Origin: Georgenia thermotolerans
Lineage (GTDB): Bacteria; Actinomycetota; Actinomycetes; Actinomycetales; Actinomycetaceae
Reading direction: 5' to 3'
Assembly: GCF_009193185.1 (NCBI RefSeq)
Contig: NZ_VUKF01000033.1
Coordinates: 1-52,631, forward strand
Length of the DNA: 52,631 nt
The notes under the pieces were generated by a model. The model did not search any database and was not told the origin of the DNA. It saw only the letters and a program-made list of their open reading frames with translations. Shown one piece after another: positions 1 through 52,631 of this stretch. Position 1 is the first letter of the stretch, and the number at the start of each line of letters is the position of its first letter. A program made the position numbers and the translations under genes.

Positions 1-1
1 C

Positions 2-616
2 CCCGCCGCACCCACCACCCCGCCGGACACCGCCGGCGCGGCACCGACCGAGCGGATCGCCCCTGCGCCGGCGCGACGGTCCGGCCCGCCCCCGCGCCCG
101 CCGCTGTCGGCCGAGACCCCCGCCCCGGTGCGCCGGGAGGTCCCGCCCCCGCGCGCAATCCTCACCAGCCGGACCCTGTGGCTGCTCAGCTTCGTCGCCG
201 GCCTGGTGGCCGCCGGCTTCGCCTGGCTGGACCGCACCGCCGGCCAGCAGCGGCTGACCGAGATGGTGACCGAGCTCGACCCCACCCGGGACCCAGCGTC
301 CCTGGCGTCCCTCGGGCGGCTGATCTTCTGGGGCTCCTTCGCCGCCGTGCTGCTGGTCATCGTGGTCGAGGCGCTGCTGCTGCGCACGATGATGGGCCGG
401 CGCGCCTGGGCGCGCATCGCCCTGCTGGTCATGCTGATCGTCCACGCCGCGGTCATGGTCCTCGCCGACGCCTACCTCGCCGCGGCGGGGGCGGAGGGTG
501 CCGGGGTCCGCTGGCCGCTGGTCGCCCAGCTGCTGCTGGCCGCGGCGGCCTGGATCGTCAGCCTCGCGCCGTCGGCGACGCGCTGGTTCCGCGCGGAGCC
601 GTCGTCCCCGGCGTGA
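2..616 (+). CDS. Partial Pro-rich four-helix membrane protein (5' end outside window)
   Basis: An open frame runs without a stop from the first complete codon at position 2 to TGA at 614-616, so the gene very likely starts before the window. A GTG at 128 is an alternative start, but the frame before it has the same Pro/Ala/Arg-rich character. The visible N-terminal part looks disordered and cytoplasmic. Four hydrophobic helices follow, at about 173-230, 320-385, 410-481 and 512-568, with a charged loop between the first two. I do not recognise the family. The gene converges on iniC and the two coding regions overlap by 59 bases, which suggests the pair is old and compact. Its position beside an ini cluster hints at a membrane role, but that is inference. 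Confidence 0.6.
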   Translation, partial: PAAPTTPPDTAGAAPTERIAPAPARRSGPPPRPPLSAETPAPVRREVPPPRAILTSRTLWLLSFVAGLVAAGFAWLDRTAGQQRLTEMVTELDPTRDPASLASLGRLIFWGSFAAVLLVIVVEALLLRTMMGRRAWARIALLVMLIVHAAVMVLADAYLAAAGAEGAGVRWPLVAQLLLAAAAWIVSLAPSATRWFRAEPSSPA

Positions 617-2159
617 CCGGCTCGCGGCCCGCGCCCGCGATACGCGGGGCGGCGGGATCCTCGGAGGACGGCGCCCGCAGCACCAGCCGCTGACGCCCGC
701 CCCCGCCGGCCGCGGCCACCAGCGCCTCGCAGCTGCGCACCACCACCTCGCAGACGGCGGCCGTGGCCCGGTCCGTCAGCGGGTTCGCGGCCAGCGCCCG
801 CCAGCGGCGCAGCGCGGCGAGCGCCTGCTCGCGCACCTCTCCCGGCGCGGCGTCGTCCCCCAGCCCCAGCCGGCGGGCCGCGCCGACCCCGGCCCCGCCC
901 ACGAGCCGCTCGGCCTCGGCGGCCAGCGCGGCGGGCACCGGCAGCCCGGAGGTGCGGGCCGTGGCGAGCAGCCGCAGCTCGCGGAACTCGTGCGCCCCGG
1001 CCTGCACCCGCTCGACCTCGGCGGCCAGCCGCTCGGTGCCGGGCCGGGGCCGCTCGCGGAGCAGGGCCTCCAGGCCCACGAGCGTCGTGCGTGCCTTGAG
1101 CTGGCCGGCGCGGGCCTGGAACTGCCCGTCGAGCAGGCGCTGGAGCTCCCCGAGACCGCTGCGGCGGGCCATGTCGTGGGCGAGCTCGGTGGGGTCGTCG
1201 ATGCCGCTGCGGATGAGCACCATGGCCAGGCGCAGCCCGAACATCCCGAACCGCTCGAGCAGGGCCGCGCGCACCTCGGGGTCCACCGGGGTGCCGGCGG
1301 CGTGGGCGAACCGGTCGGCCGACAGGAGCAGCCGCTCGCGCTCCTCCCGCTCCAGCCCGGCCAGCGCGCGCAGCGCGGCGAACTCGGCCTGGCGCAGCGT
1401 CCGCGCGCTCTGGGCGAGCAGCCCGGCGACCGGCACCACCGCGAGCGCCAGCTGACGCAGCACCGGGTCCTCCCGGTAGCGGGCGGCGACGTCCCGGGCG
1501 GAGACCATCGTGTCGAGCCGCCCGGCGCCCACCTCGTCGGCCCGGGAGAGCACCGCCAGGGCGTTGACCGTGCCGGAGCGGCCCGCCGCCGCGTCGCGGA
1601 AGGACTCGAGGAAGTGGATGTCCGAGCCGTGCAGGTGCCGCAGGAGGTAGACGACGGCGTCGGCCTCCGACGGGGCGTCGTCGGGGGTGAGGAAGGCCGT
1701 CGCCCGGGCCGACACGTCGGTGGACAGCGAGGCGATGCCCGGGGTGTCGATGAGGGTCAGCTCGCGCAGGCTCGCCGTCGGCCAGTCCACGACCAACCGG
1801 GCCACCGCCTCCGCCGGCAGGCCCGCGAGGTCCAGCCGGAGGCGCCCGTCCACCCGGCGCACCGGCAGCTGGCGCGGCTCGCCGTCGACCGGGTGGAGGG
1901 TGACGCGCGGGACGGGCCCGTAGCGGTACCAGGTCACCACCCGGGTGCACTCGCCGGTGTCGGTGGGGGCCAGCTCCTCGCCGAGGATGGCGTTGAGGAG
2001 GGTGGACTTGCCCGCCTTGACCATGCCGGCGACGGCGACGCGCAGCGGCCCGTCGAGCCGGGCGGCGTAGCCGCGCAGCAGCGCGGCGGCCTGCGGGTCG
2101 TCGCCGTAGACCTCGAGGGCGTCGCGCAGCAGGCGGCGGACGGCGCCGTCGGTGCTCAC
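558..2159 (-). CDS. iniC: IniC, dynamin-like GTPase of the iniBAC cluster
   Basis: Predicted dynamin-like GTPase of 533 residues, slightly longer than mycobacterial IniC (about 490). The G1 loop GMVKAGKST lies at 45-53, a PTDTGECTR segment follows it, the G3 motif DTPG is at 138-141 and the G4-like SRAD at 205-208. The blocks LLAQSARTLRQ and LLERFGMFGLR are as I recall them in M. tuberculosis IniC. There is no clear transmembrane segment, so it probably acts at the inner membrane face with IniA. The GTG start at 2159 overlaps the iniA stop as GTGA, which indicates translational coupling. The last residues are a Pro/Thr/Ser-rich tail. The 3' end overlaps the convergent membrane gene. Known for the family: induced by cell-wall inhibitors in mycobacteria. 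The role here is inferred from homology and gene order. Confidence 0.88.
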   Translation of the reverse strand: MSTDGAVRRLLRDALEVYGDDPQAAALLRGYAARLDGPLRVAVAGMVKAGKSTLLNAILGEELAPTDTGECTRVVTWYRYGPVPRVTLHPVDGEPRQLPVRRVDGRLRLDLAGLPAEAVARLVVDWPTASLRELTLIDTPGIASLSTDVSARATAFLTPDDAPSEADAVVYLLRHLHGSDIHFLESFRDAAAGRSGTVNALAVLSRADEVGAGRLDTMVSARDVAARYREDPVLRQLALAVVPVAGLLAQSARTLRQAEFAALRALAGLEREERERLLLSADRFAHAAGTPVDPEVRAALLERFGMFGLRLAMVLIRSGIDDPTELAHDMARRSGLGELQRLLDGQFQARAGQLKARTTLVGLEALLRERPRPGTERLAAEVERVQAGAHEFRELRLLATARTSGLPVPAALAAEAERLVGGAGVGAARRLGLGDDAAPGEVREQALAALRRWRALAANPLTDRATAAVCEVVVRSCEALVAAAGGGGRQRLVLRAPSSEDPAAPRIAGAGREPVTPGTTAPRGTSASPTARG

Positions 2160-4036
2160 GGCACCACCGCGCCGGCCCCGGCGGCCGGTGCCGCGCCCGC
2201 GCTCGCACCGGAAGCCGGCGCCCCGCCCGACCGCGGCGCCGTGGCCTCCTTGCCCAGGGCCTCGGCGCGCCGGCGCAGCGCCTCGACTCTGGCCAGCTCC
2301 GCCTGCAGCGTCTTGATCCGCTGCTCGCGCTCGGCGGTGAACACGGTGGCGGCGCGCTGGGCGACGAGGACGGAGTCGGTCAGGGAGCGGTGGTGCTCCT
2401 CGGCGATCTCGGTGAAGTGGTCGCGGATGGCCCGCTGGACCACCCGCAGCCGGTCCCGCAGCTGCTTGCCGACCTGGAACGTCACGTCGTCGACCTGGCG
2501 GCGCACGATGCTCTTGGCCTCGGCCTGGCGCCGCTTGAGCCGGTTCTCCTTGTCGTCGCGGTAGACCTTCCCGCCCAGCAGCACCCCGGCCCCCACCGAG
2601 ATGGGGTTGATGAGGGACAGCCCGGCGATCCCGGTGAGCAGGCCGAACATCAGCACCCCGCCGTAGGAGCCGCGCATGCCGATGAGGACCTTCTGCACCG
2701 CCGAGACGTGGCCCGGGTCGAGGTCGGGCACGGGGGCGACGGGGTCGAGGACGTCGTCGGTGTCCTCCACGTGCAGCAGCGGCAGGCTGACGTCGTCCTC
2801 CGCGAACAGGTCGCCGACCTGCTCGGCGAGCCACTGCGACCGCTCGGCGGTCCACACGAACGTCTCGGAGACCGCCGAGGCCACCCGCTGCTCGAGCCAG
2901 TCCGCGAACTGGTCCCACACCGGGCCGGGGTCGCCGGCGTCGATGGCCTGCTCGGCCTCGCGCTGGACGGCGCGCAGCCGGTCGCGCAGGTCGTAGTCCA
3001 TGTCGGCGATGAGGTCGGCCATGCCGTCGTTGAGCGTCACCTGCCAGCGGGCCGAGCGCTTGCGCTGCTCGTCGGCGCGGTCCTTGGCCACCTCGAGCTC
3101 GGCGAGCAGCTGCGGGGTGCGCTCGGGGTCCTGCAGGGCGGAGAGCTCGGAGCTCAGGGCCAGGCGCAGGTGCTCGGCCGTGGAGAGCAGGTCGTGCGCC
3201 ACCGAGCGGCGCTGGAGCCGCTCGGCCTGCCCGACGATCTCCCGGCGCAGGTAGGCCACCAGCGCGGGGAAGCCCGACTCGGCGTTGAGCTCCTGGTCGC
3301 CCACCTGGCCGGCGTGCAGGCGCAGCACCGAGGAGACCGGGAACAGGGGGATGTCGGCCGCGACCCGGGCGAGGTGGCCGCGGTCGAGGTCGGCCACGCG
3401 CCGCCACTGCGGGTACAGGTCGGTCTTCGACAGCACCGCGGCGACGTTCGGGCACACCCGCATCGCCTGGCGCAGGAAGTGCATCTCCGGCTCGGTGTAC
3501 TCCTGGGAGGCGTCGGAGACGACCAGCACGGCGTCCGCGGCGGGCAGCGCGGTCAGGGTGGCCAGGGCGTGGGCGGAGTCCAGGCCGCCCACGCCCGGGG
3601 AGTCGACGACGGCGAGCCCGCCGGCGAGGACCGCGCGCGGCAGCGTGACCTCGGCCCCGACCAGGCGCTTGGTGTTGCCGGGGTTGCCGGCCTCGGTGAC
3701 GAAGCGGGGAAGGTCCTCCAGCGGGACCGGGCGGCGCTCGGGGGCGGCGTCCTCTCCCCCGCCGGCGAGCAGGACGGCGGCGGTGGGCTGCTCGCCGTGG
3801 CGGACCACCGTGGGCACCGCCGTCGCGACGTCGTCGTCCACCGGGCACACCGGCGCCCCGACGAGGGCGTTGATGAGCATGCTCTTGCCCTGCTTGAACT
3901 CCCCGACGACGAAGACGCGGATGGCGGGGTCGAGCAGCCGGCGCCGGGTCTGCTCCAGGCGGCGGCGCAGGTCCGCGCGCTCGCCGTCGCGCACCAGCGT
4001 GATGGACTGATCGACCAGCGTGACCAGATCTGCCAC
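2156..4036 (-). CDS. iniA: IniA, bacterial dynamin-like membrane-fission GTPase
   Basis: The 626-residue protein matches mycobacterial IniA along its length. G1 GEFKQGKS is at 45-52, G3 DSPGVGG at 145-151 and G4 SKTD at 203-206; the stretch DASQEYTEPEMHFLRQ is a hallmark of the family. A hydrophobic membrane-inserting loop containing GMRGSYGG and NPISVGAG lies at about 455-495, followed by a charged coiled-coil region and a Gly/Ala/Pro-rich tail. IniA of mycobacteria is a dynamin-like protein that remodels membranes and confers tolerance to cell-wall drugs. The GTG start at 4036 is preceded by a GGGAGGG ribosome site. Its stop overlaps the iniC start (GTGA). Between iniB1 and this gene there is a strong hairpin and only about 37 bases without a good -10, so expression may depend on read-through. 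Confidence 0.93.
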   Translation of the reverse strand: MADLVTLVDQSITLVRDGERADLRRRLEQTRRRLLDPAIRVFVVGEFKQGKSMLINALVGAPVCPVDDDVATAVPTVVRHGEQPTAAVLLAGGGEDAAPERRPVPLEDLPRFVTEAGNPGNTKRLVGAEVTLPRAVLAGGLAVVDSPGVGGLDSAHALATLTALPAADAVLVVSDASQEYTEPEMHFLRQAMRVCPNVAAVLSKTDLYPQWRRVADLDRGHLARVAADIPLFPVSSVLRLHAGQVGDQELNAESGFPALVAYLRREIVGQAERLQRRSVAHDLLSTAEHLRLALSSELSALQDPERTPQLLAELEVAKDRADEQRKRSARWQVTLNDGMADLIADMDYDLRDRLRAVQREAEQAIDAGDPGPVWDQFADWLEQRVASAVSETFVWTAERSQWLAEQVGDLFAEDDVSLPLLHVEDTDDVLDPVAPVPDLDPGHVSAVQKVLIGMRGSYGGVLMFGLLTGIAGLSLINPISVGAGVLLGGKVYRDDKENRLKRRQAEAKSIVRRQVDDVTFQVGKQLRDRLRVVQRAIRDHFTEIAEEHHRSLTDSVLVAQRAATVFTAEREQRIKTLQAELARVEALRRRAEALGKEATAPRSGGAPASGASAGAAPAAGAGAVVP

Positions 4037-4073
4037 GGTCCCTCCCTCGGGCGTGAGGATCTATCGCACCACA

Positions 4074-4114
4074 GGGCCGGCCCGCCGGGGGACGGAATCC
4101 CCGAGGGCCGGCCC
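4074..4114 (-). terminator. Hairpin between iniB1 and iniA, likely attenuating terminator
   Basis: GGGCCGGCCC occurs at 4074-4083 and again at 4105-4114; the sequence is self-complementary, so the copies can pair. The inner parts CGGGG and CCCCG extend the stem. It lies just after the iniB1 stop and before iniA. There is no U-tract, as is usual in high-GC actinobacteria. It could lower iniAC expression relative to iniB1. Confidence 0.6.
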
Positions 4115-4129
4115 GGCGGTCGGTGCGGC

Positions 4130-5215
4130 TCAGCTCGGCACGTCGCCCAGGCCGTCCGGGCCGACGTCGGTGCCGGTGAAGCTGTCGGAGAAGGTCTCGT
4201 CGAAGGAGTCGTGCACGACGAGGGCGTCCTCGGTGCTCCCGGCCTCGTCGGCCGCGACGACGGCGCTGCCCGGGACGTCGGCGGTGCCGATCTCGTCGTC
4301 GGTAATCGCCGCCGGGGCGTCGTGGGTGGAGCCATCCGAGGCGTCAACCTCGAGGTCGGCGTCCGTGAGGCCGGCGCCGGCCACGTCGTCCAGGTCGGCG
4401 TCGTCGACGTCCGTGCCGACGTCGTCCGGCGTGAAGGAGTCCTCGAGGTCGACGTCGACGTCGGGCGACGGGCCGTCGAAGGCGTCCGTCAGGTCGAGGT
4501 CGACGTCGGTGGGGCGGTCGGAGCCGTCGTCGAACGCGTCCTCCGTGAGGTGCCCCGAGTGCTCGGAGCCGTCGGTGACGTGGTCGTCGTCGAAGGAGTC
4601 CTCGACGTCGAGGTCGGTGGTGCCGATCTCGACGGCGGCGTCGTGAGCCTCGAGGTTCGTCGAGCCGTCGGTGGCGGCGTCGACGTGCACGTCGCCGCCG
4701 GCTGCGATCGCGCCGTCGCCCGTGGCGACGATCGCGTCGTTGTCGAACCACTGCAGGACGTCGCCGTCGGCCCACACGTTCTGGTGCACCGCCTGGTCCG
4801 TGACGGTGTCCCGGTCGTCCACGCTGGAGGTGTATGCGTAGCTGTTGACGATGTGGGTCAGCTGCGTCACGGCGTGACCGTGGTCGTCGTCGCCGTGGCC
4901 GCCCCAGCCGTCGTCGTCACCGCGTTCGGTGTGCTCCGGGCCCCGTCCGCCGTCCTGGTGCCGGTCCCCGCGGCCGGGCCCGCCCCAGGAGGTGCCGCCG
5001 CCCGCGTGCCCGGCGCCTTGGAAGGACGTGTCGACCCGCATCGGCGCGTAGTCGAGGACCACCGGCAGCACGGCGTCGACGTCGTCGGTGTGGACGTCGT
5101 CCAGGCCGGCCCGGTGCAGCTCCCCGTGGGGATCCTCGCGGAACCGCTCCGCCGCGTCGGGGTCCCTGAGCATCTGCATCAAGAACTCCAGCAACGCGTT
5201 GGCGATGGTGGTCAT
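4130..5215 (-). CDS. iniB: IniB-like protein 1, Asp-rich repeat protein
   Basis: The 361-residue protein begins with an IniB-type N-terminal helix domain (about 1-55; NALLEFLMQMLRDPDAAERF). A linker rich in Gly/His/Asp follows, then a conserved block (VTQLTHIVN, DDRDTVTDQAV, LQWFDNDAIVATGDGAIAAG at about 115-180), then a strongly acidic region with recurring DSFDD and VDVDLEDSF motifs to the C-terminus. There is no signal peptide or membrane helix. It aligns end to end with the neighbouring 375-residue paralogue but lacks two of its 18-residue repeats and has far fewer Asn residues. A GAGGAG ribosome site sits just before the ATG at 5215, and it has its own promoter. The function of IniB proteins is not established; I infer a partner of the IniA/IniC dynamins at the envelope. 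Confidence 0.82.
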   Translation of the reverse strand: MTTIANALLEFLMQMLRDPDAAERFREDPHGELHRAGLDDVHTDDVDAVLPVVLDYAPMRVDTSFQGAGHAGGGTSWGGPGRGDRHQDGGRGPEHTERGDDDGWGGHGDDDHGHAVTQLTHIVNSYAYTSSVDDRDTVTDQAVHQNVWADGDVLQWFDNDAIVATGDGAIAAGGDVHVDAATDGSTNLEAHDAAVEIGTTDLDVEDSFDDDHVTDGSEHSGHLTEDAFDDGSDRPTDVDLDLTDAFDGPSPDVDVDLEDSFTPDDVGTDVDDADLDDVAGAGLTDADLEVDASDGSTHDAPAAITDDEIGTADVPGSAVVAADEAGSTEDALVVHDSFDETFSDSFTGTDVGPDGLGDVPS

Positions 5216-5265
5216 CGAGTCTCCTCGTCGTCATCGCCCGGGGGCGAGCGGCGTGCGCTGCGTCG

Positions 5266-5311
5266 AACGTAAGCGCCGCCGACCCGGACGGCATCGGGGT
5301 CCTGCCCGTAC
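5266..5311 (-). promoter_or_regulatory. iniB1 promoter with shared dyad operator
   Basis: On the minus strand a -10 box TACGTT lies at 5271-5266, with no TTGACA-like -35 box. A dyad reading CATCGG-N8-CCGTAC on the plus strand (5292-5311) is centred about 42-43 bases before the predicted transcription start near 5259. The same arrangement precedes iniB2, so this is a likely activator site. The obvious candidate activator is the LuxR-type protein encoded at 6901-9435. Confidence 0.55.
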
Positions 5312-5390
5312 CTGCGCCCGTCCGCGTTAGGGGGTGCCGGCCCCTGAGGCTAGGGGCCTGCCGGCCCCGCCCGGCCAGGGCAGGGCGAGG

Positions 5391-5429
5391 CCGGTGGCCG
5401 GCCCGAGGGGGGGTCGGGCCGGCCACCGG
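5391..5429 (-). terminator. Terminator hairpin after iniB2
   Basis: A perfect 16-base inverted repeat (CCGGTGGCCGGCCCGA at 5391-5406; its complement at 5414-5429) encloses a 7-base G-run loop. It starts 8 bases after the iniB2 stop codon. There is no U-tract. It separates iniB2 from the iniB1 promoter. Confidence 0.75.
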
Positions 5430-5436
5430 GGCGGGG

Positions 5437-6564
5437 TCACGCGACGCCGTCGACCTCGAGCTCGTTGTCGGAGAAGTTGTCCGAGAAGTTGTCGTCGAAG
5501 GAGTCCTCCACGACGACGTTGTCCTCGATCTCGGTGTTCCCGACCTCGTTGTCGGCGATGACGACGTTGTCCGACACGTTGGTGTTGCCCACCTCGTTGT
5601 CGGAGATCGTCGTGGAGTGGTCGTGGGTGGAGTTGTCCGAGGCGTCGACGTCGATGTCCGCGTCCTTGGCGTCGATCCCGTCGTTGTCGGTGTTGCCGAC
5701 GTTGTCCAGGTCGACGTTCTCGACGTCGATCCCATCGTTGTCGGAGTTGCCCACGTTGTCCCAGTCGACGTTCTCGACGTCGATCCCGTCGTTGTCCTGG
5801 GTGAAGGAGTCGTCGATGTCGACGTCGACGTTGGTGGACTCGTCGTTGAACGAGTCGGTGGCGTCGAAGTCGACGTTGGTGGAGTTGTCGGAGTGGTCCG
5901 AGTTGTCCTCGGAGTGGTCGTCGTTGAAGGAGTCGTCGATGTCGACGTCGGTGTTGCCGACCTCGACGGTGGAGTCGTGCGCCTCGACGTTGGTGGAGTT
6001 GTCGGTGGAGTTGTCGACGTGCGCGTCGTCGCCGGCGGCGACGGAGTCGTCGCCCGAGGCGATGATCGCGTCGTTGTCGAACCACTGCTTGACGTCGCCG
6101 CCGTCGGTCCAGATGTTCTGGTTCACGGACTGGTCGACGTTGGTGTCCCGGTCGTCGATGTTCTTGGTGTACTCGAAGTTGTTGACGATGTGGGTCAGCT
6201 GGGTCACCGCGTGGTCGTGGTCGTGGTCCCGGCCGTGGTCGTGGTCGCGGTCGTGGTCCCGGCCGTGGTCGTGGTCACGGTCGTGGTCCCGCCCGTGGTC
6301 ACGGTCGCTGCGCGAGACGGCCTCCGCCCGGGCGTAGGCCTCCGCCCGCGCCGACGCCTCGGCGCGGGCCTCGCCGCCGACCTCCCGCCTGACGGCGTGC
6401 TCGAGCACGACCGGTGCGACGGCCTCGACGTCGGCGCTGCAGATGTTGGCGAGCCCGGAGCTGGCGAGGTAGCCCTCGGGGTCGGCGTTGAACTCGGCAG
6501 CGGCCTGCGGGTCGCGCATGAGGTTCATCAGGAACTCGAGCAACTGGCTGGCGATGGTGGCCAT
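5437..6564 (-). CDS. iniB: IniB-like protein 2, Asn/Asp/His-rich repeat protein
   Basis: The protein has 375 residues from the ATG at 6564, which follows GAGGAGA at good spacing; longer starts have no such site. Residues 1-58 form the IniB N-terminal domain (SQLLEFLMNLMRDPQAAAEF). An Ala/Glu/Arg helix follows (59-84), then a His/Asp tract at 90-118 made of GRDHDRDHDH units, then the conserved block VTQLTHIVNNFEYTKN and WFDNDAIIASGDDSVAAGDD. Residues 185-370 are almost only Asp, Asn, Ser, Val, Thr, Glu and Gly, with DSFNDD motifs and three 18-residue tandem repeats at 257-310. There is no signal peptide or transmembrane helix. The His/Asp tract could bind divalent metal, and the acidic repeats could scaffold a multivalent assembly; both are inference. 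It is the better-conserved repeat copy of the tandem pair. Confidence 0.82.
   Translation of the reverse strand: MATIASQLLEFLMNLMRDPQAAAEFNADPEGYLASSGLANICSADVEAVAPVVLEHAVRREVGGEARAEASARAEAYARAEAVSRSDRDHGRDHDRDHDHGRDHDRDHDHGRDHDHDHAVTQLTHIVNNFEYTKNIDDRDTNVDQSVNQNIWTDGGDVKQWFDNDAIIASGDDSVAAGDDAHVDNSTDNSTNVEAHDSTVEVGNTDVDIDDSFNDDHSEDNSDHSDNSTNVDFDATDSFNDESTNVDVDIDDSFTQDNDGIDVENVDWDNVGNSDNDGIDVENVDLDNVGNTDNDGIDAKDADIDVDASDNSTHDHSTTISDNEVGNTNVSDNVVIADNEVGNTEIEDNVVVEDSFDDNFSDNFSDNELEVDGVA
5635..5796 (-). repeat. 54-bp tandem repeats within iniB2
   Basis: Three successive 54-base units encode DNDGIDVENVDWDNVGNS, DNDGIDVENVDLDNVGNT and a diverged DNDGIDAKDADIDVDASD. The first two are nearly identical in DNA. 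iniB1 carries only one degenerate unit at the matching place, so copy number has changed since the duplication. Confidence 0.85.
6211..6297 (-). repeat. 30-bp repeats encoding a His/Asp tract in iniB2
   Basis: About three units of 30 bases encode GRDHDRDHDH. The unit is an in-frame coding repeat, not a spacer-repeat array. Confidence 0.85.
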
Positions 6565-6900
6565 CGGTGATCTCCTCGTCCTTGAAGCGTCAGGGCCGGG
6601 CGGGTTCCGCCCGACTGAGGCGAACGTAGGACCGGACAGGTGTCGACCACATCGGGGGTGCCGCCGATGCTTGCGGGCTCGGGATGGGGTCTCGGCCCGG
6701 GCACCCGCGTTCCGGGGTCTGGGCTCTGGTAGGGGGTGGGGCTCAGGGGTGAGGGGGACGGGTGATCGGTGGATGAAAGCCGGCAGGCTGCGGCCTGGCG
6801 TGCCCGGGCACACGACGCGTCGGGGGGCGTCGCGCGACGTCCTCAGCGCTCAGTCCCGGACGTCCGAGGTGCTGGACCGGACGGGGCCGGAGCGCTCCGG
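6565..6900. other. Non-coding gap between the regulator and iniB2
   Basis: No convincing gene. It holds the iniB2 promoter and operator (6623-6669) and a 50-base leader. A perfect 16-base palindrome GCCGGAGCGCTCCGGC spans 6886-6901 at the regulator's stop codon and CGTCGCGCGACG lies at 6828-6839; either could act as a weak terminator. Confidence 0.6.
6623..6669 (-). promoter_or_regulatory. iniB2 promoter with dyad operator and GACAGGTGTCG element
   Basis: On the minus strand the -10 box is TACGTT (6628-6623) with no recognisable -35 box. A perfect dyad CATCGG-N8-CCGATG (6650-6669) is centred about 43 bases before the predicted start near 6616, the usual place for a class II activator. GACAGGTGTCG (6635-6645), itself containing the inverted repeat GACA-GG-TGTC, lies in the spacer and is repeated in the hsp70 promoter. 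Confidence 0.6.
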
Positions 6901-9435
6901 CTACGCGCTCCACTCCTCGCCGAGGGCGATGCGCAGCCGGGCGAGCAGCTCCGAGCGCGAGGCCGCGCCGAGCCGGCGCCGGATCCGTGCGACGTGGTGC
7001 TCCACGGTGCGCGGTGAGATGTAGATCGTGTCGCCGATCTCGCGGTAGGTCTTGCCCGCCAGCACCAGCCCGGCGATCTCCCGCTCGCGGGGGCTGAGCC
7101 CGCTGTCGTCGACGAGGGGGCGGCTCGCCGCGGGTGCGGGCTCCTGCGGCAGGCCGGGCTTGGTGCCGGGATGCAGGTCGCGGGCCCGGGCGAGCAGGCG
7201 CGCCATGTCCTTGCGCTCCTCCGTGCGGGCGGCGGCGTGCCCGGCCAGGCGGGAACCGTCCCAGGTCAGCCCGACGGACGCCAGCCCGCGGGCGGCGTTC
7301 TCCACCGTCGCCACGTCGACGTTCCCGGCGAGCACCGACACCCAGGCCCGGCCGGCGGAGGCGAGGACGGCGGCGTAGTGGCTCTTCCCGGCCGCGCGGA
7401 CGAGCGCCGCGGCGTGCGGGCCGAGGTCGGCGGGCCGCTCGGCCAGGATGGCGGCGTGCACGTGGGCCCAGTGAAGCGGCACCGCCCACAGCGGCGGGTC
7501 GCCCAGCCGGCTCAGCAGCGCCCACGCCTCCGCGACGTGTCCCTCGACCCGGGCGGTGTCCCGCAGCCGGGCCGCGGCGATGAGCAGCTCGCCGAGCGGG
7601 AGCAGGGTGAACAGGTCGACCGGGAAGTGCAGGATCGTCTCCCGGGCCCGGCCCCACGCCTGCACGAGCGCCGGGGCGTCGTCGGTCCGCCGGGCCAGCC
7701 CCACCTCGAGCGCGCGCAGGAAGAGCTCCTCCCGCGGGGAGGCGGGGTGCCCGCCGGCGGCCGCCTCGGCGAGGGCGCTCTGGGCGAGGTCGGGGCGGTC
7801 GCGGAGCATCGCCGTCCACGCCCGGAACAGCAGCAGGCCCGGGCGGGCGGCGGCACTGCCCTGCCCGCCGGCCAGGGCGCCCTCGACGACCGACTCGGCC
7901 ACGGAGAGCTCTCCGACGTGCAGGGCAACCAGCGCCCCGAGCGCCGCCGGGGAGATCGGCAGGGGGATGGCGCAGCCGCTGGCGGTGAGCATGTCCGAGG
8001 CGCGCACGAGCGAGGCCATGGCGGCGGTGGCGGAGCCGTCGAGGGTCGCCCGCAGCCCCTCGGACATCAGGCCGGGCACCGCCGCGAGCACGGTGGGCGG
8101 CGCGGCCGCCGGCGCGGCGTCGAGCATCTCCTCGGCGCCCTCGCGGTCCCCCGCCCCGAGCAGGGCCACGACGGCGAGCGGCGCGGACGCGCCCACACGC
8201 CCCGCCCCGAGCCAGCGGTACACCTGGGCGCTGCGCGCCAGCATCCCGCGCCGGGACCAGACCTCGGCGGCGACGTCGACGGCGCGGCCCAGGTCGGGCG
8301 GGCCGGGCTGGGTGAGCAGGTCGTCGACGATGCGGCCGGCCTCGTCGAGGTCGCCGGACAGCGCGGCGGCCTGGGCGCGCCGGGCGGCGAGCGCGCCGGC
8401 GTCGGCCCCGGCGGCGACGGCCTGGGCGTACAGCGCCCGGGCGGCGACGGGGTCCCGCGCCAGGGCGGCGTCGGCCTGACCGGTGAGCGCGGCGGCCACG
8501 CGCGGGTCGGCCAGGCCCGTCCGGGCGAGCTGGCGGGCGACGTCGTCCAGGGGGCGGCCGAGGGTGTCGACCGCCGCGAGCAGGGCGCGTTGGCGCGCCC
8601 GGACCCGGTGGGCCGGCGTCGCCGCGAGCAGGGCCTCGCCGACGAGGGGGACGATCGCGCCGGCGGACGTGAGCAGCCCGGCGGCCTCGCCGTGGGCGAC
8701 GAGGTCCTCCACGCCGTCCAAGTCCCGCTCGAGGGCCGGCGGCGGGGTGTCGCCGGAGAGGTCGAAGCCGACCGCGAGGTCGAGCAGCAGCTCGCGCAGC
8801 CGGTCGTCGAGGTGCTCGAGCTCGCGGCCGAGCTGGGCGAGCACGGCGGGCGGGGCCACCTGGACGCCGTCGCGCGGCCAGGTGGTCACGACCCGCTGGA
8901 CGAGCCACGGCATCCCCGCGGTCACCCGGGCCAGCGCGTCCACGACCGCGCCGGGGACCGGCTGCCCGCGCCGGTGCGCTGCGACGACGGCGATGTCGTC
9001 CCGGGCCATCGGACCGAGCGCGACGGGCGGGCGGTGCAGGTCGAGCGTGGCGAGCAGGGCGCGCAGGGCGCTGCTGCGGGGCCAGGGTCGGTGGGCGACG
9101 ACGAGATGGCTCTCCCCCGTCTGGGCCAGCTCGCGCAGCCGCCCGAGAGTGACGTCGTCGAGGTCGTGGGCGTCGTCGACGAGGACGGCGGTGTACGCCG
9201 TCGCGTCCCGGCTCGCCAGGTCCGGGGTGGGGCCGTGCCGGGTCTCGAAACCGGCCGCCCGGTAGACGCTGGCCAGCTCGCCGAGGAGGGCCGACTTGCC
9301 GGTGCCGGCGGGGCCGGTGACGCCCACGAGCAGGCGGCGCTGCGGGTCGGCGGCGACCTCGTCGAGCAGCGCGGCCGCGGGACCGCGCAGGCTGCGCACG
9401 GGGAAGGCGGTGGTTGCGCGGGTGTCCACGGTCAC
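6901..9435 (-). CDS. Large LuxR-family ATPase transcriptional regulator (LAL/MalT type)
   Basis: The 844-residue protein has an N-terminal AAA/STAND-type ATPase with Walker A GPAGTGKS at 41-48 and a Walker B-like AVLVDDAHD, then a long Ala/Leu-rich helical-repeat region (about 280-740) and a C-terminal GerE/LuxR helix-turn-helix (LSPREREIAGLVLAGKTYRE ... SPRTVEHHVARIRRRLG) in the last 70 residues. Such proteins are activators that oligomerise on ligand and nucleotide binding. The GTG start at 9435 overlaps the hsp70 stop (GTGA) and is preceded by GGAGGG; a second GTG lies six bases downstream. Coupling to hsp70 suggests the chaperone-like protein and the regulator form one sensing unit. The paired dyads before iniB1 and iniB2 are candidate binding sites. 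Signal unknown. Confidence 0.88.
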   Translation of the reverse strand: MTVDTRATTAFPVRSLRGPAAALLDEVAADPQRRLLVGVTGPAGTGKSALLGELASVYRAAGFETRHGPTPDLASRDATAYTAVLVDDAHDLDDVTLGRLRELAQTGESHLVVAHRPWPRSSALRALLATLDLHRPPVALGPMARDDIAVVAAHRRGQPVPGAVVDALARVTAGMPWLVQRVVTTWPRDGVQVAPPAVLAQLGRELEHLDDRLRELLLDLAVGFDLSGDTPPPALERDLDGVEDLVAHGEAAGLLTSAGAIVPLVGEALLAATPAHRVRARQRALLAAVDTLGRPLDDVARQLARTGLADPRVAAALTGQADAALARDPVAARALYAQAVAAGADAGALAARRAQAAALSGDLDEAGRIVDDLLTQPGPPDLGRAVDVAAEVWSRRGMLARSAQVYRWLGAGRVGASAPLAVVALLGAGDREGAEEMLDAAPAAAPPTVLAAVPGLMSEGLRATLDGSATAAMASLVRASDMLTASGCAIPLPISPAALGALVALHVGELSVAESVVEGALAGGQGSAAARPGLLLFRAWTAMLRDRPDLAQSALAEAAAGGHPASPREELFLRALEVGLARRTDDAPALVQAWGRARETILHFPVDLFTLLPLGELLIAAARLRDTARVEGHVAEAWALLSRLGDPPLWAVPLHWAHVHAAILAERPADLGPHAAALVRAAGKSHYAAVLASAGRAWVSVLAGNVDVATVENAARGLASVGLTWDGSRLAGHAAARTEERKDMARLLARARDLHPGTKPGLPQEPAPAASRPLVDDSGLSPREREIAGLVLAGKTYREIGDTIYISPRTVEHHVARIRRRLGAASRSELLARLRIALGEEWSA

Positions 9436-11414
9436 CCTCCCGTCCCTCCGGTGCCGGCCGGGGCCTCGACGAGCTGGGTGTCCCCCTGGACGGTCGACGG
9501 GCTCTCCGCCGGGCTCGTCGGCTCGGTCGGGGCCGGCGGCGTTGTGGTCGGGTCCTCCTGCCCGGTGGTGCCGCCGCTGGGCGGCTCGGTCGCCGGGGCC
9601 GGGGTCGTCGGTGCCGGCGTCGGCGAGGGTGACGGGGCCGGGCTGGTGGACGGCGGCGGCGCCTGGGTCGCCGGGGTGGAGGGGGTGCCGGTCGCGCCCG
9701 GCGTGCTGGTACCGGTGGTGCTCGGGGTGCCCGTCCCGGCCGGGCGCGGTGCCGACGGGCCGGCCGCCGGGGTGCTCGGCTGGGCGGCGGTCGACGACGG
9801 CGCCCCGGGGGTCGGGGTGGCCTCCGGGGTGGGACCGGCCGTCGTGCGCCGGGCCGCCGGCCTGGCCGTGCCGGAGGTCGGGCCGGCCGCGCCCTTCCCG
9901 GGCGTCGTGGCGTCGCCGGTGCCGGTCGCGGAGGCCCCGGGCGTCGTGCCGGTCGCGGCACCATTCGGCGTGCCCGCCTGGGCCTCGTTCAGGGTCGGGG
10001 GGAGCAGGCTGTGCACGACCTCGGGGGTCTGGCCCGCGACGGCGGTGAGCATCGTGATGCCGACGACCCCGGCGAGCACGGCCGCCACCTTGGCCCCGCG
10101 GCGGGTGCCGACCAGCCACGGTCCGCCACCGGCCGCGCCGACCGGGGCGGGGAGCCGGGCGTCGAGCGGCAGGGTCGGAGCGTCGTAGGCGGCCCCGCCC
10201 GTGCCGGGTGCGGCCGCGCCGACGGCCCGGTCCTCGTCCGGCACCGGGGCGCCGGCCGCCGCGTCGGAGGACGGGGCGGCGTCGTCGACCGTCACCGTGG
10301 CGCCCTCCGCCGCGCCGGGAAAGGCGGCCGCCAGGGCGGCACCGAGGCAGATGCTGGCCTTGGGGTCGGCGTCGACGGCGACGGGCCGCCCCAGCTCGGC
10401 CGAGACGAGCTCGGCGACCAGCGGCACCCGGGAGGAGCCGCCCACGAGCAGGACGGCCGACAGCTCGCCCGGGTCGACCTCGGCGACGCTGAGCGCGTGC
10501 CGGAGGGTCTCGACGCTCTCGCGCACTGGGCCCTCGATGAGCCCCTCGAACTCGGCGCGGACGAGCCGGACCTGGGTGTGCACCCCGGGCAGCAGGACCG
10601 GCACGGTGGTCTCGGAGTCGCCCGAGAGCGCCTCCTTGGCCTCGGTGCACTCGCGGCGCAGGCGGGAGCAGGCCAGCAGGACGGCCGGGTCGGCGGTGTC
10701 CAGCGCCGCGAGGGCGCCGTCGAGGCTGGTGGTGACGTGACGGAAGACGGCCTCGTCGAAGTCGGCCCCGCCGAGGCGCTCGAGGCCCTCGGGGGTGCCG
10801 AGGACGTCGAAGGTGTCGGCGGCGGCCTTGCGCAGGACGGCGACGTCGAACGTCCCGCCGCCGAGGTCGTAGACCGCGATGGTGCTGCCGACGTCGACCC
10901 GTTCGAAGCCGGCGTAGTGCAGCGCGGCGGCCTCGGGCTCGCTGATGAGCGCGGCGTCGCCGAGCCCGACGCCCGCGAGCGCCTCGCGGAGCAGGCCGGT
11001 CTTGTAGCCGCCCCACCCGGCGGGGTGCGCGACGACGACCCGCTCGGGGGCCTCCCCCTCCTGCTCGGTCGCGCGGTCCACCACCCAGCGCGCGAGGGCG
11101 GCGAAGACGTCCTGCGGCGCCACGAGCTGGTCCCCGACGACCAGCGGGACGGGATCGCCGACCCGGCGCTTGGACTCGCGCACGACCCGGTGCGGGTCGG
11201 TGAGCCCGCGGCGCTCGGCCGCCTCGCCGACCAGCAGCTGGCCGTCCTCGCCGAGATAGATCACCGACGGCGCGGCGGTGGAGCGCGTGCCCAGGTGCAG
11301 CAGCTGCGGCGCCTCGTGACCGGCGCCGCCGAGCCGGGTGATGGCGGCTGCGACAAAGCTCGTGCCGATGTCGATGCCGACCACGTACGCCATGAACCCC
11401 CCTAGCCGCTTCAT
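9432..11414 (-). CDS. Membrane-anchored Hsp70-like ATPase with extracellular Pro/Thr-rich tail
   Basis: Residues 8 to about 375 form an Hsp70-type actin-fold ATPase: phosphate 1 GIDIGTSF (13-20), phosphate 2 VYDLGGGTFDVAVL and adenosine motif VLLVGGSSRVPLV. The DnaK substrate-binding domain is missing. A linker of about 60 residues is followed by one transmembrane helix at about 440-459 (VAAVLAGVVGITMLTAVAG). The last 200 residues are Pro/Thr/Ala/Ser-rich, low in charge, and would face outside. The ATPase would be cytoplasmic. The ATG at 11414 follows GGAGG at 6 bases; an ATG 21 bases on is an alternative. The stop overlaps the regulator start. It may sense the cell wall through the tail and signal to the regulator, by analogy with receptor-like layouts; that is inference. 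Confidence 0.87.
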   Translation of the reverse strand: MKRLGGFMAYVVGIDIGTSFVAAAITRLGGAGHEAPQLLHLGTRSTAAPSVIYLGEDGQLLVGEAAERRGLTDPHRVVRESKRRVGDPVPLVVGDQLVAPQDVFAALARWVVDRATEQEGEAPERVVVAHPAGWGGYKTGLLREALAGVGLGDAALISEPEAAALHYAGFERVDVGSTIAVYDLGGGTFDVAVLRKAAADTFDVLGTPEGLERLGGADFDEAVFRHVTTSLDGALAALDTADPAVLLACSRLRRECTEAKEALSGDSETTVPVLLPGVHTQVRLVRAEFEGLIEGPVRESVETLRHALSVAEVDPGELSAVLLVGGSSRVPLVAELVSAELGRPVAVDADPKASICLGAALAAAFPGAAEGATVTVDDAAPSSDAAAGAPVPDEDRAVGAAAPGTGGAAYDAPTLPLDARLPAPVGAAGGGPWLVGTRRGAKVAAVLAGVVGITMLTAVAGQTPEVVHSLLPPTLNEAQAGTPNGAATGTTPGASATGTGDATTPGKGAAGPTSGTARPAARRTTAGPTPEATPTPGAPSSTAAQPSTPAAGPSAPRPAGTGTPSTTGTSTPGATGTPSTPATQAPPPSTSPAPSPSPTPAPTTPAPATEPPSGGTTGQEDPTTTPPAPTEPTSPAESPSTVQGDTQLVEAPAGTGGTGG

Positions 11415-11689
11415 GCGGAGCCTCCGACGGCCCCGGCGATCGACGATGAGGGCCGAGGTCGACGGTGACTCGCACCACAGGCTAACCCGACAGGTGTCGT
11501 CCTTCCAGGGGGTGGGAGCCGACGGGATGACCTCACCCTCCCGGACAGCATTAAGAGGAAATTGCTTCTTTTATTTCTCCGCAGGTGGCGGCGATCACAG
11601 CGGTGTAACAGGCCGGTCACGGGGCGATCACGGCGGGCGAATTTTTCAGGTGATGATCACCCCCGTGCACGTCCCCTACCCTGACCGGC
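11415..11689. other. Divergent promoter region between hsp70-like gene and maf
   Basis: No gene. It contains an unusually A/T-rich patch at about 11547-11580 in a very GC-rich window, a direct repeat GCGATCAC(A/G)GCGG at 11591-11603 and 11624-11636 (33 bases apart), and a perfect odd palindrome GGTGATGATCACC at 11649-11661. These could be regulator or nucleoid-protein sites for either gene. Confidence 0.55.
11479..11499 (-). promoter_or_regulatory. Putative promoter of the hsp70-luxR operon
   Basis: The minus-strand -10 box TAGCCT lies at 11484-11479, about 65 bases before the ATG. Immediately upstream is GACAGGTGTCG (11489-11499, plus-strand reading), identical to the element in the iniB2 promoter and in nearly the same place relative to the -10. 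A -35 box is weak. Confidence 0.45.
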
Positions 11690-11690
11690 G
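11677..11690 (+). promoter_or_regulatory. Leaderless promoter of maf
   Basis: TACCCT at 11677-11682 fits the actinobacterial -10 pattern TAnnnT and ends 7 bases before the GTG start. There is no ribosome-binding sequence, so the mRNA probably begins at the start codon. Confidence 0.5.
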
Positions 11691-12340
11691 TGACGTCACT
11701 CCTCCTCGCCTCCGCCTCCCCCGCCCGCCTGAGCACCCTGCGCGCCGCGGGCATCGACCCGCTGGTGGAGGTGTCGGGCGTGGACGAGGACGCCGTGCTG
11801 GCCGGTGCCGCCGCCGCGGCCGCCCGCGCCGGCACCGCGCCGGTCCCGGCCGCCGACCAGGTGCTCCTGCTGGCCCGGGCCAAGGCGCGCGACGTCCACG
11901 GCCGCTCCCCCGCCGTTGACCTCGTGCTCGGGTGCGACTCCATGCTCGAGCTCGACGGTGAGGTCCTGGGCAAGCCGGCCGACGCACCCGACGCCGTCGC
12001 CCGCTGGCGGCGCATGCGCGGGCGCAGCGGGGTGCTGCACACCGGGCACTGGCTCATCGCCGGGCCGGCCGAGGTGGGAGCGACCTCCTCCACCGTGGTG
12101 CGGTTCGCCGAGCTCACCGACGCCGAGATCGACGCCTACGTCGCCACCGGCGAGCCGCTGGTGGTGGCCGGGGCGTTCACCGTCGACGGCCTCGGCGGCC
12201 CCTTCGTCACCGCGATCGAGGGCGACTACCACGGCGTCGTCGGGCTCAGCCTGCCGCTGCTGCGCGACCTGCTGGGCGAGGTCGGCGTGGCGATCACCGA
12301 CCTGTGGGCCAGGTCCACGGGCGCGACGGCGGCCGGCTAA
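11690..12340 (+). CDS. maf: Maf family nucleoside triphosphate pyrophosphatase
   Basis: The 216-residue protein has the Maf signature: N-terminal LLLASASPARLSTLRAAGI with the SxSPxR substrate loop (8-13), later VLGCDSMLELDGEVLGKP with the catalytic Asp region, a TGHW segment, and GAFTVDGLGGPFV. Maf proteins hydrolyse non-canonical or canonical NTPs to NMP and pyrophosphate, which keeps modified nucleotides out of nucleic acids; they are cytoplasmic. The start is GTG with a -10 box 7 bases before it and no ribosome site, so it is probably leaderless. An insertion-sequence patch begins directly after its stop. Which nucleotide it prefers cannot be told from the sequence. Confidence 0.92.
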   Translation: MTSLLLASASPARLSTLRAAGIDPLVEVSGVDEDAVLAGAAAAAARAGTAPVPAADQVLLLARAKARDVHGRSPAVDLVLGCDSMLELDGEVLGKPADAPDAVARWRRMRGRSGVLHTGHWLIAGPAEVGATSSTVVRFAELTDAEIDAYVATGEPLVVAGAFTVDGLGGPFVTAIEGDYHGVVGLSLPLLRDLLGEVGVAITDLWARSTGATAAG

Positions 12341-12351
12341 AGCGTGTCGCC

Positions 12352-12389
12352 CAACTCCCTGAGTTGTGAGGCACCGCCCTTCTCGGGCG
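12352..12389 (-). ncRNA. Right-end hairpins, possible reRNA (omegaRNA) scaffold
   Basis: Two hairpins follow the tnpB stop: CAACTC-CCT-GAGTTG (12352-12366) and CGCCC-TTCTC-GGGCG (12375-12389). In IS605/IS1341 elements the guide RNA of TnpB is made from the tnpB 3' end and the right end, with the guide in the flanking DNA. Here the flank would be the 3' end of maf. Existence of the RNA is inferred from position only. Confidence 0.35.
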
Positions 12390-12397
12390 TCCGAGTC

Positions 12398-13841
12398 TCA
12401 GGCCGGGTGGCCGGTCTGAGTTTCGGTTCCCACGTCGTCCGGGCTGGTTTCGTCCGCGCTGGTGCGCGGGCCAGAGCCGTCCCGTCGGTGGGCGTTGGTG
12501 ACGGGGCCGTCTGCTTGACGGTCCCCGGCCTCCTGGGCGGTGTGGCGGGTGGCCCAGGTGGCGAGGTTGGCGGCGGCGTTGAGGTCGCGGTCGATGATCA
12601 GCCCGCACGCCGCGCACCGGTAGGTCCGCTCCTTGAGGCTCAGCGTCTCCTTGCGGTGTCCGCATCCGGAGCAGGTCTTGGAGGAGGCGAACCACCGGTC
12701 CGCCAGGAGCACCTGTCCGCCGCGCCAGGTCTGCTTGTAGCCGATCTGGCGGGCGAGCTCAACCCAGGCCGCGTCCGAGATCGCGGCGGCCAAGCGGTGG
12801 TTGGCGAGCATGCCGGCCACGTGCAGGTTCTCCAGGACGAGCCGGTCGTGGGTCTTGACCAGCCGTGCGGAGACCTGGTGCAGCAGGTGCCGCCGGCGCC
12901 CGCGCAGGTGGGCGTGGTGGCGGGCCAGCCGGGCGGCGGCCCTCCTGCGGTTGCGGGATCCTTTCTGCTTACGGGCCAGCGACCTCGCCAGCCGCCGGGT
13001 GCGGGCCGCTGCCGACCGCTTTGACCGCGGGGCGCGTTCGACACGGAGGGCCTCTTCGCCGTCGGCTGTGGCCGCCACGACCAGGGCCGCCAGGCCCCGG
13101 TCGACCCCGACCCAGCCCGCGGCGTCGCCGGCCAGGCGGGGCGGGTGCCTGGCCTTGCGGGTGCAGGTCCGCCGCCTCCACGGTCAGGGCGATCGACCAG
13201 CGGCCCGCCGCGTTGCGGGAGACGGTGGCGAACAGGACGCGGGCGCGGCCCGTGGCGATCATCCGGCGCAGGCGCCGGGTGTCCTCCCGCACCCGCAGGG
13301 TGCCGATCTTGGGCAGGGTGACCGACCGGGGACGGGTGCCTTCCGCGCCGACCCGGATCGTCGGATGCCCGCCACGGAGCCTGTTCCGGACGCGGAACGA
13401 CCCGTCGGTGGACTTCTTCTTGAACCGGGGATGGCCCACCCGCCGTCGCCCCGCTGCCCGCGCCATCGTCCACGCGCTCAACGCCCGGCCCAGGTCGACG
13501 GCGGCCTCCTCGAACACCTGGGCCAGCACCTCCCCGCGCCATGACAGCCCCGTGACCTCCACTTCGGCCACGCCGCCGGGATCGACCAGATACCGGCGCC
13601 CCGCGGCTTCGGAGCGCTTCCAGGCGTTGAACGCGTTGATCAGATCGAACCCGGACCACGGCACCCACCCCGTATCATCGCCTCCGGCGTCGTGGCCGCG
13701 CCCGTGACGCTCCCGCGCCCGCAGGTGCAGGCGCAGGCACTGGTTGAACGCGAACCGCGCCGCCCCCACGTGCCGGGCCAGCACCCGCTCCTGCTCGACC
13801 GTGGGGTCGAGACAGAAACGAAACGTCGTGTGCCGGCTCAC
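12398..13841 (-). pseudogene. tnpB: Frameshifted TnpB (RNA-guided nuclease family, IS605 OrfB)
   Basis: Two overlapping frames together give a full TnpB of about 480 residues. The first, from GTG at 13841, carries the N-terminal TTFRFCLDPTVEQERVLARH and the HPRFKKK region. The second carries the RuvC residues: VGVDRGLAALV (Asp), LVLENLHVAGM (Glu) and DRDLNAAANLA (Asp), and the zinc finger CSGCGH ... CAACG. They join only if one base is skipped near 13158-13166, and the span (1444 bases) is one base over a multiple of three. No run of identical bases marks a programmed slip, so a disabling insertion is most likely. Family role: RNA-guided DNA nuclease that helps retain the transposon. Confidence 0.85.
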
Positions 13842-13904
13842 ACCCCGAACGCTGCCAGCCCCCACCCACATTGAGAGACGCACCCTTTGGGAGACGCGCC
13901 CTAG

Positions 13905-15810
13905 GAGAGTGCTGAACAAGGGGCGTGTTCTGGCTCGGCGCTCGTGAGGCGTGGGCGGGCAGGTCGCCTCAAGGCCGTCTGGCGGCGGTCACAGCACCTG
14001 GCTGGACACGAGGTCGGGCCTGCCCGCGGTCCCATTGTGTGCCCGGCGACCGGTGTTGGACCAGGCACCGCGGGCCCTTTCACGCAGTGGCCATCACCCA
14101 GGTCCCGCCGGTGCGGTGCAGGCCCAGGGCGAGGAGTCGCTTGAGGTTGATGGCGGCGGCGCGGCGGTGGAGCCAGTGATCGTTCTTGGTGATCCCGCGG
14201 TAGCGGACCTTGCGGTTGCCGCGGGTGAGCCAGGCGATGGAGCGTTCGACCATCGGCCGCAGGCTGCGGTAGGTCTGCTGGAACCCGGGCTGCTGGGCCC
14301 GGGCGCGGTGGGCGCGCTGGAGCCCGTCGTGAGGATGGAGATCGAGCTTGCGGCCGCGGGCCGAGGTCGTGCAGCGATCCCACAGCGGGCAACCGCGGCA
14401 GCCCGCCCCGAAGGTGACCTTGCGCTTGGGACTGATGGTGCGGGTCAGCCCGTTCGGGCAGGTCACCGTGCCGGCGGTCTCATCGACGGTGAAGTCTTCG
14501 ACGGTGAACCCGCCCGGCACGGCCGGGCGCAGGGGCCAGGGCTTGATGATCGCGGTGTGCCCAGCCGCCTGAAGTGCGGCGAGGGCCTCGCCGGTGCCGT
14601 AAGCGGAGTCGGCGAGGACCTCGACCGGGACCTGCCGGGTCGGGACCTTCTCCCCAGTTGCGGCCGTCGGGGCATCCTCCGCCTCTGCGGCGCCCGCCGC
14701 GCCGCCCGCGTGCTCGGGGTGCTCGGTGGGCGCTGGCATCAGCGTGGTGTCGGTGGCCAGCAGGTCCGTCCCGACGGTCCCGTCGGCGGACTCCGGCCCG
14801 GCGGCCTTGGTCAGCTTCGTGGCGGTGACCAGCCCCGTGGTCGGCTCGACCACGACGTGAGCCTTGAACCCGTTGCGCCGCTGGGCCACGGTCTTGTGGG
14901 CGTGACGGGTCTCCGGGCCGACGGTGGAGATGACCCGGTCGTAGGCGACTTGCCGCGCGATGCGCCAGCGCCCGTCGGTGCCGTCCGAGCCCTCGGCAGG
15001 CTCGACGTCCTGCCCGGCGACCACCGCCAGCAGGGCCACGACCTGGGCCTCGTCCCCCTCCAGAGCGTCGGCGTTCAGGTGATCCAGCAGCGCCAGGGCG
15101 TCGGTGACCAGCGCCGAGACGAGCTCGTCGCGGGCCGCCGGGTCATCCCAGGCGATCCGCGGCTTGCCCGGCGAGCTGTAGTCATGCCGGGTGCAGTGCT
15201 CGGCGACGGCCTCCTTGCCGCCGGTGACCTCGCGGGCGACCCGGCGGATCGCCGCGATCAGCTGGGTGACGGTGTCCTGGGTGGCGACCGCGTCCTCCAG
15301 GACCGTGGAGTCCAGCGCCCGCCGGTTCTTCCCACGCAGCACCCCGGTCTCCATCACGACCGCGGTGATCGCCTCGAAGATCCGGTTCGGCCGCTCGCTC
15401 TTGGCCAGGCGGCGGCGCCAGTACGTCAATGTCGTCGGGTGGAACGCCGGCGCCTGGACACCCAGCCCGCAGGCCGCCTTCCACCGCAGGTCGAACGTGA
15501 CCGCCTCGGTGGCCTCCCGGTCGGAGAACCCGTGCAGGGCCTGGAGCACCAGCACCGCGGCGATCACGTCCGCCGGCACCGACGGGCGGCCCCTCACCGA
15601 GCGGAACAGGTCCGCGAACACCCCCTCCGGGAACAGAGCCAGCCGGTGCTCGGCCAGGAACGCGAACACGCTGCCCGGTTCGAGCAACTCCCCGGCCATC
15701 GACTCCGCGTCGAACAGATCCCGCTGATCCCGCGACCGCCCCTGCATGACCCCAGGGTTACTGACCCCGACCCACCCGCCGGCCAGGGACACGCATTGTT
15801 AAGCGGTCTC
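13905..15810 (-). mobile_element. Complete IS1182-family insertion sequence
   Basis: The element is bounded by imperfect inverted repeats: GAGAGTGCTGAACAAGG at 13905-13921 and, on the other strand from 15810, GAGACCGCTTAACAATG. Directly outside both ends is CTAG (13901-13904 and 15811-15814), which fits a 4-base target duplication. It carries one intact transposase gene. It is inserted next to the tnpB element, so the maf-ddh gap has taken two insertions. Confidence 0.8.
14080..15747 (-). CDS. IS1182 family transposase
   Basis: A DDE transposase of 555 residues from the ATG at 15747 (the frame is open for a further 15 codons upstream). The N-terminal part (LFPEGVFADLFRSVRGRPSV, DREATEAVTFDLRWKAACGL) is the DUF772 domain of this family. 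Catalytic candidates are Asp in ALDSTVLEDAV, Asp in LADSAYGTGEA and Glu in RPMVERSIAWL. A Cys-rich insert CRGCPLWDRC lies before the C-terminal DDE half, as in other IS1182 proteins. No frameshift or stop is seen, so the element may still be active. It lies wholly inside the inverted repeats. Confidence 0.92.
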   Translation of the reverse strand: MQGRSRDQRDLFDAESMAGELLEPGSVFAFLAEHRLALFPEGVFADLFRSVRGRPSVPADVIAAVLVLQALHGFSDREATEAVTFDLRWKAACGLGVQAPAFHPTTLTYWRRRLAKSERPNRIFEAITAVVMETGVLRGKNRRALDSTVLEDAVATQDTVTQLIAAIRRVAREVTGGKEAVAEHCTRHDYSSPGKPRIAWDDPAARDELVSALVTDALALLDHLNADALEGDEAQVVALLAVVAGQDVEPAEGSDGTDGRWRIARQVAYDRVISTVGPETRHAHKTVAQRRNGFKAHVVVEPTTGLVTATKLTKAAGPESADGTVGTDLLATDTTLMPAPTEHPEHAGGAAGAAEAEDAPTAATGEKVPTRQVPVEVLADSAYGTGEALAALQAAGHTAIIKPWPLRPAVPGGFTVEDFTVDETAGTVTCPNGLTRTISPKRKVTFGAGCRGCPLWDRCTTSARGRKLDLHPHDGLQRAHRARAQQPGFQQTYRSLRPMVERSIAWLTRGNRKVRYRGITKNDHWLHRRAAAINLKRLLALGLHRTGGTWVMATA

Positions 15811-15820
15811 CTAGGTCGGC

Positions 15821-15844
15821 ACCCGCCGGCGGCGGCAGGCGGGT
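15821..15844 (+). terminator. Possible maf terminator displaced by insertions
   Basis: ACCCGCC (15821-15827) and GGCGGGT (15838-15844) can form a 7-base stem with a 10-base loop. It lies between the IS1182 duplication and ddh and could be the original end of the maf transcript, now 3.5 kb away. Weak case. Confidence 0.3.
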
Positions 15845-16019
15845 CGCGCATTCGTCCGGTTCGCCGCCTCACGGACGGAATCGCCAGGCGCCCCCGGCCG
15901 CGGTTACCGTCGCCGGAGAAGGGCCGCGCGCCCCCTCGGCCCGGTGCCGCGGGAGCCCGGCGCGCACGAGCCGCCGCCTCGCCGAGTCGGCGCCCCAGGG
16001 AAACGGAGACGTGGACGAC

Positions 16020-17006
16020 ATGGCAGCACGGCTGAGGATCGGGATCGCCGGGTACGGGAACCTCGGGCGCGGCGTGGCGGCCGCCGTCGAGCGCTGCCCG
16101 GACATGGAGCTGGTGGGCATCTTCACCCGCCGCGACCCCGGCTCGATCGCCCCGCCCCGTCCCGACGTGCCGGTGCTGCCCTGGGACGAGCTCCTCGCCC
16201 ACCGCGAGGCCGTGGACGTGCTGATCCTGTGCGGCGGGTCGAAGGCGGACCTTCCCGAGCACGGCCCCGCCCTGGCCGCCCACTTCACCACCGTGGACAG
16301 CTTCGACACCCACGCCAAGATCCCCGAGTACTACGCCGCGGTCGACGACGCCGCCCGCGCGGGCGGCCACACCGCCATCGTCTCGGTCGGCTGGGACCCG
16401 GGGATGTTCTCCCTCAACCGGCTCCTGGGCGAGGCCCTGCTGCCCGACGGGGAGACGTACACCTTCTGGGGCAAGGGCCTGAGCCAGGGGCACTCCGACG
16501 CCGTGCGCCGGGTGCCCGGCGTGGCCGGCGGGGTGCAGTACACCGTGCCCTCGGAGGAGGCCATCGAGGCGGTGCGCAGCGGCCGGCGCCCGGAGCTGAC
16601 GACCCGGCAGAAGCACCGCCGCGAGTGCTACGTGGTCCTCGCGGAGGGGGCCGACGCCGCCGAGGTGGAGCGGGCGATCGTCACGATGCCGCACTACTTC
16701 GCCGACTACGACACCACCGTGCGCTTCATCAGCGCCGAGGAGCTGGCCCGCGACCACGCCGCGATGCCTCACGGCGGGTTCGTCATCCGCAGCGGCAGCA
16801 CCGGGGCGGGCAGCGCGCAGGTGGTGGAGTACCGGCTCGAGCTGGGCAGCAACCCCGAGTTCACGGCCAGCGTGCTGGTGGCCTACGCCCGTGCGGCCGC
16901 CCGCCTCCACGCCGCCGGGCAGGTCGGCGCCAAGACGGTCTTCGACGTCCCGCCGGGGTTGCTCTCACCCAAGTCCGCCGAGCAGCTGCGGGCCGAGCTG
17001 CTCTAA
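16020..17006 (+). CDS. ddh: meso-Diaminopimelate D-dehydrogenase
   Basis: The 328-residue protein starts with the NADP-binding IGIAGYGNLGRGVAAAVE and holds the family blocks TVDSFDTHAKIPEYY, VSVGWDPGMFSLNR, FWGKGLSQGHSDAVRRVPGV and AMPHGGFVIRSG. It converts tetrahydrodipicolinate, ammonia and NADPH to meso-diaminopimelate in one step, for lysine and peptidoglycan. The length is normal (about 320-326). GGAG at 16005-16008 lies 11 bases before the ATG at 16020; the GTG at 16011 is only 2 bases from it, so the ATG is preferred. The genome also encodes dapD and dapC within this window, so two diaminopimelate routes coexist, as known in Corynebacterium glutamicum. It converges on the glycosylase gene. 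Confidence 0.95.
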   Translation: MAARLRIGIAGYGNLGRGVAAAVERCPDMELVGIFTRRDPGSIAPPRPDVPVLPWDELLAHREAVDVLILCGGSKADLPEHGPALAAHFTTVDSFDTHAKIPEYYAAVDDAARAGGHTAIVSVGWDPGMFSLNRLLGEALLPDGETYTFWGKGLSQGHSDAVRRVPGVAGGVQYTVPSEEAIEAVRSGRRPELTTRQKHRRECYVVLAEGADAAEVERAIVTMPHYFADYDTTVRFISAEELARDHAAMPHGGFVIRSGSTGAGSAQVVEYRLELGSNPEFTASVLVAYARAAARLHAAGQVGAKTVFDVPPGLLSPKSAEQLRAELL

Positions 17007-17042
17007 GCGCGCCCCGGAAGCAGCGGCCCACCTGTCGCGCGG

Positions 17043-17882
17043 TCAGAGCCGGGCGAGCACGGCGTCGAGCATCTCCTCGGTGAGCTTGCCGGTGAAGGTG
17101 TTCTGCTGGCTCACGTGGTAGCTGCCGACCAGCCGGACCTCGTGCCCGGCCGGGGTGACAAGCACCGTCTCGGCGCCGTGGCCGAACCGCGGCTTGGGCC
17201 GGGGCACCGCCCAGCCCAGCCGCCGGGCGCTGGCCAGGGCGGCGTCCCAGCCGATCGCGCCCAGGGCGAGCATGGAGCGCAGCCCGGGCGCGACGAGCTC
17301 GAGGTCGCGGTCCAGCCAGTGCCCGCACGTGGCGCGTTCCTCCGGGGTGGGCTTGTTGCCCGGCGGGGCGCAGCGCACGGCGGCCACGATGCGCGCCCCG
17401 CGCAGCTCGAGGCCGTCGGCCGCGGAGGTGCTGGTGGGCTGGGTGGCGTAGCCGGCGCGGTAGAGGGCGGCGTAGATCCAGTCGCCGCTGCGGTCGCCGG
17501 TGAACATCCGGCCGGTGCGGTTCGTGCCGTTCGCCGCGGGCGCCAGGCCCACGACGAGCACCCGGGGCCGCGGGTCGCCGAAGCCGGGCCCGGGGCGCCC
17601 CCAGTAGGGCTGGTCGGCGAAGGAGGCCCGGCGTCCGGTCGTGGCGACCGCCTCGCGCCAGGCCACCAGGCGCGGGCAGGCCCGGCAGACGGAGACTCGC
17701 GCGTCGAGCTCGGCGACGTCGTCCGCCCCGCGGGCGAGGCGCTCGGCCTCGGCGGCGGAGCGGGCCACCGGGGTGGCGGGGCCCGCCGGGTCGCCGGGCC
17801 AGCCGGTGCCCGGGGGCACCGGGGAGGGGAAGAGCTGGCCGGTGAAGGGATGGGGACGCAGGTCGTCGGGCACGCTCGCCAT
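17043..17882 (-). CDS. Uracil-DNA glycosylase, family 5 (UDGb type)
   Basis: The 279-residue protein has iron-sulfur Cys residues (CRACPRL at about 75-81, [16 protein letters not shown] further on) and the family 5 active-site motif [19 protein letters not shown], which has Ala in place of the usual catalytic acid. A second motif, [11 protein letters not shown], carries the conserved His near the C-terminus. It would remove uracil and other deaminated bases from DNA at the start of base-excision repair, a useful function in a very GC-rich genome where cytosine deamination is frequent. The ATG at 17882 has only a weak ribosome site (GGCAGG). It stands alone, between convergent ddh and divergent accA. 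Confidence 0.88.
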
Positions 17883-18183
17883 CCTGCCGCCGTCGCCGGC
17901 TTTTGTGCACCTGCTACCAAGACGCCCGGGTCCGGCCGCCGCCTGGCCCCCACGAGTTGTAGACACGCGACAACCCCGGCCGCCACGGCTTGGCCACATG
18001 GACAATCTTGACGGCCAGGCCCATGCCGAAATAGGAGGGCCGCGCCGCCCCCGGCTAACGTAGCCCGAGCACGGTCCCACCGGGGCGCACCCCGCCCCGC
18101 TGCCACCGCTGCCCGGCGGCCCCCGGCCGCCCCCCTAACGATCATCACCGGCGCCCGGATCCGGGCCAGAACAGGAGTTGTCC
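17883..18183. other. Divergent promoter region of glycosylase and carboxylase genes
   Basis: No gene seen. It contains an inverted repeat GTTGT-N9-ACAAC (17956-17974) and a near-palindrome GGCTAACGTAGCC (18053-18065) that includes a possible plus-strand -10 box TAACGT (18056-18061). No good -35 box is visible for either direction. Confidence 0.4.
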
Positions 18184-20031
18184 ATGACGAGCACCTCGAG
18201 CCAGCCGAGCCAGCGCCGCCGGCTCACGAAGGTGCTCATCGCCAACCGCGGCGAGATCGCCGTGCGGGTGGCCCGGGCCTGCGCCGACGCCGGCATCGCC
18301 ACCGTGGCGGTGTACGCCGACTCCGACCGCAACGCCCTGCACGTCAAGCTCAGCGACGAGGCCTACGCCCTGCACGGCCAGCGGGCGGCCGAGACCTACC
18401 TCGACGCCGGCAAGCTGCTCGACGTCGCCCGCCGCTCCGGCGCCGACGCGGTCCACCCCGGCTACGGCTTCCTGTCCGAGAACGCCGAGTTCGCCCAGGC
18501 CGTCCTCGACGCCGGGCTCGTGTGGATCGGGCCGCCGCCGGCCGCCATCGCCGCCCTGGGCGACAAGGTCACCGCCCGGCACATCGCCCAGAAGGTCGGC
18601 GCGCCCCTGGTGCCCGGCACCGCCGACCCGGTCTCCGGGGCCGAGGAGGTGCTCGCCTTCGCCGACGCGCATGGCCTGCCGGTGGCCATCAAGGCCGCGT
18701 TCGGCGGCGGCGGGCGCGGCCTCAAGGTCGCCCGCACCCGCGAGGAGATCCCCCAGCTGTACGAGTCGGCCGTGCGCGAGGCGCTGGCCGCGTTCGGGCG
18801 CGGCGAGTGCTTCGTCGAGCGCTTCCTCGACCGCCCCCGCCACGTGGAGACCCAGTGCCTGGCCGACGCCGCCGGCAACGTCGTCGTCGTCTCCACCCGC
18901 GACTGCTCGCTGCAGCGGCGCCACCAGAAGCTCGTCGAGGAGGCGCCCGCGCCCTTCCTCAGCGCCGAGCAGGAGGCCACGCTCGTGCGTGCCTCGCAGG
19001 CGATCCTGCGCGAGGCCGGGTACGTGGGCGCCGGCACCTGCGAGTTCCTCGTGGGCCAGGACGGCACCATCTCCTTCCTCGAGGTCAACACCCGCCTGCA
19101 GGTGGAGCACCCGGTCAGCGAAGAGGTCGCCGGGCTGGACCTGGTGCGCGAGCAGCTGCGCGTGGCCGCCGGCGAGGAGCTCGGCTACACCGAGGTCGCC
19201 ACCCGCGGGCACTCCATCGAGCTGCGCATCAACGGCGAAGACCCCGCCTCGAACTTCATGCCCGCCCCCGGTGCCATCGCCTCCCTGACCTGGCCGTCAG
19301 GACCGGGCGTGCGGGTCGACGCCGGCGTGGTGGCCGGGGACGTCGTCTCCGGCGCCTTCGACTCCCTGCTCGCCAAGCTGATCTTCACCGGCGCCACCCG
19401 CGCCGAGGCGCTCGAGCGGGCCCGTCGGGCGCTGCGCGAGACCGAGATCGTCGGCCTGCCCACCGTGCTGCCGTTCCACCGCAGCGTGCTGACCGAGCCG
19501 GACTTCACCGCCGAGCGGGCGGAGGACTTCCGGGTGCACACCACCTGGATCGAGACCGACTACGCCGAGAAGCTGCGCGAGCTGCCCAAGGCCGCCCCGG
19601 CGACGCCGGCCCCGGCCGAGGAGGAGGGCGCGGCGGAGGCCACCGAGCGCGTCGTCGTCGAGGTGGGCGGCAAGCGGCTCGAGGTGGTCATCCCCGCCGG
19701 CCTGGGGATCTCCGCCGGGCCGCGCGGCGCCGCCCGCCGGCCGGCCCGCCGCGCCGCGCGCTCGGGCGGGTCCGCCGCCAACGGCGGCAACGGCGCCTCG
19801 CTGACCTCGCCCATGCAGGGCACGATCGTCAAGGTCGCGGTGGCCGACGGCGAGCTGGTCGCCGAGGGCGACCTCGTCGTCGTCCTCGAGGCGATGAAGA
19901 TGGAGCAGCCCCTGGTGGCCCACCGCGCCGGGCGCGTGCACGGCATGGCGGCCGCCGTCGGGCAGAACGTCGCCACCGGCGCCGTGATCTGCCAGATCGA
20001 CCCGCTGGACGACGCCTCCTCGGCGAACTGA
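18184..20031 (+). CDS. Acetyl/propionyl-CoA carboxylase alpha subunit (biotin carboxylase + BCCP)
   Basis: The 615-residue protein combines a biotin carboxylase ([17 protein letters not shown] near the N-terminus, [17 protein letters not shown]-grasp Gly-rich [27 protein letters not shown]) with a C-terminal biotin carrier domain whose biotin lysine is in EAMKME (Lys 572). The linker is Ala/Pro/Arg-rich. It carboxylates biotin with bicarbonate and ATP; a separate beta subunit, not in this window, passes the carboxyl to acetyl-CoA or propionyl-CoA. AGGAG six bases before the ATG at 18184 sets the start; the TTG at 18178 is an alternative. The transcript ends at a strong hairpin at 20065-20102. 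It matches the AccA3/AccA1 type of actinobacteria; which acyl-CoA is used depends on the partner. Confidence 0.93.
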
Positions 20032-20064
20032 CGCCGTACCGGCACTCGGCACGCCACCGACGAC

Positions 20065-20102
20065 GAACCGCCCGGAGCCCCAGCGGGGCGTCCGGGCGGT
20101 TC
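20065..20102. terminator. Bidirectional terminator between accA and betA
   Basis: A perfect 12-base stem, GAACCGCCCGGA (20065-20076) with TCCGGGCGGTTC (20091-20102), encloses a 14-base loop. It lies between the convergent 3' ends of the carboxylase and choline dehydrogenase genes and could serve both. Confidence 0.8.
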
Positions 20103-20118
20103 GCGTCGCGGCCGGCGA

Positions 20119-21705
20119 TCAGGCGGTCGCGGCGACCTCGACCGGCCCGGCCGCGCGGGCGGCCTTGACCATCTCGGCGCACTTCTCGCCGATCATCATC
20201 ACGGTGATGTTGGGGTTGACCGTGGTGTGCTCGGGCATGATCGAGGCGTCGGCGACGCGCAGGCCGCTGACGCCCTTGACCCGCAGCTCGGGGTCGAGCG
20301 GGGACATCGGGTCCTCTGGCGCCCCCATGCGCACCGTGCCGACCGGGTGGTAGACGGTGTTGTGGGTGCGGCGGATGTAGTCCGCGAGCTGCTCGTCGGT
20401 CTGGACGTCTGTGCCGGGGTAGAGCTCCTCCCCCGCCCACTCGGCCATCGCCGGCTGGGCGACGATCTCGCGGGCCTTGCGGATGCCGGCGATCATCACC
20501 CGCATGTCGTGCGGGTCGGTGAAGTACCGAGGGTCGACCATCGGCTTGTCGCGGAAGTCCTTGCTGCGCAGACGCACCGTGCCGCGCGAACGGGCGTGGG
20601 TGACGTTGGGGGTCAGGCAGAAGCCGTTCTCCGTCGTCGGGTAGCCCTGGCGCAGGGTGTGCATGTCGAACGGCACGGACCCGTAGTGCATCATCAGGTC
20701 CGGACGGTCCAGGCCCTCCTCGGTGGGCGTGAAGATGCCGATCTCCCACCACTGGGTCGAGGAGGTCGGCATGGGCTTCTTGGCCGCCCACTGGATGACG
20801 CCCTCGGGGTGGTCCTGCAGGTTCGCCCCGACGCCGGGAGCGTCCACGACGACGTCGATCCCGACCTCGCGCAGGTGCTCGGCGGGGCCGATGCCCGAGA
20901 GCATGAGCAGCTTGGGGGTGTCGATGGCGCCGGTGGAGACGATCACCTCGCGGCGGGCGTTGATGACCTTGGTGCGGCCGAAGGCATTGTCGGTCACCTC
21001 TACGCCGGTGCAGCGGTTGTCCGCGTCGAGCACGAGCTTCTTGGCCCAGGTGCCGGTGAGGACGTGCAGGTTCTCCCGGTCCAGGATCGGGTGGAGGTAG
21101 GACACCGAGGAGGAGGACCGGGTGCCGTCCGGGCGGCGGTTGATCTGGAAGAAGTTCGCGCCGTTGACCACGGTCTCGCCGGTGTTGAACGTCGCCCGCG
21201 GGATGCCCGCCTGCTCGCAGGCGTCCAGCAACGCCACGCCGCACGGGTCCGTGGGCGGGACGTTCATCAGGCGCACCGGGCCGTCCTTGCCGTGGAGCGG
21301 GCCGTCGTCCTCGTTCGTCTCGAGCTTGGTGACCAGCGGGAGGGTGTGCTCGGCGCCCCAGCCGGCGGCGCCGTGCTTGGCCTCCCACTCGTCCAGGTCC
21401 TCCCGCGGGGGCCAGAAGGCGATGCAGGAGTTGTGCGAGGAGCACCCGCCCAGCACCTTGGCGCGGGCGTGGCGCATGAAGGAGTTGCCGTTCTCCTGCG
21501 GCTCGATCGGGTAGTCCCAGTCGTACCCGGACTCGAGCAGCTCCATCCACCGGTCGAGCTGGAGGACGACATCGAGTCCGACGTCGGTGGGGCCGGCCTC
21601 GAGGAGGGCCACCTGGACGTCGGGGTCCTCGCTCAGCCGGGCGGCGACGACGGCGCCGGCCGACCCGCCGCCGACCACCACGTAGTCGTAGGTGCTCTCG
21701 TTCAC
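20119..21705 (-). CDS. betA: Choline dehydrogenase (GMC oxidoreductase)
   Basis: A flavoprotein of 528 residues. The FAD-binding YDYVVVGGGSAGAVVAARLSE is at the N-terminus, LGGCSSHNSCIAFW follows the pattern of the FAD loop, STGAIDTPKLLMLSGIG is the second GMC signature, and the catalytic His lies in NTVYHPVGTVRMG near the C-terminus, with a second conserved position in EHTTVNPN. BetA oxidises choline to betaine aldehyde. The GTG at 21705 follows AAGGAG at 6 bases and lies 11 bases after the betB stop; the GTG at 21720 overlaps betB and has no such site. It is the last gene of betT-betB-betA and ends near the shared terminator. Confidence 0.92.
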   Translation of the reverse strand: MNESTYDYVVVGGGSAGAVVAARLSEDPDVQVALLEAGPTDVGLDVVLQLDRWMELLESGYDWDYPIEPQENGNSFMRHARAKVLGGCSSHNSCIAFWPPREDLDEWEAKHGAAGWGAEHTLPLVTKLETNEDDGPLHGKDGPVRLMNVPPTDPCGVALLDACEQAGIPRATFNTGETVVNGANFFQINRRPDGTRSSSSVSYLHPILDRENLHVLTGTWAKKLVLDADNRCTGVEVTDNAFGRTKVINARREVIVSTGAIDTPKLLMLSGIGPAEHLREVGIDVVVDAPGVGANLQDHPEGVIQWAAKKPMPTSSTQWWEIGIFTPTEEGLDRPDLMMHYGSVPFDMHTLRQGYPTTENGFCLTPNVTHARSRGTVRLRSKDFRDKPMVDPRYFTDPHDMRVMIAGIRKAREIVAQPAMAEWAGEELYPGTDVQTDEQLADYIRRTHNTVYHPVGTVRMGAPEDPMSPLDPELRVKGVSGLRVADASIMPEHTTVNPNITVMMIGEKCAEMVKAARAAGPVEVAATA

Positions 21706-21716
21706 GCTCTGCTCCT

Positions 21717-23192
21717 TCACTTGCGGTCCTCGAACCACCCGGTGACCTGCGGCCGGGTGTTGTGGTAGACGTGCTTGGCCTCCTGGTACTCCGCCAGGCC
21801 GGTGGGGCCGAGCTCGCGACCCACCCCCGACTGGCCGAAGCCGCCCCACTCGGCCTGGGGCAGGTACGGGTGGAAGTCGTTGATCCACACCGTCCCGTGG
21901 CGCAGCCGCCCGGCGACGCGCTGGGCGCGGCCGGCGTCCTGGGTCCACACCGCGCCCGCCAGCCCGTAGTGCGTGTCGTTGGCCGTGGCGACGGCCTCGT
22001 CCTCGTCGGAGAAGGTCTCCACGGTCACCACCGGGCCGAAGGCCTCGTCGCGCACGGCGGACATGCCCCGGCGGACGTTGTCGAGCACGGTGGGCAGGTA
22101 GTAGTAGCCCTTGGCCAGCTCGCCCTCGCCCCAGGCGCCGCCGCAGCGCACCCGGGCGCCCTCGGCGACGGCCTGCTCGACGTAGGCGGTGACCTTGTCG
22201 CGGTGGGCGGCGGAGATGAGCGGGCCGGTCTCGGCGGCCTCGTCGAACGGCCCGCCGAGCCGGATGCCCTGGGCGCGGCGGACGAGCTCGTCGACGAAGC
22301 GCTCGGCGATGGTGTCCTGGACGATGATCCGGGCGCCGGCGGAGCAGACCTGGCCGGAGTGGACGAAGGCGCCGTTGAGGGCGTTGTCCACGGCGGCGTC
22401 GAAGTCGGCGTCGGCGAAGATGACATTGGGGTTCTTCCCGCCGAGCTCGAGGGCCACCTTCTTCACGGTGCCGGCCGCGGCCGCGGCGATCACCTTGCCC
22501 GTCTCCAGGCCGCCCGTGAAGGAGACCATGTCGACGTCGGGGTGGGACGACAGGGGCGCCCCGGCGGTGGCACCGGCGCCCAGGACGAGGTTGGCCACGC
22601 CGGCGGGCAGCCCGAGCTCGTCGAGCACCTGCATCATGAGGATCGCGGTGTGCGGGGTGAGCTCGGAGGGCTTGAGGACGAAGGCGTTGCCCGCGGCCAG
22701 GGCCGGGGCGATCTTCCACGCCGCCTGCAGCAGCGGGTAGTTCCACGGCGTGATGAGGCCGCAGACGCCGATCGGCTCGTAGACGATGCGGGAGACGACG
22801 TCGGCGTCCCCGGCGTCGACCAGGCGGCCGGCCTCGAGCCCGGCGAGCTTGCCGAAGTAGGCGAAGCAGGCGGCGATGTCGTCCATGTCGATCTCGCTCT
22901 CGACCAGCCGCTTGCCGGTGTCGAGGGACTCGGCGCGGGCGAACTCCGCCTTGCGCTCGCGCAGCCGGTCGGCGACCTTGAGCAGGAAGTCGCCGCGCTC
23001 GGGGGCCGGGACGGCGCGCCAGGCGCCGCCGTCGAAGGCGGCGCGGGCGGCGGCGATCGCCGCCTCGGTGTCCTCGGCGCCGGCCTCGGCCACGACCCCG
23101 ACGAGCTCGCCGTCGGCGGGGTTGCGGATCTCGCGGGTCTCGCCGCTTGCGGCCGGGACCCACCGTCCGTCGATGAACAGGGTGTTCGTCAT
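21717..23192 (-). CDS. betB: Betaine-aldehyde dehydrogenase
   Basis: The 491-residue NAD(P)-dependent aldehyde dehydrogenase has the NAD site block TPWNYPLLQAAWKIAPALAAG, a catalytic Glu in VALELGGKNPN, a catalytic Cys in HSGQVCSAGARI, and a C-terminal GGFGQSGVGRELG. The length is usual for BetB. It oxidises betaine aldehyde from BetA to glycine betaine, an osmoprotectant. Its ATG shares a base with the betT stop (TGATG), with GGAGGAG upstream inside betT, so it is translationally coupled to the transporter. Other aldehyde dehydrogenases share these motifs; context between betT and betA makes the assignment firm. Confidence 0.92.
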   Translation of the reverse strand: MTNTLFIDGRWVPAASGETREIRNPADGELVGVVAEAGAEDTEAAIAAARAAFDGGAWRAVPAPERGDFLLKVADRLRERKAEFARAESLDTGKRLVESEIDMDDIAACFAYFGKLAGLEAGRLVDAGDADVVSRIVYEPIGVCGLITPWNYPLLQAAWKIAPALAAGNAFVLKPSELTPHTAILMMQVLDELGLPAGVANLVLGAGATAGAPLSSHPDVDMVSFTGGLETGKVIAAAAAGTVKKVALELGGKNPNVIFADADFDAAVDNALNGAFVHSGQVCSAGARIIVQDTIAERFVDELVRRAQGIRLGGPFDEAAETGPLISAAHRDKVTAYVEQAVAEGARVRCGGAWGEGELAKGYYYLPTVLDNVRRGMSAVRDEAFGPVVTVETFSDEDEAVATANDTHYGLAGAVWTQDAGRAQRVAGRLRHGTVWINDFHPYLPQAEWGGFGQSGVGRELGPTGLAEYQEAKHVYHNTRPQVTGWFEDRK

Positions 23193-25552
23193 CAGTTCTT
23201 GCTCTCCTCCATCGCGAAGTCGGCGTTCCAGTCCTCCGGCGCGTCGGCCTGGTCGGCCATGGCCGACCCGGTGAAGTCGCGCTGGAGGTGGAGGAACTCG
23301 AGGTGTCGCTCGTACTGGTCCAGGACGTCGGTGATGACCTGGTCCTTGGTGTAACCCATGAGGTCGTAGCCGTGGCTGCCGGTCATCGAGAAGACCTCGA
23401 GCCGGTAGTACGTCTGGTTCCGGCCCTGGGCCCGTGGGGCGTAGGTCGGCGTGACGTGCTCGACGGGGTAGATCTGGTAGCGGAAGTCGGGGTCGTCGGC
23501 CAGGACGACCGTGAGGGTGACCTGGCTGCAGCCCGCGCCCTCGACCGTGCCGTTGGTGAGCTCGACGACGGCGCCCTGGGTGCGCAGCTCGGCGGCGACC
23601 TCCTGCACGGCGGGCAGCGCGACGAGGTTCATGTAGCGCTGGGCCTGGGCGGGTCCGGGGTAGCTCATCGACCGCGCCAGGCGCTGCCGCCAGCTGCGCT
23701 GCGGCCCGGCGACGGCCCGTCCCGAGAGCGCGCCGGGCAGGGACGTGTGGAGGCTCTCGGCCAGCGCCGCCTCGATCCGCAACGACTTGTACAGGCCGGC
23801 CATGATCAGGTACATCACCACCGAGAACGGCAGCCCCATGATGATGGTCGCCGACTGCAGGGTGGCGACGCCGCCGACCATGAGCATCCCCAGGGTCAGG
23901 ACGCCGGTCGCGACGGACCAGAAGATCCGCAGCCAGTTCGGCCCGTCCTTGCCCGGGTCCTTGATCCGCGACGTGAAGGTCGACATCACGAGCGAGCCGG
24001 AGTCGGCGCTGGTGACGTAGAAGAGCAGGCCGGTGAAGGTGGCGACCCCGATGAGCAGCGGGGCGCCCGGGTACTGCTCGAGCAGGGAGTAGAAGGCCCG
24101 CTCCGGCTGGTTCATCGCCACCTGCCCGAACGCGTCGTTGCCGGCCAGCACCACGTCCAGGGCGCTGTTCCCGAACACGGACAGCCACACGAGGATGAAC
24201 AGGAACGGCACGGTCAGGGTGGCGACGACGAACTGCCGGATGGTGCGGCCGCGCGAGATGCGGGCCAGGAACAGCCCGACGAAGGGCGCCCAGGCGATCC
24301 ACCAGGCCCAGAAGAACAGCGTCCAGCCGTTCATCCACTCGTCCGGGCGGTCGAAGGCGAAGGTGTTCAGCGTCATGTCGGCGAAGCCGCCGAGGTAGTC
24401 GCCGATGTTCAGCACCAGCGCGTCGAGCAGGAACGCGGTCTTGCCGGTGACGGTGATGTAGAGCATCAGGCCGATGGCGAGGAAGACGTTGAGCTCCGAC
24501 AGCCGCCGGATGCCCTTGTCGATGCCCACCACGGCGGAGATGGTGGCCATGATGACGGCCAGCGTGATGAGCGCGATCTGGGCGGCGAGCCCCTCCTCGA
24601 CGCCGAAGAGGATCTTCAGGCCGAAGTTGAGCTGGACGACGCCGATGCCCAGCGACGTCGCGATGCCGAAGATCGTGCCCAGCATGGCGGCGGTGTCGAC
24701 GGCGTCGCCGGCCACGCCGTGCACCCGCTTGCCGATGATCGGGTACAGCGCCGAGCGGATGCTCAGCGGCATGTTGAACCGGTAGGCGAAGTAGCCGAAG
24801 GCCATGCCCATGAGGGCGTACATCGCCCAGCCGGTGATGCCGTAGTGGAACAGCGTCCAGACCACGGCCTGCCGCGCCGCCTCGAGGGTCTCCCCCTGGC
24901 CGGCCGGGGGCCCGTAGTACTGGGTGACGGGCTCGGCGACGGAGAAGAACATGAGGTCGATGCCGATGCCCGCCGCGAAGAGCATCGCGGTCCAGGAGAA
25001 CAGCGAGTACTGGGGCTTGGAGTGGTCCGGGCCCAGCTTGGTGCGGCCCACGCGCGAGGCCGCGACGAAGACGACGAAGACGACGGCGATCGTGGCGGTG
25101 AGGATGTAGTACCAGCCGAGGTTCTTCGACACCCACGACACCATCGAGCCGATGACCGTCGCGGCGTGGTCCGGGGCGACGATCGCCCACAGCGCGATGG
25201 CGAGGATCCCGACGGCGGAGGGGACGAAGACCCGCATGTTCGTCGTCACCGGCTCCGTTGCCGTCTCCGCGGTGGTCTGCGGCGGGGCCTCGCTGCGTGC
25301 GGGCCGCGGCGCCGTCTTGTCGGCCGCTGTCGCGCGGGCCGACGGCGGGCCTTGCGCCGGCCGGGTGGGCTTCAGCGCAGGCGTGGGGGGCGGGGTGTGC
25401 GCGGTGCTCGGTGGCATCGGCGCCGTCGTCGAACCCGCCGGTGCCGCGCCGGTGAGGGGTTCCGGCGGCACCGCCCTCGCGGCGGGCGGCCCTGTCTCGG
25501 CATCGCTGGAGGGCTTGGCCCGTTCGGGCACGGGAGGTCTGGTCTGGCTCAT
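23192..25552 (-). CDS. betT: BCCT family choline transporter with long Pro/Ala-rich N-terminus
   Basis: The 786-residue protein has about 12 transmembrane helices from residue 107, the BCCT core motif WTLFFWAWWIAWAPFVGLFLARISRGRT and the LFYVTSADSGS segment, plus a cytoplasmic C-terminal domain of about 150 residues after residue 630, typical of BetT-type osmosensing transporters. The first 105 residues are Pro/Ala/Thr-rich and predicted disordered, which is unusual; Met 106 could be the true start but has no ribosome site, whereas the ATG at 25552 follows AAGGA. Known role: uptake of choline driven by an ion gradient. First gene of betT-betB-betA; no BetI-type repressor is adjacent. Confidence 0.92.
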   Translation of the reverse strand: MSQTRPPVPERAKPSSDAETGPPAARAVPPEPLTGAAPAGSTTAPMPPSTAHTPPPTPALKPTRPAQGPPSARATAADKTAPRPARSEAPPQTTAETATEPVTTNMRVFVPSAVGILAIALWAIVAPDHAATVIGSMVSWVSKNLGWYYILTATIAVVFVVFVAASRVGRTKLGPDHSKPQYSLFSWTAMLFAAGIGIDLMFFSVAEPVTQYYGPPAGQGETLEAARQAVVWTLFHYGITGWAMYALMGMAFGYFAYRFNMPLSIRSALYPIIGKRVHGVAGDAVDTAAMLGTIFGIATSLGIGVVQLNFGLKILFGVEEGLAAQIALITLAVIMATISAVVGIDKGIRRLSELNVFLAIGLMLYITVTGKTAFLLDALVLNIGDYLGGFADMTLNTFAFDRPDEWMNGWTLFFWAWWIAWAPFVGLFLARISRGRTIRQFVVATLTVPFLFILVWLSVFGNSALDVVLAGNDAFGQVAMNQPERAFYSLLEQYPGAPLLIGVATFTGLLFYVTSADSGSLVMSTFTSRIKDPGKDGPNWLRIFWSVATGVLTLGMLMVGGVATLQSATIIMGLPFSVVMYLIMAGLYKSLRIEAALAESLHTSLPGALSGRAVAGPQRSWRQRLARSMSYPGPAQAQRYMNLVALPAVQEVAAELRTQGAVVELTNGTVEGAGCSQVTLTVVLADDPDFRYQIYPVEHVTPTYAPRAQGRNQTYYRLEVFSMTGSHGYDLMGYTKDQVITDVLDQYERHLEFLHLQRDFTGSAMADQADAPEDWNADFAMEESKN

Positions 25553-26119
25553 CGTCCTTGGTTCCGTGTGCTCTCGGTTGCGTGCGTCTTCTCGGTCTGA
25601 TGCGCTGGGTGTCGCGCGGGGCGCGTCGACATCGCGCTCGGTGGTCGCGCCGCTCCAGGGCCCCGCGCGGGGTGCGCGGGCAGGCCCCGGCTGGCTGGGC
25701 GCGGCGGGCCCTCGGCAGTGCTGTCCTGCCCCGGGGCCCGCTCAACGGCCCACGACTTTACCCATACCGGACTCTTTTCCCTAAAGTTCGTGACGGAAGC
25801 GCCGCGCGCCTATGGGGCCGGTCGCGGTGGAACCACGGGCCGTCATGGGCACCCGGCTGGCGCATCCCGACTGCTCAGCGGGGGCGTCCGGATTGCCGCT
25901 CGCCTCGGCCCCGCGGTTTCGGACGCCACCTGGGTTCGTGCGTCCGGATGCGACCAGTCTCACGATCCGTGCGCATGCCCCGTCCCTCGCGCCCCGCCCG
26001 GTGCGCGCCTGCCCCGCGCCGCCCCGACGCCCGCCTGCCCCGAAACCCGTCCCGCACGGCCGCGTGTCCCGGCACCGTCCCGACCTCACCTCCTCCACGG
26101 GCTGTGCCAGGCTGGGCCG
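25553..26119. other. Long gap before betT, with an ACTTTA/TAAAGT dyad
   Basis: No supported gene in 567 bases. At about 25753-25790 an A/T-richer patch holds ACTTTA and TAAAGT arms 21 bases apart; TAAAGT on each strand fits TAnnnT, so it may be a promoter or operator for betT and a facing transcript. If betT starts there, its leader is about 190 bases. The stretch 25840-26110 has open frames in several directions but no recognisable protein. Confidence 0.4.
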
Positions 26120-27013
26120 GTGACGATCCACCGCCCGCCCGACTCCCGGGTGCACCGCCAGCCCGGCGACGGCTGGGTGGACTGCGCCTGCGGGCACCAG
26201 CACTGGGGCCTCAACGGCGCCGCCGGGCTGCTGCTCTGGCGCGCCGGCGCCGACGGCCCCCAGCTGGTGCTGCAGCACCGCGCGCTGTGGTCGCACCACG
26301 GCGGCACTTGGGGCCTGCCCGGCGGGGCGATCCGCGACGGCGAGAGCGCCCTGCACGGCGCGGTGCGCGAGGCCGGCGAGGAGGCCGGGGTCGACCCGGG
26401 GCAGCTGCGCGTGCGCGCCACCCGCGCCCTGCTCCACCCCGACTGGGCGTACACGACCGTGCTCGCCGAGGCGACGGGCCCCTTCGAGCCCCGGGTCGGT
26501 GACCCGGAGAGCCTGGAGATGCGCTGGGTGGACCTCGCCGCGCTCGAGGACCACCCGCTGCTGCCCGCCTTCGCCGACGCCGTGCCCGAGCTGCGCACCA
26601 TGCTGCGCCGCCTGGTCCTGGTCGTCGACGCCGCCAACGTCGTCGGCTCCCGGCCCGACGGCTGGTGGGCCGACCGGCACAGCGCCACCGTCCGCCTGCG
26701 CGACCACCTCGCCGACCTCGCCCGCCACGGCGTGGACGCCGACGACGTCGAGCTGCCCGGGGACCGGTGGTACCCCGAGGTCGTGCTCGTCACCGAGGGC
26801 GCGGCACGCGGCGTCACGGCGGTCGACGGCGTGCGGGTGGTGACCGCCGACGGCAGCGGGGACGACGCCGTCGTCGCCGCGGTGGCCGAGGCGCGGCGCG
26901 CCCACGCCGACCCCGCCACGGACGTCGCCGTGACCACCGCGGACCGCGAGCTGGGCGCGCGGGTGCGGGAGCTGGGCGCCCGGACGCTCGGGCCGCGGGT
27001 CGTGCGGAACTGA
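26120..27013 (+). CDS. Nudix hydrolase fused to a C-terminal NYN/PIN-like domain
   Basis: The 297-residue protein has a complete Nudix box (GGAIRDGESALHGAVREAGEE with AG following) at about 65-90, so it should hydrolyse a nucleoside diphosphate linked to another group, using Mg2+. After about residue 155, a second domain begins LVLVVDAANVVGSRPDGWW and ends with repeated Asp-containing segments (VAVTTADRELGARV). The Asp-rich VVDAANVVGS and TTADRE pattern resembles NYN/PIN metal-dependent RNases. The start GTG has CAGGCT 6 bases upstream, possibly a leaderless promoter. A small hairpin CCCTCA-TGG-TGAGGG lies downstream at 27084-27098. The nuclease fold assignment rests on motif resemblance only. 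Confidence 0.8.
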   Translation: MTIHRPPDSRVHRQPGDGWVDCACGHQHWGLNGAAGLLLWRAGADGPQLVLQHRALWSHHGGTWGLPGGAIRDGESALHGAVREAGEEAGVDPGQLRVRATRALLHPDWAYTTVLAEATGPFEPRVGDPESLEMRWVDLAALEDHPLLPAFADAVPELRTMLRRLVLVVDAANVVGSRPDGWWADRHSATVRLRDHLADLARHGVDADDVELPGDRWYPEVVLVTEGAARGVTAVDGVRVVTADGSGDDAVVAAVAEARRAHADPATDVAVTTADRELGARVRELGARTLGPRVVRN

Positions 27014-27164
27014 CCCGTCGGCCGTCGTGGTGATGACGGACCTTGCCGCCGGCCCGGTTGTGCCGAGCCGACCGGCCGGCCCTCCCTCATGGTGAGGGGC
27101 GGGACGCGAGTGCGAGCCCGCTCACAGCGGCGAGACGCGCCGCGGGCACGTCGGCGCTCCCACG

Positions 27165-27178
27165 TAATCTGGGGCCCA
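27165..27178 (+). promoter_or_regulatory. Leaderless promoter of dapD
   Basis: TAATCT (27165-27170) is a good actinobacterial -10 box and ends 7 bases before the ATG. No ribosome-binding sequence is present. The transcript should begin at the A of the start codon. Confidence 0.6.
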
Positions 27179-28137
27179 TGACCGAGCGCACCGCCTGGGC
27201 CTTTGGACTGGCCACCATCACCGACTCCGGCGACACCCTCGACGTGTGGTACCCCAGCCCGGCGCTCGGCACCCCACAGGACGCGACGGCCCCGGCGGAG
27301 TTGACCGCCGCCGCGGGCCCCGACGAGGCCCGCACGGTGCGCACGGAGGTGGTGCGCACCGAGATCGACCTCGACGCCGCCCCCGCCTCCGTGGCCGACG
27401 CCTACCTGCGGCTGCACCTGCTCTCGCACACGCTCGTCCGGCCGAACAGCCTGAACCTCGACGGCATCTTCGGCGTGCTGCCCACCGTGGTGTGGACCTC
27501 CCGGGGGCCGTGCGCCGTCGACGGCTTCGAGGCCACCCGCGCCCGGCTGCGCGCCCGGGGCGGCGTGACGGTCTACGGCGTGGACAAGTTCCCCCGCATG
27601 GTCGACTACGTCGTCCCCGCCGGGGTCCGCATCGCCGACGGCGACCGGGTGCGCCTGGGCGCGCACCTCGCCCCCGGCACCACTGTCATGCACGAGGGCT
27701 TCGTCAACTTCAACGCCGGCACGCTGGGCCGGTCCATGGTCGAGGGCCGGATCTCCCAGGGCGTCGTCGTCGCCGACGGCGCCGACATCGGCGGCGGCGC
27801 CTCGATCATGGGCACCCTCTCCGGCGGCGGGAAGCAGATCATCTCCGTCGGCGAGCGGTCCCTGCTCGGCGCCAACGCCGGCCTGGGCATCTCCCTCGGC
27901 GCCGACTGCGTCGTCGAGGCCGGGCTCTACCTCACCGCCGGCACCAAGGTCTCCGTGATCACCGGCGGCGGCACCCGCCCCGACCGGGGCCAGCTCAGCG
28001 AGCCGCCCGTGGTCGCCGCCCGCGAGCTGTCCGGCCAGGACAACCTGCTCTTCCGCCGCAACTCCCTCTCCGGGGCCGTGGAGGCCATCCCGCGTCAGGG
28101 CACCGGGGTGGAGCTCAACGCCGCCCTGCATGCCTAG
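27178..28137 (+). CDS. dapD: Tetrahydrodipicolinate N-succinyltransferase
   Basis: The 319-residue protein has the actinobacterial DapD layout: an N-terminal alpha/beta region, [21 protein letters not shown] in the middle, and a left-handed beta-helix of hexapeptide repeats from about 150 ([46 protein letters not shown]). The Glu in [11 protein letters not shown] is the usual active-site region. It transfers succinyl from succinyl-CoA to tetrahydrodipicolinate, the first step of the succinylase route to meso-diaminopimelate. The next gene starts within its last codons (8-base overlap), so the two are co-expressed. The ATG is preceded by a -10 box at leaderless distance. Confidence 0.95.
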
Positions 28138-29173
28138 AGGTCGCGGGGCCGGTGCGCGCGGCCGGGTGCGCACGTCCCGGCGCGCCCGCGGCTGCGCCGG
28201 CGGGGCCGTGCTCGTCCTGGCGGCGCTGGCGGTGGCGATCACCGGCGTCGTTCTCGCCCTCAACGCCCTCGTGCCCCGCTCGGCGTCGGGCACCTGCCTG
28301 GTCGCCCTGCCCGACGGCGGCAGCGCCCGCCTCGACGCCGACCAGGCGGACAACGCCGCACTGTTCGCCGCCCTGGCCGCGCACCGCGAGCTGCCCGCGC
28401 GGGCGGTGACGATCGCGATCGCCACCGCGCTGCAGGAGTCGAAGATGCGCAACATCGACTACGGCGACCGCGACTCGGTCGGCCTCTTCCAGCAGCGCCC
28501 CTCCCAGGGGTGGGGCACGGTCGCCGAGATCATGGACCCGGTGTACTCCACCAACGCGTTCTACGACGTGCTCGTCACCGTCCAGGACTGGGAGGGCCAG
28601 GAGATCACCGACGCCGCCCAGCGGGTGCAGCGCTCGGCCTTCCCCAACGCCTACGCTCAGCACGAGAGCCGCAGCCGGCCGTTCGCCTCGGCGCTGACCG
28701 GCTACTCCCCCGGCGCGCTGACGTGCCACCTGGACCCGGTGTCCGACGACGCCTCCGCGGCGGACGGCTCCGCGGCCGGCGCGGTCCCGGCCGGGGCCGC
28801 CGCGCCGTCGAGCGCCGGCCCGATCGCCGGCGCCACCCCGCCGGCCCGGCTCGCCGTCATCCAGCAGCGCCTCGACCGCGACTTCGTCCAGATCGGCGCC
28901 TCGGTGGTCGCCCCCGGGGTGCTCCAGGTGGACGCCACGTCGCTGCCGGCCGGGCGGGACCCGGAGCCCGAGCGGCGCGCCTGGGCGGTGGCGCAGTGGG
29001 CGGTCGCGACCGCGAGCGCCACCGGGGCGCGGGTGGTCGGCGTCGACGGGCACGTGTGGGTGCGCGACGACGGCGACGACGCCGCCTGGCTGCCGGTGGA
29101 GCGCGCGGGCCTGCCCACCGGGCTGCACGACGCCGTCACCGGCGCGCCACCGGGGATCGTCATCATCGGCTGA
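28130..29173 (+). CDS. Membrane-anchored lytic-transglycosylase-like protein
   Basis: The 347-residue protein has a basic N-terminus (1-22), one transmembrane helix at about 24-47 and an extracytoplasmic remainder. The segment [20 protein letters not shown] ... [14 protein letters not shown] at about 95-130 resembles the catalytic Glu and GLFQ regions of lysozyme-like transglycosylases; such proteins are often left as hypothetical. A Ser/Ala linker (about 205-235) leads to a C-terminal domain of about 110 residues with alternating strands ([15 protein letters not shown]). It overlaps dapD by 8 bases, which links it to peptidoglycan precursor supply. Activity is unproven: the fold call rests on one motif. 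Confidence 0.72.
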
Positions 29174-29356
29174 CGATCGCGGGCGCCGCGCCGGGGCGGT
29201 GATCATCGGCTGACTCCGGGGTCATGACCAGCACCGGCGCGCGCGGCGGACATCCGAAGCTGCCCTCCAGCGGCGGCCCTCCTGCCGCCCGGTTTAGGGT
29301 GCCACTGGCGCGCACGCGCCCCTCCCGTGCGCGCCTCGCCGATCGGGGGTGTGGAC

Positions 29357-30754
29357 GTGAGCACCGAGGCACCGGGCCGGCCGCGGGACCTGACCACCCG
29401 GGACTACCTCGGCTACGCCGGCGGCGACGCGGCGAACAACCTGACGTTCATGATGGCGTCGTTGTTCCTGCTGCTGTACTACACCGACGTCGTCGGCCTC
29501 AGCGCCGCGGTCGCGGGCGCGATCCTCCTCGTGGTCCGGGTGTGGCAGGCGGTCACCGACCTCGTCGCCGGCCGGTTCGTCGACCTCACCACCACCCGCT
29601 GGGGACGCTTCCGCCCGTACTTCCTCTTCTGCGGGGCGCCGCTGATGCTGCTCGGCGTCGCCCTGTTCTCGGTGCCCGGCGGGCTCTCCGCCAGCGGGGC
29701 GGCGCTGTACGCGCTGGTGAGCTACGCCGTCTTCGGCCTCGCCTACAGCTTCGTGAACATCCCGTACGGGTCGGTGGCCTCCGCGATGACGGAGCTGCCC
29801 CAGGAGCGGGCACGGTTGAGCAGCTACCGGGCCGTGGGCCAGGCGCTGGCCACCGTGGTGCTCGCGTTCGTCGTCGCCCCGCAGATCCAGACCTCGCCGA
29901 ACCTGCAGCGCTCCTTCACCACGGTGATGATCGCCTTCGGCGTGGTCGGCCTGGCCCTGTACGTCACGCTGTTCCGCACGGTACGCGAAACCGTGCCGCG
30001 CGACGCCGCGCCCGTGACGCTGCGCCAGACCCTTGCGGCGATCGGCCGTAACCGCCCGCTGGTGATCCTGTGCCTCAGCGCGATCCTCGTGCTCACCGGG
30101 ATGTTCGTGCTCCAGACCACCCAGGTCTACTACGCCCGTGACGTGCTGGGGAACGCCAACTTCACCATCGCCCTGACGGTGATGACCGTGCTCGGCCAGT
30201 TCGCCATGGTGCCGGTGGTGCCCCGGCTGGTGGGCCGCTTCGGCAAGAAGCAGGCGTACATCGCCGCGGGGCTGCTCACCGCCGTCGGCGGCATCGGCAT
30301 CGCGCTCAGCCCGCCGGCCGCGCCCGTCGCCGCGATCGTCTCCTTCGGCGTCTACGGCCTGGGCATCGCCGCGATCCAGGCGCTCATGTGGGCGCTGGAG
30401 GCGGACACCGTCGAGTACGGGGAGTGGGACGCCGGGGTGCGCACCGAGGGCAGCAACTACGCCGCGCTCTCCTTCACCCGCAAGGTCGGCCAAGGCATCG
30501 GCGGCGGCCTGGCCGCGTGGGGGCTGGGCGTCAGCGGCTACGTGGCCGGCGCCGCGACGCAGCGGCAGGAGTCGCTCACCGCCATCCGGTACCTCACCGG
30601 CTTCGCCCCGACGATCTTCGTCGGGCTCGGCGCGGTGGTGATGCTCACGTACCCGCTCTCGGAGGCACGGTTCCGGCAGATGCTCGGCGAGGTCGTCGCG
30701 CGGCGGGCCACGCGCACCCGCAGCGCCGGGTCCGGCGAGGCGCCGGCGGACTGA
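29357..30754 (+). CDS. GPH family sugar:cation symporter (MFS)
   Basis: The 465-residue protein has about 12 transmembrane helices. The N-terminal DYLGYAGGDAANNLTFMMAS, ADLVAGRFVDLTTTRWGRFRPYF-type block after helix 2 (with RFVD and RWGRFRPY) and SFVNIPYGSVASAMT are typical of the glycoside-pentoside-hexuronide family (UidB, XynP, MelB). It would bring in a sugar or glucuronide with a cation. GTG at 29357 has GGGGG 7 bases upstream and is preferred over GTG at 29327. A possible -10 box TAGGGT lies at 29295-29300. No glycosidase is adjacent, so the substrate is unknown. A short hairpin (GACGGC ... GCCGTC, 30753-30771) sits at its stop. Confidence 0.86.
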   Translation: MSTEAPGRPRDLTTRDYLGYAGGDAANNLTFMMASLFLLLYYTDVVGLSAAVAGAILLVVRVWQAVTDLVAGRFVDLTTTRWGRFRPYFLFCGAPLMLLGVALFSVPGGLSASGAALYALVSYAVFGLAYSFVNIPYGSVASAMTELPQERARLSSYRAVGQALATVVLAFVVAPQIQTSPNLQRSFTTVMIAFGVVGLALYVTLFRTVRETVPRDAAPVTLRQTLAAIGRNRPLVILCLSAILVLTGMFVLQTTQVYYARDVLGNANFTIALTVMTVLGQFAMVPVVPRLVGRFGKKQAYIAAGLLTAVGGIGIALSPPAAPVAAIVSFGVYGLGIAAIQALMWALEADTVEYGEWDAGVRTEGSNYAALSFTRKVGQGIGGGLAAWGLGVSGYVAGAATQRQESLTAIRYLTGFAPTIFVGLGAVVMLTYPLSEARFRQMLGEVVARRATRTRSAGSGEAPAD

Positions 30755-30875
30755 CGGCCCGGCTCGCCGTCGCCCACCGGCACCTGAACCGCGACGTCGC
30801 CAGCACGGTGCCGCGGTGGTGCCGACCGAGTGCTGCAGGCGAACGCCATGCCGCCACGCGGCCGCGCGCCCTCGC

Positions 30876-31571
30876 TCAGGGACGCACCATTGCGGCTCCG
30901 ACCGGTGCCGGGATCTCGTCGGCCGCGGCGGACCACTCCCGAACGTCGCTCCGGGTCACGACGGCCGCCAGCGTCAGGAAGCCGAGGAGGAACAGGACGC
31001 CCGAGGCGACGGTGGCCCAGTCGCTGAAGTTGGTGCCCACGAACTCCACCAGGACGAACCCGATCAGCACCCACGGCAGCCACGCCGGACCCACCTTGGC
31101 CCGCAGCAGCCCGACGGCGATCAGGATGGTGCCGAGAACGGTTCCGGCCAGGCCCAACAGCAGGAACGGGACCTGGACCCCGCCCTCCCCGGCGGCGAGC
31201 ACCGCGGCGTGCGCCTCGTAGTTCGCCGGGTCTGCGGCCATGACCAGGATGACGGTGCTGACCCCGCCGTACACGGCGTGCCCGAAGCCGCCGAGCACTG
31301 CCAGGGCGCCACCGAGCCCGGCCAGCACCGGCGCGCCGCGCCGCGCGAGGTGCGCCACGCCGACCAGACCGATGATGAAGGGGAGCTGGGACAGGGTGAA
31401 GGCCAGCGCCGAGACGGTGGCGCTCGCGCCGGCGTCGGCGACCGCCTGCAGGTGCTGCACGTAGCCGCCCTCGAAGGGCGGCATGAGCAGCACGCTGACG
31501 GTGGTCAGGATCGCGCAGAGCGCCAGGCTCACGGCGACGACGCTGCGGTAGAAGCGGGCGTAGGTCTTCAT
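30876..31571 (-). CDS. Predicted six- to seven-helix membrane protein, DUF4386-like
   Basis: The 231-residue protein is mostly hydrophobic with helices spread over its length (for example SVVAVSLALCAILTTVSVLL, LPFIIGLVGVAHL, VLAGLGGALAVLGGFGHAV, VPFLLLGLAGTVLGTILIAV, WLPWVLIGFVLVEFV, GVLFLLGFLTLAAVV). It resembles small actinobacterial membrane proteins of the DUF4386 sort, but I am not certain of the family. The ATG at 31571 follows GGAG at good distance. A possible -10 box TAGCGT lies at 31628-31623. It is divergent from the two-component genes and is a plausible target of them, as often seen for such pairs; that is inference. Confidence 0.7.
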   Translation of the reverse strand: MKTYARFYRSVVAVSLALCAILTTVSVLLMPPFEGGYVQHLQAVADAGASATVSALAFTLSQLPFIIGLVGVAHLARRGAPVLAGLGGALAVLGGFGHAVYGGVSTVILVMAADPANYEAHAAVLAAGEGGVQVPFLLLGLAGTVLGTILIAVGLLRAKVGPAWLPWVLIGFVLVEFVGTNFSDWATVASGVLFLLGFLTLAAVVTRSDVREWSAAADEIPAPVGAAMVRP

Positions 31572-31714
31572 GTTCGGTCTCCGTCTCACGGGGGGTCCAG
31601 CACGTCCTGCTGGTCGGGACCGACGCTAGGGAGCGACCGGGTGGCGCCGGATCGGCCCCGGGTCTCGCGCCGTTGCCGCCGCAGTGGTCCGTATCGATGC
31701 CTCCGCACATCCCC

Positions 31715-31734
31715 GGTTGACCGGGCAGTCAACC
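31715..31734. promoter_or_regulatory. Perfect dyad upstream of the histidine kinase gene
   Basis: GGTTGAC-N6-GTCAACC (31715-31734), within a larger CCGG-flanked palindrome. It is centred about 55 bases before the predicted leaderless start at 31780 and lies between the kinase gene and the divergent membrane-protein gene. A likely response-regulator site. Confidence 0.5.
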
Positions 31735-31766
31735 CCGGAATGACGCCGGGCACGCCCCTCGCCTCC

Positions 31767-31780
31767 TACGCTGAGCGGCG
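31767..31780 (+). promoter_or_regulatory. Leaderless promoter of the two-component operon
   Basis: TACGCT (31767-31772) is a TAnnnT -10 box and ends 7 bases before the GTG start at 31780, with no ribosome site. No clear -35 box, consistent with activation through the upstream dyad. Confidence 0.5.
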
Positions 31781-32943
31781 TGGAGCGCCGGCAGCCGTGG
31801 AACTCGGTCACCGACCTGGTGGTCGCGGGTCTGGTCGCGACCGTCGGGCTGGTCGAGGTGTGGGTGCCCCTCGTCTCCGCCTCGGGCTCCGGATCTCGCG
31901 TCGTCAGCTCGGCGGGGATCGTGGCCTTCGCGGCCTTCCTCACCCAGCGGCGCACCCGACCCGCCGTCTCGCTGCTGGCGCTGCTGGTGTGGCCGGTCAT
32001 CGGCGTCCTGACCGGCGGTTCGGTGCAGATCCTGTTCTTCGGTCAGCTGGTGCCGCTGACCTTCCTCGTCTACTCCGTCGCCCGGCACGGGCGAGGCCGG
32101 GTGGTCTGGGTCGGGCTGCTGGCGGCAGCGGCCTTCATGGCGCTCGCCGACCTGACGATCGAGTGGCTCCAGGAACCCGGCGAGATCATCTTCCACTGGG
32201 GCTTCCTGGTCCTGGCCAGCCTCATCGGCCGCGGGCTCCGGCTGTCCGAGGACCGCGCCGTCGCCGCCGCGCTGCGCGCCGCGGAGGTCGAGACCACCAG
32301 CCGCGAGCGAACCCTCGCCGCCCTGGCGGACGAGCAGGCCCGCATCGCCCGCGAGCTGCACGACGTCGTCGCCCACTCGGTCAGCGTGATGGTGGTCCAG
32401 GCCGGCGCCGCCGAGCAGGTCGTCGCCGACGACCCGCGGCACGTCCGCGAGGCGCTCGCCACCATCCGGACGACCGGCACCGGCGCCCTGGCCGAGATGC
32501 GCCGCGTGGTCGCCATGCTGCGTCAGCCGGACGCGGCCGGTGAGCTCGCACCGCAGCCGGACGTCGCCGGCCTGCCGTCCCTCGTGGAGCAGGCGCGCGC
32601 CCCGGGCCTCGCCGTCGACCTCGAGGTCCACGGCACGCCGGTGGCGCTCCCGGCGGGCCTGGGACTGGCGGTGTACCGGATCGCCCAGGAGGCCCTGACC
32701 AACGTGCGCCGCCATGCCGCCGCCAGCCACGCGCGCGTCCTGCTGAGGTACGGCCCGGGGGCGCTCGAGCTCGAGGTGACGGACAACGGTCACGGCGGGC
32801 CGGCCACGGCGCCGCACGGGTCCGCGGGGCACGGCCTGATCGGCATGCGTGAACGCGCCTCGATGTACGGCGGGCGGCTCGAGACCACCGCAACCCCCGG
32901 CGGCTACACCGTCCGCGCCGTCCTCCCCGTGGCGGGTCCGTGA
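31780..32943 (+). CDS. NarL-type sensor histidine kinase
   Basis: The 387-residue protein has four to five transmembrane helices in residues 10-155, no obvious extracellular sensor domain, then a dimerisation/phosphoacceptor helix RIARELHDVVAHSVSVMVVQ (HisKA_3; His in ELHD) at about 190-210, and an ATPase domain ending in DNGHGG and GHGLIGMRERASMYGG. It phosphorylates the response regulator encoded next, whose GTG start overlaps this stop as GTGA. Kinases with compact membrane domains often sense envelope stress or lipid state; the signal here is unknown. GTG at 31780 is set by the leaderless promoter. Confidence 0.92.
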   Translation: MERRQPWNSVTDLVVAGLVATVGLVEVWVPLVSASGSGSRVVSSAGIVAFAAFLTQRRTRPAVSLLALLVWPVIGVLTGGSVQILFFGQLVPLTFLVYSVARHGRGRVVWVGLLAAAAFMALADLTIEWLQEPGEIIFHWGFLVLASLIGRGLRLSEDRAVAAALRAAEVETTSRERTLAALADEQARIARELHDVVAHSVSVMVVQAGAAEQVVADDPRHVREALATIRTTGTGALAEMRRVVAMLRQPDAAGELAPQPDVAGLPSLVEQARAPGLAVDLEVHGTPVALPAGLGLAVYRIAQEALTNVRRHAAASHARVLLRYGPGALELEVTDNGHGGPATAPHGSAGHGLIGMRERASMYGGRLETTATPGGYTVRAVLPVAGP

Positions 32944-33611
32944 GCGCCCCGCCCACGACGGTCCTCGTCGTCGACGACCAGGAGCTGGTCCGCGCCGGCT
33001 TCCGGCTGATCCTCGAGCGCGCCGGGTACGCCGTCGTCGGCGAGGCGGGTGACGGGCTCGAGGCGGTCGCGATGACGGCGGAGCACCGTCCCGACGTCGT
33101 CCTCATGGACGTGCGGATGCCGCGCCTGGACGGCATCGAGGCGACCCGGCGCATCCTGTCCGGTGCTGACCCGGCGCCGCGGATCCTGGCGCTGACGACG
33201 TTCGACCTGGACGAGTACGTCTATGCCGCCGTCCGGGCCGGGGCGGCGGGCTTCCTGCTCAAGGACGTCTCCCCAGAGGACCTCGCGCACGCCGTGCACG
33301 TGGTCGCCCGCGGCGAGCAGATGCTCGCGCCCGCCCTGATCACGCGCCTGCTGAACCAGTTCACGCGGCGGCCACCGGCCGGGACGCTGCCGCCCGCGCT
33401 TGCCGACCTCACCGAGCGCGAGCGGGACGTGGCGCGCCTGGTGGCACGCGGACTGTCCAACGCCGAGATCGGCGCCGAGCTGTTCCTCAGCGAAGCGACC
33501 GTGAAGACCTACCTGTCGCGGCTGCTGGCCAAGCTCCACCTGCGCGACCGCGTCCAGATCGCCGTCCTGGCCTACGAGTCCGGCCTGGTCCAGGTCGGCG
33601 AGGCCACCTGA
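32940..33611 (+). CDS. NarL/LuxR-type response regulator
   Basis: The 223-residue protein has a receiver domain (acidic pair Asp 12-13, phosphoacceptor Asp 57 in VVLMDVRMP, Thr in ALTTFD, Lys in FLLKDV) and a C-terminal GerE helix-turn-helix (LTERERDVARLVARGLSNAE ... SEATVKTYLSRLLAKL). It is translationally coupled to the kinase. It probably binds the GGTTGAC-N6-GTCAACC dyad at 31715-31734 and controls its own operon and the divergent membrane protein. Confidence 0.93.
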   Translation: MSAPPTTVLVVDDQELVRAGFRLILERAGYAVVGEAGDGLEAVAMTAEHRPDVVLMDVRMPRLDGIEATRRILSGADPAPRILALTTFDLDEYVYAAVRAGAAGFLLKDVSPEDLAHAVHVVARGEQMLAPALITRLLNQFTRRPPAGTLPPALADLTERERDVARLVARGLSNAEIGAELFLSEATVKTYLSRLLAKLHLRDRVQIAVLAYESGLVQVGEAT

Positions 33612-33708
33612 CGCCCCAGGCTCCGCGGGCCCCTCACGCCGCGCGTCAGGCACCGACCTCACCGGTGTCGCCCTACCACCTCGGGCGAGCCAGGGGCCGG
33701 CGGGCGCC

Positions 33709-34914
33709 TCAGCGCACGAACGCGCTCAGCCCGGTGATCGCCCGGCCCACGACGAGCTGGTTGATCTCGTTGGTGCCCTCGAAGGTGTAGATCGCCTCGG
33801 CGTCGGCGAAGAACCGGGCCACGTCGGTGTCCAGGGTGATGCCGTTGCCGCCGCACACCTCCCGCGCCAGCGCGACCGTCTCGCGGGTGCGCCTGGCGAT
33901 CCAGCCCTTGGCCAGCGCGGCGTCGGCGTCGCTGTAGCCGCCGCCGTCCTCGAGCTGGCTCAGCCGCACCGCCATCCCCAGGGAGGCGGTGAGGTTGCCG
34001 AGCATGGTGGCGAGCTTGTCCTGGACGAGCTGGTAGCCGGCGATGGGCCGGCCGAACTGCTCGCGCGCCAGGGTGTAGCGCACCGCGGCCTCGTAGGCGC
34101 CGGCCTGGGCGCCGGTGGCCAGCCAGGACACGTCGGCCCGCATGGACCGCAGCAGCCGGTTGACGTCGCGGAAGGAGTTCACCCGCTGCAGCCGCCGGGC
34201 CTCGGGGACCCGCACGCGGTCGAGGGTGATGTGCCCGTTGTTGACGATCCGCAGGGCCATCTTCCGCGGGATCTGCTCCACGGTGACCCCCGGCGCGTGG
34301 CGGTCGACGAGGAAGGCCTTGACCTCGCCGTCGGCCTCGTCGCGGGCGACGACGGTGATGAGGTCGGCGTACTCCGCTCCCCCGATCCACCGCTTGGCGC
34401 CGCTGATCACCCACCCGTCGCCGTCGCGGCGGGCGGTGGTGGCCAGCCCGCGGGCGACGTCGCTGCCGTGGTCGGGCTCGGTGAGGGCGAAGACGCCCTT
34501 GATCGCCCAGCTGCGCACGCCCTCGTCGAGCTCGGCCGCCTGCGCGGGCGACCCGCCGAGCAGCACGCTGTTGCGGAACAGCGTGGCCTGGGCGCCGTAG
34601 AACACCGCCACGGACACGTCGGTGCGGGCCAGCTCGAGCATGCGGAAGCCGCGGTAGAGCGCGCTGGTCTCCACGCCCAGCTCCGGCGGGGCCATGAGGT
34701 CCAGCGCCTCGAGCGGCCCGCGGATCGCGTGGGGGAACTCCGCCCGGTCCCAGTGGTCGTTGACCAGCGGCCTCACGTCGCGCTCGAGCACCTCGCGCAG
34801 CCGCCCCAGCACCGCCCGCTCGGGGTCGCTGAGCAGCGACTCGTAGCCGTAGGGGTCGATCGCCTCGTACAGCCGCCTCGTCGTCTCCAGCACCGTCACG
34901 GCGCCGGCGCTCAC
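33709..34914 (-). CDS. Acyl-CoA dehydrogenase
   Basis: The 401-residue flavoenzyme has the family signatures WAIKGVFALTEPDHGSDVA and KRWIGGAEYADL, the FAD/dimer block ARRTRETVALAREVCGGNGI, and the C-terminal FFADAEAIYTFEGTNEINQLVVGRAITG, which carries the catalytic Glu (YTFEGTNEI). It introduces a double bond at alpha-beta of an acyl-CoA. The sequence is of the glutaryl-CoA/medium-chain branch by length and motif, but substrate cannot be fixed. The GTG start at 34914 overlaps the maoC stop (GTGA). It is the last gene of the five-gene operon under the MarR-type regulator. Confidence 0.9.
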   Translation of the reverse strand: MSAGAVTVLETTRRLYEAIDPYGYESLLSDPERAVLGRLREVLERDVRPLVNDHWDRAEFPHAIRGPLEALDLMAPPELGVETSALYRGFRMLELARTDVSVAVFYGAQATLFRNSVLLGGSPAQAAELDEGVRSWAIKGVFALTEPDHGSDVARGLATTARRDGDGWVISGAKRWIGGAEYADLITVVARDEADGEVKAFLVDRHAPGVTVEQIPRKMALRIVNNGHITLDRVRVPEARRLQRVNSFRDVNRLLRSMRADVSWLATGAQAGAYEAAVRYTLAREQFGRPIAGYQLVQDKLATMLGNLTASLGMAVRLSQLEDGGGYSDADAALAKGWIARRTRETVALAREVCGGNGITLDTDVARFFADAEAIYTFEGTNEINQLVVGRAITGLSAFVR

Positions 34915-35363
34915 GCGTAGAACCGGAACAGGGTGGTCGCCGCGACCGCCGGCTTGGTACCGCCCTCGACCTCGATGACGTTGTCCAGGGTGAGCTGGTA
35001 CCCGCCGGGCACCTCGGTGACCTCGCGGACCGTGGAGCCCATCCGCACCCGCGAGCCGACCTTGACCGGGGAGGGGAAGCGCACCTTGTCCAGGCCGTAG
35101 TTGACCTTGGTGGTCACGCCCTCGACGTCGAGCAGCTCCTCGGAGAAGGGGATGATCAGCGACAGGCTGAGGTAGCCGTGGGCGATGGGGGCGCCGAACG
35201 GGCCGTCCTTGGCGCGCTCGGGGTCGACGTGGATCCACTGGTGGTCGTCGGTGGCGTCGGCGAAGAGGTTGACCTGCTCCTGGGTGATCTCGCGGTAGCC
35301 GGAGAAGCCGAGGTCGGTGCCGGCGAGGCCGGGCAGGTCCTGGAACGTCACGGTGGTGGTCAT
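34911..35363 (-). CDS. MaoC-like enoyl-CoA hydratase
   Basis: The 150-residue hot-dog fold protein has the hydratase motif QVNLFADATDDHQWIHVDPERA with catalytic Asp/His positions, then GPFGAPIAHGYLSLSLI, the usual (R)-specific enoyl-CoA hydratase signature, and VNYGLDKVRFPSPVKVGSRVR. It would add water to the enoyl-CoA made by the dehydrogenase encoded next. ATG at 35363 overlaps the ligase stop (ATGA), and its own stop overlaps the dehydrogenase start, so the whole set is translationally coupled. Confidence 0.9.
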   Translation of the reverse strand: MTTTVTFQDLPGLAGTDLGFSGYREITQEQVNLFADATDDHQWIHVDPERAKDGPFGAPIAHGYLSLSLIIPFSEELLDVEGVTTKVNYGLDKVRFPSPVKVGSRVRMGSTVREVTEVPGGYQLTLDNVIEVEGGTKPAVAATTLFRFYA

Positions 35364-36871
35364 GCGGTCTCCTCGAGTCGGGTGCGGATGAGGTGCTTCT
35401 GGAGCTTGCCCGTCGCGGTGCGCGGGAGCTGGTCGACGAAGACGACGTCCTTGGGGATCTTGTAGCGCGCCAGGCGCCCGTCGAGGGCGGCGACGACGTC
35501 GTCGGGGGTGAGGGTGGCGCCCTCGGCGAGGACGACGTAGGCGTGGCCGACCTCGCCCCACTTGGGGTGGGCCACCCCGATGACGGCGGCCTCGGCGACG
35601 CCGGGGATGTCGAGCAGGGCGTTCTCCACCTCGGCCGGGTACACGTTCTCCCCGCCGGAGATGAACATGTCCTTGAGCCGGTCCTTGATGTAGACGTAGC
35701 CGTCCTCGTCGACGGTGGCCAGGTCGCCGGTGTGGTACCAGCCGTCGCGGATCGCCTCGGCGGTGGCCTCGGGCTTGTTCCAGTACCCGCGCATGACGTT
35801 GGGGCCCTGGGCGATGACCTCGCCGATCTCCCCCGGCGCGACGTCGCGCCCGTCGGGGGTGACCACGCGGCCCTCCACCCAGAAGTGCGGGCGGCCGGCC
35901 GAGCCGGACTTGCGGAACGCGTCCTCGTTGAGCAGCAGGTAGATCCCCGGCGCGGTCTCGGTCATGCCGAAGCCCTGCTGGACGGCGACTCCGCGGTCGG
36001 CCCAGGTGCGCAGCATCCGGTCGGGCAGCGGCGAGCCGCCGACGAGGACGTTGCGCAGGCTGGACAGGTCCGTCCCGGGGAAGGTCGGCTCGAGGGCGAG
36101 GGCGTCCATCATCGCCGGGACGGCGAACATCGACGTCACGCCCTCAGCGGCGATGGTCTCGAGCACCGTGGTGGGCTTGAAGCCGTGCTGAATGATGATC
36201 TTCCCGCCCTTGAGGAAGGTCGGCATGGTCATCGTGTTCAGCCCGGCCACGTGGAACAGCGGGGCGACGGCGAGCATGACCTCGTCGCGGAGGAAGTCGG
36301 TGTCCACCAGGGCGGTGAAGTACTGGAAGCTCAGTGACCCGTGGGTGTGTGTGGCGCCCTTGGGCCGGCCGGTGGTGCCCGAGGTGTACATGATCATCGC
36401 CGGGTCGTCCCAGCCGACCTGCTCGTCGATGACGTCGGTGCCGCCGGCGGCGAGGAACTCCTCGAAGCCGTCCTCGACGCCGATCCACCGCACGCCCTCG
36501 AGGTGGGCGAGGCGCGCGGCGTGCTCCGCGTGCTCGGCGCCGTGGACCACCACCGACGCGCCGGAGTCGGTGAGGATGTACTCGACCTCGGCGGGGGCGA
36601 GCCGGGCGTTGATGATCACCCAGATCGCGCCGAGCTGGGCGGTGGCGAAGAACGTCTCCAGCAGCGAGGGGTGGTTGAACCCCACGTAGGCCACCCGGTC
36701 GCCGCGCCGCACGCCGGCGGCGCGCAGGGCGTTGGCCAGCTGGCGGGTGCGCCGCTCGACGTCGGCGTAGGTGTCCACGCGGTCGCCGTAGACCAGCGCG
36801 GCCCGGTCCGCGCCGTTCTTGACCCGTCGCGCCGGCCAGGAGCCGATGCCGAGGTCACGCACCGCTCTCAC
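35360..36871 (-). CDS. AMP-dependent acyl-CoA synthetase (ligase)
   Basis: The 503-residue adenylate-forming enzyme has the P-loop MYTSGTTGRPKGATHTHGS, GGSPLP, the A5 motif QQGFGMTETAP, the A7 motif YHTGDLATVDEDGY and the C-terminal RTATGKLQK with the adenylation Lys. It activates a carboxylic acid to its CoA thioester with ATP. GTG at 36871 overlaps the amidohydrolase end by 17 bases; a second GTG at 36862 is possible. The substrate is probably the acid that the operon degrades; motifs do not tell fatty from aromatic acids. Confidence 0.9.
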   Translation of the reverse strand: MRAVRDLGIGSWPARRVKNGADRAALVYGDRVDTYADVERRTRQLANALRAAGVRRGDRVAYVGFNHPSLLETFFATAQLGAIWVIINARLAPAEVEYILTDSGASVVVHGAEHAEHAARLAHLEGVRWIGVEDGFEEFLAAGGTDVIDEQVGWDDPAMIMYTSGTTGRPKGATHTHGSLSFQYFTALVDTDFLRDEVMLAVAPLFHVAGLNTMTMPTFLKGGKIIIQHGFKPTTVLETIAAEGVTSMFAVPAMMDALALEPTFPGTDLSSLRNVLVGGSPLPDRMLRTWADRGVAVQQGFGMTETAPGIYLLLNEDAFRKSGSAGRPHFWVEGRVVTPDGRDVAPGEIGEVIAQGPNVMRGYWNKPEATAEAIRDGWYHTGDLATVDEDGYVYIKDRLKDMFISGGENVYPAEVENALLDIPGVAEAAVIGVAHPKWGEVGHAYVVLAEGATLTPDDVVAALDGRLARYKIPKDVVFVDQLPRTATGKLQKHLIRTRLEETA

Positions 36872-37787
36872 CCCGGGCCGAGGCGGGCGCGGCCGGGTCC
36901 GCGGCGGAGGCGAGGCCGAGCAGCCGCACGGCGTTGTCCTTGAGGATCTTCGGGCGCACCTCGTCCTTGAGGTCGAGGGCGGCGAAGTCCTTGAGCCAGC
37001 GCTCGGGGGTCAGCAGCGGGAAGTCCGAGGCGAAGAGGACCTTGTCCTGCAGCAGGGAGTTCGCCTGCTTGACCAGGGCGGGCGGGAAGTACTTCGGCGA
37101 CCAGCCCGACAGGTCGATGTAGACGTTGCCCTTGTGCCCGGCCACCGCGATCGCCTCGTCCTGCCAGGGCACCGAGGGGTGGGCCATGATGATGTCCATC
37201 TGCGGGAAGGTGGCCGCGACGACGTCGAGCAGCATGGGGTTCGACAGCCCCAGCTTGATCCCGAACCCGCCCGGCATGCGCGCGCCGATGCCGGTCTGGC
37301 CGGTGTGGAAGATCGTCGGGAGGCGGTACTCCTCGATGACGGCGTAGAGCGGGAACCAGCGCTCGTCGGAGGGGTCGAAGTCCTGGAGCGAGGGGTGGAA
37401 CTTGAACCCGCGCACCCCGAGCTCCTCCGCCTGGCGCCGGGCCCGGTCGACGGCGTCGGCCGCGTGCGGGTCGACGGAGCCGAACGGGATGAGGACGTCG
37501 TTGTTGCGGGCGGCGCCCTCGGCGATCTCCTCGGTGCTGTTCGGGGCGTGGCCGAGCTTGGTGGTGGCGTCGACGGTGAACACGACGGCGGCCATCTGCC
37601 GCTCGCGGTAGTACTGCGCCGTCTCGTCGATGGTCATCCGGTCGGTGGGCGCCTTGAAGTACTTCGCGGCCGCGTCGAGCACCTCCCCCGGCAGGGAGAG
37701 GTGGCCGTGGTGGTCCTTCTCCACGTGCACGTGGGTGTCGACGGCGACGACGGCGGCCGGGTCGACCGCGCACTCGTATCGGGTCAT
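36855..37787 (-). CDS. Amidohydrolase family 2 (TIM-barrel metal enzyme)
   Basis: The 310-residue protein starts with VVAVDTHVHVEKDHHGH, the first metal-binding HxH, and continues with RGFKFHPSLQDFDPSD (conserved His), TIFHTGQTG, IIMAHPSVPWQDEAI and LFASDFPLLTP with a conserved Asp. This is the amidohydrolase 2 layout of decarboxylases and lactone or ester hydrolases such as resorcylate and aminocarboxymuconate decarboxylases. The true reaction is open. Its presence in a CoA-ligase operon suggests an acidic ring or lactone intermediate. ATG at 37787 overlaps the SDR stop (ATGA). Confidence 0.86.
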   Translation of the reverse strand: MTRYECAVDPAAVVAVDTHVHVEKDHHGHLSLPGEVLDAAAKYFKAPTDRMTIDETAQYYRERQMAAVVFTVDATTKLGHAPNSTEEIAEGAARNNDVLIPFGSVDPHAADAVDRARRQAEELGVRGFKFHPSLQDFDPSDERWFPLYAVIEEYRLPTIFHTGQTGIGARMPGGFGIKLGLSNPMLLDVVAATFPQMDIIMAHPSVPWQDEAIAVAGHKGNVYIDLSGWSPKYFPPALVKQANSLLQDKVLFASDFPLLTPERWLKDFAALDLKDEVRPKILKDNAVRLLGLASAADPAAPASARGESGA

Positions 37788-38734
37788 CGCTGCTCGGCCT
37801 TCTCCGTCGGGGCCTGCCCCGCCTTCTGCTCGGCCGGGGGCTGCGGCATGGGCTGGCCGACGCTCTGGAGCACCTGGCCGAACAGGGAGTCGAAGTCCTC
37901 GGTGAGCTGGTCGTAGGACCAGCCGCCGTCCTGGAACGCGGTGGCCACCTCCTGCGGGTGGGACCACAGGGCGAGGCGGTCCCCGCCCACGCCGACCGCC
38001 TGGCCGCTGATGCCGGCCGCGGCGTCGGAGGCGAGGAAGGCGATGACCCCGGCGACGTCGTCGGGGGTGCCGAAGCCCAGGACGCGGCGGGCGAAGGGCG
38101 GCATCTGCTCCCCGCGGGCGGCGGCGTCGACGAACTGCTTGAAGAACGGCACCGTCTCGGTCATGGCGGTGGCGGCGACCGGGATGACCGCGTTGGCGGT
38201 GATGTTGGCGCGGGCCAGCTCCATCGCCCAGGTGCGGACCATGCCGACGATGCCGGCCTTGGCGGCGGCGTAGTTGGTCTGGCCGAAGTTGCCGCGCTGG
38301 CCGGTCGGGGAGCCGATGCAGATGATGCGGCCGCCCTCGCCCTGCTCGCGCAGGTAGGTCGCGGCCTCGCGCACGCAGGTGAAGGTGCCGCGCAGGTGGA
38401 CGTTGACGACGGTGTCGAAGTCCTCGTCGGACATCTTCCACAGCACGGTGTCGCGCAGCACCCCGGCGTTGGTGACGAGGATGTCCAGGCGGCCGAAGCT
38501 CTCCGCGGCGGCGGCCACCAGCGCCTTGGCGGTCTCGGTGGACCCGACGGGGGCGACCACCGCGACGGCCTCCCCGCCGCCGGCGGTGATGGCCGCGACG
38601 GCGTCGTCGGCGACCTGCTGGTCGACGTCGTTGACGACGACGCGCGCGCCCTGGCGGGCCAGCTCCTTGGCGTAGGCCAGGCCCAGGCCCCGGCCGCTGC
38701 CGGTGACGATGGCGACTTTTCCGGTCAGGCTCAT
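37784..38734 (-). CDS. Short-chain dehydrogenase/reductase, 3-hydroxyacyl-CoA type
   Basis: The 316-residue SDR has the nucleotide motif TGSGRGLGLAYAKELA (12-27), NAG, catalytic Ser in ICIGSPTGQRGNFGQ, and YAAAK with the active-site Tyr and Lys. The insertion before YAAAK and the C-terminal extension of about 60 residues (rich in Pro/Gln) resemble the dehydrogenase domain of multifunctional type 2 beta-oxidation enzymes. It would oxidise a 3-hydroxyacyl-CoA or another alcohol. AAGGAG precedes the ATG at 38734 by 6 bases. It is the first gene of the operon, divergent from marR across a 147-base region containing the palindrome at 38838-38850. Confidence 0.9.
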   Translation of the reverse strand: MSLTGKVAIVTGSGRGLGLAYAKELARQGARVVVNDVDQQVADDAVAAITAGGGEAVAVVAPVGSTETAKALVAAAAESFGRLDILVTNAGVLRDTVLWKMSDEDFDTVVNVHLRGTFTCVREAATYLREQGEGGRIICIGSPTGQRGNFGQTNYAAAKAGIVGMVRTWAMELARANITANAVIPVAATAMTETVPFFKQFVDAAARGEQMPPFARRVLGFGTPDDVAGVIAFLASDAAAGISGQAVGVGGDRLALWSHPQEVATAFQDGGWSYDQLTEDFDSLFGQVLQSVGQPMPQPPAEQKAGQAPTEKAEQR

Positions 38735-38837
38735 GTCCGCTCCTTGGTGTCCTCGTTGACCGCTGGTGCTCCTGCGGGCGGCGCCCGCGACGGCATCTGC
38801 GACGTCCCTCACAGTGTGACCACAGATTGTGGAAGTC

Positions 38838-38874
38838 GTCAATCATTGACGTCCTTAATCATTGCCCCTAGGCT
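38838..38874. promoter_or_regulatory. Divergent promoter with palindromic MarR-type operator
   Basis: A perfect 13-base palindrome GTCAATCATTGAC (38838-38850) contains TTGAC on both strands. On the plus strand TTGACG (38846-38851), 17 bases, then TAGGCT (38869-38874) is an excellent promoter ending 7 bases before the marR ATG. On the minus strand TTGACG is followed after 17-18 bases by TCACACT, driving the SDR operon. A bound regulator would cover both -35 boxes. Confidence 0.75.
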
Positions 38875-38881
38875 CCGGGAC

Positions 38882-39358
38882 ATGCAACGACGCCAGGAGA
38901 CGACCGCGCCCGAGAACATCGGCCTGCTGCTGTCCCTGGCGAGCGCCCAAGGCGTCGCCGCCGCCAACACGGCACTGGCGCCGCTGGACCTCAACAGCCG
39001 GTCCTACTCCCTGCTCGAGCTGCTCGCCACCACCGACGGCGTGAGCCAGCGCGAGCTCGCCGACGCCCTGCGGCTCGACCCCAGCCAGATCGTCGCCCTC
39101 GTCGACGGGCTCGAGCGGCGCACCCTCGCCGAACGGCGCCCGCACGTCTCGGACCGCCGGCAGAAGTCCGTCGTCATCACCGGGCCGGGGCGCGAGCTCT
39201 ACGCCCAGGCCCGCGAGCGCATCGACGGCTCGATCGACGAGCTGCTCGCCGGCCTCGACGACGACGAGCGGCAGACCCTGCGCCTGCTGCTGCAGCGCGT
39301 CGTCACCCCTGGGAGTGCCCGCACCGCCGGGGCCGACCGGCTCGGGCAGGCCAGCTGA
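38882..39358 (+). CDS. MarR family transcriptional regulator
   Basis: The 158-residue protein has a winged helix-turn-helix: GVSQRELADALRLDPSQIVALVDGLERR followed by the wing LAERRPHVSDRRQKSVVITGPG. MarR proteins bind palindromes as dimers and release them on binding a small carboxylate or phenol. The ATG at 38882 is leaderless: the -10 box ends 7 bases upstream. It is divergent from the catabolic operon and probably controls both it and itself through the palindrome over the two -35 boxes. The effector would be the operon's substrate or its CoA ester. Confidence 0.92.
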   Translation: MQRRQETTAPENIGLLLSLASAQGVAAANTALAPLDLNSRSYSLLELLATTDGVSQRELADALRLDPSQIVALVDGLERRTLAERRPHVSDRRQKSVVITGPGRELYAQARERIDGSIDELLAGLDDDERQTLRLLLQRVVTPGSARTAGADRLGQAS

Positions 39359-39372
39359 CCGACACCGGCCAC

Positions 39373-39426
39373 CCGATACCGACACCGCGACCGATACCGA
39401 CACCGACGCCGATACCGACAGCACGA
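39373..39426 (+). repeat. 18-bp tandem repeats upstream of the binding-protein gene
   Basis: CCGATACCGACA recurs at 39373, 39391 and 39409, exactly 18 bases apart, in units such as CCGATACCGACACCGCGA. The array lies between marR and the substrate-binding protein gene, where it may affect the leader or bind a protein. Confidence 0.8.
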
Positions 39427-39490
39427 CCGCAGCACCCGACGCACCGACAAGCACCACCACCTCCCTCCACAGATGAAGGAAAGGAACAGC

Positions 39491-40483
39491 ATGCGCACAA
39501 GGATGTGTGTCCTGACGGCGGGGGTTCTCCTCGCCCTGACGGCCTGCTCCGGCGGCGGCAACGACGACGCCACCACCCCCGCGGCCGGCACCGAGAGCAG
39601 CTCGGCCGGCGGGTCGGAGACCACCGAGATCAAGATGGGCGTCCTGCCCATCGTTCCCAGCGCGGCCCTCCAGCTCGGCGTGGACAAGGGCATCTTCAAG
39701 GAGCACGGCTTCGACGTGTCCCTGGAGACCGGCCAGGGCGGCGCGGCGCTGCTGCCCGCCGTCGTCTCCGGCCAGATGCAGTTCGCCATCTCCAACCCGC
39801 TCAGCCTCATGCTCGCCCAGGACCAGGGGCTCGATGTCCAGGTCGTCACCGGCTACTCGCACGCCCTCAAGGAGGGCGACGACATCACCTCCGTGTGGAC
39901 CAAGCCGGACTCGGGCATCGAGTCCCCGGCGGACCTGTCCGGCAAGACCGTCGCCGTCAACAACCTCAAGACCCAGGGCGAGGTGAGCATCCGCGAGGTC
40001 GTCAAGAAGGCCGGCGGCGACCCCGACAGCATCGACTTCGTCGAGCTCGGCTTCCCCGACATGCCCGCCGCCCTCGACGCCGGCAACATCGACGCCGCCT
40101 GGGTGCCCGAGCCGTTCCAGACGATCTTCAAGGACGCCGGCGACAAGCTCGTGGCGTACAACTACCAGGAGACGATGCCGGGCGTGCCCACCATGGCCGT
40201 CTTCACCTCCGGCAAGCTCGCGAAGCAGGACCCCGAGCTGGTCGACAACTTCGCCGCGGCGGTCGACGACGTCACCGCGTACGCCCAGGAGCACCCCGAC
40301 GAGGTCCGGGAGACCCTGACGACGTTCCTGGACATGAAGCCGGAGCTCGCGCAGAAGGTGCTCATCGAGGACTTCCGCGGGCAGATGGACCGCGACGCGC
40401 TGCAGACCCTCGCCGACCTCGCGCTGCAGGACGGCATCCTCAAGAACAAGGTCGACATGGACACGTTCATGCCGAAGTCCTGA
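39491..40483 (+). CDS. ABC transporter substrate-binding lipoprotein (SsuA/NMT1-like)
   Basis: The 330-residue protein has a lipoprotein signal: basic MRTRM, hydrophobic VLTAGVLLALTAC with lipobox LTAC (Cys 19), then a Gly/Asp/Thr/Ser linker. The mature part begins IKMGVLPIVPSAALQLGVDKGIFKEHGFDV, with FAISNPLSLM and GKTVAVNNLKTQGEVSI, as in the sulfonate/nitrate/thiamine-precursor binding family. ATG at 39491 follows AAGGA; the ATG at 39473 has no site. No permease or ATPase gene is adjacent, which is unusual; it may share components encoded elsewhere or feed the neighbouring catabolic operon. A terminator hairpin follows at 40504-40537. Confidence 0.87.
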   Translation: MRTRMCVLTAGVLLALTACSGGGNDDATTPAAGTESSSAGGSETTEIKMGVLPIVPSAALQLGVDKGIFKEHGFDVSLETGQGGAALLPAVVSGQMQFAISNPLSLMLAQDQGLDVQVVTGYSHALKEGDDITSVWTKPDSGIESPADLSGKTVAVNNLKTQGEVSIREVVKKAGGDPDSIDFVELGFPDMPAALDAGNIDAAWVPEPFQTIFKDAGDKLVAYNYQETMPGVPTMAVFTSGKLAKQDPELVDNFAAAVDDVTAYAQEHPDEVRETLTTFLDMKPELAQKVLIEDFRGQMDRDALQTLADLALQDGILKNKVDMDTFMPKS

Positions 40484-40503
40484 CCACCGCCTCGGCATGC
40501 CTC

Positions 40504-40537
40504 GGTGCCGCCGCAGCCCACGTGGCGCGGCGGCACC
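40504..40537 (+). terminator. Terminator after the binding-protein gene
   Basis: GGTGCCGCCGC (40504-40514) and GCGGCGGCACC (40527-40537) form a perfect 11-base stem, extended by GCC/GGC inside the loop, 20 bases after the stop. No U-tract. Confidence 0.7.
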
Positions 40538-40600
40538 GGTGTTTCCGGCCGAGCCTCCTCGGGTGCCGCACGAGCGACCGCGCGCGGGAGCCCGGAGACC

Positions 40601-40641
40601 GACGGCGAAGGCCCCGACCACTGGTCGGGGCCTTCGCCGTC
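40601..40641. terminator. Strong hairpin terminator of gltA
   Basis: A 20-base perfect inverted repeat: GACGGCGAAGGCCCCGACCA (40601-40620) and its complement (40622-40641), with a minimal loop. It lies 18 bases beyond the gltA stop on the minus strand and may also stop transcripts from the binding-protein gene. Confidence 0.85.
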
Positions 40642-40658
40642 GTCGGGGCGCCTAGGCG

Positions 40659-41960
<1,302 letters not shown>

Positions 41961-42054
41961 GTGTCCCCTCCTCGGGATGTGGCCCTCTGACGAGCGCCTC
42001 GTTGCGAACCCCCGGGCTCCGGTGGTGCCCGAGGGGGGCGTGATCCGACACACA

Positions 42055-42112
42055 ACGATAGGCCATCGCGAGGGCGCCGCTCGAATTCGCCCGGTTTGTG
42101 ACCCCCGGCACA
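42055..42112 (-). promoter_or_regulatory. gltA promoter with CRP/GlxR-like site
   Basis: The minus-strand -10 box TATCGT lies at 42060-42055. TGTGA-CCCCCG-GCACA (42097-42112), inside the longer inverted repeat TTTGTG-N8-CACAAA, matches the CRP-family pattern TGTGA-N6-TCACA at all but one position, and is centred about 57 bases before the predicted start. In corynebacteria gltA is a known target of the CRP-type regulator GlxR. The repeat could instead be a terminator stem for dapC. Confidence 0.4.
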
Positions 42113-42119
42113 AAGGGCC

Positions 42120-43262
42120 TCAGAACAGGCGTCCGCCCCCGCCCAGCCGGTCCGCGGCCGCCGCCACCCGCTCGTCCGTGGCCGTCAGCGCCACCCGCAC
42201 GTAGCCCTCGCCGTGGGGGCCGTAGAAGCTGCCCGGCGCCACGAGGATGCCGCGGTGGGCCAGGGCGTCGACGAGCTCCCAGGAGCCGACGTCGTCGCGC
42301 CCGGCGGCGCGCACCCACAGGTACAGGCCGGCGGCCGTGGCGGGGTCCAGCGCCAGCCCGGCCGCCTCGACGGCGCCGAGCAGCACCTCGCGCCGGGCGC
42401 GGTAGCGCTCGCGCTGGGCTGCCACGTGGGCGTCGTCGGCGAGGACGGCGGTCATGGCGGCCTGGACGGGGAACGGCACGATCATCCCCGCGTGCTTGCG
42501 CACCTCGGTCAGCGGGCCGACCAGGGCGGGGTCCCCGGCCACGAACGCGGCCCGGTACCCGGCGAGGTTGGACTGCTTGCTCAGGGAGTACAGCGCCAGC
42601 AGGCCGGCGTGGTCCCCGCCGGTCACCCGCGGGTCGAGCAGCGAGGGCACCCCCTCTTCGGTCCACGGCGCGCGCCAGGGCAGCTCGGCGTAGCACTCGT
42701 CGGAGGCGACGACGGCGCCGCGCTCGCGCGCCCAGGCCACCACCGCGGCGAGCTGGTCCACGCCGAGCACGTGCCCGTCGGGGTTGCCCGGGGAGTTCAG
42801 CCAGACCAACCGCGTGCGCTCGGGCCAGGTGGTGGGGTCCTCGCCCACCGGGACCGGGGTGGCCCCGGCCAGCCGGGCGCCGACGTCGTAGGTGGGGTAG
42901 GCCGCCCGCGGGTGGACGACGACGTCGCCCTCCCCCAGCCCGAGCAGGGCCGGCAGCAGGGCCACCATCTCCTTCGAGCCCAGGGTGGGCAGGACGCCGT
43001 CGACGCCGAGGTCCGGCACGCCCCGGCGCCGGGCGAACCAGGCGACGACGGCCTCGCGCAGGGCGAGCGTGCCGACGGTCTGGGGGTAGCCCGGGGCGTT
43101 GGCGGCCTCCCGCAGCGCCTCCTGGGCGACGGCGGGGGTCGGGTCGACGGGCGTGCCGACGGAGAGGTCGACGATGCCGCCCGGGTGCGCCGCGGCGCGG
43201 GTCTTCGCCGGCGCGAGCGAGTCCCAGGGGAAGTCGGGCAGCGCGCGGCCGTGGAGCGGCAC
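42120..43262 (-). CDS. dapC: N-succinyldiaminopimelate aminotransferase
   Basis: The 380-residue class I/II aminotransferase has GIVDLSVGTPVDPTP at its start, ASDECYAELPW with the PLP Asp, and the Schiff-base Lys in LYSLSKQSNLAGYRAAF. Actinobacterial DapC has these features and follows fdxA, as here. It adds an amino group from glutamate to N-succinyl-2-amino-6-ketopimelate, the step after DapD. GTG at 43262 lies 2 bases after the ferredoxin stop, so the pair is co-translated. With ddh and dapD in the same window, the succinylase branch looks complete except for dapE. Confidence 0.9.
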   Translation of the reverse strand: MPLHGRALPDFPWDSLAPAKTRAAAHPGGIVDLSVGTPVDPTPAVAQEALREAANAPGYPQTVGTLALREAVVAWFARRRGVPDLGVDGVLPTLGSKEMVALLPALLGLGEGDVVVHPRAAYPTYDVGARLAGATPVPVGEDPTTWPERTRLVWLNSPGNPDGHVLGVDQLAAVVAWARERGAVVASDECYAELPWRAPWTEEGVPSLLDPRVTGGDHAGLLALYSLSKQSNLAGYRAAFVAGDPALVGPLTEVRKHAGMIVPFPVQAAMTAVLADDAHVAAQRERYRARREVLLGAVEAAGLALDPATAAGLYLWVRAAGRDDVGSWELVDALAHRGILVAPGSFYGPHGEGYVRVALTATDERVAAAADRLGGGGRLF

Positions 43263-43264
43263 GC

Positions 43265-43582
43265 TCAGGCCTGCGGGGGCAGGGCGGCGATCATCGGGTC
43301 GTCCTTGTCGATGACGCCCATCTTCGCCGCGCCGCCCGGGGAGCCGAGGTCGTTGAAGAACTCGACGTTGGCGCGGTAGTAGTCCGACCAGATCTGGGGC
43401 GTGTCGTCCTCGTAGAAGATCGCCTCGACCGGGCACACCGGCTCGCAGGCGCCGCAGTCCACGCACTCGTCGGGGTGGATGTACAGCATCCGCTTGCCCT
43501 CGTAGATGCAGTCGACCGGACACTCGTCCACGCAGGCCCGGTCCTTGACGTCCACACACGGCTGGGCGATCACGTAGGTCAC
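43265..43582 (-). CDS. fdxA: 7Fe ferredoxin
   Basis: The 105-residue protein TYVIAQPCVDVKDRACVDECP carries the cysteines of a [3Fe-4S] and part of a [4Fe-4S] cluster, and CVDCGACEPVCPVEAIFYED completes the [4Fe-4S]. The C-terminal 40 residues (QIWSDYYRANVEFFNDLG) are the usual extension of actinobacterial 7Fe ferredoxins, which carry electrons to cytochromes P450 and other oxidoreductases. GTG at 43582 with AAGGAAG upstream fits better than longer starts. The dapC gene follows 2 bases after its stop. Confidence 0.94.
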   Translation of the reverse strand: MTYVIAQPCVDVKDRACVDECPVDCIYEGKRMLYIHPDECVDCGACEPVCPVEAIFYEDDTPQIWSDYYRANVEFFNDLGSPGGAAKMGVIDKDDPMIAALPPQA

Positions 43583-43961
43583 GGAAGCTTCCTTTCCTCG
43601 CTGGCCACGGCGCGGTGGCGCCCATGGCGACGTCGGCCCCCAGTATCCCGCAAGTCCGTGGCGGTGCACGAACCTGCGCCTGTCCTCGGGCGCGCTGCGC
43701 GCGGCGCCCGGCCGCGCGAGGGCCGCCGTCGCGTCGCACTCGTCCCCGGGCCCGTCCCGCTTTCCGGCTCCGGCCCCGGCCCCGGCCCGCGCCCCGGGCG
43801 GATCGAGCCCGAGTGCGACGAAACTGCTGCCACGACACCCCGATCATCGCAATATCGTCACAATCGCCGTGCCCCCTGGCCCTGACGCACCTCGGGGCCA
43901 TGGCACGCGCGGGGCGGGCGCCGATTTTCCTGGGCGCGGCGCCGAGGGGCAGGCTGGGCGC
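43583..43961. other. Non-coding gap between fdxA and the small SH3-like gene
   Basis: I see no gene in these 379 bases. A GATACT-like minus-strand sequence near 43635-43650 could be an fdxA -10 box. At about 43845-43865 there is an A/T-richer stretch (CGCAATATCGTCACAATCG). No strong hairpin was noticed. Confidence 0.4.
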
Positions 43962-44204
43962 ATGACGCCCGCCGCTGACGCCCCTCGCCCGCTGCCCTGG
44001 CTGGAATGGAGCGTGGGCGAGCGGGTCGTGGTGCGCTACCGCGTCGAGGGCGGGTACTCCGACGCGCTGGGCGACCTGCTCGAGGTGCGGCCCGACGGCG
44101 TCCTCGTGCGTACCCGGCGCGGGGACGTGGAGGTGCCCGCCGAGCTGATGGTCACGGGCAAGCGGGTGCCGCCCCCGCCGCGGGTGGCCCCGCCTGCGCG
44201 CTGA
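43962..44204 (+). CDS. Small SH3-like barrel protein, similar to N-terminal domain of Rv0428c-type acetyltransferases
   Basis: The 80-residue protein GERVVVRYRVEGGYSDALGDLLEVRPDGVLVRTRRGDVEVPAELMV is a set of short alternating strands flanked by Pro-rich ends. It resembles the N-terminal SH3/tudor-like domain that actinobacterial Rv0428c-like GNAT proteins carry before the acetyltransferase, but here the frame stops before any GNAT part. A GNAT gene does lie close by (44318-44812) but on the other strand. CAGGCT lies 6 bases before the ATG, possibly a leaderless promoter. Assignment is from recalled resemblance and is moderate. Confidence 0.65.
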   Translation: MTPAADAPRPLPWLEWSVGERVVVRYRVEGGYSDALGDLLEVRPDGVLVRTRRGDVEVPAELMVTGKRVPPPPRVAPPAR

Positions 44205-44317
44205 GCACGTGCTCGCTCGACGCCGCGCTGAGCCGGCGTCCGGACCGCGTCCGGCACGCCGGCCGTGGCCCGGTACGCCCGACGCGGCGCGGCACGCCGG
44301 CGCGCGCGGTCAGGCTC

Positions 44318-44812
44318 TCAGGCGCGGACCCCGGCGTTCTCGGCGCCGAACTCCGCCAGCGCCTCGCCGGTGAGACGGAAGGTGGTCCACTCGTCCTGCG
44401 GGCGCGCGCCCAGGCTCCGGTAGAACCCGATGGACGGCTCGTTCCAGTCCAGCACCGCCCACTCCACCCGGGCGTAACCGCGCTCGACCGCGATCTGCGC
44501 CAGGGTCCGCAGGAGCGCCCGGCCGTGCCCGCGACCGCGCGCCTCGGGGCGCACGTAGAGGTCCTCGAGGTAGATCCCGTGCACGCCCTCCCATGTGGAG
44601 AAGTTCCGGAACCACAGCGCGAAGCCCTGGACCTCGCCGTCGTCCTCCGCCACGTGGGCGAAGACCGCGGGCGCGGGCCCGAACAGCGCCGCGTGCAGGC
44701 CCTCCTCGGTGGCCTTGACGGCGTCGGGCTCGCGCTCGTAGGTCGCCAGGTCGCGGACGAGCTGGAGGATGACCGGCACGTCCTCCGGCCGGACGGGACG
44801 GATGTGGCTCAT
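44318..44812 (-). CDS. GNAT family acetyltransferase (diamine/thialysine acetyltransferase-like)
   Basis: The 164-residue protein has the GNAT acetyl-CoA loop VRPEARGRGHGRALLRTLA, FRNFSTWEGVHGIYLEDLYV as in spermidine/thialysine N-acetyltransferases, and EWAVLDWNEPSIGFYRSLGA near the end. It would acetylate a small amine. GGAGG within the end of the VanW gene precedes its ATG at 44812, and only 3 bases separate the two genes, so it is the second gene of that operon. Confidence 0.88.
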   Translation of the reverse strand: MSHIRPVRPEDVPVILQLVRDLATYEREPDAVKATEEGLHAALFGPAPAVFAHVAEDDGEVQGFALWFRNFSTWEGVHGIYLEDLYVRPEARGRGHGRALLRTLAQIAVERGYARVEWAVLDWNEPSIGFYRSLGARPQDEWTTFRLTGEALAEFGAENAGVRA

Positions 44813-44815
44813 CGG

Positions 44816-47473
44816 TCAGCCCTCCGAGGACGCCGGACTCGGGGACGGGCTGTGGCTCGGCTCCGGTTTGGGTGAGGGCTTCTCCCCGCAGACGATCTTG
44901 TTCCACGGCTGGTAGGTCCACGACCACTTCTGGCTCTCGGGCGCCTGGCCGGCGCGCGAGCGCTCCCGGGTGACGGTGACGGTGAAGCCGTACTGCCCGC
45001 CGGACTCGGCGATGCACTTCTCCGCCGGGTTGTAGACGGTGGTCGGCTTGGTGATGTTGTAGTGGTCCGACGTCGTGACGTTCACGTCCCAGACCTTGGT
45101 GCTCCACAGCCGGGTGTGCACGCGGCCGTTACCCACCCAGGCGTGGACCAGGATCCCGTAGTCGGTGTTGTTGCGCCAGACCATGTCGATCTGGCCCTCC
45201 CACAGCGTCGCCTCGCGGCCGGCCGGGTAGCGGTCGAACCAGCGCGAGTGCGGCTGGTGGGTGACGTCGTCCATGCCGGAGATGAGGCCGACGTTGTACA
45301 TGTTGGTGGACAGCTGGGAGAGGCCGCCGCCGAGCGCGGTGGTGGAGAAGCCGTCCTCGACGACGCCGGAGGAGACGTACCCGTTGGCCGCGGTGATCGG
45401 GCCGAGCGCCTTGAGCAGGGAGAACTCCTCCCCCGGTTTGACGATCACGCCGGTCACCTTGGCCGTGCCGACCTCGAGGTTCTTGGTGCGCACCGGGTCG
45501 TACGGCATCGGCGTGGAGAAGTCGGCGATGATCTCCTTGATGCCGAGGGCCTGGGCGTCCTCGGTGCTGAACTCCGGCTCGGCGTCGACGAGCTGCACCG
45601 TGGCGGTGCGGTCGCTGGAGGTGCCGGCGGTTGCCACCGCCTGGGCGAGCTCCTTCGGGTCCAGGCCCCGGCCCGAGGTCGAGGGCACGATCTCCGGCTG
45701 CGCGCTGGCGTTGAGGATGATCTTCGCGTCCTCGCCGGCCACGCCGATCTCCGGGTTCGCCTCCTGGACGGCCTCGGCGAGGCCGTCGCCGTCCATCTCC
45801 AGCTCGAGGGCGCCGTCGTGATCGACGAAGCTCGCGTGCGCCGCGAGCGTCTCGGGGCTGAGCTGCGCGAGCTTGTCCTCCACGCTCACTGCCACCGGCC
45901 CGGAGACGAGCGGGTGGGCAAGCTCGGTCATGGCCTTCTCGACCGCCGCCGCGTTGACGGCGGGCTGGACCTCCTTGGTGGGCAGCTCGATCGGGCGCTC
46001 GGCCGAGAGCCACTCGCTCAGCACGAGCTGCTGGGCGGCCTCGACGTCGACCGACCGGCCCGCCACGGGCTCGGTGGGCTCCGGCGTGGCTCCCGTGAAG
46101 GCGATCGCACCCTCGACCGGGGCGACGTCGAGCTCGCTGGCCGCTGTCTCCAGGGCCTTGTGCAGGGCGCCCTCGTCGACGGTGGACACGGCCTGCGCCT
46201 CGCCGCGGCCGAAGATGTGGCCCCACAGCACGCGCGGGTCGAGGGAGAAGCCGACGAGCCGGTCGAGCGTGGCGTCGGCGTCGAGCGCGAGGCCGACGGC
46301 GGCGGGGTCGATGCTGGAGACGTTCTCCCCTCCGATCGACACCGGCACGACCTCGCCCTGGACGTCCGCGAGGCCGCTCTCGAGCCGCTGGCGCGCCTCG
46401 TCCGCGGGCAGCCCGCCGATCGAGACGCCGGCGACGACGGTGCCGTTGGGCACCTTGTCGCCGACGAACCAGGCGCCGATCCCGTAGGCGACGGCGGCGA
46501 CGGCCACGACGATCGCGGCGACGACCAGGCCGCGCTTGTGGCTCTTGCGGGGTGCGTCGGCCTGGGCCGGGAACTGCGCGAGCGGGGAGGCAGGGGCCAT
46601 GGGCTCGTCCTTCACGGGGTTGAGCCGCTCCGTCGGCGCCGCGGCGGCGGGGGCCGGGGGCTCCGCGGGCGGGCTCACCTCGGTCTGGTCCGCGGCGGGC
46701 GCGGGCGGCATCGCTGTGGTCTCGTCCGCGGCGGCGGGCGGCATCGCTGTGGTCTCGTCCGCGGCGGCGGGCGGCATCGCCGCGGTCTCGTCCACGGCGG
46801 GCGCGGGCGGCATCGCCGCGGTCTGGTCCGCGGCGGGCGCGGGCGGCATCGCCGCGGTCTCTTCCGCGGCGGGCGCGGGCGTCGCCTCGGTCTCGGGGTG
46901 CGCCTCGGCGGGCGGGGTCTCCGCCGCCGGGCGGTCGGCGACGGGCAGGACCTGGGTCTCGTCCTCCGCCGGGGCGGGGTGCTGGGGAGCCACCGGCTCG
47001 ACCGACTCGGGAGCAGCCGGCTCGGCCCGCTCGGGAGCCCGCGGCTCGGCCGACTCGGCAGACGCCGGCTCCGGCTCCGCGGGAGCCGCCGTCGCGGCGA
47101 CGGCATCGGCCTCATCGGCGCGCTGGGGGGCCTTGGTGGCCTCGGCCTCGGCCTCGGCCTCGGCGTCAGCCTCCGGGCGCTCAGGAGCGGCCGGCCCGTC
47201 CTCGAGTGCGGCGCCGCGGTCCTCGGAAGGGTCCGCAGCCCCTTCGGCGGTGTCGGTCAGATCGCTGTCGGTCTCGGCGAGCGCGCCGCCGTCGCCGTTC
47301 CCCGGACGGTCCACGTCCGCTGTATCGTGTGGTCGTCGGGCCGAGAGCACCGCGTCCAGATCGTTCAGTCCAGAACCGCCGGGCTGGTCGGGGGTGGTGC
47401 GGGTGCCGTCGTCTCCGGCGAACGGTTCCCCGGAGGGCCCACCGTGTCGGCCGGGCATAGAGTCCTGTGCCAC
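44816..47473 (-). CDS. VanW family cell-wall protein with PG-binding domains and long acidic N-terminus
   Basis: The 885-residue protein (GTG at 47473, with GAGGA 10 bases upstream) has a cytoplasmic disordered part of about 310 residues rich in Ala, Pro, Glu and Asp, with 33-base coding repeats (ETTAMPPAAAD) at about 198-261, then one transmembrane helix at about 314-337. Outside are two PG_binding_4-type domains (GVSIGGLPADEARQRLESGL marks the first) and a VanW domain from about residue 650 (DFSTPMPYDPVRTKNLEVG, GGLSQLSTNMYNVGLISGMDD split over the core). A Ser/Pro tail ends it. VanW proteins are linked to peptidoglycan and glycopeptide resistance, but the reaction is unknown. A longer start (ATG in CATGCTGAGG) cannot be excluded. 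Confidence 0.88.
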   Translation of the reverse strand: MAQDSMPGRHGGPSGEPFAGDDGTRTTPDQPGGSGLNDLDAVLSARRPHDTADVDRPGNGDGGALAETDSDLTDTAEGAADPSEDRGAALEDGPAAPERPEADAEAEAEAEATKAPQRADEADAVAATAAPAEPEPASAESAEPRAPERAEPAAPESVEPVAPQHPAPAEDETQVLPVADRPAAETPPAEAHPETEATPAPAAEETAAMPPAPAADQTAAMPPAPAVDETAAMPPAAADETTAMPPAAADETTAMPPAPAADQTEVSPPAEPPAPAAAAPTERLNPVKDEPMAPASPLAQFPAQADAPRKSHKRGLVVAAIVVAVAAVAYGIGAWFVGDKVPNGTVVAGVSIGGLPADEARQRLESGLADVQGEVVPVSIGGENVSSIDPAAVGLALDADATLDRLVGFSLDPRVLWGHIFGRGEAQAVSTVDEGALHKALETAASELDVAPVEGAIAFTGATPEPTEPVAGRSVDVEAAQQLVLSEWLSAERPIELPTKEVQPAVNAAAVEKAMTELAHPLVSGPVAVSVEDKLAQLSPETLAAHASFVDHDGALELEMDGDGLAEAVQEANPEIGVAGEDAKIILNASAQPEIVPSTSGRGLDPKELAQAVATAGTSSDRTATVQLVDAEPEFSTEDAQALGIKEIIADFSTPMPYDPVRTKNLEVGTAKVTGVIVKPGEEFSLLKALGPITAANGYVSSGVVEDGFSTTALGGGLSQLSTNMYNVGLISGMDDVTHQPHSRWFDRYPAGREATLWEGQIDMVWRNNTDYGILVHAWVGNGRVHTRLWSTKVWDVNVTTSDHYNITKPTTVYNPAEKCIAESGGQYGFTVTVTRERSRAGQAPESQKWSWTYQPWNKIVCGEKPSPKPEPSHSPSPSPASSEG
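46690..46880 (-). repeat. 33-bp coding repeats in the VanW gene
   Basis: Five to six units encode variants of AMPPAPAADQT/AMPPAAADETT. Two neighbouring 33-base units are identical, which shows recent copying. They lie in the disordered cytoplasmic part. Confidence 0.8.
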
Positions 47474-47519
47474 GTGCTGTTGTTCCTCTTCCCCGTCGCG
47501 CCGGGCGCACGACCTCAGC

Positions 47520-47525
47520 ATGGTA
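47520..47525 (-). promoter_or_regulatory. Possible -10 box of the VanW operon
   Basis: TACCAT on the minus strand (47525-47520) fits TAnnnT and lies about 47 bases before the chosen GTG start. No good -35 box. It supports the GTG at 47473 over longer starts. Confidence 0.4.
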
Positions 47526-47689
47526 AGCAACGGTTCCCGGGCCCGTCCCATGCGGACGGGCCACTTCATCAATCTGTGACCAATTGATCGCTGTGCGCGG
47601 AACCGGGCGTGTCCATTCCGATCGACGGCGCCTGTCACGTCAACGAGATCCCGGTCACGTCCCCGGACACCGGGCACGTCGCCCGGCCG

Positions 47690-48205
47690 TCACGACAAGG
47701 GGCGGATCCGTCCCAGGTAGTGCACCAGCGCCCCGGTGCCGGTGGCGCCGAGCGTGGCGTCGAGGACCTCCCCGACGACGACGTCGTGGTCGCCGGCGGT
47801 CTTGATCCAGGCGGTGCGGCACTCCAGCCACCCCTGCGCGTGGTCGACCAGGGCGGCGCCGGACAGCGGCCCGCGGTGGTGCGGCACCCCGATGAGCTGG
47901 CCCATGGCGGGCCGTCCGGGCATCGCCAGCCGCTCCGCGGCCACCTGCGCGCCGGCGTCGACGAGGCTGATGGCCCAGGTGTCGACGTCGTCGAGCGCCT
48001 CGCGCAGCCGGGCGTCGGAGTACACGCAGAACAGCACCATCGGCGGGCGCAGCGACACCGAGGCGACCGCCGTCGCCGTCATGGCGAGGTCCGTCTGCCC
48101 GGCGCGCACGGACACCACGGTCACTCCCCCGGCGAGCCGGCCCATCGTCGCCCGGTAGCGCTCGACGAGCTCCTCGGGGTCGGGGACCGCCGCCCCCTCA
48201 CTCAT
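47690..48205 (-). CDS. Flavin reductase family protein
   Basis: The 171-residue protein has the flavin reductase-like FMN fold: RATMGRLAGGVTVVSVRAG, AMTATAVASVSLRPPMVLFCV, WAISLVDAGAQVAAERLA and DHDVVVGEVLDA are typical. It reduces FMN or FAD with NAD(P)H, often for a partner monooxygenase; none is adjacent. Its ATG lies inside the end of the small membrane-protein gene (8-base overlap), so it is the third gene of the mshB operon. A link to redox balance with mycothiol is inference. Confidence 0.88.
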   Translation of the reverse strand: MSEGAAVPDPEELVERYRATMGRLAGGVTVVSVRAGQTDLAMTATAVASVSLRPPMVLFCVYSDARLREALDDVDTWAISLVDAGAQVAAERLAMPGRPAMGQLIGVPHHRGPLSGAALVDHAQGWLECRTAWIKTAGDHDVVVGEVLDATLGATGTGALVHYLGRIRPLS

Positions 48206-48608
48206 GGCGGCCGTGGCGTCGGGCGGGGTGCCGCACGCCCGCCGGGAGGTCGGCGTACCAGGACTTCGGGGTCGCGGCCGCGAGGGCCGCCGCGACGGGC
48301 AGCCCTAGGAGCCACACGCTGCTGGGCGCCCCCGAGGGCACGAGGACGTCGCCGCCGGGCCCGAGGAACGTCATCACCTGGCTTGTGAGGACGGCCGCCA
48401 GCCCGTACAGGACCACTCCGGCCATGTCCATCAGCGCCCGCGCGACGACGCCGCCCACCAGGACCATGAGCAGCGCCAGCCCCACCCCGAGCGGCACGGC
48501 GCCGAGCTGCCAGCGGTGCAGCATGGTCCCGCAGCCGGCGACGACGACGCCGAGCAGCACCACCGCCGCGACGCCGACCGCGGCGCCCGAGCGGTCCCGA
48601 GTCCTCAT
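48198..48608 (-). CDS. Small membrane protein, DUF6113-like
   Basis: The 136-residue protein has about four hydrophobic helices (VGVAAVVLLGVVVAG, LGVGLALLMVLVGGVVA, MAGVVLYGLAAVLTSQVM, VWLLGLPVAAALAAA) and a short basic tail. It sits between mshB and the flavin reductase gene with an ATGA overlap to mshB. Small membrane proteins of this kind are commonly found next to mshB in actinobacteria; function unknown. Confidence 0.75.
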   Translation of the reverse strand: MRTRDRSGAAVGVAAVVLLGVVVAGCGTMLHRWQLGAVPLGVGLALLMVLVGGVVARALMDMAGVVLYGLAAVLTSQVMTFLGPGGDVLVPSGAPSSVWLLGLPVAAALAAATPKSWYADLPAGVRHPARRHGRHE

Positions 48609-49774
48609 GGAACGATCTTCACCCCGAGGAACGCGGCGAGGCGCTCGATGCCCCGCGTGTCGGCGAGGCGGTCCCGCACGTCGAGACGGGCCAGGCCGAA
48701 GGTGCCCGCCAGGCTGTAGCGCTCGAGCACGGGGAGCTTCTCGGTGACGCTGTGGTGCACGGGCGCGACGTAGAGGTCGTCGACGCGGTCGAACCCGGGC
48801 ACCAGGTGCAGGCCGGTGGAGGCGAGGAGCGGCAGCAGCAGCCCGTTGGCGACGGCGAACCAGCCGCGGGCGGGCTGGCTGGGCAGCGCCACCTCCTCGT
48901 GCTGGACATCCTGGAGCTGGCTGCGGTGCGCGCGCAGCGCGGAGATCACGGCCGGCAGCACGGCGGCGTAGTCCACCACCGCGTCGACCTTCTCCGGGGG
49001 GAAGACGAACGGGGGCATCTCCGTCGTCGGCGGCAGCGTGGCCAGGACGTCGCCGCGGGTGCCGAACTGCGGGGCGTGGGTGAGCTTGTCCGTCAGCCAC
49101 TGCAGCGACTCCCGGTACCGGTCCTCGCGGGCGACGACCCAGACCACCACGGGCACCCGCCAGGGCTCCAGCCCGGCGAGCGGGTCGTCGGGGTCGTCGA
49201 CCTCGCTGGCCTCGTGGGCGAGCTCGACGGCGCGCATGGTCACCTGGTGCACGTGGACGTGGTCCGGGTGGCCGTACCCGCCCCGCGGGTCCTCGGTGAT
49301 GACCACCTGGGGCCGCTCCACCCGCAGCCGGGCGGCGAGCAGGCGGGCGACGACCTCGACCGGGACGGTGCTCAGGGCGTCCGGGCCGGCGTCGGGCAGC
49401 GGGCCGGCGACGCCGGGGCGCACCCAGACCATGCCGGAGTCGGTGAACCGGGCGGGCCGGCGGGCGGCGAGCCCGCGCACCTCGTCGAGGAAGTAGTGGC
49501 TGCGGACCCCCAGGGCCGCGCAGGCGCGGGCGAGCTCGCGGGTGCGCTGGTGGGCCAGGCCGACGGGGTCGCCGTCGAGATGGACGAGGTCCAGCGGGAT
49601 GACCTGGCCCCGCTCCCCCCGGGTGCCGACGACGACCGTGGTCGGCAGGCCGACCCGGGCGGCCGCCGCGAGCAGGCCGCCGGCGGTGATCGTCTCGTCG
49701 TCGGGGTGCGCGAAGACCCCCAGCACCCCACCTGTCGGCGGCTCCGCCTCTTTGGTGCTCAGTGTCGACGCCAT
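48605..49774 (-). CDS. mshB: Mycothiol biosynthesis deacetylase MshB
   Basis: The 389-residue LmbE-type enzyme has the metal motif GVFAHPDDE (His 23, Asp 26) and a later GGYGHPDHVHVH with the third ligand, plus RGERGQV and VVITEDPRGGYG. It deacetylates GlcNAc-Ins during mycothiol synthesis, the main thiol of actinobacteria. It is longer than the M. tuberculosis enzyme (about 300 residues) by a C-terminal part. ATG at 49774 follows a weak site. A strong terminator for typA lies just upstream. Mca, a related amidase, has similar motifs; the neighbouring small membrane protein favours MshB. Confidence 0.9.
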   Translation of the reverse strand: MASTLSTKEAEPPTGGVLGVFAHPDDETITAGGLLAAAARVGLPTTVVVGTRGERGQVIPLDLVHLDGDPVGLAHQRTRELARACAALGVRSHYFLDEVRGLAARRPARFTDSGMVWVRPGVAGPLPDAGPDALSTVPVEVVARLLAARLRVERPQVVITEDPRGGYGHPDHVHVHQVTMRAVELAHEASEVDDPDDPLAGLEPWRVPVVVWVVAREDRYRESLQWLTDKLTHAPQFGTRGDVLATLPPTTEMPPFVFPPEKVDAVVDYAAVLPAVISALRAHRSQLQDVQHEEVALPSQPARGWFAVANGLLLPLLASTGLHLVPGFDRVDDLYVAPVHHSVTEKLPVLERYSLAGTFGLARLDVRDRLADTRGIERLAAFLGVKIVP

Positions 49775-49838
49775 GGTTCCATCATGACCGCTTACCCCGA
49801 CCCCGCCAGCGAAACGGGCGCCGTCGCCCCCTGACGCC

Positions 49839-49875
49839 GAGAGGCCAGGCCCACGGCGGTGGGACCTGGCCTCTC
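49839..49875 (-). terminator. Terminator after typA
   Basis: GAGAGGCCAGG (49839-49849) pairs with CCTGGCCTCTC (49865-49875); CCCAC and GTGGG extend the stem inside, leaving a GGCG loop and one bulged base. It lies about 85 bases after the typA stop on the minus strand, before mshB. Confidence 0.8.
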
Positions 49876-49959
49876 GGGAGGACGCGCGGACGCCGGCGGA
49901 ACGGCGTCCTCGAGCGCACCGGCGCGCGCGGAGCGGCGTCAGGCGGCGACGCCGGACCG

Positions 49960-51879
49960 TCAGACGGCGGCGGCGGCGCGGCGGTTGCGCGAGGCGGCCC
50001 TGAAGCGCTCCTGGGAGTCGAGGATGACCTTGCGGATGCGCACGATCTCGGGCGTGACCTCCACGCACTCGTCCTCGGCGGCGAACTCGAGGGACTCCTC
50101 GAGGGTCAGCTTGCGCGGCGGCACGAGGTTCTCGAAGTTGTCCGCCGTGGAGGAGCGCATGTTGGTGAGCTTCTTCTCCTTGGTGATGTTGACGTCCATG
50201 TCCTCGTTGCGCGAGTTCTCGCCGACGACCTGGCCCTCGTAGACCTCGGAGGTGGGCTCGACGAAGAACGAGCCGCGCTCCTGCAGGTTGATCATCGCGT
50301 AGGGGGTGACGGCGCCGGCACGGTCGGCGACCAGCGAGCCGGTGTTGCGCATCTCGATCGTGCCCTGCCACGGCTCGTAGCCCTCGTGGATCGAGGAGGC
50401 GATGCCGGTGCCGCGGGTCTCGGTGAGGAAGCGGGTGCGGAAGCCGATGAGGCCACGGGCGGGTACGACGAACTCCATGCGCACCCAGCCGGTGCCGTGG
50501 TTGGACATCGTCTCCATGCGGCCCTTGCGCGCGGCCAGGAGCTGGGTGACGGTGCCCAGGTACTCCTCGGGCACGTCGATGGTCATGCGCTCCATCGGCT
50601 CGTGCTTCTTGCCGTCGACGGTGCGGGTGACCACCTGCGGCTTGCCGACGGTGAGCTCGAAGCCCTCGCGGCGCATCTGCTCGACGAGGATGGCCAGCGC
50701 CAGCTCGCCGCGGCCCTGGACCTCCCAGGCGTCGGGGCGGTCGGTGGGCAGCACCTTGAGCGAGACGTTGCCGATGAGCTCGCGGTCCAGGCGGTCCTTG
50801 ACCTGCCGGGCGGTGAGCTTGTGGCCCTTGACCCGACCCGCCAGCGGGGAGGTGTTGATCCCGATGGTCATGGAGATCGCCGGGTCGTCCACCGTGATGA
50901 GCGGCAGCGGCCGGGGGTCCTCGGGGTCGACGAGCGACTCGCCGATGGTGATGTCCTCGATGCCGGCGACGGCGACGATGTCGCCCGCGGCCGCGCTCTC
51001 GGCGGGCACGCGGTCCAGCGCCTCGGTGCGCAGCAGCTCGGAGATGCGCACGTTCTTCAGGGTGCCGTCGTGGCGGGCCCAGGCCACGGTCTGGCCCTTG
51101 TGCAGCTCGCCGTTGTGGATGCGCAGCAGGGCCAGGCGGCCGAGGAACGGCGAGGCGTCGAGGTTGGTCACGTGCGCCTGCAGCGGGGCGCCCTCGTCGT
51201 AGGACGGCGCCGGGATCTGCTCGATGATCGTCTCGAACAGCGGCTCGAGGTCCTCGCTGTCCGGCAGCGTGCCGTCGGCGGGCTGGGTGAGGCTGGCGCG
51301 GCGGGCCTTGGCGGAGGCGTAGACGACCGGGACGTCGAGGATGGCGTCGAGGTCGAGGTCGGGCACCTCGTCGGCGAGGTCGGAGGCCAGGCCGAGGAGC
51401 AGGTCCTGGGCCTCGGAGACGACCTCGCTGATGCGCGAGTCGGGCCGGTCGACCTTGTTGACCACGAGCACGACGGGCAGCTTGGCGGCCAGCGCCTTGC
51501 GCAGGACGAAGCGGGTCTGGGGCAGCGGGCCCTCGGAGGCGTCCACGAGCAGGACGACGCCGTCGACCATGCTCAGCGCCCGCTCGACCTCGCCGCCGAA
51601 GTCGGCGTGGCCGGGGGTGTCGACGACGTTGATGACGAGCCCGTCCTCCAGGCCGGCGCGCTGGGCGGCCGGGCCGCGGTAGTGCACCGCGGTGTTCTTG
51701 GCGAGGATCGTGATGCCCTTCTCGCGCTCGAGGTCACCGGAGTCCATCGCGCGCTCGTCGACGTGCTGGTGCTCGCCGAAGGCGCCGGACTGCCACAGCA
51801 TGGCGTCCACCAGGGTGGTCTTGCCGTGGTCGACGTGGGCGACGATCGCGACGTTGCGCAGATCCGAGCGCACAGGCAT
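49960..51879 (-). CDS. typA: Ribosome-associated translational GTPase TypA/BipA
   Basis: The 639-residue protein begins [21 protein letters not shown] (G1), with [14 protein letters not shown] (G2), [16 protein letters not shown] (G3) and [11 protein letters not shown] (G4), then domains II, III and V as in EF-G, and the TypA C-terminal domain ([26 protein letters not shown]). It is a GTPase that binds ribosomes and helps assembly and stress translation. The ATG at 51879 has no strong ribosome site upstream. The final residues are basic/Ala-rich (RNRRAAAAV). Confidence 0.96.
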
Positions 51880-52148
51880 ACGCAGAGCTCATTTCATCGG
51901 AGATGAGGGGCCGACCGCCGACGGCAGGAGAGACGCTGCCCGCGGGCCCGGCACCGGATACTCCGGCGCCAAACCGCAATTCTACCGGTTCACCCCCGCA
52001 TTGCGTCACCCCCTGGCGGTGTGCGTGGGCTCACGCGCTCCCGGCCGGGCCCCTCGACCGTACCGCCTTTCCTCCATCCCGCGAGTGCGGGGGTTCCCGG
52101 CGGTCATACGAGCGCGGCGGCGGCGTCCCGATCGGGGAGGATGGGCCG

Positions 52149-52631
52149 GTGGGCCCGACCATCGTCTTCCGACCGACCTCCGCGCGCGTGTACGCGGTCA
52201 TCACCTGGGTGGTGGCCGCCATCGTGCTGGCCGCCTTCGGGGCCAACGGCGGGATCGGGGAGGTGGTGCGCTACGGCGCCATCCCCCTGGCGATGGCGGT
52301 CTTCGGCTGGGCGGTGTTCTGGCGGCCTTGCGTCGAGGTGGGCGGCGACGGCGTCATCCTCGCCAACGTCCTGCGCACCGTGGAGGTGCCGTGGGGCGCG
52401 ATCGAACGGGTGGACACCCGCTGGGGGCTGCGGCTGGTCACCGCCCACGGCGCGGTGACCGCATGGGCGGCGCCGGCGCGCGCGGGCATGGGGCGCGCCC
52501 GCAGCGCGCGGCGGGCCGAGCAGCTGCCCGACCACCTCTTTGAGGGCGCCGGCCGGGTGCGGCATGCCGGGGACGCGGCGACGGTCGGCGCCGTCGTCGA
52601 GGACCGGCTGGCCCGCCGGGCGGGCGCCGCC
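52149..52631 (+). CDS. Partial bacterial PH-domain membrane protein (3' end outside window)
   Basis: From GTG at 52149, preceded by GGGGAGG at 8 bases, the frame is open to the last base of the window (161 codons). Two hydrophobic helices (YAVITWVVAAIVLAAFG and YGAIPLAMAVFGWAVFW) precede a PH-like strand set with VGGDGVILANVLRTVEVPWGAIERVDTRWGL, the usual bacterial PH_6 type pattern. The protein continues beyond the window. It is a small actinobacterial membrane protein family of unknown role. Its stop codon is not visible. Confidence 0.75.
   Translation, partial: MGPTIVFRPTSARVYAVITWVVAAIVLAAFGANGGIGEVVRYGAIPLAMAVFGWAVFWRPCVEVGGDGVILANVLRTVEVPWGAIERVDTRWGLRLVTAHGAVTAWAAPARAGMGRARSARRAEQLPDHLFEGAGRVRHAGDAATVGAVVEDRLARRAGAA

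Follow-up and report, generated by a model that had tools for sequence, protein, structure and literature searches.

An Hsp70-like gene coupled to iniR in a two-unit ini locus of Georgenia thermotolerans: a possible membrane-anchored restraint on the IniR activator

The iniBAC promoter is reported to respond to ethambutol and isoniazid more strongly and specifically than any other in mycobacteria, and the role published for iniBAC is in cell-wall stress (PMC5760070, accessible part). The activator IniR was characterised in M. marinum and M. tuberculosis, where it is syntenic (Rv0339c / MMAR_0612), regulates iniBAC only and is not itself induced by ethambutol (EMB) or isoniazid (INH) (Boot et al. 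2017). The accessible part of that paper also reports an iniB-like gene, iniB*, so that mycobacteria too have an iniB pair, and places a dnaK-like gene beside iniR in a single sentence, for M. smegmatis only and with no function proposed; in that part 'dnaK' occurs once and 'Hsp70' never. Among the matches listed in the literature searched, which covered few subscription journals, Boot et al. was the only source tying an Hsp70 gene to iniB, iniA or iniC. Trehalose is the cue reported for mycobacterial IniR, and IniR is said to resemble MalT, a STAND activator. In the accessible part of PMC10427625, MalK anchors MalT and MalY blocks it, and the three named MalT inhibitors, MalK, MalY and Aes, are unrelated proteins with no Hsp70 fold among them. 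MalT boxes are repeated, one of them overlapping the -35 (PMC7567727, accessible part).

We analysed a stretch of 52,631 nucleotides of the Georgenia thermotolerans genome (contig NZ_VUKF01000033.1), here called the window. An earlier note on this DNA had described an extended iniBAC locus of six genes, and verified frames together with family matches confirm that all six are real, rightly placed and on the minus strand.

9432-11393, minus strand: hsp70-like gene, 653 aa, PF00012 at E 2e-48
10032..10088, minus strand: transmembrane (TM) helix predicted by hydropathy at residues 436-454 of the Hsp70-like protein
6901-9435, minus strand: iniR (LuxR-ATPase), 844 aa, GTG start, NCBIfam NF038181 at E 5.5e-149
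5437-6564, minus strand: iniB-1, 375 aa, NF038175 at E 2e-20
4130-5215, minus strand: iniB-2, 361 aa, NF038175 at E 1e-16
2156-4036, minus strand: iniA, dynamin-like GTPase, 626 aa, matching 6J72 (solved IniA) at E 5e-149
558-2159, minus strand: iniC, dynamin-like GTPase, 533 aa, Dynamin_N at E 3e-12

Translational coupling holds for hsp70 and iniR, as the note proposed, whose stop and GTG start overlap in GTGA at 9432-9435, and for iniA and iniC, which share another GTGA overlap, but not for iniR and iniB-1, which are separated by 336 bp containing a candidate promoter. As judged from the DNA, the locus is made of two predicted units, a regulatory operon hsp70-iniR and a target unit of iniB-1 plus iniB-2-iniA-iniC, with each iniB preceded by its own candidate IniR-type promoter.

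The LuxR-ATPase is identified by homology as IniR, the published iniBAC activator. It matches NF038181 with 498 bits over model positions 4-825 of 827, carries a P-loop NTPase (GPAGTGKS), a middle region and a C-terminal LuxR-type HTH (GerE, E 3e-13), and adjoins iniB, iniA and iniC. The window protein is a clear homologue, yet it falls under the curated equivalog cut-off of 750 bits. The IniR of 18 of 394 class genomes, all of one genus, exceeds that value, and on this ground we take the genus to be Mycobacterium (hereafter presumed mycobacteria). Like E. coli MalT, IniR would be a LuxR-HTH activator with an NTPase and repeated boxes (CCCCTA here, predicted), whereas the box sequence differs. 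Sequence support for a MalT-like nature is thin: the match of the IniR profile to MalT 8BOB is marginal (E 0.0014), the same NTPase region matches RuvB better (4e-6), and a search with the middle region on its own gave no significant match.

The first gene product was described in the note as a membrane-anchored Hsp70-type ATPase. Its nucleotide-binding domain spans about residues 1-365, with phosphate and adenosine motifs present and the residue signature DTKEDGTDG; the best DnaK alignment ends at residue 372 and retains the phosphate, Lys, Glu and DLGGGTFD motifs. No substrate-binding domain was found, as the best family and DnaK matches stop at about residues 372-381, and four DnaK models scored 124-168 bits, under their cut-offs of 648-1019. 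The 15 residues that lead into the single predicted TM helix include three Lys/Arg, and the 15 that follow the helix have none, which predicts the ATPase domain inside and a Pro/Thr/Ser/Ala-rich tail of 199 aa outside. An alternative in-frame ATG lies at 11414. Judged by hydropathy, 97 paired Hsp70s have a TM helix, 93 of them with the same positive-inside topology, and the tails of such proteins have a median length of 213 aa and are 48% P/T/S. The Hsp70s of Micromonospora, Phytohabitans and Saccharothrix show no clear TM helix by hydropathy, and membrane tethering is therefore not universal. Seventeen paired Hsp70s were scored 'no TM', a class in which three (L101, L106, L124) carry a TM helix overrun by the domain match, three (L154, L160, L163) are borderline with hydropathy values of 1.7-2.0, and one (L126) is cut by the contig end.

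The earlier note had suggested examining how often the hsp70-luxR pair occurs near iniBAC. We kept 133 of 137 loci (four with identical iniR C-termini were dropped); these are related to one another, so the counts that follow are not independent. Eight loci were left out for having less than 2.5 kb upstream of iniR; of the 125 usable ones, 111 have hsp70 as the gene immediately upstream of iniR. Among loci, 111 span 19 kb or more, and Hsp70, iniR, iniA and iniC occur together in 107 of these. The same adjacency was found in 75 of 80 named loci, a set that comprises the best 80 of 575 confirmed candidates and leans to close relatives. The pairing persists whichever way iniBAC is oriented. Exceptions are four loci with no Hsp70 within the examined stretch around iniR (L086, L090, L129, L169), and those with the Hsp70 gene beside iniB, not iniR, namely one family (L044-L046, L051, L059) and Pseudonocardia L164. 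IniB was found in 37 of the 394 class genomes, and every one of the 37 has an IniR match at E<1e-50, against one of the 357 genomes lacking IniB; the threshold matters, since at E<=1e-3 378 of 394 genomes match, mostly through the HTH alone. Some genomes carry Hsp70-like genes outside their ini loci (G049, G012, G249). The window's genome has just two Hsp70-family genes at E<=1e-15, DnaK and the gene of the locus, which makes chance adjacency of hsp70 and iniR unlikely; on this scarcity and the survey linkage together we rejected a chance neighbourhood. The survey supports one conserved module of hsp70, iniR, iniA and iniC, an outcome in favour of the note, which a pair seldom found beside iniBAC would have refuted, and what it adds is the Hsp70-iniR linkage across loci and the presence of IniR in every IniB genome.

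Compared with mycobacterial iniBAC (Boot et al. 2017, accessible part), the locus has in common iniR (the IniR model match covers 820 residues), an iniB-like pair, iniA, iniC and a conserved element just 5' of iniB, which takes a variant form in presumed mycobacteria; with the M. smegmatis ini locus it also shares an Hsp70-like gene adjoining iniR. The window is co-directional in the order hsp70-iniR-iniB-iniB-iniA-iniC, whereas the presumed mycobacterial loci examined are divergent; its Hsp70 ATPase residues are intact, whereas those of presumed mycobacteria are not; and its IniB is D/N/S-rich, unlike that of mycobacterial iniBAC. The earlier note had regarded the Hsp70 and the regulator as additions foreign to the mycobacterial locus, which it believed to have no Hsp70 partner, and the iniB duplication as a departure from mycobacteria. 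These views do not hold, given the published IniR, the dnaK-like gene of M. smegmatis and iniB*, and hsp70 lies directly upstream of iniR in 15 of the 18 presumed mycobacteria. Parts of the locus are less new than first thought, and the interpretation survives as one conserved module, not as a set of genes unknown from the mycobacterial locus. Unlike the present analysis, the accessible M. smegmatis account gives no distribution, topology or coupling of the dnaK-like gene.

The upstream regions of the two iniB genes contain the following elements.

6623..6657, minus strand: candidate iniB-1 promoter, CCCCGATG-N21-TACGTT
6730..6735, minus strand: the one exact CCCCTA ahead of iniB-1 (offset 82)
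5266..5299, minus strand: candidate iniB-2 promoter, CCCCGATG-N20-TACGTT
5328..5333, minus strand: CCCCTA box ahead of iniB-2, 38 bp 5' of the G in CCCCGATG
5351..5356, minus strand: CCCCTA box ahead of iniB-2, 61 bp 5' of the G in CCCCGATG

In the window, CCCCGATGN{20,21}TANNNT matches twice against 0.01 expected from shuffling. Across loci, iniB promoters commonly carry CCCCGATG 20-21 bp ahead of TANNNT, plus CCCCTA direct repeats at fixed offsets. CCCGATG-N20/21-TANNNT occurs within 250 bp of the iniB start in 67 of 119 loci, and elsewhere in 2.38 Mb it matches seven times, always on the iniA strand and upstream of iniA (one at 94 bp, six at about 1.4-2.3 kb). In 148 upstream regions CCCCTA was counted 247 times, against 18 after shuffling that preserves base composition only, and its offsets cluster at 37/38, 52, 61/62 and 69/70; window iniB-1 has no CCCCTA at these common offsets. 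Pattern matches across 17 genomes fell within the ini locus in 19 of 22 cases, and the joint pattern had no match in 6 of 16 genomes. The proximal element was not found by pattern in iniB promoters of Geodermatophilus, Agromyces, Naasia, Modestobacter and Kutzneria. Of the 18 presumed mycobacteria, 16 have a variant CCCCG(T/A)T form ahead of their main iniB, by a relaxed pattern that carries no chance estimate, the strict one having missed the mycobacteria (L075 and L076 were missed, with the start miscalled). A third genome-wide match to the proximal pattern (G000:C41:32153-32187) was rejected as an IniR target, as it lies among genes with translations that look phage-like by eye. We regard CCCCGATG with the CCCCTA array as a candidate operator for IniR, which in the scanned genomes hardly occurs outside ini loci; no paper giving the CCCCTA motif was found among the matches listed in the literature searched, with few subscription journals covered. 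At least two CCCCTA precede iniB in 82 of 133 upstream regions but hsp70 in 2 of 73 co-oriented loci. The candidate operator thus appears mostly absent ahead of hsp70-iniR, in line with the findings that EMB and INH do not induce iniR and that iniBAC is all that IniR regulates (Boot et al. 2017, accessible part).

As to the putative effectors, both iniB products exceed the 40-bit cut-off for the IniB N-terminal domain (IniB_NTERM; 72 and 60 bits). In the AlphaFold2 model of iniB-1 (mean pLDDT 53.8), residues 1-60 form an N-terminal helical domain with pLDDT 71-96, and beyond it there is no confident fold, with pLDDT below 50 for 224 of 375 residues. A beta-solenoid of the IniB repeats was considered and not supported, as the model is confident just for the N-terminal helices and predicts no strand. 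Dynamin_N matches in the locus reach E 1e-18 and 3e-12, and IniC matches 6J72 at 4e-6 and a bacterial dynamin at 7e-13.

Gene identities, hsp70/iniR coupling, the promoter code, conservation and the topology predicted for Hsp70 can be read from the DNA itself, and upon them we place a proposal, tentative yet the likeliest of those considered, by analogy with MalK and MalT: an IniR-controlled two-unit ini locus in which Hsp70 keeps IniR inactive until wall stress. The Hsp70-fold domain, here membrane-anchored with a disordered wall-reaching tail, would bind IniR and hold it inactive, a restraint paralleling that of MalK and MalY on MalT. Damage to the wall, possibly together with a soluble cue (trehalose, for example), would free IniR, which would oligomerise on the CCCCTA direct repeats beside CCCCGATG and activate both iniB genes along with iniA and iniC; the dynamins IniA and IniC may then remodel or protect the membrane. 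The sense-transduce-repair chain of Hsp70 tail, regulator and dynamins imagined in the earlier note would take this form. Whether Hsp70 would act as inhibitor or helper is a guess, its sign taken from MalT.

Hsp70/Hsp90-SGT1 are folding partners of plant and animal NLR proteins. Hsp70 might likewise be a positive folding partner that keeps the STAND protein IniR able to open and oligomerise. The same linkage data (111/125; 75/80 of the best 80 of 575) and the ATPase residues, which 60 of the 114 paired Hsp70s keep intact, the window protein included, agree with this role, but the protein lacks a substrate-binding domain, such a role needs neither TM helix nor long outer tail, and the other 54, with those of presumed mycobacteria in this group, do not have the residues intact (in a few cases owing solely to alignment gaps); we consider it unlikely. 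Both signatures are intact in 23 of the 114 pairs, that of Hsp70 alone in 37, the IniR Walker A alone in 39 and neither in 15, the Walker A count being a simple pattern that in two proteins matches the HTH as well. The IniR of Pseudarthrobacter chlorophenolicus (L135) is without the P-loop part, and that of an Agromyces (L151) retains it. The split follows lineages, and compensation is not claimed; retention of the pair despite loss of either or both signatures fits a binding partner rather than a foldase.

Alternatively, and with a similarly low probability, Hsp70 may be an effector and not a regulator, a membrane-bound scaffold bringing IniB, IniA and IniC to the damaged envelope. Of the 111 long loci, 107 have it together with iniA and iniC, its partial distance correlation is highest with IniC (0.41), then IniR (0.31), and it adjoins iniB in place of iniR in the six loci named above. 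However, hsp70 is mostly gene-coupled to iniR and a CCCCTA array before it is rare (2/73), and it is therefore probably not co-induced with the effectors. That the cluster is an anti-phage system of dynamins and a STAND-type ATPase is very improbable: PADLOC links IniA and IniC with LeoA/LeoBC dynamins (E about 1e-14 at best, graded weak), but gives no match for Hsp70 or either IniB and an HTH match only for IniR (E 1e-4), the distances of Hsp70, IniR, IniA and IniC are correlated with one another across 104 loci (Spearman 0.69-0.92), and the published role is in cell-wall stress (PMC5760070, accessible part).

Returning to Hsp70 as a restraint on IniR, we advance a broader reading with more reserve: the Hsp70 ATPase domain may be the cytoplasmic half of a wall-reaching receptor controlling a STAND-type activator, tuberculosis-type iniBAC may be a reduced form from which Hsp70 was lost, and the CCCCTA array may be a code read by IniR and common to actinomycetes with and without mycolic acids. 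Being present in most IniR loci examined and missing from some, Hsp70 is a concrete candidate for the sensor of the IniR locus, and it exists in bacteria outside Mycobacterium, where deletion is possible; the shared promoter code likewise offers a testable candidate IniR operator. To our knowledge, Georgenia is not expected to make mycolic acids, and the occurrence of ini loci in such lineages speaks for a response of greater age and breadth than mycolate stress alone.

Six genes make up the ini locus of the window, all on the minus strand and where the earlier note had placed them:

9432-11393, minus strand: hsp70-like gene (Hsp70 family match)
6901-9435, minus strand: iniR, the LuxR-ATPase gene (GerE HTH and IniR model match)
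5437-6564, minus strand: iniB-1 (IniB N-terminal domain)
4130-5215, minus strand: iniB-2 (IniB N-terminal domain)
2156-4036, minus strand: iniA (Dynamin_N, iniA/iniC; solved IniA 6J72)
558-2159, minus strand: iniC (Dynamin_N, iniA/iniC)

The regulator matches the IniR model at E 5.5e-149, yet lies below its equivalog cut-off, and the window IniA matches 6J72 at E 5e-149. A GTGA start-stop overlap confirms the supposed coupling of hsp70 with iniR and also joins iniA to iniC, while no coupling was found between iniR and iniB-1, which are separated by 336 bp. The AlphaFold2 model of iniB-1 is confident in the first ~60 residues only, which are mainly helical; beyond them the protein is acidic, D/N/S-rich and without a confident fold (mean pLDDT 53.8). 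Elsewhere in the window lie an ORF with VanW and PG_binding_4 domains (44816-47677) and genes for a BCCT transporter (23192-25552), an acyl-CoA dehydrogenase (33709-35238) and an AMP-binding ligase (35360-36871), all on the minus strand.

Boot et al. 2017 (PMC5760070, available text) describe IniR as an activator dedicated to iniBAC, which ChIP places directly upstream of that operon and whose regulon in M. tuberculosis is iniBAC alone. Ethambutol and isoniazid do not induce iniR itself, and trehalose is linked to IniR as an activating cue, with direct binding left open there. Several mycobacteria carry a syntenic locus in which iniB*, a small gene resembling iniB, separates iniR from iniBAC; in M. 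smegmatis a dnaK-like gene adjoins iniR. Because all three are in that paper, the regulator, the iniB pair and the Hsp70 neighbour were already in print; the Hsp70 partner and the regulator are thus not the novelties the earlier note took them for, and its iniB duplication is present in the window but not new relative to mycobacteria. According to the available text of a 2026 paper (PMC13413693), a second regulator, HpoR, is assigned to a palindromic site in the iniBAC promoter of mycobacteria. Our literature search returned nothing beyond Boot et al. 2017 on Hsp70 at ini loci, and within the literature searched the almost constant pairing of Hsp70 with IniR, its topology and the operator code described below appear to be new.

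IniR was found in 7 of 7 genomes listed under the window's genus, its own included, and in 11 of 121 across the family, 90 genomes without an IniR match being absent from that survey's listing. The closest named relative among the best 80 of 575 is the IniR of Georgenia ruanii (90% identity). Georgenia is not known to make mycolic acids. Across the class, an IniR match at E<1e-50 occurs in 38 of 394 genomes and IniB is matched in 37 (E<=1e-5), all 37 falling within the 38 (Fisher p 3e-51, relatedness ignored); in the odd genome, G007, which carries locus L060, the IniR is weaker and an in-house profile points to a possible IniB start.

The window, 56 survey-genome stretches and the named loci (best 80 of 575) gave 133 distinct IniR loci. 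Where at least 2.5 kb upstream of iniR was available, hsp70 lies directly upstream on the same strand in 111 of 125 loci and elsewhere in the locus in 10 more; it was not found within the stretch examined in four (L086, L090, L129, L169). In the 111 loci of at least 19 kb, Hsp70, iniA and iniC each occur in 108 and all three in 107, so that the co-occurrence supposed in the earlier note holds. Among the named loci (best 80 of 575), 75 are paired, with at least one pair in 27 of 29 labels, ranging from Georgenia, Arthrobacter and Microbacterium to Geodermatophilus, Micromonospora, Saccharothrix and Rhodococcus; two of the five unpaired loci are at contig ends (L141, L177). The orientation of iniBAC relative to hsp70-iniR varies (with, against, away) and the pair is mostly kept, being split, with hsp70 adjoining iniB, in one family (L044-L046, L051, L059) and in Pseudonocardia L164. 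All three weak-IniR loci (L060, L097, L098) have an Hsp70. Besides DnaK, just one Hsp70 at E<=1e-15 is found in the window's genome, in G487 and in G281, and several in G049, G012 and G249.

Some loci have further features. L090 has a full IniR-like gene and, upstream, an ORF with a putative sugar-binding domain; Hsp70, iniA and iniC were not found within 20 kb, nor a CCCCTA pair at the searched spacings. At an Arthrobacter contig end (L114:12174-14033) an iniR-3'/iniB-5' segment is repeated, perhaps as an assembly artefact. A second Hsp70-like gene follows iniR or iniC in presumed mycobacteria (L072, L074-L076, L081; L077-L080, L088). In G012, more Hsp70-like genes (G012:C1:2402342-2412167) lie 10-20 kb from the ini locus, as does an IniB N-terminal domain contained in a 1556-residue open frame.

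Alignment of the window Hsp70 with DnaK is limited to the ATPase domain, after which a single TM helix is predicted (residues 436-454), followed by 199 residues of outer tail. A helix with mean hydropathy of at least 1.5 occurs in 97 of 114 paired Hsp70s; in 93 of these 97 Lys/Arg is richer before the helix than after it, and in none poorer. Their tails have a median of 213 residues and are 48% P/T/S. Seven named Hsp70s (four Micromonospora, Phytohabitans, two Saccharothrix) fell below 1.5 in both analyses. In L060 (1737-4193, minus strand) an outer beta-propeller (Vgb_lyase, E 4e-20) replaces the Pro/Thr tail beyond the helix, a layout compatible with a receptor. The L098 Hsp70 also looks folded by eye in its outer part, which has no Pfam match. 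The DnaK-type catalytic set is retained in 60 of 114 paired Hsp70s and the Walker A pattern in the partner IniR of 62, both in 23 pairs and neither in 15. Many Arthrobacter-type loci have an IniR match that begins near window residue 190-213 or later, with the iniR ORF starting directly after the hsp70 stop, so these proteins are without the P-loop part. Hence the pairing is the constant feature, rather than ATP turnover by Hsp70 or IniR.

In the window, CCCCGATG-N20/21-TACGTT stands upstream of iniB-1 and of iniB-2. With TANNNT taken as the -10 box, CCCCGATG would fall a little upstream of where a -35 box normally lies. The TANNNT form of this pattern occurs twice in the window (0.01 expected) and three times in its genome, two being those of the iniB genes. 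In 17 other genomes it gave 22 matches, spread over 16 genomes, compared with 2 for a reversed control; judged from coordinates, 19 are in the ini locus (one, in G821, 1.8 kb upstream of iniA) and 3 elsewhere. CCCGATG-N20/21-TANNNT lies within 250 bp upstream of iniB in 67 of 119 loci with a called start. Its other matches, 7 in 2.38 Mb on both strands, are all on the iniA strand and upstream of iniA, at 94 bp in L080 and ~1.4-2.3 kb in L053, L055, L056, L093, L161 and L171; D/N-rich IniB-like ORFs occupy the gap in L055, L056 and L161. Microbacterium and relatives have one or two such ORFs before iniA, without an evident IniB N-terminal domain; those at L056:1527-3402 (+), L161:17554-19425 (-) and L055:16650-17651 (-) have a strong CCCCGATG-type promoter of their own. 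Of 18 presumed mycobacterial loci, 16 have a CCCCG(T/A)T variant ahead of the main iniB. The proximal element was found in 61 of 76 named iniB promoters, 54 with CCCCTA at a common offset as well, and in none from Geodermatophilus, Agromyces, Naasia, Modestobacter or Kutzneria; Kutzneria L143 bears a CCCGGATG form.

Further upstream sit direct repeats of CCCCTA, counted 247 times in 148 upstream regions and 18 times after shuffling. Where a proximal element is present (121 regions), they cluster at offsets of 37/38 (59 cases), 52 (16), 61/62 (59) and 69/70 (49) from its G, with the reverse form TAGGGG at offset 16 in 27 cases; window iniB-1 has one CCCCTA, at offset 82. A pattern joining both elements matched 12 times, in 10 of the 16 genomes scanned (control 0), and 10 of these matches are within ini loci as judged from coordinates. 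Of 73 loci with no opposed iniB, 2 show at least two CCCCTA before hsp70, versus 82 of 133 before iniB. The array is a candidate operator for IniR, judging by where it lies, how specific it is and the ChIP peak published for the region ahead of iniBAC.

Boot et al. likened the domain make-up of IniR to MalT (available text, PMC5760070); in our profile search MalT (8BOB) scored E 0.0014 and RuvB better, 4e-6, which is weak sequence support for the likeness. The available part of PMC7567727 describes MalT boxes that, like the CCCCTA array, are repeats, one overlapping the -35, although their sequence differs. Idle MalT is anchored at the membrane by MalK, and its oligomerisation is blocked by MalY (available text, PMC10427625). 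Distance correlations did not favour IniR over IniC as the Hsp70 partner. That Hsp70 is a helper of IniR seems unlikely, and we hold it equally doubtful that it is a scaffold for the effectors. By analogy with MalK and MalY on MalT, we propose that Hsp70 may contact and restrain IniR, and would do so at the membrane in those loci whose Hsp70 has a TM helix. The locus is a real, widely conserved module, in which wall damage, sensed via the Hsp70 tail or the membrane, may release IniR, and the dynamins IniA and IniC would repair the membrane.
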